From Nymphaea colorata (Eukaryota; Streptophyta; Magnoliopsida; Nymphaeales; Nymphaeaceae): a stretch of 64,000 nucleotides of DNA. Below are positions 1 through 64,000 of the stretch, piece by piece. The stretch lies in assembly GCF_008831285.2 (NCBI RefSeq), contig NC_045148.1, forward strand, positions 14,362,802 through 14,426,801. The letters run 5' to 3'. Both the position numbers and the translations under genes were made by a program. Positions within the stretch are counted from its first letter, which is position 1, and each line of letters begins with the position of its first letter. The notes beneath the pieces were generated by a model. It did no database searches. It saw only the letters and a list, made by a program, of their open reading frames with translations, and was not told the origin of the DNA.

Positions 1-51
1 AAATGGGAAGTTTCAAAAGGAAGTGGAAGGAGTAACGTCGTGGGTTTTACA
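1..51 (-). repeat. 5' edge of the Gypsy 3' LTR (truncated by window)
   Basis: On the minus strand the polypurine tract is followed by TGTAAAACCC, a normal TG start for an LTR. Only about 51 bases lie in the window, so it cannot be compared in full with the 5' LTR. Confidence 0.55.
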
Positions 52-64
52 TCCTTCCCCCCTA
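52..64 (-). other. Polypurine tract of the Gypsy element
   Basis: Minus-strand AGGGGGGAAGGA lies directly before the TG of the presumed 3' LTR and just after the end of the integrase reading frame, the expected place for the plus-strand primer of reverse transcription. Confidence 0.6.
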
Positions 65-146
65 AAAATAAATTTCGTACTCGAAATTTGAGCGTACCTT
101 ATTGAAACAATTGAGGGTAACTCTTTCTCATGTCTTCTTCTGGCTC

Positions 147-3100
147 TCATATGCATTCTTTGATGCCATGATGTTGCCATTCCACTTGCACTAGTGAGAT
201 TGTCTTCTTTCGCAATACATGCTCCTTTCGGTCTATGATCCGAAGCGGTTTTTCATCGGTTGTCATGTCCTCTTGCAAATCAACTTCTTCATAGTCTATC
301 ACATGCGAAGGATCAGGTACATACTTCCTTAACATTGACATGTGAAATACTGGATGAACATGACTATACTGCGGTGGAAGTGCAATTCGATATGCAACCT
401 CTCCAACTTTTTCCAGAATCTCGAATGGACCAATGTATCTTGGGCTCAATTTTCTCTTCTTTCCGAATCAAAAAACACTCTTGGTGGGTGATACCTTGAC
501 AAATGCATGATCTCCTGCTTCAAAAGCTAGCTCTCTTCTTCGTTGGTCTGCATAACTCTTTTGTCGACTCTGAGCAACCAAAAGTTTCTTTCTAATCATA
601 TTGACCTGATCAGTGTAGTGTTGGATCACCAAAGGATCCTCAATCTTGTTGTCTCCTATCTCTGTCCAACATGATGGTGATCTACAGGGTCGGCCATAAA
701 GAGCTTCAAACGGAGCCATTCCAATGCTAGAGTGATAGCTATTGTTGTAGACAAATTCAGCCAACTTCACATGTTTATCCCATTCACCATTCCATTGCAA
801 AACACAAGCTCTTAACATATCTTCAAGAGTTTGGATGGTTCGCTCAGACTATCCATCTGTCTGCGGATGAAATGCTGTGTTGAGTTTCAATTTTGTTCCC
901 AATGTTTCCTGTAACCTTCCCCAAAACTTGGATGTAAATCTTGGATCTCTGTCAGAGATTATTGATTTAAGGATTCCATGAAGTCTCACAATTTCATCAA
1001 CATACAAATCTGCCAGACTTTCTAGTGATTGTGAAATCTTGATTGAAAGAAAATGTGCAGATTTAGTTAGGCGGTCTACCACTACCCAAATAGCATCATG
1101 TTGTCGTCGAGTACATGGTAACCCCACTACGAAGTCCATGGTGATGTCTTCCCATTTCCATTGAGGAATTTCTATCTGTTGCATCAAACCACCTGGTTTC
1201 TGATGTTCCACTTTAACCTGTTGACACACTAAGCATCGTGAGACGAACTCAGCAATCTCTTTCTTCATTCCTGGCCACCAGAAGTTTATCCTTAAATTTT
1301 GATACATCTTTGTGCTTCCTGGATGTATGGTGTATCTTGTCTTGTGTGCCTCTTCCAGCAACTTGTTCTTCACTTCTGGATCATTCGGAACCCACAATCT
1401 ACCATTGAACCACACAGATCCATCGTCGTCCTCAGAATAAGGAGTTTCTTCTTTCTTGTGACACTCAAGTTTCAACTTCGCATAATCCGGGCTCTGTTTT
1501 TGTTTCTCAATAATTTCATCGAGGAAACTATCTCGAATTATTCCTGCACACTTCACCTTTCCATTATCATCTCGCAATGGATGCCATTTTTCAAAGTCTT
1601 CCACCAAATTCCATGTCTGCATTAATAGTCCATTAGCTTTAGCAGTCGTCTTTCTGCTGAGTGCATCAGCTACCACATTGGCCTTTCTTGGATGATACTT
1701 TATTTCAAAGTCGTAATCTTTGAGATATTTCAGCCATCTTCTTTGTCTTAGGTTTAATTCTTTCTCCGAGAACAAATATTTGAGGGATTTGTGGTCAGAA
1801 AACATTTCAAATTCCAGATCATAGAGATAATGTTTCCATATTTTTAGTGCAAATACCACCGCTCCTAATTCCAAATCATGTGTTGGATAGTTTTTCTAGT
1901 GTTGTTTTAGTTGTCTAGAGGCATAAGCTATAACATTGTCCTTTTGCATAAGCACCGCTCCATATCCTGTTCCTGAAGCATCAGTATATACCACAAATCC
2001 TTTCCTCCCATTTGGCAGTGTTAGAATTGAGACACTAGTCAAACTGTCTTTCAACATCTGAAAACTCTTCTGACAATCCTCTGTCCACGTAAATTTCACT
2101 CATTTCCGTAGTAGTTTAGTCATTGGGGTTGCAATTTTTGAAAAATCCTTGATGAACTTCCTGTAGTAACCTGCCAAGCCAAGAAAACTTCTGATTTCTG
2201 ACACATTAGTTGGCGCATTCCATTGTTGTACAACTTCCACTTTGGCCGAATCAACTGCCACTCCCTCCTTAGAGATTACATGTCCCAAGAAATTCACTTT
2301 GTCTAGCCAAAACTCACACTTGGAATATTTGGCATACATTGATTTTGTCTCAATATCTTCATCACTATCTCGAGATGTGCCGCATGCATCGCTTCACACT
2401 TTGAGTACACTAGCACATCGTCAATGAACACTATAACGAATCGGTCTAAGTACTCGTGAAATAACCGATCAATGAGATCCATAAAAGCTGCTGGGGCATT
2501 TGTGAGTCCAAAAGGCATCACTCAAAACTCATAATGCCCATAACGTATGCGAAATGCTGTTTTGGGAATATCTTCTTCCTTAATTCGCAATTGATGGTAT
2601 CCCGACCTCAAGTCTATCTTAGAAAACACTTTTGTTTCTTTTAATTGATCGAATAAGTCTTCAATTCTAGGCAATGAGTATTTGTTCTTGATTGTAACCT
2701 GATTCAACATTTGGTAGTCAATACATAATCGCATTGACCCATCTTTCTTCTTCACAAACAGGACCGGTGCTCCCCAGGGTGACACACTTGGACGGATAAA
2801 TCCCTTGCTAGCTAAATCTTGTATCTGCTTCTTTAATTCTTCTAGTTCTGCTGGTGCCATTCTATATGGGGCCTTAGAAATAGGTGCAGTTCCTGGCATC
2901 AACTCGATGCCAAACTCCACATCTCGTACAGGAGGTAATCTAGGTAAATCTTCAGGGAACACGTTTGTGTAGTCCTTCACCGTACGCACCTCACTGATGG
3001 GTTTTAATTTCTACTCGATTGCGTCCATGCTAACCAAATATGCAGTGCATCCATTTTTCATATATTTCATTGCCTTAACTGTTGAGACAACTAACTTTCT

Positions 3101-3464
3101 TTGATCTTGATGTGTTTTTACTCTAAATTCAATCTTTTGACCATTCTCCAACTGAATCTTCAGCTTCTTCTTTCTGCAATCTATCGTCGCATAGTGATGG
3201 TATAACCAATCCATTCATAGGATTACGTCATACCCCATCATATTCATTACCACCAACTGTGCTGGTAACAATTGTCCCTGTATTTTTATTTTCACATTTT
3301 CTAGATACGTTCTGCATGTGTCTTTGTTTCCCATAGGCGTAGCAACTAACAATTCATAAGGCATTTTCTTTCTTTCTAATTCTAAAATTTCAGCAAAACT
3401 CTTAGAAACAAAAGAATGCGATGCACCAGAGTCAAACATGAGCCCAATGAGATTGTACAAGAAG
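147..3464 (-). pseudogene. Gypsy pol remnant: protease, reverse transcriptase, RNase H, integrase
   Basis: Read on the minus strand. The aspartic protease has FDSGASHSF near 3420; a small frameshift lies just before it. Reverse transcriptase (about 2990-2300) has [21 protein letters not shown] and the catalytic FIDDVLVY. RNase H (2100-1640) has YTDASGTGYGAVL and ends with VVADALSRK. Integrase (1400-470) has the zinc-binding [21 protein letters not shown] and, past a stop, SERTIQTL with the third acidic residue. The C-terminal tail runs to 147. In-frame stops break the frame near 3214, 3010, 2521, 2099, 1874 and 848, with frameshifts near 2320 and 460. The stop at 848 is a TAG where the family has Gln (HPQTDGQSE), as expected from C-to-T decay. 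The domains are complete in order, but no long open frame survives. Confidence 0.9.
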
Positions 3465-3469
3465 GGTAC
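3465..3469. repeat. Target site duplication GGTAC (left of solo LTR)
   Basis: GGTAC lies directly before TGATACGAGCC and is repeated at 13645-13649 directly after CCTAACA. A 5-bp duplication is standard for LTR retroelement integration. Confidence 0.88.
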
Positions 3470-3938
3470 TGATACGAGCCAAAAATCCAGCCGGTTTGTA
3501 TGGGCTGAACCGAGGACCAAGCAGGGTCCAACAAGGCTCGTAAGGGCTGGACGTGAGTTCAGCAAGGCAGCTAGGCCAGCCACAGAGGAAAATACACAGC
3601 TTGGAGTTCTTGCAGTGGGCGGAGCGGGTGGAGCAACAACGGCCAAGCGCGAGCAAAACAAGTTTAAACCTCAAGGTGGCCTTGATCCGTTTTTAGGACT
3701 CTCCCCAACTAGAATGGTCTAACCTATGGTCGAGTCCTAATCCGAGTTCACACGAGGTAGCCTAGGCCGAACCTAGGTAAATGGGGGTTGAGCCAGTCCA
3801 AGCTCAACCATGCGCCCAAGAGTGTGGATCCAAACGATCCACAGACTTTATTCTTTGGACGGATAGCGTCCATTAGATTTGGTTTATTTCAGTACGTTTT
3901 TGGATCCTTTTGTGTTCCGTTTTTTATTTGCTTCTTTA

Positions 3939-3963
3939 GGGCCCGTTCGATGGGCGGGTGAAA
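3939..3963 (+). repeat. Left terminal inverted repeat of Harbinger element
   Basis: 25 bases starting GGGCCCGTT, with 24 of 25 matching the reverse complement of 9807-9831. A diverged second version of the same motif follows at about 4042 (GGCCCTATTTGATTGTCGGG), continuing into the same AAATTTAACG text. Confidence 0.88.
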
Positions 3964-4160
3964 TTTAACGCGGTAAGTTTACCAAGGTAAATTTTTTTAG
4001 AAAAATTTAGTGGATGAAATTTCACCCTTTTCCAAAACGAGGCCCTATTTGATTGTCGGGTAAAATTTAACGTGGTAAATTTAACTCTGTTTGATGAACA
4101 TGAAGAATTTAACGTGGTAAATTTAACCCTGTTTGATGCACAGGAAAAATTTAACCTGAA
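3964..4160. repeat. Left subterminal repeats of Harbinger element
   Basis: Two or three diverged units contain AATTTAACGTGGTAAATTTA followed by CTGTTTGATG (about 4065-4150). Such subterminal repeats are typical transposase-binding regions in class II elements; binding itself is inferred. Confidence 0.6.
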
Positions 4161-4689
4161 AAATGTTGTTTTTTTTTCTCCTCCCCAATCTGACGTTGGA
4201 AGGAGTAGGAATGTGATCTTCCAAAACAACAAAAGATCACCACTCAAATAAATGCCACAAAAACTTGTGTCAAGAAGCCGAAACATCTAACGAGAAAGAT
4301 CATCACCTCATCACCGATTCTTATATGTACAGATTACCCAAGCACACCACCAAACGAGAAAGATCATCACCTCATGGAACCACCACCAAGCCAAAACCAA
4401 TAAACAAAAAATGGACTGCAGAACCCATATATTTCTTCATGAATCATCCCAAAACAAATCACCATACAACCAGTTCATTTTTAGACGGCCATTCACACGA
4501 TATATGTAACAAAAAGCAAAAAGAAATATCCAGCAAAACATTACAACAAAAAGCACCTTCTTGAGAGCATCTACAACTGCAAACATTATATATTTGTTCC
4601 CAAAAACATTAAACAAAAATTGTCCACAAAAGTTACATGAGTACGAATCCACAAAAGGGTGTACTTTCTACTAAGAAGAAAAAAAAAGT

Positions 4690-5016
4690 TTAATGAGTAC
4701 ATATCCAACAAAAGAAACATGTAATCACAAAACAAGTAATCCAACATTTGTGGCTGCACTTCCGTTCTTCAAACTTCGTGTCTTCTATATCTTGCTTTGC
4801 GATGACATCTTCAATGAGTGGAGACCTGCGTACTTGCACACCATACTTGTTCTGGAGATACTCATGCATGTGATTTTCTGCTACTTCTAATGAATCAAAC
4901 GATCTGAAGATGGCACCCTTGTACCGATAGACTAATGGTTGGCACCGCTCCCAGCTGTCATATATGCCTCGCTCACGTCCTTCGAAAACCACATAGTACT
5001 TTTGGCGGGGCATCAT
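4690..5016 (-). CDS. RNase H1 N-terminal (viroplasmin-fold) domain protein inside Harbinger element
   Basis: Read on the minus strand from MMPRQKYYVVFEGRERGIY, then SWERCQPLVYRYKGAIFRSF and SLEVAENHM. This is the short nucleic-acid-binding module found at the N-terminus of eukaryotic RNase H1 and in caulimovirus viroplasmin: aromatic YYVVF.GR..GIY.SW start, Cys in the middle, KGA.F.SF strand, E.A helix. It covers roughly residues 5-50 of about 108. No RNase H catalytic domain follows; the tail is Cys- and Trp-rich (about 40 residues) and unrecognised. A plausible splice acceptor (TTTTCAACAG) lies just upstream of the start, so an earlier exon may exist. It sits between the end of the transposase gene and the left TIR. 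It could be a captured host fragment or an element-encoded accessory gene. Confidence 0.65.
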   Translation of the reverse strand: MMPRQKYYVVFEGRERGIYDSWERCQPLVYRYKGAIFRSFDSLEVAENHMHEYLQNKYGVQVRRSPLIEDVIAKQDIEDTKFEERKCSHKCWITCFVITCFFCWICTH

Positions 5017-5194
5017 CTTCGTTGTCCTGTTGAAAAGAAAACAAATGTCAGACAATCAAACTGAAGAAGTTGTCAACATTCATAAACAAACTTACTATTC
5101 AATTGATAATCTGTAAACATTTGAGATGATATAGCTGCTCTCAAAGCATTGTTGCTTCCTCGTTGATGTGTTTGGCTTGCAATTTCAGGTTCGC

Positions 5195-6420
5195 TTAAGA
5201 CGAAGTTATCAATCGAAGTGCATCTTCATCATCAAATTGCTTGGCATTTGGATTGTGTTCAATTATGAAGTTGTGCAGTACACATGTAGCAAGAACAATT
5301 TGAGCTTGTTTTTGGAAAGGATACTGAACTTGCATTTTCAATATTGGAAAACGACCTTTCAACATGCCGAAAGTTCTTTCTACTGTATTTCAGAGTGATG
5401 AATGCCTATGGTTGAATAATTCTTCTTCTGTTCTAGGTGACCGTGCTCCCCGAGTGTTAAACTCAAACATATGATAACGATGTCCTCGATAAGGTGTAAG
5501 CAAACCAACAATGTTTGGATACCCCCCATCAGCCAGATAAAATTTGCCTACAATTGAACACAATTTATTTATACATTGATACATGCTTCTTAATAAAAGA
5601 CTGAACTGGTTGGTGGAACTACGTACCTTCTGGGACAACAAATGGGTCTGTTTCATGATCTAGTGCATTGTACAATACTCTTGAGTCTGTTGCACTTCCT
5701 TCCCATCCAGCGAAAACGTAGTGGAATCTAGTATCTAGGCCGACTACAGCCATGACGTTTTGAGAAACGAAACCTTTTCTATTGCGAAACCTTGCTTGAT
5801 CTGAAAAAGGGACCCATGCAGGTATATGTGTGCCATCGATTGCTCCTAAACAATTCTATATGACAAAGCAACTAGTTAGTCATGTTGTATGTGTCATGTT
5901 GAGTTCAAGATGATGAAATTACCTCAAAATATGGAAAGAATCGTTTAGAATGTCGAATATGTGCTGGCATCATCTCATCATTGGGCCGACGAACGTAATC
6001 CTTACCCAGTATACATATCGCTCGTAGCACTAGGCTGACATATTTACTTATTGTTTGTCCAGAATGTTGAAACGTATTTTGAACAACACGATTCTGTTCA
6101 TTATGTCCAATTGTCAAAAGCAATATAGCTACTTGTTCTTCTACAGTAATGTCATGAGCATCCTCCAACAAATTTCTATCCCTTAGAATGTTACACAGTC
6201 TCATATATGTATGCCCTTCCATACGGAGTAAGTCCAAACAATTTCTAAGTTGACCGCGAAGCATTAGTTGGACAAAAGATGTACCAGCATCTCGAAATGG
6301 ATGAACAATCCTCCTAGATGATGGTCGGTCTTTTAACCAAAAGAAGATGAAGACAAAAACCATTCGAATGATGAAAAGCACTCGTTCAGCGTCGTCATCG
6401 AACATGTCAAAATCAATCAT
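5195..6420 (-). pseudogene. PIF/Harbinger DDE transposase, three exons, one in-frame stop
   Basis: Exons on the minus strand are 6420-5923, 5855-5627 and 5547-5195, with canonical GT-AG ends, giving about 360 codons. The start MIDFDMFDDD leads to helix-turn-helix-like text (MRLCNILRD, ITVEEQVAILLLTIGHNEQN, HSGQTISKYVS). The catalytic triad is visible: D in LGAIDGTHIPAW (exon 2), D in FYLADGGYPN (exon 3), E in NTVERTFGMLKGRFPIL. The C-terminus has VLATCVLHNFIIEHN. Length and motifs fit plant HARBI1-like (DDE_Tnp_4) transposases. The only lesion found is a TGA just before NTVERTFG, close to the catalytic Glu. A continuous ORF also extends upstream of 6420, but the chosen Met is the first that suits the family. 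Confidence 0.85.
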
Positions 6421-6655
6421 TTCGACTAAACTGCATATACATGTAAGGTACTTGAATAACATAATTTCCAACATGTGTTTCAGCACAACAAAATAGAACG
6501 ACCATCATCTAGGAAGATTGTAAGAAAGCACAACTTCAATTGCAATAATTTCTCACTACATGGATGTTCATGGAATTAAAAGAAAAACACACAACAAATG
6601 TTATTGTGCCAAATGAATCATACAAATAATTAAACTAACAGAAATGGAATCTTAC

Positions 6656-7601
6656 CTATAAATCACCAAGTCTACGCGACAACCATGTCAGCCGGTCTTC
6701 AGGTGGAACGTTGAGAAAGATCATGGAATTGGTTCCCTCTCCTAACAGGTCCAGACTCATCAGTCTCGTATGACTATCTAGTAGCCCTGTGTCCACCATC
6801 TCTTGTAAAATTTCATAACATTTGACATATTGAAACCCTCTAGAAGTATGTGTGAGGGAGTCCACATTTTTAGCTATACCCTTCAACAAATTGTAATACA
6901 TGTCATCATTGGTTGACCTGTTCCGTTTTGACCTACGTGTACTTGTTATTCTCAGTTGTAGGAGTTGTAGGTAGTGGCGACTGTGTAAATGACTGTTCAC
7001 TATCAGGCTGCATGTACGAATGTGATGTCTGAGATGCAGGTGTACATGGGAGTGGTTCAGTCTCAGCTTCTAGCACGTTGTTTAATGTGACTGCGTTTTG
7101 CCCAGTTGCATGAGATTCGCCATATACCTCGGCGAACTCATCATAGTATCTCCAGACTTTTGGACCTCTGTACTTTTTCCTATTCGGATATTTTTGAAAA
7201 AATTCATGTGTTCAAATATTGCAGAAGCAAATACATGTGAGACAAAACCTAACAATATTAATTTTATAATTTACCTTAATGTAGTCGTTCCATACTTGGG
7301 GGTCGACCTCAATGCATTTGTTAACTGGGTCGTAGCCAAGCCCACTTGTGTTCAACATTTCCTTCATCACTGTCAAGTTGGGTTTGGAATACTTCAATTT
7401 GTTTTTTATTTTGTCTTTCGTGAATTATGGACCGAATCTATTCATCATTCCTTTTTCAATAGTTGTGTATGCTTTGGGCTTCAAACCTCCGCCGGATTTC
7501 ATGCCAGGGATGCGTGACTGCTCCACAAGAAGCTGGACTAAGTAATCCATTTGTGGTTCAGTCCACGTAAGATTTTCTCTTGAAGGACCGCTGTCTTCCA
7601 T
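6656..7601 (-). pseudogene. Harbinger accessory Myb/SANT-like DNA-binding protein, broken
   Basis: The second standard gene of plant PIF/Harbinger elements; its product helps transposase bind DNA and enter the nucleus. The start MEDSGPSREN at 7601 is followed by a Myb/SANT-like domain: LTWTEPQMDYLVQLLVEQSR, KLKYSKPNLTVMKEMLNTSG, VDPQVWNDYIK. An intron starts at 7274 (AAG/GTAAAT). The next exon reads HEFFQKYPNRKKYRG, YYDEFAEVYGESHATGQN, then a Ser/Pro-rich linker and a C-terminal part (MYYNLLKGIAKNV to RRLGDL). Three defects are visible: an in-frame TAA after NRFGP (about 7427), an apparent loss of the acceptor AG (TTCTGCAA where CAG is expected, about 7215), and a frameshift near 6950 before TSTRRSKRNRST. 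Confidence 0.75.
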
Positions 7602-7871
7602 GGTAACGTTTTGTATAATAATTCTTCACAGTAACAATAATATAAATCTAGCATGAAGAACAGTTGTACGAGAAACAACCACAAAGGAGCATCAGAAACC
7701 AAAAGAAAAAGCATGACATAAAGTTCCCACAATTGCCAACTAAAAGCATAACTAGACCTTTGATGCACAAAAAAGAAAGGAAATTCATCTCAAAATTAAA
7801 CCTATACAAGAAAGCATCACAGAGTTTATAATAGGCACCAAGAAAACATGCATCACAGTAAGAAGGAAACA

Positions 7872-8455
7872 TGCATCACACCTCTTCAACCAAGGCTTGT
7901 GCATTGTCACGCAAGCAAACATGTACATATTTGTAATTATAAACATATGTTTATAACTTCATACTTTATATAAAGTATAAAGATATACATATCTGTAAAC
8001 ATATACATATCTGTAATTAAAAAATCTGATAAGATCCTATGTTACTTCAACACTATAATATGCATATGCATGCTTGAGTTATATTTTTGTGTTTGGCGCT
8101 TAGGTCATGTAACTGTTGGCTGAGTCTAGTTAGTTTCTTTCTGCTGGAACCTGATTGACTTTTTGATGTTGAAACTTGTAGGTAGAAATTAACGTGAAAA
8201 TCAATTAAACACTTGTTGCCCACCGAAGAACAAGAATCTACGAATGTCCCTTATCGCTTGTCCAGCTTGTTCCAAGATTCTTATCTAAGAATGTGTTTGT
8301 AGACATAAGCTTCAGATAAAACAAGATAGATCCCAGCACCTACATTCACAATATCCCAGCTTATCTAGTTTTCTTCATGAGAAGACGTGCTCAAGTTGTG
8401 AATGTTGGTTTTCAGACAGAGACAGGGACTATCGTAGGTTTCAAGAAACTGAATC
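7872..8455. other. Non-coding interior of the Harbinger element
   Basis: AT-rich stretch (7930-8100, with TATA/ATATGCAT-like repeats) then unique sequence. I see no coding similarity; it may be part of the captured hydrolase gene's introns. Confidence 0.4.
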
Positions 8456-9164
8456 TCACTCGGCACTGTTACAAATATTGGTAAAACCAGGTTCCAGATT
8501 AGCAATATGGCGAGCATGGTTTTTGATTTCAAAATCAACACCCCACCACTCCTGCAGAACCACTATCCTTGGTCCATCTTGTTTTCCGATGGCATCAAAA
8601 CTCTGGTAAACCAATAAATTCAAGCCAAGCATAATCAATGCCGACTGTATATAGATATCTCACCAAGAACAAAGAGTGAAAAGGCGTGGGATCACGGAGC
8701 AGAAACAGCAAGAAAGCGGAAACCGTTCTCCATTTCCATTCTCCAAATAAAATAACACTAAGATCAAAAACTTCGAGGTAAATATTAGAACTTCAAGAAG
8801 GATAAGGATAACTACAATTCTTCTATTACTTAGCTGATCGTTTACACCGACTGCCGCATATAATTAGAAAACATGAGCTTTTCCCACAATCGTGGAGAAA
8901 GCGAAAAGGCACCAAGAGAACACCCAGAATGACCACAAACTTGGAACATAAATGAAAAAGAAAGGACATAGCAGCAACAAAACCAAGAAATATGAACACC
9001 CAACAAGAGAAACAAAACATAAAATTAAAGAAAACAGAAACAAAAGAACCACACAAATCAAAGATACAAAAAGCGGAAATGGGGTAGTGAAGATTATGGC
9101 GTCTAACAGTGTCATCTCTTTGGATTTGGATTTTCTGGAATTCGCCGGATGGGGAGGTTCCCAA
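8456..9164 (-). pseudogene. Captured dienelactone hydrolase gene fragment (exons 1-2)
   Basis: Minus-strand text near 9160-9105 reads GEFQKIQIQRDDT, matching the N-terminus of plant dienelactone hydrolase-like proteins. After an intron-like gap, 8600-8470 reads FDAIGKQDGPRIVVLQEWWG and VDFEIKNHARHIANLEPGF, the conserved oxyanion-region strand of that family. The later catalytic Cys/Asp/His part is absent. The first exon has no clear ATG and two residues seem missing from the usual FDAYVVGK. The intron between the two parts is preserved, so the fragment was copied as genomic DNA, as in Pack-type gene capture. A functional enzyme is excluded. Confidence 0.7.
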
Positions 9165-9458
9165 ATCGATTGCGTGTTCTCATGGTTGTTCCTTTGCCAT
9201 CATTAACTACTCCCAAATAGGGTGAGTAGGCGCGGACGATGAGGCACAGAGATAACTTCAGCCACGTATGGTTTCAGTTTAAGAAGTTGGGACTGTGAGG
9301 TAGAAAGAAAAATGTCCGTTGCCGGGCGTTCAAGGGGGAGAAAAAATGGGGGCGTTTGAGGGTGCTACCCAGCACAAACAAATATAGGTCGCTGATGAAT
9401 GTTTCAGGATGCTGCGATGGCGGCCAAGAAAGGGGGGAAATGTGGGCAGCTAGCGACG

Positions 9459-9460
<2 letters not shown>

Positions 9461-9491
<31 letters not shown>
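9461..9491. repeat. (GA)n microsatellite in the Harbinger element
   Basis: About 15 GA units, interrupted once by GCGACA just downstream. It creates Arg-Glu repeat ORFs that are not genes. Confidence 0.9.
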
Positions 9492-9494
<3 letters not shown>

Positions 9495-9627
9495 CAGAGA
9501 GATACCGACAGAAAAATGTCGGACGCCGGCCGCTTGAAGGTGTTGCGACGGTCGACGGTGAGACCTGGCAGTGAGAAGGCACGAGGGAGGAGGAGCTGCG
9601 GAAGATTATGTGCCGATGGATATATTT

Positions 9628-9780
9628 CGAGCAGGTGAAATTTCACCCGCTCAAAAGTCCGAGCTCGGAGCTCGGACTTTCGAGCGGGTGGAATTCCACC
9701 CGCTCCCTTTTCAGTTAAACGGGTGGAATTCCACCCCGTTTGATGGGTTATCAACCGGGCGGGTGAAATTTCACCCGCCC
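9628..9780. repeat. Right subterminal palindrome cluster of Harbinger element
   Basis: Several inverted repeats are packed together: GGTGAAATTTCACC (9637), AGTCCGAGCTCGGAGCTCGG (9656, a near-perfect palindrome), GGTGGAATTCCACC twice (about 9688, 9722) and GGTGAAATTTCACC again (about 9764). The TIR-like CGTTTGATGGG occurs at 9738. Candidate transposase-binding or fold-back region. Confidence 0.7.
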
Positions 9781-9806
9781 ATACAAATTCTTCCTCCCCC
9801 GCCCAC

Positions 9807-9831
9807 TTTCACCCGCCCATCAAACGGGCCC
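9807..9831 (-). repeat. Right terminal inverted repeat of Harbinger element
   Basis: Reverse complement starts GGGCCCGTTTGATGGG; it pairs with 3939-3963. TTA follows at 9832-9834, matching TTA at 3936-3938. Confidence 0.88.
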
Positions 9832-12800
9832 TTAGTGAACCAGTTCGGATTGTGAACCGAGTTGATTAGGATAGTACTTAAGTGATTGATTCTTTGTAAT
9901 TATCATGCTTTTGAGAAATAATGAATTGAATTGGTGTGTTGGGCGGAATGCCCCTTTCTCTCTCTCGTTTTTCCCTTGGCTCACCCCTCTCCCGTGGTGG
10001 TCTCCCTTCTCTCCTTGGCGTCCCTCCTCATCCATGGCGCGAACTCTTCTTCCTCCACTCGTCCTCAAGGTATCTCCTCTTCTTAGCGTCATTCCTCTTG
10101 GCGTCATCTACATTCCAACCCCCTAGGTGAAGGATGACATCACTTTCACCCTCTTCTCAGCCGAAGGTCTTCCTCTCCTCTTCCTTGTTTTCTGGTTTCT
10201 CTCCTTTCCCCTCGACCTAAGGAATACGGCCTAAGGATAGCAGCAAGCTCCGGCGCGCGGCGTCTCCAAACGGACCACGAAGAATACCCCACGAGCATTT
10301 TGAAGAAGATCGGTGCCTTCCTTCTCAAACACAAGAAGGTTGTGAGGCTGTCTTCTTCCCGGGAAGGCTGCAGCAGCTTGGGCGACCAGGTTACAGCAGC
10401 ATACGACATCAAAAGTAGCAAGAGAATAAGGTTAGTACATTGAGAATACGAGAAGAGTTGGTGAGCAAGTCGTTGTTCGGATTTAGTATTGAGTTCGGCT
10501 AGAAGGAGGACTTCATTCCCTCGGTGCACACCCGAGAGTTTGAGCTCTATCCCCACGGTTGAAAACAGCATTAAATCCCTGCTTACGCATCTCAAGAACT
10601 CCTTGGAATTCTCGAGTTCTTTCCCTCACGCTACGCACGAAGGTCTCCAACGAGCGTCCTCAAAAGAGCTCTTTGGCTGCCTTCGGTTTGATCAAGGCTG
10701 ACGCACAGATCCAACAAGCAAAAGGCTTGCAAAAGTGCATCAAACGGGCGTCAAAACAGAAGAAATAATATATAGAAGAAGTCGCCCAAGCAAGAGGAAT
10801 CAAACGGCGTAATTTGATCTTCATCCGGCTACTTTAGCGCAAGATAGGCCTCGGCCTGAATTCTGCAATTTCGGTGAACATTCAATTGATTCCGTCCAGA
10901 CTTTGGCCAATTCTAGCGTGGTCCAAATTGCCCCTGTTCGTGGAAAGGCATAAACATAAGTTGGGGGTATTCTGGTCATTATTTGGAGGAGCGCACTAGG
11001 CAATCAACCCTAGCCACCGGTGCTAGCTCGCATCACCCTTGGCCGCCGGTCCCACTTTGGTAAGTCCCTCTTCTTTCTTTCTTTTGTTTAATCCTAGCCT
11101 TTGCTTCTGCCACGTGTCAAGCATCCCTTAGCCTCCCTGATTGAGTCAACCAGCTGTCCCACTTGGTGATCTCGTCCCAGCCGCATATCCCCTTAGATCC
11201 CATCGAATTCCATTAATTTAGCGAGATCCCCTCTCCTCGCCAACCCTTTCCGTTTTTGTTTCCTTTCTTCTAGTCAACCTTAGGTCGTCTCTCATCTTAA
11301 CCCTTGGTGTCGCCACGTGTCGTAATCCCAGGCTACACCTCCTGCCACCTCACCAGCCAGCCTCCCCCTCTTCGAGTCATCTGGCCCCACACGGTTTCGC
11401 CTTCCCCATCGCCTAAGCCCTCCACCGATCTCTTAGTGATTTCATGCGTCTTCCCATTTTGGTGGAGCCTTGTGGTAGCGCCACCTCCTCCTTTCCCTAC
11501 TTCATCTCCTTCCTTTTTGGTAGCTCACTCCTACACGTTTTCCCCTTCCCATCGTCAAGCTCCTTGCCGATCCTTAGAGGATTCATGCGGTTTTCACTTT
11601 CTAAGTGGAGCCATAGCGCCACCTCCTCCTTACCATAATCCCATCCCTACCTTAACGCCAGCCTTTCCCAAGTTCATCTCCTCCCTTTTTGGCATCTCAC
11701 CCAAGCCCCTTTCCACCTCATGCTTCCTAATGATTATCCATCCCAAACCGAGTGAACCCTCCACGTCCATCTCGCCAGCCATTTCCAGGTAGGACCCACA
11801 CGGTTTACACTTGGCACCGATTGGGAAATTCCCTTGTCTCACCATATCCCCTTCCCTTGGTCCCACCGTCCCAAGATCCTCTCGCATGGAGTCTCCCCCT
11901 TGCCACCTCATGCTATCCTTCTTTGGTTAACCTCTTGACCCATTAGCCCTCGCCTTTCCAACCCCTTACCGAGTTCACCCTTGTATCCGTTGTGACGAAG
12001 AGAAGAAGACCCGCGCCCAACTTGAATACTTACCATCTTGGCACAAGCCACGTGCCCTCCCCTTTTCTACTAGTTAGGAAGGAAGCTCAAGCCAATTCTC
12101 TCCTTATTCCTTAGGAAAGAATTGGGAATCTGGTCCTCATTTGCTAGTCTCTCTCTAGCGACTCTCTTGGCTCCAATTTCCTTTTGGAAATAGGCGCCTC
12201 TTTCCCTCCTCTATCTTAGGAAGGAAATCCCACGTCAACCCTTACCTCTTGGTAATTGACGTCCCTCTCATCTCCCTCTTTCTTAGTTAGGCAAGTCGCC
12301 ACCTGGCCACAACACCCCTTAGGAACCCATGACCCACTCGTGTCAGCCTTCACTAATTAGGCAAGCCATTACCGTATCCTCCCTTGTCCTCTTTTAGGCA
12401 AGTCCTTATCGCAATGTCCCTTAGTCAACCTCCCTAGGTCGACCTCTCCCATTTTGGTAACCCACGTCCTTGAGCCTCCTTTCCTCCTATTCTGGAAAGT
12501 AGCCATCCGGACCCAAGGCAACTCACTCCCTACGTTGCCAAGTGTCTCGGACCCACCTTGCACGACTAGACCTAAGCCGCCACCTTCCTTCCGCACGCAC
12601 CTACCTCACTACCTAGAGTCTTGACTTAATTCAAGTCAACCTAGCTGCATCTGAACCTAAACGAAGTCATAGTCAACCTTGTCCCAGCTGACCCTAATCG
12701 ACCCAGCCATCCTATGCCTTGACCTAGCCAGCCACCCTTAACCGGACCCTCTCGTAGCTAGGTTTGCCCGAGCTCTAGACCGAGCTCTTCTCTATTCCCG

Positions 12801-13644
12801 TAGCTAGGATCTCCCGGGTTTTAAACCGAACCCAGCCCTTCTGAAGGTCCTCCCCACGCACAGCGGGACCCTTCCAGCTTCGGCACATCATTTGCTGCCG
12901 CATCCCCATCACGGCCAGGAGGGCCTCCTCCAGCAGTAGCACGTCACTTGCTGCTGTCTCTTACTCACGGCCAGGAGGGCCTTATTCCAGCAGCTCGCCC
13001 GGCGTCCCTAGCCGGCCACTTGAAGACTTCCGGCGTTGCTCCCACTTCGTCGCGGAATCCATCCGCTGCCTTCCTCAACCGGAGTCCTTCCCCTCCTCGT
13101 TGCTGCATTGTCCGAGGTCAGGAATTCACCTCGTGGCACCTTGCTGACAGCCAAGACTATCTTGGCCGGTAACGCCCTCTCACTCCATTGTAGTTTCGCG
13201 GGTCGGGTGCATTTTGCTTGCGTATTCGCTTGAGCCCGGCTTCGGCCTTGGTTGATTCCAGCGGTACCTCGACGGTCCTTGGCCTAGACACGACCGCTAA
13301 CCGACGAGCCTACCTAGGGTATTGGGTGTGGTTTGTTACGCGTAGTTATGGTTTGTGTGGTTTGAATGGTTTGAATTGAGTGAGTTGCGAGAGTACTTTT
13401 GTATCGCGCACGCTTGTAGGGCCTCACATCCCTAGTAGTTTTTCTGTAGTAGGTTTGACTTTAGATAGGTTTTGGGATTACCCCTACTTGTTCATCACAT
13501 CCTATCGGGTTTGCGTCGGGGTCCTGTCCGGCCGAGTAGTTCCTTGTATAATTTGTTTAGGTTTTTGGTCTGGATTCCTCGAGGCTATCTTGGCTTTAGG
13601 ACCTCGACTCCTTGGGTCGGCCCGTTGGGGTCGGGATCCTAACA

Positions 13645-13649
13645 GGTAC
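13645..13649. repeat. Target site duplication GGTAC (right of solo LTR)
   Basis: Matches the copy at 3465-3469. Removing the insert joins gag and protease of the Gypsy host element. Confidence 0.88.
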
Positions 13650-14808
13650 CTTCAATCACGTCAGTAGGTTTCAACTCTTCAACCGTGGTCGCGTAAACTC
13701 TCCCATGTACCTTCTTCTCTGCTGGTTGGTTGGTTGCACCACGCCTCTGCTCTGCCTCTTTCTTCTTTAGGCACTCACGAATAAAATGACCTTGTGCTCC
13801 ACAGTAAAGACATGCTCCGATATCTCTGTAACATGGTTTACCAAGGTGTTGGCGATGACAATTGGGGCATTCACCGTCCCCCCTGGGTGTTGATGGCCTC
13901 TGTCTCATGAATCTGTCCCCTTGGTTTCCCCTGTCATGTCTCATGACAATTGGGGCATTCACCGTCCCCTTCTCCTGAACATGTTAGGTCTCAACTTGGA
14001 TCGCAGAGATTCACTCTTCCTATCTGTCCCTTGCATCCTGTTCCAACCCTCCTCAAGACGTGTGACCATGTAGATAGCAACGTCTAGATCTCTCGGACGA
14101 CTACTAATTACTTGGTTCTGCAATCCGTCTTTAAGTCCTCTAACGAACTTATTTGCTCGGTCCGCATCAGCAGTATACACATGGGAGCAATATTTTTCCA
14201 CATCTTTGAATTTGACGACGTATTTGTGCAGACTCAAACTCCCTTGCTGAAGCTCCAAGAATTCTTGCATGTGTTTCTCCTATGTGAAGGTTAGGATGTA
14301 GGCATGTGTGAAGGCTTCCTTGAATTCTCCCAAAGTCGCTTCTCCCCAAGTCGCTTCGTGATTTGTGAACTTTACTTCACGTTGCGTCCGCCACCATTCC
14401 TTATCATCTCCTTTTAGCATAAAGGTTCCATACCGAACCTTCTTGTTGTCAGGCACTTCCAGGGTGGTAAAGATCTCCTCAGTTTCTATTATCCACTGTT
14501 CAGCATTGTCAGCAGTGCCTTTCCCATGAAACTTCGAAGGGTGCAAGCTCATAAACTATTGGTGAGTTACTCCACTTGCCTCACCATTTGTCGTTCTGTT
14601 TGTATCCGTACTTGTTCCTCCTGAAGAAGTATTCTGCGTCAGGCCATACATCAATCATGTCATCATCTGCAAAGTGTTCATGATGAATGTTTGTTGTTGT
14701 TCTACCAAGCGTCCTAGGTCCAGTAGGATGAGCCTCCGTGTTCCGATTCCCGTTGTTGTGAGGAGTTCTCCCTCCTCCACTAACACTCCCTCCTCTAGTG
14801 CGTGCCAT
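13650..14808 (-). pseudogene. Gypsy gag remnant with CCHC zinc knuckle
   Basis: Read on the minus strand from the ATG at 14808 (MARTRGG). A capsid-like retrotransposon gag domain follows (SLHPSKFHGKGTADNAEQW, LKGDDKEWWRT, FKEAFTHAYI), then MQEFLELQQGSLS and RFVRGL-type text. A nucleocapsid knuckle CLYCGAQGHFIREC matches CX2CX4HX4C, preceded by a second Cys-rich stretch CPNCHRQHLGKPC. Stops near 14580 and 14553 and frame changes near 14275 and 13960 show decay. The frame runs into the solo LTR at 13644 and resumes as protease at 3464, so gag-pol was one reading frame before the insertion. A 36-base GC-rich segment around 13857-13892 recurs at 13940-13972. Confidence 0.85.
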
Positions 14809-14986
14809 TGAACTACACCGCACAGAGGAAACAAATATGAATACGTAAAGCAATTCATTAGAACTACCACAAAAATATGAAACTCAATATTCACATCGAA
14901 ATCTAAACACCCTTCTTTAATAGGTTTGGATGACCTTCCTCTGCTTGTGATCGACACTGGCATTGGACATGGACTCTAGACACTAT

Positions 14987-14998
14987 GCTCTGATACCA
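14987..14998 (-). other. Primer-binding site (initiator tRNA-Met type)
   Basis: The minus strand reads TGGTATCAGAGC, the standard plant LTR-retrotransposon primer site complementary to the 3' end of initiator tRNA-Met. It lies four bases from the LTR edge at 15003 and about 180 bases upstream of the gag start, as expected. Confidence 0.85.
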
Positions 14999-15002
14999 AA
15001 GT

Positions 15003-16578
15003 TGTCATGACCCAATTTTTGACACCAAACATTTTCTTTCATTTCTATAATAGTGGAAGCAATATTGAGTCATGACCAGAACATAAAGAAATCAGACATT
15101 GTTTTATTCAATAATAAAATACTTGGACCCAAACAAAAATAACCACAAATCCCCAAAACCGACGCAGTGTCCAGAATGCCAATGCCCGTCCATCACAAGA
15201 CCAAGGTCGTCACTCCAAAGCCAAAATCTATCAAGGACTAGCTGTAGAGATAGAAAGAATTGTCAGAATTCCTCTGAGTATGAGAAAATCCAGCCAGGAA
15301 TGGAACATGACCCATCAAAATAATATTTGATTTTGCAAAACAAATGCCCACAAATCATAACACATATTGCAGTTACGACTCAAAAACAAAACGAGGTGTG
15401 CACAACCTCCAAAATTTCGTAGGCTTTCAACCGTGGTTCTCTGACAATGTCATGGTCATCGTGCCGAGAAAAAGAAATCCCCGTGGGCACTCACGAGCAG
15501 AACAGAACATCTTTTCACCAGGCGATCCAACGGATCGAGGGTACCTGCAGTGAAGCCTCCTGAGATATCCCAGATCGCCGCTACAGCATCATGGTCTCTC
15601 TAGGAACACGGGGTGAGAGACATGAGACGTCGCTCCCAAACAGAAACAGAACAGAATCCCGGACCCTTGTGTCGCCCAATACCTTGTGGGCCCTCCAGTA
15701 TAGACAGAAGAGTGAGCTCAGGCGCACCACTACCTCCCGAGACGAAACCAAACACTGGGCAGAAACAGAAAGCTCGCACTCGCATAGACCATCGTACACA
15801 GTCCACGTTTCGCCTTTGAATTCCAAAAGTGAGGGTTTCTCATCACTAGACATCGTCTAGTACCTCTCACAGAAATCGCCCTCAGGCTCAGTTTCTCAGC
15901 CAGAATAAATCAACCTTGTAGATCTTAATTTAATGGCAATAAAGCAAAGTCGAATGCATCATAACGAAATTCAGAATCTCAAATAATAATATTGTGAACA
16001 TCTTTTAGAAACAAGCTATTTCAGAACCTTTTTTCTGAAATTTAAATAAGACTAAAAGCATCAAAGAGCAATGAAAACATAACAACTCGTTTTTAATCTA
16101 TAAAAACCACCTTTTGGCAATTATTAAGAACTTAGGGGGTACCAGATCGCAATTTCGTATTAAATATCCGATTTTTGCTGAAAATAACTTTCGCAAGCCT
16201 CTTTTTGAGGAGGTTTTTAGCAAAAGTGACGCGGCATGAGTCTATAAGAATTATAACAGCATATTTGAATATTTTGCTAATTATTTGGACCAGTTTTGCA
16301 AATTTTCAACTTAATATAAAATTCGTCGCACCCTCGTTTCCTTTCATTCCTTCGCCTGATTTTCTCTCTCCTCATGAGAGCACCCCCGTCTTCTTCTCGT
16401 TCGACCGATGGTGGGGCTTCCACCGTTCTTCCACCAACAAAATCCAGTAGAGGGGAGGAAGAGATCGTATTCTTCCCGCGAGCACCCCTACCGCAACGCC
16501 GGACGCCACCAGCTGCCGCCGCCTCATCTTCTCCTTCTCTAGAGAGATCCAGCGTTCGGGTCTCCCGTAGCTGCTCCT
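15003..16578 (-). repeat. 5' LTR of the Gypsy element (outer limit uncertain)
   Basis: The inner edge is clear: TGTCATGACCC on the plus strand, so the LTR ends GGGTCATGACA on the minus strand next to the primer site. The outer edge should read like the 3' LTR start at 1-51 (ending GGGTTTTACA on plus), but I do not find this. Another LTR-like start, TGTCACACCCCG, begins at 16579, so the LTR may be truncated there. No coding sequence was seen. Confidence 0.6.
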
Positions 16579-19490
16579 ACTGTCACACCCCGACCTTTTG
16601 ACGCTCAAACATTTTTTTTTTCTAATATCCAACATCGAGGTGTGACTACACAATAGTTCAAAAAGAAATGAGCCAAGCAATTCAAACCAATGGGGCAAGC
16701 TTTCCATTATATATCATTTCACTTCAACTGTACATTTGAGAAAAATGCCCCAAAATCACAACATCGATGCCTAATAAAAAACAAAGCGTTAGTAAAACCA
16801 AAACCCGACGCGCCGGCACTACAAAAACCAAACCCAAAACCTCCCCAATAGGACGTGAGTGTAGCCAACTGCTCAGCTTGCTGCCCCGGGTCCGCCAAAA
16901 CCTGAAAAAAAGAAACAACTGAAGACTTAGCCTTCGCAGTATGGCAACAAGCCAGGAAAAGTCCAAACCCTCTTAGGTAGGGCTCAATTATACAAGCAAA
17001 CATCAGAACAATCTATCATTATGTCGTGTCAGGACGCGACATGCAGAGGCTACTCAATGACTACAATAACATAATTTCAATCAAATGCAAGGCATCATTA
17101 GACATGTCACTTATATTCATAAGCACAACAGTCACATGCACATCAATCATGTACATTTCAATCACATACATTTCAGTTTCATTACTATCAGTGAATTTAC
17201 AGTTCATGTGGGTGCAAACACAGGCACGTGCACACCGCGGGCAGCCTACAGCCGAGAGACAACCCCCGTGGTGGCCCAGAACAATATGGATCCATCTATC
17301 CGCTGTAGCAGTAGAGCACTCATCCATGGATGTGTGAATTCCAAGGAGAGATACTCAGCTTTCCCTAGGACACCCATGGTCCAAGCACATCACACAACAG
17401 TACCCTGGGGCCTTGCACCGCCTGCGCTCCGAACAGGCGATACCAGTGGCAAAAGCGGGACAACTCCCAAACACATAGTCACATCCCACTGGCCTCTCAT
17501 CTCTTATTCTTTCATTCTTATACTTATACTTGCACAAACACAATTAACTGGCTAACTCATGGGGTTGGTTCACTTCACGAGTGAACTCACACCTCCAATT
17601 GCCTCCACACGAGAGTTTAACATAACAACAACAGTTTTGGCTAGCCGTCATAACAATATGAGTACAACTACCCTCTGTGCAATCATTTGCATCATTGCCC
17701 GCGGCAATGTGTATTCAATAAACACAACATTCACATTCATCATCATAACAATCACATCTTTGAAAACTTAGCCAAACCACAGAGAGTAGTCTCAATCTGT
17801 GGTGGGCTCGTAGCTGTTCTATGCAGTTATCATTCTAAGATGCTTTTTAATGCACAATTGGGGTCGAGGAGACACTCAACTCGATACCCCGCCTCATCTG
17901 TCCTAAACAGTTATCAATTCTAGTATGCAAATGCAAATGCGTAACGTTATCAAAACAATTACTATAAGCTTTTCAAAACAATTCATATCATATATCAATT
18001 CATGTACATGCATACACACATTCATTCACGGAACACTCAATCACTTCACATCACAAATCTTAGGATTCCATGATCCTAGGAACACACATTCATTCACTTG
18101 CCTAGGCAGGGATTTGCCTGGAATGTCGCCATACCTGTGGCGCGTTCACAAGACTCTTCAAAATGCCTCGAACTTCGAATCCGGTAGGTCAAGGTCGACG
18201 AGACGTGCCCGGTGCACCTACAGACATAAACCAAAGGTAAGATTCCTACTAGATACCTAAACAATTCAAACAAATACAAACAGAATCATTGAGGCACGTG
18301 TCATCGCCTCAAGACGGTGTCGACGAGTAGTGTCAACCAACAAGCTCTCCATTAGGCCTCCTCCTTACATCTTGACGTTGCCACAAAATATCAAAACCCA
18401 CAACCATCAATCAATCTATCACTAACACCTTCCTCAATAACGTTCTTTAATTAAGACATCAACCCCAAAGTCACATCCAAATACGTATATTTTCTCCAAT
18501 TAACTTCATGACACACCCGTACACGAAAACATGCGCTACGTGCACCCTAAGACGGTTCTAAATCTTTCCCACAACCTCACAATCTCTACTATGCTTTCCC
18601 TAATGCTTCGAAAATTAATCCATCATGCTTAAATGATCATCAAATATATGAATATTCGCTTTTCAACATAATCTTAAGCTTTCTCCCAAAAACAAAATCA
18701 CTAACATGTGTTCCAAATAATCAATTCTAAGCTCTAGCATGCTCAAACAATAATTATACATGCTTTTAAAGATAACATTCAATAATTTGAGCTTGATTAG
18801 GTCTAGCTCACCCCAAATCAAAAGTCCAAGCCTTCGACAGCCACCTCAAGCATCCAAATGATCCCCAACCAACAAAAATCGTGCCCAGCCTCCACCACCA
18901 ACACCCCTAGTCGCTGCTATGAGGAAAATGAACACTTCCCCCAAGCTGAAAATTGATCAACAACAATAAAATTAGTGAAAACGAGTGCTCAATTGGGGAA
19001 AAAGGGAAAATCGGATAGAAGAACCCCATGTAATCTTATTGAATTCCTAAAAGCTTCTATACCAAGAAAAACTGAATCTTCACTAGAAGATGGTTGGTTG
19101 TTCGATCAAGGTGCTAAGAAATATAAACCCCATGTAATCTCATTAGAGTCATTAGCCAGATGCATACAGAGGTCCACAAAGCTCTGCATGCCCAGCAACA
19201 ATGGGTTTAGCTTTAGACACAAATTGGTGTCGGGCTAAATTGCCGTTTGAATTTAGTAGGTTTTTCGATGGACCATTTAGAAATGTTTAGTCATATATGT
19301 TTTTAAGCCCATACATGCATGAATTTGGTCTGTCACGTAATTGGTTTCAGATTTTCCTTTTAACTTTGTTGTTTTCATTCACTTGGTTCGGCCAAATACT
19401 GGAAACGTTCAAATTAAAAGGAGAAGTATGCCATGAAAATCAGCTTATATGTCTATGCCTATGCTAATCAAACAGTTCTGTCCTCTTATC
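16579..19490. other. Intergenic, repeat-derived region; possible second LTR start
   Basis: Begins TGTCACACCCCGACC, a common start for plant Ty3/Gypsy LTRs, directly beside the 5' LTR of the first element. Non-coding, CA/AT-rich text follows to about 18290, but I cannot find the other edge, a primer site or a TSD. From 18300 to 19490 the sequence is AT-rich with no recognised gene. A short ORF at 18975-19238 contains a repeated segment (CCCCATGTAATCT at 19024 and 19129) and has no recognisable domain. Confidence 0.4.
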
Positions 19491-20450
19491 AGATCCCCTA
19501 CTGCTGACGGAGCTTGAAGGAAAGATTGTCGGCTAGATATTTTCAGTTTTTTCTTTTGATCCATGCAAGGAATTCATCCGACTAGTGGTTGAAGGAAAGG
19601 AACTTTGAGATTGTCATGATCTCACTGGATACGGACATCGAGCCCTTCAGGAGGGACTTGAATCTGTGCCATGGCCTGCTTTTAGCGACAAACATGCATG
19701 AATTTACCTCACTACTTTGAGATTCGGGGGAGTCCTACGCTAGTTATAATTGGAACCGATGAGAAGACCACTGCAGTCAGGTGTCGTGGAAGCCATTGAA
19801 GATCATGGTGCTGTGGTTTATCCGTTCACTTCAGAAAGGATGGCAGAACATCGGGAAACAGAGAAATCTAGGCTTGCATCGCAGACAATAGAATCACCGC
19901 TAGAGTCAGTTGGAAGGGAACTTTGTCATTGGCAACAGTGGTCTCAAGGTAAGTGATTATCAGATTCAAGGTAAGTGATTATCAGATTCCTTGCTGTAAT
20001 TCACATGGAAATCAAGTGATTTGACACAGACCTTCAATTCAAGTAACAACCCATTTTCCTTGTTTTTGGCCGGCAAGCATGTCATTTTCTTTGCTGCTTT
20101 CTGCCTGCAAAATGATTAATATTTTCTACTCTTTGCTGGTGCTAGTCTCTGATCTTGTCGGCAAGACTGTCCTCCTCTACTTCTCAGCAGACTGGGATCC
20201 ATTTTGGCCGTTCTTGAACAAGCTTATTGAGACATACCACAGGATCAAAGCCAAGGACTATGCTTTTGAAACAATCTTCAGCTCAAGTGATCACGACGAA
20301 GCAGCATTTGAAGAGTTTGGAAATCATATGAAAACTTCAGAAGAGCGGTTGTATCTCCTGTGTCGTCAGCCATATCCTTGCGAGAGTTGGCATTCTCTTA
20401 CTGTAATCTTCATATATATCAATGTCGCATCTCCTGCAAAGTAAATGCGA
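19491..20450 (+). pseudogene. Nucleoredoxin pseudogene (remnant of exons 3 and 4)
   Basis: From 19491 the text parallels exon 3 of the intact neighbour ([37 protein letters not shown]) but has stops and indels throughout. After an intron, 20144 onward parallels exon 4 ([28 protein letters not shown]). The WCPPC active site is changed to WDPFW, so the redox Cys pair is gone. After EEFGNHMKTSEE the coding similarity stops. The sequence then jumps to text matching the 3' flank of the intact gene (GAGTTGGCATTCTCTTACT at 20382, as at 26293), a deletion removing the rest of the domain and the DC1 finger. No exon 1 or 2 was found upstream. A 21-bp duplication covers the exon 3 splice donor (19945-19988). 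Confidence 0.8.
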
Positions 20451-20772
20451 ATACTATGTAAAGGTTCAACCACCTTGAGTATTGGTCCATTTAAGATGAG
20501 CTTTGAATTTGAAATAATTTAAGGAGGAAAATTTTTTAACGAATTAACTTTTTCTGTCAGCGGTTCTGTCGACTGTCGTCAAGCCAACATATAAATTTTT
20601 AAATATGTTGGGTCGTGATTTGTAAATGGCTGAGAAATTGAGTCGATTTTTGTAATTGTTTCTTTCTGTTCCTCCCCGAACATTGTAAGCTAACAGTTGC
20701 TTGGTTGGTAAGGAAGTGGGGAATCATACCACCAAGTTGTCTGCGCCTAATTTAACGGGCGGCGACTCCGGG

Positions 20773-20774
<2 letters not shown>

Positions 20775-20815
<41 letters not shown>
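20775..20815 (+). promoter_or_regulatory. (CT)n pyrimidine tract in nucleoredoxin 5' leader
   Basis: About 20 CT units end 15 bases before the ATG at 20831. A CT tract sits at the same place before the paralogue's ATG (29732-29757), with shared flanking text (CTAAYTTAAC.GGC). Probably 5' UTR. A role in expression is inferred. Confidence 0.6.
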
Positions 20816-20819
<4 letters not shown>

Positions 20820-20830
20820 AGGCGGTCTCG

Positions 20831-23800
20831 ATGGCAGAGAAGGACGACGGAGGCATCAATGGCGGACCATACCGTCTGGTCGAGCTCGTCTCCACTGCGG
20901 AGAGGGACTTCCTCGTCAAGCGAAACGGCGATCAGGTGCGGCGATTAATTCCCGTCATTTTCAACTACTTCTCGGCCTTTCTTCTTTTCACCGCATTCTC
21001 CGCTGCGAAACCGTAGGCCTCTGACAAATGCAGTCCTCGATAGATCGCCAATTCCAGTAAACCGATGTTCTTTCTCGCGTTTTTGGGGCTCTATTTTCCC
21101 CGTCTTCTCGCGGAATTTATTGAAAAGTGAGGAGGCAGCCGGATTCCGGTGAGTTATGCGTTGAATTAACCGGAGCACACCTATAAGTCAAGGCCGTCAT
21201 TTGGACCCCTGATCATACGTGCGGACCATTTTTTGGTGAGCTTAATCTTTTAGGCTGAATCCGTAGTTATCGTTGAGTGCAAGCTCTTATTTCTACTGAA
21301 TTACAGGCCTCGGCTCAGTACTAAAAGATCAGCGTTCGTCCATTAATTCTGCGGTTGTTTTTACGAAATTCTTATTTGCCTAGAAATCTAAAAACCAATT
21401 GGGCGAAGTTTAGGCCAACTTGAAGAAAAGTGGCCTTCTAAAAGTGAAAATGTTTTGGGCTCGATCTTGAACTGTGTTTAAGTGTGAAGATATGGTAAAA
21501 GCGTAGAGTACGTTAAGTTGGAAGTCTCATTGTTATAAATTCTTAAAAGGACCATCTCTTGACTTGTTCGAACGTAGAAATTATTCTTTTATTTGACCAT
21601 AGACTTAGTGCCATACCTGCATTAATAGGGTGGATGGAGCGCTGTGCCACTTTAAGAGGTACTCATTAATTTATTCTCTTTCTCCCTTTTTCATTTAATA
21701 TATAAAGTGTCATGTCGGGGCAAGGTAAAAACCGCCCAACTATTATCACATAAAAGGTTTTGGACGCTTGTCCTCCCTTAGTGGATGTCCTGAAAACAAT
21801 ATTGCACCTAATCAGGTATATATATATATATATATTTGTGGTAATTAAATTTCGAAGCCTATTATTTATATTTGACAATGTCCACTGTTCGGCTGATCGA
21901 TGTTTGACCATAATCTTTTTCACAGTCAGTTCTACTGTCAAACTATGTCCATCTCCACCTGCGTTAGCTTCCAGTGTTTTGTTTTGGGGATCTTTCTTTT
22001 TAAATGCTTCCCTCATTTATAAGGGATTGGCATCTTTATAACCGACCAGTCCTTAACATTTTCTCCTGTGAGACCCGTGCGTTCTCTGAAGCAACTTTCT
22101 ACAGTCATCTACTTGACAAAATTGACTTATGTAATCTGAGAAAGTACCTAGCTCTTGCCTTTGTCTCTTTGAGAACCTTATTATTTCAAATTTTAAAATA
22201 TCTACACGTGAGAGTGGAAGAAAGACACCCAAGAAACTTATCCGCTATTTGGTCTGATTCCGGGGAACCGGCCAATTTCTAGGATCCCAATCGTGAGGAG
22301 GCCAATGTGCTTCTCAGTCTGATTTTTACAACATGCCCAACTCGATATCAATGTTTGTAATATTATATTACTATTGGTCCATCTCAGTCGATATGTTGCC
22401 TGACAACACGAGTGTGGTTGACTGAAACCCACTCGAGGTGCCCTCGTTGTTGAGTTTCTCAGCTTCGTCGCCGTCCCACCTAAGGAAGTTTTTTGCTTTG
22501 TTCCTAGCTAGGTTCGGAAAAGTAAAACTATTTTCAAGAAGCTGACAAGTTGTTATGTGATAGTCTCTAAATTGCAGAGGACAGCAAAACTCAAATGAAT
22601 TACGCTGATATATCGTCCTTTTGCTCATTTAATGTTAATCAAGAACTACGATGTGGATCAGTGAGTATCAAAGAATCATACTTGATAAAAAATCTTATCT
22701 ACAGCTCACTCACAGGACACTTCATCTTCATCTTTACATCAGCTATCCCCTTATGTTGTATAGAGAACTTCATGAAATAGGCCCATTCCCTGTATCTTCA
22801 GCGTGAGACTGGAAGTTAGAAAAGCACATGCTATGCTGCTGAATCCTTCTTTCCCCCTGCTGCTTCAATTTATATTCCTTTTTCCCTTTAGAAAGCCCTC
22901 TCAGTCAGTAATGGTTATCACTCAATTAATTGATTCTGAATATCATGTGAAATAGATGTCTCTTCTCCTTTTGCACCAAAAACAGGTAAAAGTCAATCAT
23001 CTGGAAGGGAAGGTTGTTGGCCTCTATTTCTCCGCATCTTGGTGTGGCCCATGCCAACGATTCACTCCCAAGCTCGTGAATGCATATGAAGAGCTTTCTC
23101 AAAGAGGTGATTTTGAGGTTGTATTTGTATCGGCTGATGAAGACCAAGAAGAATTTGACAAATACTTCTCAAAAATGCCATGGTTGGCTATTCCATTCTC
23201 TGATTCAGACATCAGATCATCTCTCGATCAGATCTTTGAGGTTTCAGGGATCCCACATCTTGTCATTCTTGATGGCAATGGTCAGCTGTTGACAGATGAT
23301 GCTGCCATGATGATTAGGGATTATGGGGCTGAAGCCTATCCGTTTTCTGCGGAAAGGTTGCAAGAGTTGAAGGTAGAGGAGGAAACTGCACGAAACAATC
23401 AGAGTCTTAAGTCCATTTTGGTTCACTCGACAAGAGATTTTCTTGTATGTAATGACGGCAGGAAGGTATTCATACTTGTGCCTCGTATACTGCATTATTC
23501 GTTCATTATAAATGAATCTGATGCATCCTCATCTTACAGTTGATAGAATACTGATATATTGACCATTTGTTGGAGTAAAAAGATTAATTTTTCTTGTCGA
23601 CTAGAATGACAGTGATTTTACTAGCACGCCATCTTACAGTTGTTAGAATACTGATATACTGACCCCTTGTTGAGTAGAAAGATTAATTTTCTTGTATACT
23701 AGAAAGAAAGTGATTTTACTACTTCCTGAATAATGCACCATTTGGGCACAGTAGTGGGAACTTATGGGACCTGACATGGCTCCACGTTCATGCCAATTTC

Positions 23801-26081
23801 GAAAATGAAAAATAAAAACAAAGAAGCAAGTAGCAGCACTCTTGAATGTTGTTCGTGCATGGTCCGTTCCCATAAACCATAAAATTAAATGTCTGTATAA
23901 GTTGTAGCCGCTAACTTTGAAAAGCATATGGTACAATACCGACGAAGGAGAGAAAAATGAGATCTCCTGCAACCTTTTCATGCTTATTGTAGAGAAGAAG
24001 AGAGCATATTGGAGATGCGAGTGAGGACATGATGAAATGGCAACGTGAGGAAGTACAAGATGGCTCTTTGGGCGTTAAATGTTAATGATATGAGCTTAAA
24101 TTGCCATGGCTACTTTTGTGCTCTTTCTTTGTGACAGCCAAACCGGTTGCTGACCTGTGGTTGGAGAAATAGTATACTGTCTCCAGAACATACGAAGTAA
24201 TACCAAAATTTATCTGTATGAAGTATGAAGATTATCAAGATACTTTTGCTACAGTAAATGCCATTAGAGGTGAATGTCTGTTACTAGACTACAACCCACC
24301 CTTCAACAGAATTCTCTGCCTCCCTTACAATCTCCTCAATGCAGAACTTCGTTTTGTCCCACAATTTCTGAGAAACAGATTTCGATTTTATACTATTAAT
24401 TCATTAAAGTTCCCTGGAAGGAAACCTGGTGTCAAGTAGTTGACCTAAACCAGATTTCACTTGCTAGGATTTGACCTTTTGGCAATTTCTTGAAAGACCA
24501 ACATAATGCACTGATGATGCACAATAGTCAGTTGTTTGCATCTTTCCCTGTTCGTGAAAAACATAAACGTGTTTGGTTCTTTATGCTGCACGTACTTTTC
24601 GACAGCGCAACGCTTTTTATGTGGCTACTTGTGTTTTAAATTCTGGCTATAACTGTCTTTTAAGTTAAAATTTCTTACCTTCTGCATGACTATGCCCATA
24701 ACTGTGCCTATGCTAATTCAAGAGTTTCCCTTTCTTCTTTCCTTTTATCAGGTCCCTGTGACACAGCTTGAAGGGAAGACTGTCGGCTTGCTATTTTCAG
24801 CAGATTCTTTCTACTCATGCAAGGAATTGATCCCACAGCTCGTTGAAGTCTACAACAAGTTGAAGGAAAAGAATTTTGAGATTGTCTTGGTCTCACTGGA
24901 TACCGACGCGGAGTCCTTTGATGAGGGATTTGAAGCTATGCCATGGCTTGCCTTGCCTTTTAGTGACAAGACATGCATGAAGTTACCTCACTACTTTGAG
25001 ATTCGGGGGATCCCAACACTAGTTATAATTGGACCAGATGGAAAGACACTGCAGTCAGACGTTGTCGAAGCCATTGAAGATCATGGTGCTGAGGCTTATC
25101 CCTTCACTTCTGAAAGGATGGCAGCGCTTTTGGAAATAGAAAAAGCTAAGCTTGCATCACAGACAATAGCATCGCTGCTAGTATCGGACGAAAGGAACTT
25201 TGTTATTGGCAATGGTGGTCTCAAGGTAGTGATGGTCAGATTCCTTGCTGTAATTCACATGGTTGGGAAGAACTCAACTTGTTTGAGATGGATCTTCCAT
25301 TCAAGAAACAAATTCTCCTTAATTTGAAAGCTTGACATTTTCTTTGCTGCTTTCTACCTGAAAAATGACGAATTTTTTCTTTTCTTCGCAGGTGCCAGTC
25401 TCTGATCTGGTTGGCAAGACCGTCCTCCTCTACTTCTCAGCACACTGGTGTCCTCCATGTCGTGCATTCTCGCCCAAGCTTATTGAGACATACCACGAGA
25501 TCAAAGCTAAGGACTCTGCTTTTGAAATAATCTTCGTCTCAAGTGATCACGACCAAGCGGCATTTGAAGAGTACTTTGCCACAATGCCATTTTTAGCTCT
25601 CCCATACGGCGACACGAGAAAGAAGTCTTTGTCAAAAACTTTCAAGGTCACCGGAATCCCAACTCTTGTCGCCATCGGGCCGAGTGGCAGGACTCTAACA
25701 AAAGATGCTAGGAATCTAGTGATCAATTATGGCGCTGCGGCCTATCCTTTCACAGAGGTACGTCTGAAGGAGGTGGAACAGGAGATGGAAGAAATGGCAA
25801 AGCAGTGGCCTAAGGAAGTGCAGCAGCATCCGCTTCATGAGGAACATTCACTTGAACTATCTCGCCGGCCAAATTACATATGTGATGCATGCGACTCTGA
25901 GGGGCATGGTTGGTCATACCTATGTGCAGATTGTGACTTCGACCTTCATCCAATGTGTGCTTTAAAAGCAGGAGCAGATGTTGGTGCTCAAGATGATGAG
26001 AATACAGTTGGCTATAGAGAACAAGATGAACCATCCAATGAAACTTGGGTTTGTGATGGTGAGACCTGCCGTAAGGCCTGA
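20831..26081 (+). CDS. NRX1: Nucleoredoxin 1-like protein, three thioredoxin folds plus DC1 zinc finger
   Basis: Exons are 20831-20935, 22986-23465, 24752-25225 and 25392-26081, all GT-AG and phase 0, giving 582 aa, close to the roughly 580 aa usual for plant NRX1. Domain 1 (residues about 36-195) has the active site WCGPC. Domain 2 (196-353) has lost the CXXC (SFYSCKE, one Cys left), as usual for the middle fold. Domain 3 (354-500) has WCPPC and cis-Pro [10 protein letters not shown]-terminal DC1-type finger follows, YICDACDSEGHGWSYLCADC then CDFDLHPMC. Nucleoredoxins are cytosolic/nuclear disulfide reductases; Arabidopsis NRX1 is known to protect antioxidant enzymes such as catalase. No signal peptide is seen. 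It is the middle and only full-length member of a tandem array. The start follows a CT-rich leader and matches that of the paralogue. Confidence 0.93.
23533..23730 (+). repeat. Tandem duplication of about 100 bp in NRX1 intron 2
   Basis: Two direct copies start at TCTTACAGTTG (23533 and 23632) and share GAATACTGATATA, GATTAATTTT and GTGATTTTACTA. The matching region in the paralogue (about 32336-32430) has a single copy, so the duplication arose after the genes split. Confidence 0.75.
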
Positions 26082-26109
26082 AGAAAAAACACCCCTTCGT
26101 TTTGAACCA

Positions 26110-26115
26110 AATAAA
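26110..26115 (+). terminator. Poly(A) signal AATAAA of the NRX1 gene
   Basis: AATAAA 29 bases after the stop, in the sequence AACCAAATAAAA that is conserved after the paralogue's stop (34839-34844). Confidence 0.55.
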
Positions 26116-27208
26116 ACTCCCATCGTGATGCTTTTACTGTATCCGCTTGCTCTGGCTTAGCTGCTTAGTTGCATATTTATTTGGCATCCACAGCACACGT
26201 ATACTCCACTTGCTCAATTGTTTTGTGGTAGAAATCATATGAGAAACTTCAAAAGAAAATGGTTGTATTCCCCGTCTTCCGTCGTATGCATGTGAGAATT
26301 GGCATTCTCTTACTAGGTAGGCACAATTTATTTCCATGGCATATATATTCTACCTTACTGTAACTGTTCGTTTTTCTAAAATTGGAACTCGTGTTTGTTG
26401 TAAATTACTAGTTCTTGTAAATATTATTTTACTGAAGATCATTGCGCATCTCCCTCAAAATTGCCAATATTTATGACTATAGACAACCCTCTGGATTAGC
26501 TTTTTGGAGCAGTATAACGGTGTAATTTATTGTATATAACAAAGACGAAATCAAGATGCATGTCAGTTTTCGACATACAACTTAAAGAAAGGCAGGCTTA
26601 AGCAGTATCAATATTATATGATTCTTTTTACCTGTGAAATTCATGTTACATGTTCAAGAAACATGATTTTTGTTGTCTTAGAAAATGCAGATTACAATTT
26701 CATTGGTGTTTTGTTCATTAAAAAAATGACGCCAAACACAACATTTGGTTAGAGTAGTCATGCTTGCATATTTAAAATACACACGCACACTCATACACTT
26801 ATATATACAAAGATCGCTAAATTTTAGACTTGGTCAATCTGAGACTATTTAGACTGATTATTTACCAATCAATCAATTTGATTAATGTTTTAAAGTATTG
26901 TACGTACAATTGCTTTCTAACATCAAACAATAATTTACCATTTATCCAACTATAATTTACCATTTAACCTTCCTGGGGAAGATACATCAAAAAACCCCTC
27001 CTCTCGAGGCCAAAGGCTGGTTGGTGGCATGGGTGGACTTACAGTTATTCACTTCAACTCACAACTCAAGGGTAGCATTTTCTACCATTTGCAGCTCGGA
27101 TAAGTAGTTTCTATGAAAATCAAACTAATAATTGAACTTTCATTCAACCCAACCAACTACATTATGCTCAATAAAAGAGCCACATGATGATTGGTAACGT
27201 TAAACATT

Positions 27209-27253
<45 letters not shown>

Positions 27254-27994
27254 TACCCCACGAGATATAACTATTTTTAAATGAGTGCTCCTCTAACCAA
27301 TTGTTCTGGCTCCACCATTGGCTATGCCCCTTGAGGCACCATTTTTTACCTTCTTAAAAAAATACTTTTACTTGTAGATTGTGCCAATACTTAATTTAGA
27401 TGTTTTGGATGCCACAAAAAAAAATATAAAAATCAATCCATGCTTTTTTGGCCACAAAATGGTTTTCTTAGCTTACAAGATTAGAAAAAAAATGCATACT
27501 TAGTCAACCGGTTTATCGTCTGGATTTTGCAGTCGGTCTTCCAAAGATTGGAACACAAAAATGTGGTTGCTTAATCTCTAAGTTCGAAAAAGGCCAAGAA
27601 AAATTAATGTGTAGATCAGCGGTGGGATCCGGGATGTTAGATTGAGGTTGTACCGATCCAAAATATCTTAGATCCTTCATATACACTCTACAGTAAAATG
27701 ATTGAAGTGCACTGACATCAAAATATATGGACGTTGAATAGAAGATATTTATCTAAAATGAAATCTAAATTCGAGTCTTGAAACTATTAGATATTTATTT
27801 AAGATGCATCCGAATTGTATGACAGGATGCCACTTTTTAAACCCAAATCTGATCTGATTTCTTGATTATTTATTTTCATATTTGACGTTTTAAAACCAAT
27901 GGCGTCAGATATCTAACCCAGATTCGACCCATTAACATCCTTAGAAATCACCGGCCAACTTTTGCATAGTAAAACACATCTCCATCATTCCCAC

Positions 27995-28114
<120 letters not shown>

Positions 28115-28469
28115 TGTTACTAAAGAAATTTTTTGCACATACTAATTAACATGATTAATGAATGCTGATCTAATATAACTTTGCTTCAATTCAAGTTAGT
28201 TTTATGAAAGATATAAAATTTTTTATTATGAAAAACTGATGTAGGCTTTAACTGTGTGATGATTAAATAAACACATCCAAATATCACTGTTAGTTAATAT
28301 CTATAAAGCTAGTTTGCATAAAAAATTATTTCAGCATTGACCTAATTTAAGAAGTCCTTTTTTTTTAACATTAACGAAACTTCACAGTCTTTTTCTGCAT
28401 TTCTCTCGGGTTCTCTCTTGAGTATTTAATATGGAGAAATTTCATTGAACGTTCCCTGTCGACTATCTA

Positions 28470-28511
28470 GTAATAAGAAAGACCCAAGTTGTATACTTAT
28501 ATATGTTTTTG

Positions 28512-28549
<38 letters not shown>

Positions 28550-28650
28550 GGGTGCATGTTAAAGAGTATTTATTAATAAGAAAGACACAAGTGATATATT
28601 TATATACGTGTTTGCAAAAAAGCGAGAGGGAGAGATGAGTGTTCATGTTT
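28470..28650 (+). repeat. Imperfect tandem duplication (about 90 bp) containing a GA array
   Basis: Unit 1 has TAATAAGAAAGACCCAAGT, ATATATGTTTTTGCAAGAGA and GAGATGGGGGTGCATGTT. Unit 2 (from 28573) has TAATAAGAAAGACACAAGT, TATACGTGTTTGCAAAAAAG and GAGATGAGTGTTCATGTT. In unit 1 the GA run is expanded to about 17 repeats; in unit 2 it is GAGAGGGAGAGATGAG. Confidence 0.75.
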
Positions 28651-29731
28651 AAGAATCCATCTAATCACTTCGCTGATTGGCCAGATAATTTTATTTTATT
28701 GATTTGATATATATATATATATATTGCTTATTAAAAAGTAAAATGCCAAAAGAACAAGGTTATATATACGTATCTACTACCACCAACCGCTTAATTGAAT
28801 GGTCAAAGATTTTGTATTTAAAAAATCAATATGTTGTGCAAGAAGGACCTACCGAGAACATGTTTTGATGGATGTTTTAATTCATTTTTTTTCTAAAAAC
28901 ATAACTGCACGCATGGTGATTGAATTTATGAGTTCATGAATCAACATTTAAATTGCTCGGTACGATTTATATTGGCTTTCGTAAAGTTTGAAAAGTCATC
29001 TTTTATGTAGTGGCTATTTCCTTGATAAAAGATATTATGAATACACTCCAGTTACAATGTAGCGGGACCATGGCCTTAAAGATTCTTCGATCTTGTCAAG
29101 TTATTTCTCAAGAATATATGTACTTTCTCACCGACGAAAGAAGATAGTGCACCGTGACCATAAAATATTTGTTTTGCTTATTTTATCGTGGAAAGTGTAC
29201 CTTACACCTATCTTTCTCTGTGTCTTTTGACGCGGCTAGGCATGAGGTTTCCATGAAGTTTCTATACCTAAAAGTCCCATGCTTAGTTGCTATAGGACAT
29301 CTAAACTTGAGCAATTGGTGTCGATTCAAAATGGACGTATTCTTTTTTATATCCACATATATTCAAATTCAAATTTCATGTGAACGCATATAAACAAAAG
29401 TCAGTCTATAATATATTATATTCGAGCTCTGAATTCTAGGTTCCAAGTCCCAATCTGATTTGATACGAGTAACGAAGAGTAGGTCTCCATGAGCCCGGTT
29501 TCTTTTCAGGCCGGTGCCCGTAGATATCTGACTCGATTGCCATCTTAAAAGAGCATTAAAATATAAACGGTTCCGTCATCATCTTATAAATTTATAGAAA
29601 AGTTGGGATTTTGGCTTGCTTTGGGTTTATTGGCGCGAATATTTAAGCAGCCTCAGTGCAGTGGGTGGAAAACGGCAGTGCGAAAGATTGCCTGCGTCTA
29701 ACTTAACAGGCAGCGGCAGTACAGTACCCAA

Positions 29732-29757
29732 TCTCTCTCTCTCTCTCTCTCTCTCTT
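29732..29757 (+). promoter_or_regulatory. (CT)n pyrimidine tract in second nucleoredoxin 5' leader
   Basis: 13 CT units ending 21 bases before the ATG at 29779; positional match to the tract before the first NRX gene. Confidence 0.55.
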
Positions 29758-29778
29758 TGCGCCTCTCAAGTGTTCTCG

Positions 29779-32700
29779 ATGGCGGAGAAGGCCGACGGAG
29801 CCAGAACATACCGTCTGGTGGAGCTCCTCTCCTCTGCTGAGAGGGACTACCTTGTCAGGCGAAACGGCGATCAGGTGCGCGATTCATTCTCATTATTTTT
29901 CCTTTCTTATCTGCATCTCCTCTTTCCAACGAATTGAAGTGTCCAATAATTGAGAATTCCAGAAAAGTGTTCTTGTTTCTCGTGTTTTCGTGCTCTGTGT
30001 TTTCTCCGTCTTATCGCATAACTGCTTGAAAGCGAAGAGAGAGCCGGATTCCGGTGAGCTTCCCGTAATCCCGTTGCATTGTTCGGAAGCGGCGCGCACC
30101 TAGGCAATGACTTGGAGTGCCCCCGAATAACGCGTGCCGAACGTAGATTCAGAGAGCTTAATCTTCAAGCTCAATCTGCCGTGATCATGGAGAATAAATA
30201 AGAAAAAGGGAAAGATAAAGAACGAGATGCCTTTTTTTGACGAAGTTTGGAGGATACTGCCGTAAGAAAGAGGTGGCCACGCAGCCCACGGCCATGGTGG
30301 CTCTCGTCAACTCCAACTGAACTACTACAGCCCCTCGGCTCAGTCTTAAAGATATCGATTTGTCGAATGGACCGATTCATCGATTTTAGCTGAGTCGGTT
30401 CACAACCGACATAAAAATTTTAACAAATAGCTGAATTAACGAAACGATTGAAATATTAACAAAAGTCTGAAATTATCCACTCGTGTCTCGAATCGGCCAC
30501 CGAATCGAATCATTTTCATGGATTCCAGTAAAATTGGCACAGACTGATTCGGTTTTCAATTTAACGTGCTTTACTCATAGCTTCCAGTGTTTTTGTTGGG
30601 CTTCCTTTTTTTTTCTTCGCAGATTTTTAAAGGATTAGTTGGCCCCTTCATTTCTACCTTCTAACAATTGACCAAGTCTATCCTCAACATTTGCTCTTGT
30701 AAGACCATGAATTCTTTGTCTATAGATAGTGATCTACCTGCCAAAATGAACTTACGTAATTAATTTGAAAAGGCAATCTTAAACTCCTCCCTTTTATCTT
30801 TTTTTGAGAAGCCTATTCCAATTTCTAGTTATCTGCATGAGAATGGATACAAATACACCGATTTTCCTGATTCTTAAGGGAATCGATCAACTTTTAGAAC
30901 CCAAATCAGGCCACAATTGAATAGGAAGAAGGCCAATTTGATGATTCGTGCCCAACTTTACAACTTACCCAACTTGATGTCAATGCGTGTCCCATTGGTC
31001 AATCTCAGTGAGTACTGAGGATGTAGTATGTCGACGAAATGACTTTAGAAAGGATACAGTTTTGAAAAATACGTAATTTTACTTGCAACTTCTTTGAACA
31101 AAAAGGAGGAAATACACCAAATGGAGGCTGCGATACAGGCTGACGTGTATCGGCCGTTTCGCTTAGCCAGCAAACAGACATGGTGCTGACACCGATACGG
31201 AGGTCACTGACAAAACTATTCTGGCTGGCTTGTGGTTCCCTCGTTGTAGAGTTGCTCGAGCTCCGCCGCCATTCCATCAAAGCAAGTTACTAGTTCTGTT
31301 CGTAGCTAGGTTCACAAAACGTATGACCATTTTCAAAAAGGTGACAGATTATCAGTGATACTCCATTGTTGCAAAGGAGAAAGGCAAATGAACCATGCTG
31401 ATATCTTGTCCCTTTGGTCGTCTACTGTTATTCCAGCGCTGTGATGTAGGTAAGTGAGTATCAGAAGAACTATACGTAAGAAATAAAAATAATCTTATTT
31501 GAAGCTACGGTACAGGAGACTTCTTCTTCATCTTTACGTCCCCCATCCCTAGCGTAGCGAACTTCATGAAATCGGTCGTCTCCCCTCATCCTCAGTGGGA
31601 GACTGGAAGTTAGACACGCACATGCTATGCTGAATCCTTCATTCCATCTGCTGATTTAAACTACACTTCCTTTTCCCTTCAGAAAACCCACTCAACCAGT
31701 AATGGTTATCATTCATTCATGGATTCTGAATATCATCATGTGTCGTAGATGTCTGACAGCCGTTTGCAAATGGGTTTCCTAAGTACAGGTAAAAGTCAAT
31801 GATCTCGAAGGGAAGACTGTTGGCCTCTATTTCTCCGCATCTTGGTGTGGCCCATGCCGACGATTCACTCCGGAGCTCATCAGCGCATATGAAGGGCTTG
31901 TTCCAAAAGGCGATTTTGAGGTTGTATTTATATCGGCTGATGAAGACCAGGAGCAATTCGACAAGTACTTTTCAAAAATGCCTTGGTTGGCCATTCCATT
32001 CTCTGATTCAGACACCAGATCATCTCTCGATGAGATATTTGAGGTCTCAGGGATCCCAAATTTGGTCATTCTTGATGGTAATGGTAACCTGTTGACAGAT
32101 GATGGCACCATGATGATTAGAGAGTATGGTGTTGAGAGCTATCCATTTTCTACGGAAAGGATACAAGAGTTGAAGGCAGAGGAAGAAAATGCTCGAAATA
32201 ATCAGAGTCTGAAGTCAATTTTGGTACATTCGGCAAGAGATTTTCTTATATACAATGATGGCAGGAAGGTATTCATACTCGCTCCTTGTATACTGCAATG
32301 TCCTTTCATTGTACAAGACATTGATGCATCCTCATCTTATGGATTTTAGTCGACTGGTATACTGGTCACTTGTTAAATAGATTAATTTTCTTGTGCACTA
32401 GAATGAAATTGATTTTACCACCTACTGAATTAATGCACCAATTCCTGATTGATTGTTGAACCATAATCTTGAACCTTGTTCTTTCCTGCTGCCGTGTTTG
32501 TCATGTCAGGCGAGTTTAGTTGATTAAGAAAGAATGAACCTAAGAGATCATACAAGGCTAATCTGAGCTAGCTTTTTTGCCTTGGCAGTAGGAACTTATG
32601 GGATCTGACATGGTTGCACACTCATTCCACATTCTCCAAAGAAAAACAGGAAAACGAGGAAGAAGCTCGCAGCACACTTGGGATATTAATTGTGTGCATG

Positions 32701-34802
32701 ATTAGTTTCCATAGAACATAAAATGTATATATAATATGTATACTGTAGCATAGTAACTTATGGAATCATTTAGTACCAGGCTGAAATAAAAAAAAAAAAA
32801 AAAAGAGAGCTGCTGCAACCTTTTCATGCTTACTGTAGACAGCAAGAGAAAACTTAATGGTGATAAAGTAGATAATGGGTGTTGGACGTCCTTGTGTATG
32901 TTCATAATATTTGTTTCGATCACTATTGCTTTTTATTCTTTCCCTTTTTTTAGCTTTTTACTTTGAAATAGCCAATCAGGGCATTTAGCATTGCAGACTA
33001 GTGAGTGGAAAAGATGGTAGACTGTCTCAAGAATTATACGAAAATAAGATTATTACCACGAGACAGTTGCTATCGCATATGCCATTAGGAAAAGCATGCG
33101 GCTTCTTCTGTGATGCCGTAGAAGAAATCTCTGACACTAGGATATGAACCGCCCATGAACAGAGTTCTCTGCCCCTGATTAAATCTCCTTAATGCAGAAC
33201 TTCAGTTTGTCCTGCCTCTGCTGAGAAATAGACATGGATTTTATACAATAAAAGTTCCCATCAAAGATTCCCAGGTTGAAACGTCAGCAAAGATGTAACG
33301 TAACGTCAACCTGATGTCAAGATATGTTATTTCATTTTAGTTATCCATGAAAAAAGAATTAGTTGACGTAAATCAGATTAATTAAATTCACTTGCTAGGC
33401 TTGACCCTTTGGCACTTCTTGAAACACAAACCTAATGCAATGGTGGCGTTCAACAGTCGGCTGATTACACCTTCTGATTAGTGATTTTTTTGTTTTATTT
33501 GCTTTTCTTGACAACCATGGCTTTTTATGTAATTACATGTGTTTTAGGTCCTTACTCCAAGTCATTGTCAGACCAGCTAAAATCTCCTCCTTTTTACATC
33601 ACCATGTAATGCGTCCTATTATCAGGTCCCTGTGACAGAGCTTGAAGGAAAGACCGTCGGTTTGCTATTTTCGGCATATTCTTTCGAACCATGCAAGGAA
33701 TTCATCCCACAACTAGTGGAAGTCTACAACAAGTTGAAGGAAAAATACTTTGAGATTGTCATGATCTCACTGGATTTCAACACCGAGAGCTTTGATGAGG
33801 GATTTCAAGCAGTGCCATGGCTTGCTCTGCCTTTTAATGACTTGACATGCACGAAGTTACCTCGCTACTTTGAGATTGAGGGGATTCCTACACTAGTTAT
33901 AATTGGACCCGACGGGAAGACGCTGCAGTCAGATGTCGTCGAAGCCATTGAAAATCATGGTGCTGAGGCTTATCCGTTCACTTCAGAAAGGATGGCAGCA
34001 CTTATGGAAATAGAGAAAGCTAAACTTGCATCACAGACAATAGAATCGCTGCTAGTCTCAGATGAAAGGGACTTTGTCATTGGAAAGGGTGAGCTCAAGG
34101 TAGTGATTATCAGATTCCTTCCTGTAATTCTCATGATAGAGAACGAATCAAGTTATTTGAGATGGATTTTCAGTTTAAGAAACAACTCATTTTCCGTTTC
34201 TTTTCTTTCTTCTGCCAGAAAGTTTGTCATTTTCTTTGCTGCTTTCTACCGGCAAAACAACGAATTTTCTCTTTTCTTCGCAGGTGCCAGTCTCTGATCT
34301 AGTTGGTAAGACTGTCCTCCTCTACTTCTCAGCACACTGGTGTCCTCCATGTCGTGGATTCACCCCCAAGCTTATTGAAACATACCACGAGATCAAAGCT
34401 AAGGATTCAGCTTTTGAAATAATCTTCGTCTCAAGTGATCACGACCAAGCAGCATTTGAAGAGTACTTTGCCACAATGCCATTTTTAGCTCTCCCTTACG
34501 GCGACATGAGAAAGAAGTCTTTATCAAAAACCTTCAAAGTCACCGGCATCCCGACTCTTGTTGCCATCGGCCCGAATGGCAGGACACTAACGAAAGATGC
34601 TAGGAATCTAGTGGCCAATTATGGCGCTGCAGCATATCCTTTCACAGAGGAGCGGCTGAAGGAGCTGGAACAGGAGACGGAAGAAACAGAAACAGCAGAA
34701 AGTGATGCTGAAGATGATCAGAATGGAGTCGGCCAAGAAATACAAGGTGAACCATGCAATGAAGGCTTGGTTTGTGATGGTGAAGTTTGCCGTAGAGCCT
34801 GA
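29779..34802 (+). CDS. Nucleoredoxin 1-like protein lacking the DC1 zinc finger
   Basis: Exons 29779-29874, 31789-32268, 33626-34099 and 34284-34802 are GT-AG and phase 0, giving 522 aa. Exons 2 and 3 have exactly the lengths (480 and 474 bases) of those in the upstream paralogue. Domain 1 has WCGPC, domain 2 has SFEPC in place of a CXXC, domain 3 has WCPPC and GIPTLVAI. The difference is the C-terminus. After the third fold the paralogue has about 75 residues with a DC1 finger. This gene has a short acidic linker ([20 protein letters not shown]) and then the same terminal tail [10 protein letters not shown]. About 60 codons were therefore lost in frame and the ends kept. The gene looks intact and probably encodes an active reductase with altered targeting or partners (inferred). 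Confidence 0.92.
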
Positions 34803-34838
34803 ACTCTGAAGGAAAGCCTCCCTCTTGTTGTTGAACCA

Positions 34839-34844
34839 AATAAA
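34839..34844 (+). terminator. Poly(A) signal AATAAA of the second NRX gene
   Basis: AATAAA 37 bases after the stop, in the same AACCAAATAAAA context as in the paralogue. Confidence 0.55.
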
Positions 34845-35157
34845 ACCCCTATCATATGCTCGTAGGACATATCGTTTTGTGATGCTTTTTACGGTTACTG
34901 TATCTGTTTGTTGTTTAATAAACTCTGCTTATGTATGCTTTCCCTCCCTCTCGATCGTGGAATGAATGTGGATAGGGTTGCCTATGTTTAAAAAGATCTT
35001 AACTACTATAGTTTTGATACACTTATCGAGCACTCAATGTAGAACTAGATGGAAGAAGAAATTAGTATTGTTCTAATAAAAAGTTGTGAGGATATGTAAT
35101 GTGATCTAAATGATTTTTTTTTAGTGACAGTATGTTTCCAAATTACCGGAAGGCGAT

Positions 35158-35162
35158 GTATT
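35158..35162. repeat. Target site duplication GTATT (left of composite)
   Basis: GTATT precedes TGTTAGGATCC and is repeated at 49145-49149 after GGCTCGTATCA, the other LTR end. Confidence 0.85.
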
Positions 35163-38100
35163 TGTTAGGATCCCGACATCAACGGGCCAACCGAAGGAGT
35201 TGAGGTCCTGAAGCCAAGATCACCTCGAGGAATCCAGACCCAAAAACCTAAACAAATTATACAAGGAACTACCCGGCCGGACAGGACCGCGGCGCAAACC
35301 CGATAGGACGTGCATACACAGAAGGGTAATCCCAAAAACCTAACTAAAGCAAATCCTATTATAGAAAACTATTAGGGATGCGAGGCCGTACAAGCGTGTG
35401 TGATACAGAAATGCTCTCGCAACTCACTCAATGCTAACCATTCAAACCACACAAACCATATCTACACGTAACAAACCACACCCAATACCCTAGGTAGGCT
35501 CGTCGATTAGCGGTCGTGTCTAGGCCAAGGGCCGTCGAGGTACCGCTGGAATCAACCAAGGCCGAAGCCGGGCTTCAAACAATCACACAAGCAAAATGCA
35601 CCCGACCCGCGATACTACAAGGGAGTGAGAGGGCGTTACCGGCCAAGCGAGACTTGGCTATCAGCAAGGTGGCCACGAGGTGAATTCCTGACCTCGGGCA
35701 ATGCAGCGGCAAGGATGGAAGGTCTCCGGTTGAGGAAGGCAGCGGATTGGATCCACGCGGCAAGTTGGAATCAACACGAGAAGTCTTCAAGTGGCCGGCT
35801 AGGGACGCCGGGCTAGCTGCTGGAATAAGCCCCTCCTGGCCGTGAGTAAGAGGCAGCAACAACCCACGAGCTACTGCTGGAAGAGGCCCTCCTGGCCGTG
35901 AAGGGGGTGCGGCAGCAAGAGGGGTGCCAGAGGTGGAAGGGTCCCGCTGTGCGTGGGGAGGTCCTTCGGGAGGGTAGGGTTCGGTCTAGAACCCGGGAGA
36001 TCCTAACTACGGAAAGGAGAAGAGCTCAGACAGACCTAGCTACGCGGACGGCTGTGGATGGCTGGCTAGGTCGAGGCTTAGGCGAGCTAAGTCAAGGCTT
36101 AGGGTCAGCTGGGACAAGGTTGACTAAAACACGGTTTAGGATCAGATGCGGCTAGGTTGACTTGAAACAAGTCAAGACACTAAGGAAGAAGGATAAGTGC
36201 GGAAGGTAGGTGCGGCTTGGGTCTAGCCGTGCGAGGTGCGTCCGAGTCACTTTGGCAACGTAGACTTTAGCTGCCTTAGGACCGTGGGCTACTTTCCACA
36301 ATGAGAGGAAAGGAGGCTAGAGGGATTAGGTTGCCAAAATGGGAGAGGTCGACCTAGAGAGGTTGACTAAGGAATGATGCGTTAAGGGCTTACCTAGAAG
36401 AGGGAAAGGGAGGATACGACTAGGGGTTTCCTAGGGGAGGGAGTTGACTCGAGCTGGTCAAAGGCTGCTGGGTTAACTAAGATGGACGAGGCTAGGTGGC
36501 GGCGATCTAACTAAGGTAGAGGGAGATGAGGAGGACGCCACATACCAAGAGGCAAGGGGTGGCGTGGCCTAAGATTGAGGAGGGAAAGGGGCGCCTAATT
36601 CCAAATGGAGATTAGAGCTAAGAGGGTCGCTAGAGAGAGACTAGCGAATCAGGAATTGATTCCAATTCTTTCCTAAGGTATAAGGATTGAATTGGCGTTA
36701 AGTTCCTTTCCTAACTCGTAGGAAAGGGGAGGGCACGTGGCTTGAATCCAAAATGGAAAGTCTTCAACGTTTACGCGCGTGATATCCTTTTCTCTTCTTC
36801 ACAACGGACACAAGGGGGTGAAACGGTAAGAAATGGGAAAGGCAAGGTCTAAGGAGTAAAGCTGGTCAACACTAAGGAAAGAAGCATGAGGTGGCAAAGG
36901 GGAGACTCCATGCGAGAGGATCTTGGGACGGTGGGACAAAGGGAAGGGGATATGGTGAGACAAGGGAATTTTCAAATCGGTGCCAAGTGTAAACCGTGTG
37001 GGACCTACCTGGAAATGGCTGGCGAGATGGACGTGGAGGGTTCACTCGGTTTGGGATGGATAATCATTAGGAAGCACGAGGTGGAAAGGTGCTTAGGTGG
37101 GGACGAGCTGGGCTGGCTGGCGTAAAGGTAGGGAAGGGATTTGGGCAAGTAGGAGGTGGCGAGTTCTTAGGCTTCACTCCCAAAAGAGAAACCGCGTGAA
37201 GTCTCTATGAAATCGGCCAAGGCTTAGACAATAGGAAAGGGAAAAACGTGTTAAGGTGAGCTACCCAAAATGGGTGGAGACGAAATAGGGAAAGGAGGAA
37301 GTGGCGCTACCACAAGGCTCCACCAAAATGGGAAGACCGTGAAATCACTAAGAGATCGGTGGAGGACTTAGGCGATGGGGAAGGAGAAACCGTGTGGAGC
37401 CAGATGACTCGAAGAGGGGGAGGCTGGCTGGTGAGGTGGCAGGAGGTGTAGCCTGGGATTACGACACGTGGCGACACCAAGGGTGAGGATGAGAGACGAT
37501 CTAAGGATGACTAGAAGAAAGGAAACAAAAACGGAATGAGTTGACGAGGAGAGGGATCTTGCTAAATTGGTGGAATTCGTTGGAGTCTTGGATGATTCTC
37601 GGCTGGGACCGAATCAACAAAGTGGGACAGGTGGCTGATTCAATCAAAGAGGGTGCAGGAATGGCTGACACGTTTTAAGATCAAAGGCTGGAATTAAACT
37701 AGAGAAAGAAAAGATTGATTTACCAAATGAGGAACCGGCGGCCAAGGGAGATGCGTGTAAGCACCGGCGGCTAGGGTGAATTTCCCTAGTGCGCTCCTCC
37801 AAACAAAAACCAGAATACCCTCAGCTTGTAGTTAGACTTTTCCACGAACAGAGGCAGACTGGACCACGCCGGATTTTGCCAAAAGTTGGCCGGAATCAAC
37901 TGAATCTCACCGGACTTGCAGAATTTCAGGCCGAGCCTAAACATGTGAATGATCAACCGGATGAATCTCAATCTTTTCCGTTTGATTCCTTATGATGGGG
38001 CGACTTCTTCTAAGTATTTTTCTTGTTGTTTAGACACCCTTTTGATGCACTTTTGCAAGCCTTTTGCTTGCTGGAGTTGTGCGTCAGCCTTGATCAAAAC

Positions 38101-38717
38101 GAAGACAGCCAAAGAGCTTTTTTGAGGACGCTCGTTGGAAACCTTCGTGCGTAGCGTGAGGGAAAAAACTCGAGAATTCCAAGGAGTTCTTGAGACGCAT
38201 AAGCAGGGATTTAACGCTGTTTTCAGTCATGTGATGAGAGCCGAAACTCTCAGGGGTGCACCGAGGGAATGAAGTCTTCCTTTTAGCTGAACTCGCTATT
38301 AAATCCAAACAACGAGTTGCTCACCAACTCTTCTCGTATTCTCAATGTACTAACCTTATTCTCTTGCTACTTTTGATGTCGTATGCTGCTGTAACCTGGT
38401 CGCCCAAGCTGCTGCAGCCTTCCTGAGAAGAAGACAGCCTCACAACCTTCTTGTGTTTGAGAAGGAAGGCACCGATCTTCTTCAACGTGCTCGTGGGGTA
38501 TTCTTCGTGGTCCGTTTGGTCGAGGGGAAAGGGGAGATACCAAAAAACAAGGACGAGGAGAGGGAGACCTTCGACTGAGAAGAGGGTGAAAGTGATGCTG
38601 TCCTTCACCTAGGAAGTTGGAATGTAGATGACGCCAAGAGGAGTTACGCTAGGAAGAGGAGATACCTTGGTCCTCGGTTAAGCCCTTACAAACCGGCTGG
38701 ATTTTTGGCTCGTATTA
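35163..38717 (-). repeat. LTR copy A (3' LTR of the original element)
   Basis: Plus strand starts TGTTAGGATCC and ends GGCTCGTATTA (terminal TCA mutated). On the minus strand a purine-rich tract (AAGGAGGGTGGATC) precedes it, marking the 3' LTR. It lacks the segment equal to solo-LTR positions of about 3525-3938 plus 9835-10063. Confidence 0.85.
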
Positions 38718-39906
38718 GATCCACCCTCCTTAAAATGAGCTTGTCCCCAAGCTCTTGATTTACTTCTTCCAGGATGGGTCTGAGTTCCACGTGCTACCCA
38801 CATAAGTTTTTCCTTTGGTCCATAGTCTCGGGGTAGCACTGCAAGTGAGTTCCTCTGGTTGAGGAAGCATCCTCTCGGCCCTTTCTTACAATCCCGAGTG
38901 AAGACCCGAGTTGTCTTACTCGTGGTTTCTGGATGTAACTTTCTGGGGCCGTAGTCTCTAGGCAGCTGCCCAATGTGAAGCTTTTGCTGTCCTTGCAGCT
39001 GTTTGCTTCCGCTTAAGCTCGCCTTCTGTGTGATGGCCTTCCCGTGGCTCTGAGATTGCCACATTTTACTACTTACGGGTACAGGCCACTGCGCTTCTGT
39101 TGCGCGCTCACTATAGTCGGGGCCTAGTGATAAGCCTGACATATTTGGATTAAGGGAGTCATGATGATCCCTTAATTCCCAACTACAGTTTCGAGAGTCT
39201 GGAAACTGGTATGCTCTCCATCGCTTTGGGTAGAGTTTTTCAATGTAATTCCCAGAGTTGGCAAGTTGTGTTGCTGACCACCTTTCCTAGACTATATCTG
39301 ACGCTGGGGAGAGGTGAAGGTGGTCACGGTGTACTGATTACCGGTTGCTCCTATTTCTGTCGCTGTAATGCCATGACATTCATCAATAAGGTTTTCATTT
39401 TTCTCTTCGGACTCGGGGAGGATTCCGTCTCTCTTTGCTAGAAGCTCTTCTTCAAACTGCTCCCGGATGTTAAGCGGTTTGGTTCTTTGCTTACACCCGG
39501 GTTTATTAGAGCCCTTTTTGTTTCTGTTAGAGGCGGCAACTACCTCTTTTCCTGCTTTGCGCGTAACAAGAGGAAGTCTTTTGTCTTGGGCTCTATCTAC
39601 TTTGGCGTTTTGTCTTGCCATTTCTTGAGTCTCCCTTTGTTGGAGTTTTATTTGTGCCTTTTTGTTGGGAGACTCTAAGAAGTCGTGATCCATACCACCC
39701 TCCTTAGGTTGGTTCTTACTCGCAAAGAGGTTAGGAGGTGGTAATAACCTGTCGCTGTCCGTGTCTGGCTGCCCCGTTGGTTTCATTTCTGTTTGCTCCA
39801 GGGGTTCACGGTTCCATGGCTCATCTGCCCATTGGAAGAGTGAAGCTGGGGTGAAGATTTCTTCTTCGCTATGCTTCGGCCTTGACATAGGACGTGCCTC
39901 AGGCAT
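38718..39906 (-). pseudogene. C-terminal part of the element-encoded protein (basic, unrecognised), left arm
   Basis: Minus-strand frames from 39906 read MPEARPMSRPKHSEEEIFTP, ASKNQPKEGGMDHDFLESPN, a Lys/Arg-rich stretch (NRNKKGSNKPGCKQRTKPLN) and REQFEEELLAKRD. After a stop near 39292, and in shifted frames, similar text continues to LPRDYGP..KLH and VDLIRAKNPAG, ending beside the LTR. A second, inverted copy at 41375-42473 shows the same protein with fewer breaks, which supports real coding rather than chance. I recognise no domain. The mix of acidic and basic segments could suit a nucleic-acid-binding role, but that is speculation. Confidence 0.55.
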
Positions 39907-40142
39907 TAGTCCTCCAAGAGGTGTCGCCCCACTTTCAGCTCATGTTAGGCTGGATGAGCACTCTTCATTCGAGTTTGGACAACAAATATTACTTTCCCTT
40001 AAACTTTTTTGCTCTGTGGTCTTGGTAGGTTTTGGTAAGGGAAGTAATCCTTTATAGATGCCAGTGGAGTGCTTTGTGTCTCCCCGTCTTATCGACTCGC
40101 TCGGTTGGTCGGGCCCTTGGTCTTTATTTGTTGCTCTAGGTT

Positions 40143-41116
40143 TCATCCCAAAGGCTGTCTAGCACTGATTGCCTTGGCTGGGCCAAGTATGCCTTTAGTA
40201 TCTTTCGATGTGATACTCGTGCTGTCATTAGGAAGGGCGCTAGGAGGGGCTCCAAGTATCCCTTTTTTTGAAATTTCAATTTTCGCACAATTTAAAGGCT
40301 TGAGGGCGTTTACATTGGTACATCCTCGACTTGGCAACTCTATTTCTTCATCGCTTGAAGAACCAGTGCTACTGTCATCGTCGGATTCAGATGAAGTTTC
40401 TTCTTCGTTCTCTGGTTTGAACTCTTTTGGCAACATGTTCATAGGCGTCTTAGAAGGAGAAGAGGATTTTTCATCCTCACTAGACGAGTATGATTATGTT
40501 TCAGTATCGGATTCAGTAGCAAGCTCAGCCCGTCTATTATCACTTGGTGTTCTCTTATTTCTGATCGACTGTCTGTGGTCCATCCTGTCGAGCATCATGT
40601 TAACCTTGTTGAGAACTTCATCCCACATGGAGGTCTTGTGTTTTGGTCAATCGGTCCATAATGCTCTTCTTCATCACTGGGCTCATAATAAGATTCTCTT
40701 TGTTTCTCGGCCGTAGGGAAGAGTCTTTCTTCTTATAGCACTAAGCGAAGACTCGAGAAGCCAACTTTGATAACATCTCCATGATAGATTGGCGCCCATT
40801 CTTGATGTTTTACTTCGTGTCCTGCCACAAGAAGTCTACCCGTGCAAGTGGTTTTGGTGATCCACAATTCTTGGGTATCCTTATTTATGGCTAACTCAAA
40901 ATGACGCTCATGTATACTAGGGTGTCGGAACCTTAAATCGCATTCGGGATTACTACCTACTTGGATATAAGTCCACTTTGGGCCTTGGCCCCAAGTATGT
41001 CCATGGATCAACGTATCCTTCCGAATACAAACACCATTTTCGTAGGTGCTTAGGAATATGTCCATATTCGGTCTACGAGACGAGCACCTCATTCCGTCTT
41101 CTAAACTACCAAGCAA
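40143..41116 (-). pseudogene. FHA-domain ORF of the LTR element, N-terminal and acidic part
   Basis: Read on the minus strand; the first true ATG is MRCSSRRPNM near 41092. An FHA-like phosphothreonine-binding fold follows: IQVGSNPECDLRFRHPSIHE, RHFELAINKDTQELWITKTT, then GHEVKHQEWAPIYHGDVIKV. The family pattern G.....CD.....S...H....., ending in an L-hGDhI-hG strand, is kept; the usual phosphopeptide Ser of SXXH is His here (IHERH). After a TAA at 40735 the same frame continues in acidic text (SYYEPSDEEEHYGPID). It then shifts frame to MWDEVLNKVNMMLDRM and, after another stop, SYSSSEDEKSSS and a Ser/Asp/Glu-rich stretch. The ORF reaches 40143 and leads toward the C-terminal part. FHA is not a normal LTR-retrotransposon domain. 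Confidence 0.65.
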
Positions 41117-41290
41117 AATACCAAATTAAATTCTATGCTACTGCTGAAACCAAACACACTGCTAAACTACCACTCTTAAAGAAAATCCTATACTGTGAAT
41201 ATCCCACTGTAATCTTCTTTTCTGCCCTTGTCTATCAGCCACCTTCTGCCCTGTGTGCGCTAAGGGAAGAGGAAACTAGTTCCGCCTGTC

Positions 41291-41374
41291 ACCGTGCCCA
41301 TCTGAAGGGTGAAGCTAGGGTGAAGAGTTCTTCGTTGCTTTGCTTTGGCGACCACAGCAGCATACGACATCCTT
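41291..41374. other. Pivot of the inverted repeat, made of filler pieces
   Basis: Positions 41295-41346 are a direct diverged copy of about 39824-39884 (GAAGCTGGGGTGAAGATTTC there, GAAGCTAGGGTGAAGAGTTC here). Next comes an LTR-derived snippet, CAGCAGCATACGACATC (41354-41370; in the LTR at 10395). Then the inverted arm begins. Confidence 0.65.
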
Positions 41375-42473
41375 GCCCATCTGTAATCTCGAAACCCGTG
41401 AGCTAACAGAAATAAAACCAACGGGGCAACCAGCCACATCCAGCAACAGATTATTACCACCTCCTAGCATCCTTGCGAGTAAGAACCAACCTAAGGAGAG
41501 TGGTATGGATCACGACTTCTTAGAGTCTCCCAACAAGAAGGCACAGATAAAACTCCACAAAGGGCGACTCAAGAAATGGCAAGACGAAACGCCAAAGTAG
41601 ATAGGGCCCAAGACAAGAGACTTCCTCTTGTTACGCGCCAAGCAGGAAAAGAGGTAGTTGCCGCCTCTAACAGAAACAAAAAGGGCTCTAATAAACCCGG
41701 GTGTAAGCAAAGAACCAAACCGCTTAACATCCGGGAGCAGTTTGAAGAAGAGCTCCTAGCCAAGAGAGATGGAATCCTTCTCGAGTCCGAAGAGGAAAAC
41801 GAAAACCTTATTGAGAAATGTCATGACCTTGAGGTGACAGAAATAGGAGCAGCCGGTGATCAGTACACCGTGACGACCTTCACCTCTTCCCAGCGTCAGA
41901 TACAGTATAGGAAAGGTGGTCGGCAACACAACTTACCAACTCTGGGAAATTACATTGAAAAACTCTACCGAGAGCGTTGGAGAGCATACCAGTTTCTAGA
42001 CTCTCCAAACTGTAGTCGGGAGTTAAGGGATCATCATGACCCCCTTAACCAGAAAATGCAAGGCTTAATACTAGGCCTCAACTACAGTGAGCGCGCAGCA
42101 GAAGCGTAGTGGCCTGTCCCAGTGAGCAACAACACTTGGCGATCTCAGAGTCACGGGAAGGCCAACACACAGAAAGCGAACATAAGCGGAAGCAAACAGC
42201 TGCAAAGGCAGCAAAAGCTTCACATTGGGCAGCTGCCTAGAGACTACGGGCCCGGAAAGTTACATCAAGAAACCACGAGTAAGACAACTCGGGTCTTCAC
42301 TCGGGATTTTAAGAAAGGGCCGAGAGGAAGCTTCCTCAACCAGAGGAACTCACTTGCAGTACTACCCCGAGATTATGGACCAAAGGAAAAACGTATATGG
42401 GTAGCACATGAAACTCTGACCCATCCGGGAAAAGGTATAGTTGGGGACAAGCTCATTTTAGGGAGGGTGGATC
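41375..42473 (+). pseudogene. Second, inverted copy of the element's C-terminal coding region (right arm)
   Basis: Plus-strand ORFs at 41340-42109 and 42122-42505 mirror the minus-strand frames at 38718-39815: ESPNKKAQIKLHK, NRNKKGSNKPGCKQRTKPLN, REQFEEELLAKRDGI, then QYRKGGRQHNLPTLGNYIEK, LYRERWRAYQFLDSPN and QLPRDYGPGKLH. This copy stays open over about 170 codons, so it gives the better view of the ancestral protein. It ends in GGGAGGGTGGATC, a polypurine-like tract, directly before LTR copy B. Confidence 0.6.
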
Positions 42474-45400
42474 TGATACGAGCCAAAAATCCAGCCGGTT
42501 CATAAGGACTGAACCTAGGGCCAAGAAGGGTCCAACAAGGCTCGTAAGGGCTGGACGTGAGTTCAGCAAGGCAGCTAGGCCAGCCAAAGAGGATAATTCA
42601 CAGCTTGGAGTTCTTGCAGTGGGCAGAGCGGGCGGAGCAACAACGGCCAAGCGCGAGCAAAACAGGTTTAAACCTCAAGGTGGCCGAAGGTCCCTCCTCT
42701 CCTCGTCCTTGTTTTCTGGTTTCTCCCCTTTCCCCTCGACCTAAGGAACACGGCCTAAGGATAGCAGCAAGCTCCGGCGCGCAACATCTCCAAACGGACC
42801 ACGAAGAATACCCCACGAGCATTTTGAAGAAGATCGGTGCCTTCCTTCTCAAACACTAGAAGGTTGTGAGGCTGTCTTCTTCCCAAGAAGGCTGCAGCAG
42901 CTTGGGCGACCAGGTTACAGCAGCATACGACATCAAAAGTAGCAAGAGAATAAGGTTAGTACATTGAGAATACGAGAAGAATTGGTGAGCAACTCGTTGT
43001 TTGGATTTAATAGTGAGTTCGGCTAGAAGGAGGACTTTACTCCCTCGGTGCACACCCGAGAGTTTGAGCTCTCATCCCATGGCTGAAAACAACATTAAAT
43101 CCCTTCTTACGCGTCTCAAGAACTCCTTGGAATTCTCGGCTTCTTTCCCTCAAAGCTACGCACGAAGTTTCCCATCGAGATTCTCCTTCAAAGAGCTCCT
43201 TGGCTGTCTTTGGTTGAACAAGGCTGACACACAAATCCAGCAAGCAAAGAAGCTTGCAACGTGCATCAAAAGGGCATAAAACAAAATTCAAGATACTTAG
43301 AAAGATTCGCCCAAGCAAGAGGAATCAAACGGCGTAATTTGGTCTTCATCCAGATACTTTAGCGTAAGATAGGCATCAGCCTGAAATTCTCCAATTCCGG
43401 TGAACATTCAATTGATTCCGACCAGACTTTGGCCATTTCTGGCGTGGTCCAGATTGCCCTCCTTTCTGAAAAAGGGCAGATTACAGATCAGGGGTATTCT
43501 GGACATAGTTTGGAGGAGCGCACTAGGGAGTTCAACCCTGGCCGCCGGTGCTAGCTCGCACCATCCTTGGCCGCCGGTCCCACTTTGGTAAGTCCTTTTC
43601 TTTCTCTCTTTTGCTTAATCCCAGCCCTTGCCTTAGCCATATGTCAGCCATCCCACAGCCTCCCTGATTGACCCAGCCATCTGTCCCAATTGGTTGATTC
43701 GGTCCCAGGCGAGAATCATCCAAGACCCCATCGTATTCCACAAATTTAGCGAGATCATCTCTTGTCGCTAACCCCTTACCGATTTTGTTGCCTTACCCTT
43801 AGTCAACCGAGATCTTCCTTGCATCCTAGCCCTTGATAATCCCCACGTGTCCTCATCCTGTTGTCTCTCTCCTACCACCTCACTAGTTAGCCCCTCCCTC
43901 TTCGAGTCATCTGTCCCCACACGGTTTCACCTTTCCCCTCATCTAAGCCCTCTACTGATATCTTAGAGATCCTTAGGAGATTCACGCGTCTTCCCTTCTA
44001 GGTGGAGCCTTGAGGTAGCGCCACCTCCTCCTTTCCCTACTTCACCTCCTTCCTTTTTGGTAGCTCACTCCCACACGTTTTCTCCTACCCCATCGCATAA
44101 GCTCCTTGTCGATTTCTTAGAGACTTCACGCAGTTTCCCTTTTGGAAGTGAAGCCTAAGAACTCGCCACCTCCTACTTGCCCAAATCCCTTCCCTACCTT
44201 TACGCCAGCCAGCCCAGCTCGTCCCCACCTAAGCATCTTTCCACCTCGTGCTTCCTAATCATTACCCCCCTAAACCGAGCAAGCCTCCATCTCCATCTCG
44301 CCAAGCCATTTCTTGGTAGGTCCCACATGGTCCACTTGGCATCGATTGAGAAATTCCCTTGTCTCGCATTTCCTTTTCCTCACCGTCCCTAGCTCCTCTC
44401 GAATGAAGCCTTCCCCTCGCTACCTCATGCTTTCCTTCTTTGGTTAACCTCTTGACCCATTAGCCCTTGCCTTTCCAACCCCTTACCGAGTTCACCCTTG
44501 TGAAGAAGAGAAGAAGACCCGCGCCCAACTTTGAATACTTACCATCCTTGGCATAAGCCACGTGCCTCCCTTTCCTTCGAGCTAGGAAAGGTGCTCAAGA
44601 CAATTCGATCCTTATTCTTAGGAAAGAATTGGAGTCCATTCCTAATTCGCTAGTCTCTCTCTAGCGACTCTCTTGGCTCTTATTTCCTTTTTGGAATTAG
44701 GCGCCCCTTTCCCTCCTCTATCTTAGGAAGGAAATCCCACATCAACCCTTACCTCTTGGTAATTGACGTCCTCCTCATCTCCCTCTATCTTAGTTAGGTA
44801 GCCGCCACCTGGCCTCAACACCCTTAGGAACCCTTGACCAGCTTGAGTCAACTCTCACTTAGGAAAGACCTTAGCCGAGTCCACCCTTGCTCCCCCTTAG
44901 GAAAGTCCTTACCGCGTCAACACTTACTTCGTTTTGAGTAAGCCTTCACGCGCCAACCCAGTCAACTCCCTAAGTCGGCCTCACCCATTTTGGCAACCTA
45001 ATCCCCCTAGCCTCCTTTCCTCCCATTCTGGAAAGTAGCCACGGTCCCTAGGCAACAAGCCTCCAGTTGCCAAGTGATTCGGACCCACCTTGCATGGCTA
45101 GACCTAAGCCGCCACCTTCCTTCCGCACGCACCTACCTCATTACCTTAGAGTCTTGACTTGATCTAAGTCAACCCAGCCGCATCTGAACCCAAACCGTGT
45201 AGTAGTCAACCTCGTCCCAGCTGACCCTAAGCCCCGACTTAGCTCACCTAATCCTCGACCTAGCCAGCCATCCTTAGCTGGACCTCCTTGGTAGCTAGGT
45301 CTACCCGAGCTCTAGACCGAGCTCTTTTCTATTCCCGTAGCTAGGATCTCCCAGGTTCTAAACCGAACCCAACCAGTTCGAAGGTCCTCCCCACGCACAG

Positions 45401-46059
45401 CGGGACTCTTCCAGCAGTGGCACGTCAGTTGCTGCTGCCTCCCTCACGGCCAGGAGGGCCTTTTCCAAGCAGCTAGCCCGGCGTCCCTAGCCGGCCACTT
45501 GAAGATTTCCGGCATTGATACCACCTTGCAGCGCAGGTTCCATCCGCGGTCTTCATCAATTAGAGTCTTTCCCTCCTTGTTGCTGCATTGCCCGAGGTCA
45601 GGAATTCACCTCGCGGCACCTTGCTGACAGCCAAGTCTAGCTTGGCTGGTAACGCCCTCTCACTCCCTTGTAGTATCGCGGGTCGGGTGCATTTTGCTTG
45701 TGTGATTATTTGAAGCTCGGCTTCGGCCTTGGTTGATTCCAGCGGTACCTCGACGGCCCTTGGCCTAAACACGACCGCTAATCGACGAGCCTACCTAGGG
45801 TATTGGGTGTGGTTTGTTACGTGTAGATATGGTTTGTGTGGTTTGAATGGTTAGCATTGAGTGAGTTGCGAGAGCATTTCTGTATCGCACACGCTTGTAC
45901 AGCCTTACATCCCTAGTAGTTTTCTGTAGTAGGATTTGCTTTAGTTAGGTTTTTGGGATTACCCTTCCGTGTATTCACGTCCTATTGGGTTTGCGCTGGG
46001 GTCCTGTCCGGCCGGGTAGTTCCTTGTATAATTTGTTTAGGTTTTTGGTCTGGATTCCC
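42474..46059 (+). repeat. LTR copy B (inverted, 3' end missing)
   Basis: Starts TGATACGAGCC after the purine tract. It lacks the segment matching solo-LTR 3690-3938 plus 9835-10160 and stops at TTTTTGGTCTGGATTCC, about 85 bases before the expected CCTAACA end. There it jumps back into earlier LTR sequence at an ATTCCC microhomology. Confidence 0.8.
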
Positions 46060-46269
46060 GTAGCTAGGATCTCCCGGGTTCTAAACCAAACCCCAGCCCG
46101 TCTCCTCCCCACGCACAGCGGGACTCTTCCAGCAGTGGCACGTCAGTTGCTGCTGTCTCTCTCACGGCCAGGAGGGCCTTTTCCAAGCAGCTAGCCCGAC
46201 GTCCCTAGCCGGACACTTGAAGATTTTCGGGATTGATACCACCTTGCAGTGCAGGTTCCATCCGCGGTC
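46060..46269 (+). repeat. Duplicated LTR fragment at the B/C junction
   Basis: Repeats about 45335-45550 (CGTAGCTAGGATCTCCC to CCATCCGCGGTCT) with small changes, then joins reverse-oriented LTR at GGACGCCAC. Confidence 0.75.
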
Positions 46270-49144
46270 TGGACGCCACTTACCAAAAGGCAAGGGGTGG
46301 TGTGGAGACTTCCTTCCTAAGATTGAGGAGGGAAAGGGGCGCCTAATCCCAAATGGAGATTAGAGCTAAGAGGGTCGCTAGAGAGAGACTAGCGAATCAT
46401 GAATTGATTCCAAATCTTTCCTAAGGTATAAAGATTGAATTGGCGTTAAGTTCCTTTCCTAACTCGTAGGAAAGGGGAGGGCACGTGGCTTGAATCCAAA
46501 ATGGAAAGTCTTCAACGTTTACGCGCGTGATATCCTTTTCTCTTCTTCACAACGGACACAAGGGGGTGAAACGGTAAGAAATGGGAAAGGCAAGGTGTAA
46601 GGAGTAAAGCTGGTCAACACTAAGGGAAGAAGCATGAGGTGGAAAAGGGGAGACTCCATGCGAGAGGATCTTGGGACGGTGGGACAAAGGGAAGGGGATA
46701 TGGTGAGACAAGGGAATTTCTAAATCGGTGCCAAATGTAAACCATGTGGGACCTACCTGGAAATGGCTGGCGAGATAGACATGGAGGGTTCACTCGGTTT
46801 AGGATGGATAATCATTAGGAAGCACGAGGTGGAAAGGTGCTTAGGTGGGGACGAGCTGGGCTGGCTGGCGTAAAAGTAGGGAAGGGATTTGGTCAAGTAG
46901 GAGGTGGCGAGTTCTTAGGCTTCACTCCCAAAAGAGAAACCGCGTGAAGTCTCTATGAAATCGGCCAAGGCTTAGACAATAGGAAAGGGAAAAACGTGTT
47001 AAGGTGAGCTACCCAAAATGGGTGGAGACGAAATAGGGAAAGGAGGATGTGGCGCTACCACAAGGCTCCACCAAAATGGGAAGACGCGTGAAATCACTAA
47101 GAGATCGGTGGAGGACTTAGGCGATGGGGAAGGAGAAACCGTGTGGGGCCAGATGACTCGAAGAGGGGGAGGCTGGCTGGTGAGGTGGCAGGAGGTGTAG
47201 CCTGGGATTACGACACGTGGCGACACCAAGGGTGAGGATGAGAGACGATCTAAGGTTGACTAGAAGAAATGAAACAAAAACGGAATGGGTTGACGAGGAG
47301 AGGGATCTTGCTAAATTGGTGGAATTCGATGGAGTCTTGGATGATTCTCGGCTGGGACCGAATCAACAAAGTGGGACAGGTGGCTGATTCAATCAGGGAG
47401 GGTGCAGGTATGGCTGATACGTAGCAAGATCAAAGGCTAGAATTAAACTAGAGAAAGAAAAGATTGATTTACCAAATGAGGAACCGGCGGCCAAGGGAGA
47501 TGCGTGCAAGCACCGGCGGCTAGGGTGAATTTCCCTAGTGCGCTCCTCCAAACAAAGACCAGAATACCCTCAGCTTGTAGTTAGATTTTTCCACAAACAG
47601 GGGCAGACTGGACCACGCCGGATTTTGCCAAAAGTTGACCGGAATCAACTGAATCTCACCGGACTTGCAGAATTTCAGGCCGAGCCTAAACATGTGAATG
47701 ATCAATCGGATGAAGCTCAATTTTGCCGTTTGATTCCTTATGATGGGGTGACTTCATTTTTCTTGCTGTTTAGACGCCCTTTTGATGCACTTTTGCAAGT
47801 CTTTTGCTTGCTGGAGTTGTGCGTCAGCCTTGATCAAAACGAAGGCACCCAAAGAGCTCTTTTGAGGACGCTCGTTGGAGACCTTCGTGCGTAGCGTGAG
47901 GGAAAGAACTCGAGAATTCCAAGGAGTTCTTGAGACGCGTAAGCAGGGATTTAATGCTGATTTAATGTTGTTTTCAGCCGTGGGATGAGAGCTCAAACTC
48001 TCGGGGGTGCACCGAGGGAATGAAGTCTTCCTTTTCGCCGAACTCACTATTAAATCCAAACAACGAGTTGCTCACCAACTCTTCTCGTATTCTCAATGTA
48101 CTAACCTTATTCTCTTGCTACTTTTGATGTCGTATCCTGCTGTAACCTGGTCGCCCAAGCTGCTGCAGCCTTCCCGGGAAGAAGACAGCCTCACAACCTT
48201 CTTGTGTTTGAGAAGGAAGGCACCGATCTTCTTCAACGTGCTCGTGGGGTATTCTTCGTGGTCCGTTTGGAGACGCTGCGCGCCGGAGCTTGCTGTTGTT
48301 CTTAGGCCGTGTTCCTTAGGTCGAGGGGAAAGGGGAGAAACCAGAAAACAAGGACGAGGAGAGGGAGACCTTCGGCTGAGAAGAGGGTGAAAGTGATGCC
48401 GTCCTTCACCCATGGAGTTGGAATGTAGATGACGCCAAGAGGAGTGATGCTAGGAAGAGGAGATACCTTGAGGACGAGTGGAGGAAGAAGAGTTCGCACC
48501 ATGGATGAGGAGGGACGCCAAGGAGAGAAGGGAGACCACCGCAGGAGAGGGGTGAGCTAAGGGGAAAACGAGAGAGAGAAAAAGGGGCATTCCGCCCAAC
48601 ACACCAATTCAATTCATTATTTCCAAAAGCATCCTAATTACATGGATTCAATTACTTAAATACTATCCTAATCAACTCGGTTCACAATCCGAACTGGTTC
48701 ACTAAAGAATTAAATAAAAAATGGAACACAAAATAAACTAAAAACGAGATGCTACCCTTCTCAATCCTAAGTAGATATCCGTGGATCTTTTGGATCCATT
48801 CGCTTGGGCGCTTGGTTGAACTTGGATCGGCTCAACCCCCATTTGCCTAGGTTCGGCCTGGGCTACCTCGTGTGAACTCGGGTTAGGACTCGACCATAGG
48901 TTAGACCATTCTAGTTGAGGAGAGTCCTAAAAACAGATCAAGGTCACCTTGAGGTTTAAACCTGTTTTGCTCGTGCTTGGCCGTTGTTGCTCCGCCCACT
49001 GCAAGAACTCCAAGCTGTGAATTTTCCTCTGTAGCTGGCCTAACCACCTTGCTAAACTCACGTCCAACCCTTACGAGCCTTGTTGGACCCTGCTTGGTCC
49101 TCGGTTCAACCCTTACAAACCAGCTGGATTTTTGGCTCGTATCA
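46270..49144 (-). repeat. LTR copy C (5' LTR of the original element, inner end missing)
   Basis: Reverse orientation, parallel to 36535-38717 of copy A but with the full outer segment that A lost. Ends GGCTCGTATCA next to GTATT. The inner end, which should adjoin the primer site, is missing. Confidence 0.82.
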
Positions 49145-49149
49145 GTATT
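49145..49149. repeat. Target site duplication GTATT (right of composite)
   Basis: Partner of 35158-35162. Shows that the outer ends of the 14-kb composite come from one integration event. Confidence 0.85.
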
Positions 49150-49557
49150 TCATAGATTTTTTTATAACATAGAAATTAACAGAGGAAAACTTCATAAACT
49201 CTCTGTTCACTTGGGGGTTGGGGGGGAGGAAGGAAAATAAATAAATAATAAATTGTTACGTAGGTCTGTTCTGGATCGGGTCAAAACAAGTCAGACCATG
49301 ACATCCAAATTAAAAGCATCCGCCTTATCAGCACCTACATGTTCATCCGTAAAACTTTAAATAAAATTTTACCTTGTTCTGAAATAGTCGTCGTGACGGC
49401 CTGATAGAGGTTGATGAGCTCAGATCTGGTCCGGTCTGAGATCGAGACCTTTCGCTCACCTGTGAACAAAGCCATTTTGGAGTCGACTCGTTGGCAATAT
49501 CGGATGAAAGGCTGCTGAACTGCGGCGCACCCTGCAGTCCATCTGAGCGAGAGAGAG
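49150..49557 (+). promoter_or_regulatory. Short upstream region of the cupin gene
   Basis: About 400 bases between the retroelement TSD and the cupin ATG, with a G-rich run (GGGGGTTGGGGGGGAGG, about 49211). It holds whatever native promoter remains. I see no clear TATA box. Confidence 0.4.
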
Positions 49558-52500
49558 ATGGGTTGTTCTATGAGGGCTTCGAGGATTGCTGCTCTTCTGA
49601 ATCTCCAGCCCCATCCAGAAGGTGGTTATTACAAAGAAACACTCAGGGATTCTTCCATACACCTCAACGTATCTCAGCTTCCACCCCATTGTAAGAACCT
49701 TTTCTCCCCACCTCTGACACGGGCATTTGTGTATGCCTGTTTGCTGCTTTTCACATCGATTCGTTTTTCGCATCAAAATCTCATTAGTTTTAGGAAAACA
49801 ATAGCAGCCGTTGAAAGGTTTCATCATTTCAAGTAACATGTGCTGCTGATTAACTGGATGGAGGATCTTGGAGCTGCCCTTTTCAGTTTGCGATTTTTTA
49901 GGGCCATTGAGACCCCAGGCCACACATCATATAAAAGCACAAGTGTCTTTGTTGCATGTAAACTACTTGAGCAGCATGTGGTACGTGTATGAGAAATTGA
50001 AAATCTTACGGTGGTGGACCCTCTTAATAGTCATTTTGATGAACGAAGCCTGAATTTGACATATATGGGGAAAATTTTAGTTGTTCGATCAACAGAGGCT
50101 GTTCATGCCATTTGTTAAGGTCTGGCTAGCGAATCTTAGGTTTATTCTCATATTTATATGTGAGTTTCTTTCCTATGTGCGTTTATCCTTTCTTACGTAG
50201 GTGGATTGTCATGTCCATATCGGTAACACATCTGATTGTCGGGATAGTCGGAAGTCAGCAGCTCACAGATCAAGAGACGTAAAAGAAAAGTTGGAATTAG
50301 TTGCTAGATATTGATACTGTAAATAAAATAAGCAAAACGTGACATATAATCAACTCTAGCTTTGTATATCAGATCTATGTAAATAGACATTTAGATCATT
50401 TAATCTAAATAGTGGTTTGGAACCATGATATATGCATCTCAAGTTAAGGAGGCGTCCACACACACACGCAGAGAGTACCCTCTAGAAGAAGGTTACAGAC
50501 CATCCTTTTTTCAACTTTTCTGATTTTTTGCTGGTCTAGTCAGTTCAATGAAAGGGAATGTCTTGGATTATATGTCTGTATTGCACACAAGTCTTTTTCC
50601 AGGAATTCAAACTTCATCAGTCTAAAATGCCCTGGGATATTACAATTAAGAAATAATTTCAATTTTTGGATCAAAGCACTTGGTTCAGAATGCAATTCCC
50701 AGTTAACGGACTATACTGAAAACAACTATTAAATCAAATTCGTCAGACGGAAGCATTCACCATTAACCTTCTGCTTACACGCTTCGGCGTGGTTTGGCCT
50801 GCCAAATACAATCTTGCTGTGTACACCCGAAGAAAAGAAATGAATTAGGCATGGTTCCTATTTGATGACCAATACAGGGTTTGCAATGACTAGTAGTAAA
50901 CGTCTACAACTGCATTGGTTGATGGCCATGCCAGTTAGCTTGCGGATAGTTGAGCACCATATGTGAAAGGAACTGTGTTAAAAATTTTATAGCTAATTCT
51001 CTGCCCTAACTAGCTTCACTATGGATGAATGGACTTTTTGCCTTTGCTGGATTTAATCAAGTTTATTCGATGAAACTTTTCAACCATATTGACACTTAAG
51101 GTTTGTTGAACACAAAGGTGTGAAGTCTGTGCATGAGAGAGAAAATGCATGAGAGAGCTTTTTATGTTTTGCTGATATGGATATTGGTATTACATTGTAT
51201 AACTAGCAATTCAACTTTTTTCTTGAGCCTGAAGACAAGGTGGAAAGACCGGTCAGCTCATCAATATATTTCCTCTTGCCATCTGGAAGTGTCACGTATC
51301 TGCATAGAATTCCTTGTGCTGAAGTGCTGCATTTCTACATGGGAGAACCTTTTACTGTGAGCATCTAACTGTCTCAAGTACGGCTTTGAATCAAATTAAT
51401 TTGTTGTATATTGCCGAGATGAATCTATTGTGCGTCTCTTTATCATGGGAACCTGCTATCTTTAAGGTGAAGATTACATGACTATAGTTCATGTGCCCCA
51501 ATAGATGAATGGCTTTCTCCTTCTTATGTGCCGATAAAAGCATGAAACTGCTTACAATAATCTTTCTTTCCTTGGAAACAACTCAAATAAACAATCGTAT
51601 TTCCAGTAACCATGGATTGGAGGAGGCAGAAATGTCACACTAATTATGGACTAATAATGCTGCCAGAAAGTGGATTTCCTTGTTGAAGCGAGATTTTTCA
51701 TTTCCCTTGAACAGTGTAGTATTTCGAGTCAACAAGTGGTGTAAATGCAGCGAATAAAAATGAATATAGCTGCTATAAGATAGATTTCTTGATTAGATCG
51801 TGCGTGCAATATATTGGGAGATCAAGTTTGCTGCTGTTTCGCCTGCTTTGTGTGACCTTCGATTGTTGCAGCTGCTTTGTCGCTTGCATATTATATTTAC
51901 TCTTGGTCTTCTGTAAATGACAAATGGATGTCAAGCGGATTCACGTTTGGGACAACCTTAAATGATTGATCTGGTTAAACTGCTTGGATGTTTCATAGTT
52001 ATTTGCATCTGCAACACCCACACACACCACTTTTTTTCTGTCGTATTGTGGTAGAAATCTTGTGAAAACCTTCCCAAAAAAAACATGGCATCCCATGTGC
52101 ATTCAGCCGGTATCCATGAGTCTTGTTAGTTAATAGATCCATATATATAGGTAAGTACATGTACATAGATATGCACATAGATAAATACATATCCACATTT
52201 GTGAGCATATATATGTATCCATTGCATTTTCTTGTTAATTTTCTCTCTGTTACTGAAATCCTCTGCAGCTCTCGATGGTACTTTGTGAGCTCTCTTGTTA
52301 ATCTATTTCCTCATCATTTTGTCTCCGTATTATATGTTTTGTTCATTTACTGTTCAGATCTTCCAGCTAACTGAAAATGGGCAGTTCAAACTGAGCGTGC
52401 TTGGCCCTGACCTGGAAGCTGGTCAACATCTGCAATATACTGTACCACCTCTTGTCTGGTTTGGCTTTTACCCAACCAAGGACATAGAGAGCTATGCTTC

Positions 52501-52681
52501 AGATGGAAGCTCTATCACAAAATCTCCACCAAGAGATGCTGATCTCCATTTCACTTTATCCGGGTGCACATGTGCACCAGCTTTTCAGTTTGACGACAAT
52601 GAGGTGGCCACTCTTTCCCAAGTTCTCCCCTTGTGCCCAAAGGCCGAGGCATTCTTACGCCTGCTCACCCCTGCAGATTGA
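49558..52681 (+). CDS. DUF985 / cupin_5 family RmlC-like cupin protein
   Basis: Exons 49558-49690, 51235-51356 and 52358-52681 give 192 aa. Exon 1 has the family signature LNLQPHPEGGYYKET. Exon 2 has SIYFLLPSGSVTYLHRIPCA then HFYMGEPFT. Exon 3 has LTENGQFKLSVLGPDLEAGQ, VPPLVWFGFYP and the C-terminal GCTCAPAFQFDDNE. These are the metal-site-bearing strands of a single-domain cupin (PF06172 type); length fits. Introns are GT-AG; exon 1 ends in phase 1 and rejoins to give LPPHYKVERP. The biochemical role of the plant protein is not known to me. A retroelement composite sits about 400 bases upstream. The family Trp (EIWHFY) is Leu here (EVLHFY). Confidence 0.85.
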
Positions 52682-53685
52682 CAGGGTCTGAGCCTGTTCT
52701 CACTTGTTTGCGTCAGCCACTTGCTCGTCGCAGGCAATCAGGATGAGGTAACACTCTGAGGTAGGGCTTCAATTGAATAGCTCGGCTACCTGTATATATT
52801 TGACAGGATATTTGGACATGCAAAGTTGTCTTTTGCGATTTTTGTCTGTTGAATGTATATAGTTGGATGGTAAGCACTGTATCTTTACTGAGGAATTATG
52901 AGTGGAATTTAGATCAGTTTGATAAAGATTATATGAAGATTAAAGAATTCCAAGTCGACGTTCCAAATGCTGCAAACCCATGCTAAAACCATGTTTCATT
53001 GCTATTCCAGGATAGGGTTAGATAGTATCATATCTCTCTCTCTCTCTCTCGATATATATATATGGACACACACCTAGCGGTGTTTGAACTCATTATTTTG
53101 ATGTTATCTTTTGGTAGAAAGAAATAATAGCCACTTTATTACTATGACGAAGAATTGTTAAGTCTTTGTCTGGGCTATTATAAGTGTACATTAAGCTTTA
53201 ATTTTTCCTTGTTTCACTTGGCACATGATGGTCTCAATTTTTAATGCTAAACATACATAGACATGTCAATGACAGTTTAAGACAAATGAAGACTCATAAA
53301 TATTTTAAAGTTGAATTGGTAAAGTATAGACTGTAACTTCTGTTTTCGCTAACTGATGAAATAAAAGCTCTTTTTCGCACACACACTCTCTCTCTCGGCA
53401 TTACCCCTGGAAGGGTGGACTTGGGTATTTTTCCATCTATTGAGCTTCCTGCTCCTCCTGATGCTTCTCCTTTCCTGGCAACCCTCACCTTCGTTTATGG
53501 TCTGGCTAAATCATCCAGGCATCAGCACCTATGGCTGTGGACTGACCTGCTCCCATCACTCAACTTCTTCCTGTACCACATTTGTTCAGGGGGCACTTCA
53601 ATTGCGTGCTTGGGTTACTACTTGAATATATCTGCTAAGGCCTTCACTGAACTGAGTTCGCCTCTCATTATCAACCTTACATCAT
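52682..53685. other. Intergenic, no gene seen
   Basis: Cupin 3' flank followed by AT-rich sequence with a (TC)n/(TA)n tract at about 53030-53063. Nothing coding recognised. Confidence 0.5.
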
Positions 53686-53865
53686 TAACCATTCGGGTGA
53701 GTATTCTAACAGGACCAAACCATGCCTTCGAGTTTTGGACAGGATTATATCTAATGCTGATTTGATTAGCTCCTTTCCTAAAATCCCTGCGGTGGTCGAG
53801 GTTCGTTCCATCTCCCATCACGGGGCAATTGTTCAGCACTATGCACTTCATATGGTTTGGCAATA
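53415..53865 (+). pseudogene. LINE endonuclease fragment
   Basis: Plus-strand text near 53735-53835 reads LDRIISNADLISSFPKIPAV then VEVRSISHHGAI, matching the C-terminal part of LINE apurinic-type endonucleases (LDR...N..W...FP....., ..SDH.P). The usual SDH is SHH here. Upstream text from 53415 is in other frames and only weakly similar. A short dead relic; no reverse transcriptase was found nearby. Confidence 0.4.
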
Positions 53866-55600
53866 GATGATTTCCAACCAAAATGCTCTAGAACATCTTA
53901 TTCAATCTGGAAAAGAGCTTGAATTTGGACCAATTACAGATTTCTCAAACTAATCCTATCTGTAGGTAACTAGATTGGGTCTAGGATAACAAATATAGTA
54001 AATATACGATTATGTCTTGTCTAAAATAAAGTGGAACTAGAATTTTAATTCGTTATTTAGATCCAAAATGCAACCACAAATGCCTAAACATGGGTTCAAA
54101 ATTAATATAAATCAAAACAAATCCATATTCCAGTTAATAACATTTCACGGTATTGTAATTATCCATACAAAATTCGATCATTCTGAAGTTTGGATCCATA
54201 GCTCAAGACCCAGTAAAACAAAGAAATTCCTAGTCGCTTTGGTGAGGGGTTGTCGCCTAACGTGCAGTCGCATACCCCTCACAGTCAGAGCTGCTGCCTC
54301 ATCGCCGGCGAGTCGGCGACCACTAACGGAGGCTAATTCCACGCCGCCGCCATCGACCACCATCGGAAACCGGTGGTCCAACGTTGGCCATGGTGGTGGC
54401 CTGTTGCTGTGGGTGCATCTGCCGCCGGATCCCATCTGCCGAAGGTAAGCACAAACCCGAACAGGAGGCATCGAGCTCCCCCACCTCCTGCAGGGGGAGG
54501 ACAAGGAAGAAGAAGAACGAGAGGAGGCACCGGCTGCCGTGCGGCCGCCCTATCCTCTCATTCTCTCACTTTCTCCAGCAAGAGTGCGGAGGTCTCAATC
54601 GGCCTTCACTCTCGTCTATCGATGGCAGAGAGCGGGAGGGCCTCATGCCCTCCCTCCACTTCAACTGAACGGAGGGATCAGGCCCTCCTCTTCTCCGACC
54701 TCCTTCTGAAATCGCACCGAGGCTCTCCCTTGCCCTCAGGATTTTTCACGGCAAAGGAGTAGGGCCGTTGGGTGCCCAATGGCGCCACGGCGCTCTTCTC
54801 CTCTGCCCGTCCACTTTTTTTTTTTTTTTTTAAAAAAAAGGGAAAGGTCGTGGGTCACCGGCGGGCACCAGATGCCGGAAACTACGATTGCCAAGGTGGC
54901 CAGCATACGTGAGGGCCATCAAGAGAGAAGCCTGCTGGGAAATCTTCTGATACTGTTGGTTAGGAACCGATATACTTGGCCAGTCGTGAACAGAGTAACG
55001 ATGGAAAATGGCTGATAGGTGTGTGGTATCCAGCGCACACCAAATGTTTGGTAATATGCCAATAATCACTAAGGTCAGGTCAGGGGAACTTATCGTTGGG
55101 GATTAGATATTCTATACTCTGGTAGCAATTCGACGAGTAAAGCTGATATAGTTGATGCCGTCGATGATGGTTATTGCGATAGAACATGTTCCTGATTGTC
55201 TTATTGCTTTATATACTGATTAAAACATAAATAGGTGATGAGATCAGTCGTTGCTTTAGCATTTATGTTCCATAATCATCCTTTGAAAAGATCTAGACGT
55301 GCCATTGTAGCTTCAAGATTCCTGCTCTCCCTGCTGAGAAAACTAACAGTCGTGAAATAGCAAATGGGACCGTCTTCCACTTTTCCATTCGATTGCTTCC
55401 GTCGCTTATGCTGCAGAACTTTTGCTTTCAATTCTTTTTGGTAGTTGTTGCATGTACAGCATGAGTATAGTCACCAACATTCCGCTGGTAGCTTCATTGA
55501 CTTGACTTTGAAAAACAGATTCACTGCGTTATTCTTCCGTAACCCACCTGAATTCCTGGCGCAAGCAGGCAAGCGGCCAGATTAAGCTGGGAAGGGGAAT
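53866..55600. other. Intergenic, with a GC-rich Arg/Pro-coding-like stretch
   Basis: Positions 54240-54780 are GC-rich with overlapping low-complexity ORFs on both strands, none with a recognisable domain, followed by a T20/A8 run at 54814-54838. This looks like old transposon or promoter-proximal sequence rather than a gene. Confidence 0.4.
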
Positions 55601-55617
55601 GGTGGTCTGAAGCAGAG

Positions 55618-57665
55618 ATGTTCGCGACGGCAGTTAAGTTCTTCGCAAAGAAAGGAAAGCCAAAACTGAAACCCATCGAGCTGAAAACACCTCCTGAGCA
55701 GACGCAGACGATCACTCGAGCCATCTTCGACATTTTGAAGGAGCACGGCCCCCTTACTGTCTCAGACACCTGGGAGCGTCTGAAGGTGTGTACGAGAAAT
55801 TTAACAATACGCACCATTCGTTTGAACCAACTTCCGCCATTGGTTTTTCTTTATTTTGTTTTCCTTTCTGGAAGTAAAATAGCACGAAAACTTTAAGAAC
55901 TGTATTGTGGGCGTTTATTTCTTTTACTCCTATTTGAATGGTTGAAGAGAGATGTGAGTTCAGATTATTGGCCCACAACTGGGGATGTTTCGGGATAGTT
56001 CCAATAGGAATTGGTGGGAGGGAGCCTCCCTTTTTTTTGCAAAAGGACATATGTATGTACAACAAAAAGTAATATGAGGATGAAGAGCATCTAATACAGG
56101 AAAGCCCAAAAACAAGTAACACGACCCCTGTTACTCTAGACCAAAAGGGAAACCACAGAAGATCTTCGTGCTGAGTACATACAGGTGAGAGGAGTTACTT
56201 CTTATCCAATCTTATATTTTTCATTTTGTTATCTGCAGGTCATTACTTTCCTGCGCACTGATACTGAAATCTTAGAATGATATGTTTCAATTCTGTTACT
56301 CTTAAGCTCTTAGCTGAAACATACTTCGATCTACCTGGCCACGCACGTCTGCGTTCCCATAACCCCTGAAATCTTCTCTTTCATCCTTTATTAAATGCTC
56401 CAACTTGGATAACCCTCCCTTCATTCATGAGCCTATCCAATCCCCACGCAAGAGCTTTCCATTCTGCCGAGTCACCTCTTTCAAGAGCTTCAAAGACATT
56501 CCAGCGGCCTCCATTGTCTGTTCAGGGTTAACAAAAGTGAGAATTACTCCTCTCTTGCAAAGGCTTCCCCTATTAATGGACTGAGTTTCATTATCCACAG
56601 GGCATTCAGCTTTCACATATGAGGCCCTTGTTGGCCCAGATGCTCATTAATTATCCATACTGATCTCTCCACTCCATCGCCTACTAAGCTTCATTGCAGG
56701 ATTTCCAAATGATCATGGCCAAGGATCGATCTAAGACCTCCTAGCCATCATCGTGGAGGACCTTTTCTCTTCCCCACCACAGTCGCCCGAACCTGTATGG
56801 AAAGTAATAAGCCAACACCCTGATAACCATTTTTCCTGAACTGCATTAGTCTCCAGTCTCCACATCTTGAATTCCATGCAAGTTCTTTGCCATGGAATCC
56901 TCCTCTTGCCGAATCTCCTTACAACCCATTCCCATACATACTTGGCCGTTTTACACTTTATCATAACATGGAAGTTGACTCAGCTTCTTCCTTGCATAGG
57001 CAACATCTGTTTATTAACTGTAAACCCATTTTTTGTATCCTGATGGGGAGGCACTCTTAACAAGCCATGTAGAGCTACTTGGAGCCAGGTTGGACCAGAT
57101 GTATTTTCTTCAACTCTCCACATTCCCTTTCACTCTGCTAGTTTCCCATATTGTTCCTACTTTTAAATCATGTCTCTTTCTCCCATCCACCTAATTCATC
57201 TTCGTGTTCTGTCAAGGAAATTGCATCCAGCGGTGCTATTGGTTGAGGAGCCGGCAAGTGAATATGGTCTATATGTCCACGGGCTCTTGCCCGAGCGAGC
57301 CCTGCATGCTGCTGCACTCTGCCGTAGTCCAGCACATTAACTTCTCTTAACATATACTGCTTGAGAATGTTTCGGGATGGTTGTTTATCTTTCTTTTCAC
57401 TCTGTTTTCCTTGACATTGCAGGATGTGGGTTTAAGAGGATTGACAGGCAAAAGACATATGAAGATCATTTTAAGATGGATGAGGGAAAGGCAGAAAATA
57501 AGGCTCATATGCAACCATGTTGGTCCGCAGAAGCAGTTTTTATATACCACCTGGTTCACAAAGCCAAAGTTTGGTACTGATAACCGTGTGCCCCACATCC
57601 CAAAAGCCGCTATCGGCAGCACCAGCACATTTCTGAGATTGCCCCCAAGTTTTCCAGAGCATTAA
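55618..57665 (+). CDS. Conserved small plant protein (136 aa), winged-helix-like, function unknown
   Basis: Exons 55618-55785 and 57423-57665 (GT-AG, phase 0) give 136 aa. The N-terminus MFATAVKFFAKKGKPKLKP is basic and could target mitochondria. Then TPPEQTQTITRAIFDILKEH, GPLTVSDTWERLK, then VGLRGLTGKRHMKIILRWMR, QKIRLICNHVGPQKQFLYTT and WFTKP. The helix-turn-helix pattern with a final LYTTWF strand suggests a winged-helix fold. I recognise the text as conserved among plants but cannot name a function; an organellar ribosome or RNA role is only a guess. The intron holds a LINE relic on the opposite strand. It is convergent with the Lung-7TM gene, about 720 bases apart. Confidence 0.75.
56600..57060 (-). 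pseudogene. LINE zf-RVT fragment within an intron
   Basis: The minus strand reads CCLCKEEAEST, then after a frameshift VMIKCKTAKYVWEWVVRRFG. This is the zinc-binding C-terminal segment (zf-RVT) of plant LINE polyproteins (C..C....E...H....C..A..VW). It lies antisense in the intron of the 136-aa gene. No intact reverse transcriptase remains. Confidence 0.5.
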
Positions 57666-58385
57666 CTGTTGTAACCGTATAGATATTGCTTATATTGCTT
57701 CTGTCTTCTAAACAACTGAATTCTCTTGACATGGCCAGATGTTTTGGAAAATCTTGATAATGGCATTCATTTACTGCCCGTGCACTTTAATTTCGAACCC
57801 CTGTAGCGCTATATTAATAAGATTCGTAAAATGTAATACTTGTCTTTTGTCCAATTACGTCATCTTCTTCATCTACTACTGGAAAATTCAGAAAGTTGAG
57901 AAACATTCTGCTGGCGACCAATAAAATCTGGAGCCCAACTGACCTGCCCTGGAGTTAAGAGGTGTTACTCATTGGCAACGTTGCTGTTAACAGCTTTTAT
58001 GTTTCAAAAGAAAATTTCAAATGATTTATTTCTTGGTAGAGACTCAAGGAAGTTGCAGGTTTAAAGTAAATATCAAAAAAGTAGAAAGAAAGAGAAAACT
58101 GCTGTACCCTATTGACATCTTTTCTCCAATTGATTGTGACATTTCGGATGTTCCACAATTAAATCGGATCTCAGTTCAGGAATTCACATATTTGAACGAA
58201 GAACAAGCACTTTCATTCCATCAAATACAACAAAAAGGCAACAGCTCTACCCAATCACATGCAGCTTCAGCGAACAGCTTCGCTGAAGGACCATTATGAG
58301 CATCGCCCAAATATCGTCCACCATACTTCAATTTTCTAAATGGGTGACGAATGCCAAATGTCAACTATGTAATCCCAGATGGTGT
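57666..58385. other. Spacer between convergent genes
   Basis: Expected to hold both 3' UTRs. A 92-codon plus ORF at 58021-58299 has no recognisable domain and runs into the tail of the opposing gene; I do not call it. Confidence 0.5.
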
Positions 58386-61300
58386 CTACTCCCTCTTGTC
58401 CTCTTCGGGTTCATCACCACGCAGTAAAGAATCAGCTTGTGTGGTCTCCGTAAATCGCAGACTGTTTTCGTCCTTTACAGTAGTACTTGCTGGTTTAAGC
58501 AGAGTTAGGCTTTCATCCTTATCGAAGTCTTCACCGGCGTCCTCCGAATATGCGTAGCTGGGAAATTTTCAAGCACACAGCAGCAACACACTCATCTACT
58601 AGTAAAATTAAGAAGAAACGTATAAGAACCATTATCAAGTATTTTTTATAGCTTACCGCATTGAGTTTTGAGAGGGTGCCCAGAGCGCGCAGATGATGCA
58701 GAGGAGCGAGTAAGAAAGCACCTGCCAGAAGGCTGGAATGATCCAGGCCTTCTGCCAACCTTCATTGTAAATGTCTTTCGACTTAAAGTAAAGCTGCAGG
58801 TAGGACCACCAAAGTATGAAGCGTTAGAAGCAATGCGTGAAACGTGGAGTGAGCAGTGCACTTTTTGAAATGTTCCACCACGATTTTCAATCAATTGTTG
58901 TTCTCTATTTCAAAGGATCTGCGCAGCATTATTCTCTTACTCCAATTCCATGAAAATATAATATTGAGGAGTTTGGGGACCAAAAAGGAGACTCATTTTT
59001 TCCCGAGAAGATCATGTATGATTTTTACACGTGTAAACATCATCATACCTCATAACAGATCCAGCCAACTGATACGAGCACAGCCACTGCCAGTGCATTC
59101 GTGAATTTCCTATAGATGTCTAACTTGGCCGTCATTCTTCTTGTCTGCACAATCACGTTCAAGAAACAGTTAGTGAATTCGGTTCACTGGTTCCAGAAAA
59201 CTCAACATTTCACAATTACGGTTGCATCTATTGTTTTGAACAGTAGGCCTCTGTACGATCTGCGCAGCACTTATGCTTCAGTACCAAAAAGATCTGGTCC
59301 TCTCATATTTCGTTCTACATGTACTCCGATTAGATGAAAAAAAGGGATGTAATGTTTCAGATAAAAATCACGAAGTTGATGACAGAAAGCACCCAGATAT
59401 GTGGAGAGCGATCAACGTGCTAAAACAGGATGAAGTGGAATCCAACAAATTCTGACTTTTTGTTTAAATCACTCAAACAGGGCCCAAGTGGAATCCAACA
59501 AATTCTGGCTTTAAATTCTAGTTTAAATCACTCAAAGGGGGCCCTGCAGTACCAAAATTAGAGAGCAATAAAGAGATCAATCAGAAAGCAACAGTAGCTA
59601 TGAATACATTACAACCGTACCTGAAGTTTCTCAAGTGTCCTCGAGAGGGACTTGAATATCCAGAGGATGAAAAAAGCATCAAGAAGCCCAACCGGGAGAA
59701 CAAGAAACAACCTTGCCTTCCCAGAGAAATCACTTACTGAACCAACGTTTTCTACCAACTCAAGAACTTCTGAGGCCAGGAAGAATGTTGCTCCTAGCAA
59801 AAGCACCTTCGAAGTGAGGCCTCCAAGGGTTGGCCTAACCACCCCATATCCCATGGAAACCATAAGTATGATAACACGAGATACTGTTCTTTTTACAGTA
59901 CCAAATGTTACAGCCCATACGGTAAGCCCCGAAGGTCGGACTCCTGTTGCATTGAAAGCAGCATACTCAAAATACCATAATGCCATCTCAAACATTCCCA
60001 ACCCAATAACAAAGGTGATGCAATTTTGAAGCTGCAAAACTTCTCTCCAGAATCTGACGTACTGAGAAAACCAGATGATTCCAAGGAGTACAAACGCGAG
60101 GGACATGAATCCATAGAAATTCATAAGGGGGGCCATCCTTCCAGGAAGATACCCTGTGGGGTTTTTCCATACAGTCTTGCCCTCTACAAGAAGCCCCTTG
60201 AGGCTTGGATCACAGTGAAAGAAGTACAAGTTGTACATTCCGGTCCTAGAGATTTGTATGTTCTTTGATTCCATGGTGGTGTAAAGGTTGTCCCCTTGGA
60301 AATACGTTGAGAACACTTTTGGCCAGTCAGGATTTTTCACCGAGGGCCGGTGAATAACCTCCCCTTGTGTACAGGCACCTAGCTTAGCAAGATCAGGCGT
60401 GCAGCATACAGCTCTTTGACCACCATAAGCAGAACCACCAATTGTTTCTCGATCTTCCACCTCGAAAACAACAGCTTGGACCAACCCAGTGTTGCCTTCT
60501 GCATTAGAGTGCAGCTTAGCAGATTCTTCCGTCCGTCTGAAAGTGATTTTCTCAAACCTGATACCAAAAAGGAAAAAGAGTTGGTATAGGATACGGGAAA
60601 CAAAATGAATAGGAGAAAAGTTCAAAAGCATATTAGTCAAGTTATACGCTCATAACTACAAATGTTTTAATGCAGCTATAATTTAGCTGAGCAAATGATC
60701 GCTAAAGAATCCAGCAATTTCAACTGTCAAAGGTGCACAGGTGACAAGACTGATATGATACTGGTAAAATTGACCAATCTAATCATGAGTTTAGCTTCAA
60801 AAAATCAGGAAAATCAAAATCATCGTACAGCCACTCCCAAGCACCACCAAAATATGGACGAGCATGGTGTCCACTGCTTCTTAGTTATTATCCTTTCTTG
60901 AAGGAAGATGGTCATCCAAAATTTTATCTATGCATATTTACCTATAAAATCCCATTTTATGTTACTTTTTCCCTGCCATCTTTAGTTCATAATATATATA
61001 AATTATTATAGTAACATCATATAAAATATTGTAGGCAAACCTACGAAGATCAGATGAAAGGAAGGAGAGGTTGGCAGTTGACCGGAAGGCATTAGGCATC
61101 AATGCTTCAGATTAAAAAAAAAAAAGTTTTGCCTAAAAGAACAGAACCAGGAAAGATGATGTCTGCTCCCAACCATGCATCACCAGGCACAAGACACTAA
61201 CAGCTCCGAGCGGGTTCCTAAATTAACGAAGTGTTGATCATGTTTTCAAACTAGGCGTCGTCTTTCCAACTCCACTGGCGCATGCGTGGATTAACAATGT

Positions 61301-61856
61301 TGCTTACCCGTATACCCAAAAATATGCAATACACATAAAATAAATCTCCTCATTAACTTGAATAAATGTCTGATTCTAGGTCATCCTCACACTTTCACCT
61401 AAAACAAATTAAAATGGGTACGATAATGGAAGATCCAAGTAGAAAAGATAACTGTCCGAAAACTCAAACCGCTGAGTGTAACACCACTAGCCAATCGTCC
61501 AACCTTAACCAATCAATTAATAGATATTCTACAGAAATTATCGCAGTTTTTTCATTTATTCCAGAAACCAGATTGCCGACATTAGTCAAAATCCCGCTTA
61601 AACCAGCAGATCTCATATTTAAAAGTCGAAGAGACAAGAGATCTAGCCATTACCGGATGTAGGACTCGCCGTTCGCGACCGCAGACGTGTTTTTCTCAAG
61701 AACAGATGCATAGAGTCCCTCACTGCCGCCATGGAGGACGAAGGCGTTTCCCTTCAGTAACAATTCTGCCTGCGCGTACTCGTGAAGGGAGGCATTGCTG
61801 AAGAGGAAGAAGGAAAAAATGGTACAGAGAAGAAGGAATCGACCTGAAATTGACAT
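58386..61856 (-). CDS. Lung seven-transmembrane receptor (GOST-type) family protein
   Basis: Minus-strand exons 61856-61654, 60557-59621, 59144-59049, 58793-58657 and 58557-58386 have GT-AG ends and join in frame to about 514 aa. A signal peptide (MSISGRFLLLCTIFSFFLFS) comes first. A luminal domain of about 190 residues follows, with VFEVEDRETIGGSAYGGQRA, VCCTPDLAKLGACTQG and YNLYFFHCDP. Next are seven membrane segments, from NFYGFMSLAFVLLGIIWFSQ to FWQVLSYSLLCIICALWAPS, and a Ser/Asp/Glu-rich cytosolic tail (DAGEDFDKDES). Order and length match the plant Lung_7-TM_R family, related to animal GPR107/TMEM87, which are Golgi/endosome membrane proteins. In plants they are sometimes listed as candidate G-protein-coupled receptors; that role is unproven. 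Exon 2 start may be off by one base. Confidence 0.88.
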
Positions 61857-61978
61857 CCTCTAGCTTATATATTTTCTTCCACAAAGGAAGAAATGCAGGA
61901 AGAGGAAGAAAATGCTGCAGATCCCGATCTACTCTGTGACCGAGTGCACAGAGTGAAGAAGGGAGTGAACACGAGGGC

Positions 61979-61985
61979 TTTTATA
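61979..61985 (-). promoter_or_regulatory. TATA box of the Lung-7TM gene
   Basis: The minus strand reads CTATAAAAGC, 123 bases upstream of the ATG, preceded by GC-rich text and followed by a purine/pyrimidine-biased leader. Position fits a plant TATA box with a leader of about 90 bases. Confidence 0.55.
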
Positions 61986-61999
61986 GCGTCCCCTTGCTT

Positions 62000-63482
62000 G
62001 GCTCCCTTGTCGGTGGTTTAAATGGACCGAGATTTTTATCGCGATATTTTTCCGTCACGATGTACTTATCGCGTTACTTGAAACAACTCCCTTACGTTGC
62101 CGACTGAAACGAAAGAAAGTCTCTTACAAAGTCCATGTTAATTATTTCTTCTAAACAATTATAAAACATGCTCAAGTTTCACGGAATAACCAAAATGCAA
62201 TTAAATTAAATTTTAACTTTTTTCATTGAACCGTCTACTACATAAAGCAGGTGGGTAAATGAAAAGATCAAACTTAAGTGTGTTTAAACTGGAGTATGTT
62301 TTCCATAAAATATCCATCTATTTTTGTATATCGACTTGAGTATGTCTCCCTAAAATATTCATCTGCCTCTGTATATCTTGCACATTTTGTTTGATCAAAA
62401 GCATCAATGATTTAACTTAATTAACTCTTTCAATAAGAAAAGTGATTCATTCGATTAACTCTTTCAATTATAAAAGGGTTTCATCGACTAAATATACTAA
62501 CAACTATGAGACCGTCAAGATATATTTTACTTTTACGTACTGATTATATTTTCCTTCACTTGTATATTTAAACATATGAAGATATTTTCCTAAGAACCGA
62601 TATTCATAGCATCCGTGAACATGAAAAGAACCTACTCTGTTTCCTTGTTCTCAAACTGCAACTCAACTTGAAACTTGCATCTGGAGAAGTGTGAACTTCT
62701 TCAAATCCTCATGTAGCTTGCCATGGTTAGAAACTCACTTTTTTCCATATTGATCCATGTTTGGCAGTTCTCAGAAAACGCGTGGGACAAAATCAAGAAA
62801 CTAAGAACCGCCGAGCGGCTTCGAAGAAGACCAAGGACTTGAGACTTTAAGTAAAAAATTCTCAGATTGAAAGCTCACAGAGGAGCTGTAGCATTGAGGT
62901 TTAACCTTAGCCCGTGGTTAAGGGAAGGCAGGATGAATGTCGTGAACGAAGAGAGGATTGAAGGGTAAGTCCTCAAACTAACCATGGTTAAAGGCCATGA
63001 ACCTTCATTTTAGTCACGGAATTCTGTTCCTCTTGTTTTGGCCTTCTTTTTCCTCCTTTTCCCCCTTTGTGTTGGCTTTGGATTAAAGACTAGCCTCACG
63101 CGAGAGCGCAAGCAGGGCCTGATCCCCTTGACTTGATCTAGCTGCATGGCATTAGAGCCATTTGGTAACAGAAACACTATAGGTTGAAATATGACTGTGT
63201 CAATATGCCACAATTTGTATGAAAATCCAAAATTGTGATAGGAGTTGTCTCTTTGTCGCTTTCAATGGAATAGAAAATTTGAGAGACGATTAAACAACCA
63301 GTAATCAAATGTTCACTCTTATTCACAACTCCGCATATTGAAACTTCAAAATTTTGTTGGAATTTGCAGATTTGATGCTTTCATTGGAAATGTACACAAC
63401 TGAGAGGCCATTGATGCTATGGCAATAAGCAATTTCCTTAAGCTGGGAATGTGATACTTACAACATGTAAACATGATTCCAG
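62000..63482. other. Intergenic, no gene seen
   Basis: AT-rich. A TGGCATTAGAGCC at about 63146 resembles a decayed tRNA-Met primer site, but nothing around it supports this. No coding similarity recognised. Confidence 0.45.
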
Positions 63483-64000
63483 TGTTGGGATTTCTCCTCA
63501 TAACGCATATACAAAACCAAACGTATATACGCTAAAACAAGATCATGCTCATGCTAAATCATTGAAATAAACGAAACCTTAAACTGAAGCGGAAGCGTAC
63601 CTGAATCCATCTGATCTGGTGCACGGAAAGATCGCAGCAGGGTCTTTCAGGGTACGTGCGGCGCGCTTGAGGTCTCTCTCAGATGGGGAAGAGGAAAACC
63701 CTAGAAACCAATGTTTCAGGCAACCATTGCACGACCCCAGGGACCATTACCATTTTATAATAAGGATAATTACGGATTTCACCCATCAAAGAGTCCGTAA
63801 TTCTGTACCGGTATCTATACATTTCAAAATTACCTCATACTATCTAAAATGACGTAATATCCCAAAATGCAATCACTTAAGCGGATATTTACATTAAGAC
63901 AACCATAATGTCTGAAATTCCTCATAGACATATGTCGGCCCACCAAATGATCTTACAATCTCCCACTTGGGTCAAATATGTCTTAATACATTCAGACATT
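63483..64000. mobile_element. Probable Ty1/copia-type LTR edge, continuing past the window
   Basis: TGTTGGGATTTCTCC begins at 63483, a common copia LTR start. The text GAAGCGGAAGCGTACC and ATCTCCCACTTGGGTCA farther on resembles non-coding parts of plant copia elements. Only one edge is visible; there is no TSD or coding region in the window. Confidence 0.4.

What the first reader, a model, noticed from the sequence alone, without database searches (positions are those of the whole stretch)
40143..41116. FHA phosphothreonine-binding domain carried by a non-autonomous LTR retroelement
The internal region of a large-LTR element without recognisable gag-pol encodes an FHA-like fold (VGSNPECDL, SIHERHFEL, IYHGDVIKVG) followed by acidic and basic low-complexity regions. 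LTR elements normally carry gag, pol, sometimes env or an extra ORF; I know of no family defined by an FHA domain. The frame is adjacent to the polypurine tract and LTR, and the C-terminal part is present in two copies with the same reading frame. It may be a host gene captured early in the family's history or an element-specific accessory protein. The FHA assignment rests on motif reading only.
Basis: partly seen in the sequence, partly recalled or inferred. Interest (0 to 1): 0.85.

Follow-up and report, generated by a model that had tools for sequence, protein, structure and literature searches.

The report
Jumping gene family built around FHA
A family of plant LTR retrotransposons has no gag or pol and instead carries one long gene that begins with a protein-binding (FHA) domain, probably taken from a plant gene and kept by selection; the copy in this window is a decayed member.

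Summary
Minus-strand frame 41125-40736 is an FHA domain by profile (PF00498, 37.4 bits, cut-off 20.7). In the window's own genome it opens a single ORF of up to 880 aa between LTRs; three copies have LTR pairs of 98.3-99.7% identity, two of them with clear 5-bp target duplications. Diverged subfamilies carry it. Most informative pairs show purifying selection (FHA part of one pair: dN/dS 0.12, P=4e-10); the youngest copies are too alike to tell.

A gag-pol element of the same genome shares primer site, polypurine tract, 3' segment and, in part, LTR: the likely helper.

The FHA is closest, of five host sequences compared, to an intron-bearing gene of PARALLEL SPINDLE 1-like (PSL) type; element copies lack the intron, so capture from spliced mRNA is likely.

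'Phosphothreonine-binding' is not supported: the window's subfamily has lost the phosphate-contacting Arg and Ser. My reading: a captured domain turned into a structural or protein-binding part of an element protein that works mainly on its own RNA. That mechanism is inferred.

The parts
35162..49144 (-). Element A as one insertion, with AATAC at both outer flanks; internally rearranged
   Evidence: LTR termini set against an LTR of a relative, and flanks read directly
35162..38717 (-). 3' LTR of element A
   Evidence: BLAST to LTR copies; ends in CCTAACA
38718..38733 (-). polypurine tract
   Evidence: same tract at LTR junctions of relatives
38678..39939 (-). C-terminal module of the element ORF (LPRDYGP motifs in T1, T2 and T3 relatives), broken into two frames here
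39695..39707 (-). internal copy of the polypurine tract inside the ORF
40143..40493 (-). acidic low-complexity part of the ORF
   Evidence: continuous with the FHA in relatives
40736..41125 (-). FHA-domain frame (Met at 41065); stop directly after
   Evidence: PF00498 E=3.6e-9
41391..42473 (+). inverted copy B: C-terminal module and PPT only, no FHA
42474..46058 (+). LTR of inverted copy B, lacking its last ~67 bases
46271..49144 (-). truncated 5' LTR of element A

Best explanation
This is a decayed member of a non-autonomous LTR retrotransposon family whose only long ORF is an FHA-domain protein in the gag position. Shown: the FHA match, the element anatomy in young relatives, the cis signals shared with a Ty3-type gag-pol element of the same genome, selection on the ORF in T1, T3 and T4 pairs, and closest similarity (of five host sequences) to an intron-bearing host FHA gene. 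Inferred: a PSL-type mRNA was captured after splicing by a Ty3 element; gag-pol was lost; the element is copied by the RT and integrase of the related gag-pol element; the FHA lost phosphate binding and now serves as a protein-protein (self, helper Gag or host) interface, while the basic C-terminal module holds the element's own RNA or cDNA. Selection on an ORF that other copies could supply suggests that the protein favours the RNA that encodes it.
For: FHA profile match in the window and in 4 of 4 relatives scanned. LTR pairs at 98.25, 99.71 and 99.48%; TSDs AGTGT and ATGTC; PBS TGGTATCAGAGCC; PPT. ORFs of 760-880 aa in four copies. A gag-pol element with gag, protease, RT, RNase H and integrase domains has the same LTR end, PBS spacing and PBS as the C2, C10 and C4 copies. 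Its 3' segment matches 11 of 12 fetched FHA-element regions (82-93% over 40-53 bp), and its LTR end matches 6 of 12 at 68-72% over 166-391 bp. dN/dS on the FHA part: 0.17-0.58 in 20 of 21 T1 pairs, 0.27-0.52 in 6 of 6 T4 pairs, 0.07 in the T3 pair. Best host match is L014 for 8 of 8 element queries against 5 host FHA sequences; none of the 25 element copies aligned to it has its intron. PSL-type His and Ser at two sites are largely kept in groups P and Q (residues from PMC3071787, passages).
Against: The T2 copies, the youngest, give no selection signal (0 synonymous and 1-2 nonsynonymous changes in the FHA part in 3 of 3 pairs; whole ORF P 0.39 and 0.55 in the two pairs tested). One T1 pair is weak: 0.67 in frame (P 0.011) against 0.75 in one shifted frame (P 0.085). 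T1-T3 FHAs are only 22-35% identical to the host gene, and the five host sequences are not the full host set. T4 copies L054 and L055 show no LPRDYGP module in the 1 kb before the PPT, so the C-terminal module is not family-wide. No gag homology in the ORF (hhalign probability 0.1%), so nothing shows packaging or RNA binding. The T2 LTR end matches the helper only over 32 bp. The helper is not shown to act. No expression data. The PINc domain of the putative PSL gene could not be checked.
Confidence: 0.7

Rival explanations
1. Decoy of a host pathway: the captured PSL FHA mimics the host protein and blocks its partner (PSL has a PINc domain proposed to act in nonsense-mediated decay), shielding the long-leadered element RNA.
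For: Likely origin from a PSL-type gene; PSL's FHA plus PINc and the proposed link to RNA decay are published (PMC3071787, passages); several P and Q copies keep Arg, Ser and His in whole or part.
Against: T1-T3, which include the youngest copies, have lost the phosphate-contacting residues. No interaction data.
Confidence: 0.15
2. Passenger: a transduced fragment with no function, carried along as in many LTR-captured genes.
For: LTR capture of host genes is common (672 rice and 1,343 sorghum cases; the rice ones mostly not under purifying selection, PMC3726574, passages); the window copy is broken; T2 copies show no selection signal.
Against: T1, T2 and T3 keep a long ORF with the same two modules. 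dN/dS well below 1 in T1, T3 and T4 pairs, with shifted frames 0.75-1.16 for the T1 and T3 pairs.
Confidence: 0.08
3. The FHA ORF is an old accessory or Gag-N-terminal domain of the Ty3 lineage itself, not a private capture by a parasite; the non-autonomous elements are what remains of FHA-Gag elements.
For: In L020 (group Q) a Gag-type zinc knuckle lies about 900 bp downstream of the FHA (tblastn E=1.4e-5 to the gag-pol element). One P copy (L028) and one T4 copy (L055) share a leader segment (96 bp, 79%).
Against: The one gag-pol element examined has no FHA. In the 3.5 kb fetched downstream of L020 the gag-pol query found no pol; an RT-like frame there looks LINE-like by eye. Frames of P and Q are broken.
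Confidence: 0.25
4. Chance FHA-like ORF or decayed host gene beside an LTR.
For: The window copy alone is short and broken.
Against: Profile match, copies at the same place in LTR elements, selection.
Confidence: 0.01

Closest known systems
Bs1 of maize (LTR element with transduced host gene segments)
   Same: Host-derived coding sequence inside an LTR element (passages of the 2026 review PMC13317346)
   Different: Here one host domain is the N-terminus of the only long ORF across several diverged, recently active subfamilies, with measurable purifying selection. Selection on some LTR-captured genes as such has been reported
Retand/Grande/RIRE2 elements with additional ORFs (aORFs)
   Same: Family-wide extra protein of unknown function (passages of PMC11963269)
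   Different: Those aORFs are antisense, between pol and the 3' LTR; this ORF is sense, in the gag position and alone, with a likely host donor
TR-GAG, LARD and TRIM elements
   Same: Non-autonomous, dependent on a partner's enzymes
   Different: TR-GAG encodes Gag, LARD and TRIM have no conserved ORF (definitions recalled); this family encodes an FHA protein without Gag homology
PARALLEL SPINDLE 1-like (PSL) plant proteins
   Same: FHA of the same type; His and Ser at the two Asn positions in L014 and in most P and Q copies
   Different: Element proteins have a different C-terminus and, in T1-T3, no Arg or Ser for phosphate

Membership tests
FHA domain (PF00498) | profile score above the curated cut-off | tested here: met
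   37.4 bits vs 20.7; 25.6-32.3 bits in 4 of 4 relatives scanned
FHA domain (PF00498) | beta-sandwich fold | tested here: inconclusive
   single-sequence AlphaFold2 model, mean pLDDT 37; no fold search was run on it
FHA domain (PF00498) | phosphothreonine-contacting Arg and Ser | tested here: not met
   Arg absent in 13 of 13 T1, T2, T3 and T3x sequences aligned and present in 4 of 4 T4; Ser absent in 17 of 17. L050, found by the T4 query but left out of that alignment, has Ser in place of the Arg
Non-autonomous LTR retrotransposon | paired LTRs with TSD, PBS and PPT | tested here: met
   C10 and C4 copies; C2 lacks a clear 5-bp TSD; the window copy has TSD, LTRs and PPT, but its PBS region is lost
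Non-autonomous LTR retrotransposon | no gag-pol of its own | tested here: met
   open frames of four copies match only the FHA family above cut-off; no Gag similarity
Partner of a Ty3-type element | cis signals shared with a gag-pol element | tested here: met
Partner of a Ty3-type element | mobilised by that element | not testable with these tools
   needs experiment
Chromovirus | chromodomain at the integrase end of the gag-pol element | tested here: inconclusive
   no Pfam chromodomain call; tail looks chromodomain-like by eye (recalled pattern)
PSL (PS1-like) origin | Gly, Arg, Ser, His kept, with His and mostly Ser at the two Asn sites | tested here: met
   L014 and Q_L003 show all six; the other seven P and Q copies depart at one or more, one of them (P_L028) lacking the first two sites; residues from PMC3071787
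PSL (PS1-like) origin | PINc domain in the donor gene | not tested
   family search not answered
TR-GAG | Gag ORF | tested here: not met

The most novel reading that the evidence does not exclude
A plant retrotransposon lineage took an FHA domain from a meiosis/RNA-decay gene (PSL) and rebuilt it, with loss of phosphate binding, into a new kind of element protein that replaces Gag-Pol in a parasite of a Ty3 element and acts in cis. An earlier stage may survive as FHA-Gag fusions (group Q).
Probability: 0.35. Interest if true: 0.88.

Novelty: new variant of a known kind. Interest (0 to 1): 0.78.

Why it matters
A recent paper says that transduced extra ORFs of LTR elements occur in one or a few copies (PMC11963269, passages). 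Here a likely donor gene, stages of domain change (Arg and Ser kept, then lost) and selection within the element family can be followed in one genome. That makes testable why a parasite that borrows enzymes should keep a private protein, and whether such proteins act in cis. I found no report of an FHA domain in an LTR element. Searches of the open-access library, read as listings: 'LTR retrotransposon' + 'FHA domain' (2 papers, neither on this by title), 'retrotransposon' + 'forkhead-associated domain' (13, none by title), 'FHA' + 'chromovirus' (0), and at least 3 of 6 terms including FHA, Nymphaea and captured gene (50 papers, 10 listed). Subscription papers and repeat databases were not searched.

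Tried and rejected
Chance ORF or lone decayed gene: rejected by copies, profile and selection. Passenger: disfavoured. Gag remnant in the ORF: not found. Direct phosphothreonine reader: not supported for T1-T3. Homologues: no hit for the FHA frame (7 candidates) or for the 880-aa ORF (6,837 candidates) among about 5.8 billion proteins; I do not know how many plant proteins that set holds. PDB: nothing below E=0.24, the Ki-67 FHA. Copy number by protein search did not complete. Rows dropped: the tree left out P_L028 and HOST_L024; the residue table left out three host rows, and L050 and a partial T1 hit in L039 were not taken into.

Full report
The observation. The minus-strand frame 41125-40736 of the window is open for 130 codons and scores 37.4 bits against PF00498 (cut-off 20.7, E=3.6e-9), matching residues 55-122; the other five frames tested match nothing. 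A sequence search of the PDB gives nothing better than E=0.24, the Ki-67 FHA. No protein in the large protein set matched. The tool places the window at C11:14362802-14426801 of a 407.8-Mb genome in 783 contigs.

Anatomy in the window. Element A lies on the minus strand from 49144 to 35162. Both outer flanks show AATAC, so it looks like one insertion. Its 3' LTR (38717-35162) follows a PPT (38733-38718). The internal region carries FHA, acidic and C-terminal parts in that order, but a stop and shifted frames separate them. Between 41391 and 46058 lies an inverted copy of the C-terminal part, PPT and LTR, without FHA; the junctions at 46058-46271 are complex. The 5' leader, including the PBS, is missing here. 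This copy is therefore a poor guide, and relatives in the same genome had to be used.

The family. A PF00498 search of the genome scored 150 of 164 candidates and listed 69 matches; 23 of 69 lie in open frames of at least 400 aa. I fetched 10 of those 23: nine belong to this family and one (C7:17249251, L012) does not. Of these 15, 11 lie 2.0-2.7 kb and 4 lie 0.55-0.70 kb from the junction. The junction pattern gave 392 sites against 3 for the reversed control. Of five junctions sampled, two had a decayed FHA frame within 1 kb upstream (T4 type, no LPRDYGP module seen), two had the C-terminal module of the FHA ORF and one had gag-pol.

Young relatives. On contigs C2, C10 and C4 the ORF lies between LTRs of about 3.07 kb with 98.25, 99.71 and 99.48% identity. 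LTRs begin TGATACGAGCC and end CCTACCA; the PBS is TGGTATCAGAGCC (initiator Met tRNA type, recalled); the PPT is AAGGAGGGTGGATC. Five-base duplications are AGTGT (C10) and ATGTC (C4); C2 has no clear 5-bp duplication. The open frame is 880 aa in C2 and C10 and 770 aa in C4. With a rate of 1.3e-8 per site and year (recalled, from grasses) the C10 copy is about 0.1 million years old. In four open frames from T1, T2 and T3, Pfam finds only FHA above its cut-off. Two modules are shared by T1, T2 and T3: the FHA at the N-terminus and a C-terminal module with LPRDYGP motifs in a basic stretch. The ORF shows no Gag similarity (hhalign probability 0.1%).

The likely helper. One junction on C3 ends a frame of 1,625 codons, open to the end of what was fetched, with gag, aspartic protease, RT, RNase H and integrase domains; the integrase core scored below its cut-off in the piece searched, and no chromodomain was called. 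It has no FHA. Its LTR ends CCTACCA with the same three bases before the same PBS as the C2, C10 and C4 FHA elements; further upstream the fetched DNA reads N. Its 3' segment (GAGCTTGGGGACAAGCTC, PPT and LTR start) matches 11 of 12 fetched FHA-element regions at 82-93% over 40-53 bp; E_C13 has none. Its LTR end matches E_C4b, E_C12b, E_C7, E_C6, E_C16 and E_C15 at 68-72% over 166-391 bp; E_C12a over 91 bp, E_C4c over 62 bp, the T2 copies (C2, C10, C4) over only 32 bp around the PBS. So the FHA elements keep the cis signals that such an element's enzymes would use. Mobilisation itself is inferred.

Selection. On the FHA part, dN/dS was 0.17-0.58 in 20 of 21 T1 pairs (the last pair has one synonymous and no nonsynonymous change), 0.27-0.52 in 6 of 6 T4 pairs and 0.07 in the T3 pair. 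Over the first 140 codons the T3 pair gives 0.12 (P=4e-10), the rest of the ORF 0.42; reading the whole aligned ORF in shifted frames gives 0.97 and 1.16. Three T1 whole-ORF pairs give 0.51-0.67 (P 0.011 to 2e-5), with shifted frames 0.75-1.02; the weakest pair (0.67) is close to one of its shifted frames (0.75, P 0.085). The T2 copies are too similar to tell (P 0.39 and 0.55 in the two whole-ORF pairs tested). Pairs share ancestry and are not independent, and stop codons were skipped.

Origin. Among five FHA-bearing sequences that I took as host genes (not the full host set), L014 is the best match of 8 of 8 element queries; all 25 element copies match it: groups P and Q 39-47% identical, T4 29-32%, T1-T3x 22-35%, and in 20 of 25 the match spans 98-115 residues, beyond the Pfam domain. 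L014 has a 98-bp GT-AG intron inside the FHA; none of the 25 copies has it. In plant PSL proteins Gly, Arg, Ser and His are conserved, one Asn is replaced by His in nearly all and another mostly by Ser (PMC3071787, passages read). L014 and Q_L003 show this full pattern and the other P and Q copies much of it; the four aligned T4 copies keep the Arg but not the Ser, and T1-T3 have Ser or Gln in place of the Arg. The tree joins all 17 T sequences (98/98), with L014 on a short branch near the base; a domain tree of 115 columns is weak, and one or several captures fit. One P copy and one T4 copy share a 96-bp leader segment. In L020 (Q) a Gag-type zinc knuckle follows the FHA by about 900 bp, which hints at an FHA-Gag stage but is unproven.

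Mechanism. Selection on an ORF that other copies could supply in trans suggests that the protein acts preferentially on its own RNA or cDNA. Loss of the phosphate-contacting residues while the rest of the FHA pattern is kept suggests a protein-protein interface. The basic C-terminal module could hold nucleic acid. These three steps are inference. Rivals are a decoy of the PSL pathway, a remnant of FHA-Gag elements, and a passenger.

Comparison. The 2026 review of gene capture (PMC13317346, passages) describes Bs1 and reports selection on some captured genes, as does PMC3726574 (passages). The Retand paper (PMC11963269, passages) says transduced additional ORFs occur in one or a few copies, while other families carry extra ORFs in all or most copies. 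This family joins the two: widespread in its family, with a likely donor. Library searches found no FHA-bearing LTR element, read as listings only.

Noticed in passing
window 39695-39707 (-); L051+L056 and L031-L055: An internal copy of the polypurine tract (CTAAGGAGGGTGG, up to 1 mismatch) sits inside the gag-pol frame and in most FHA elements looked at (two in T2 copies and in E_C4c; none in E_C4b or in the open frame of T3_C12a); codon shuffles of five frames expect 0.0015-0.007 each. Candidate central polypurine tract.
   Followed up: partly
L033/L034 leader; L027, L030, L050: FHA elements have a PBS-like copy in a leader hairpin (C10 copy: -19 kcal/mol, z -5.6); an exact search saw only one PBS in the gag-pol element.
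   Followed up: partly
window 41391-46271: Inverted, partly duplicated LTR and internal segments inside one insertion with matching outer flanks: a complex rearranged element.
   Followed up: partly
G000 C3:28.4-30.9 Mb: Dense cluster of LTR junctions, many of the gag-pol type (CAGGAGG), near a contig end.
   Followed up: no
window 3467-3949 and 9832-13644 (+): A further LTR of the same family, split by a ~5.9-kb insertion, apparently solo.
   Followed up: no
window 174-3511 (-): Remains of another Ty3-type pol, about 35% identical to the C3 element.
   Followed up: no
window 19453-34860: Tandem duplicated thioredoxin-like (WCGPCR / WCPPCR) genes, nucleoredoxin-like by eye.
   Followed up: no
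L020, L003, L007, L002, L028: FHA-bearing repeats (groups P and Q) that keep much of the canonical FHA signature; in L020 also a Gag-type zinc knuckle; element type unresolved.
   Followed up: partly
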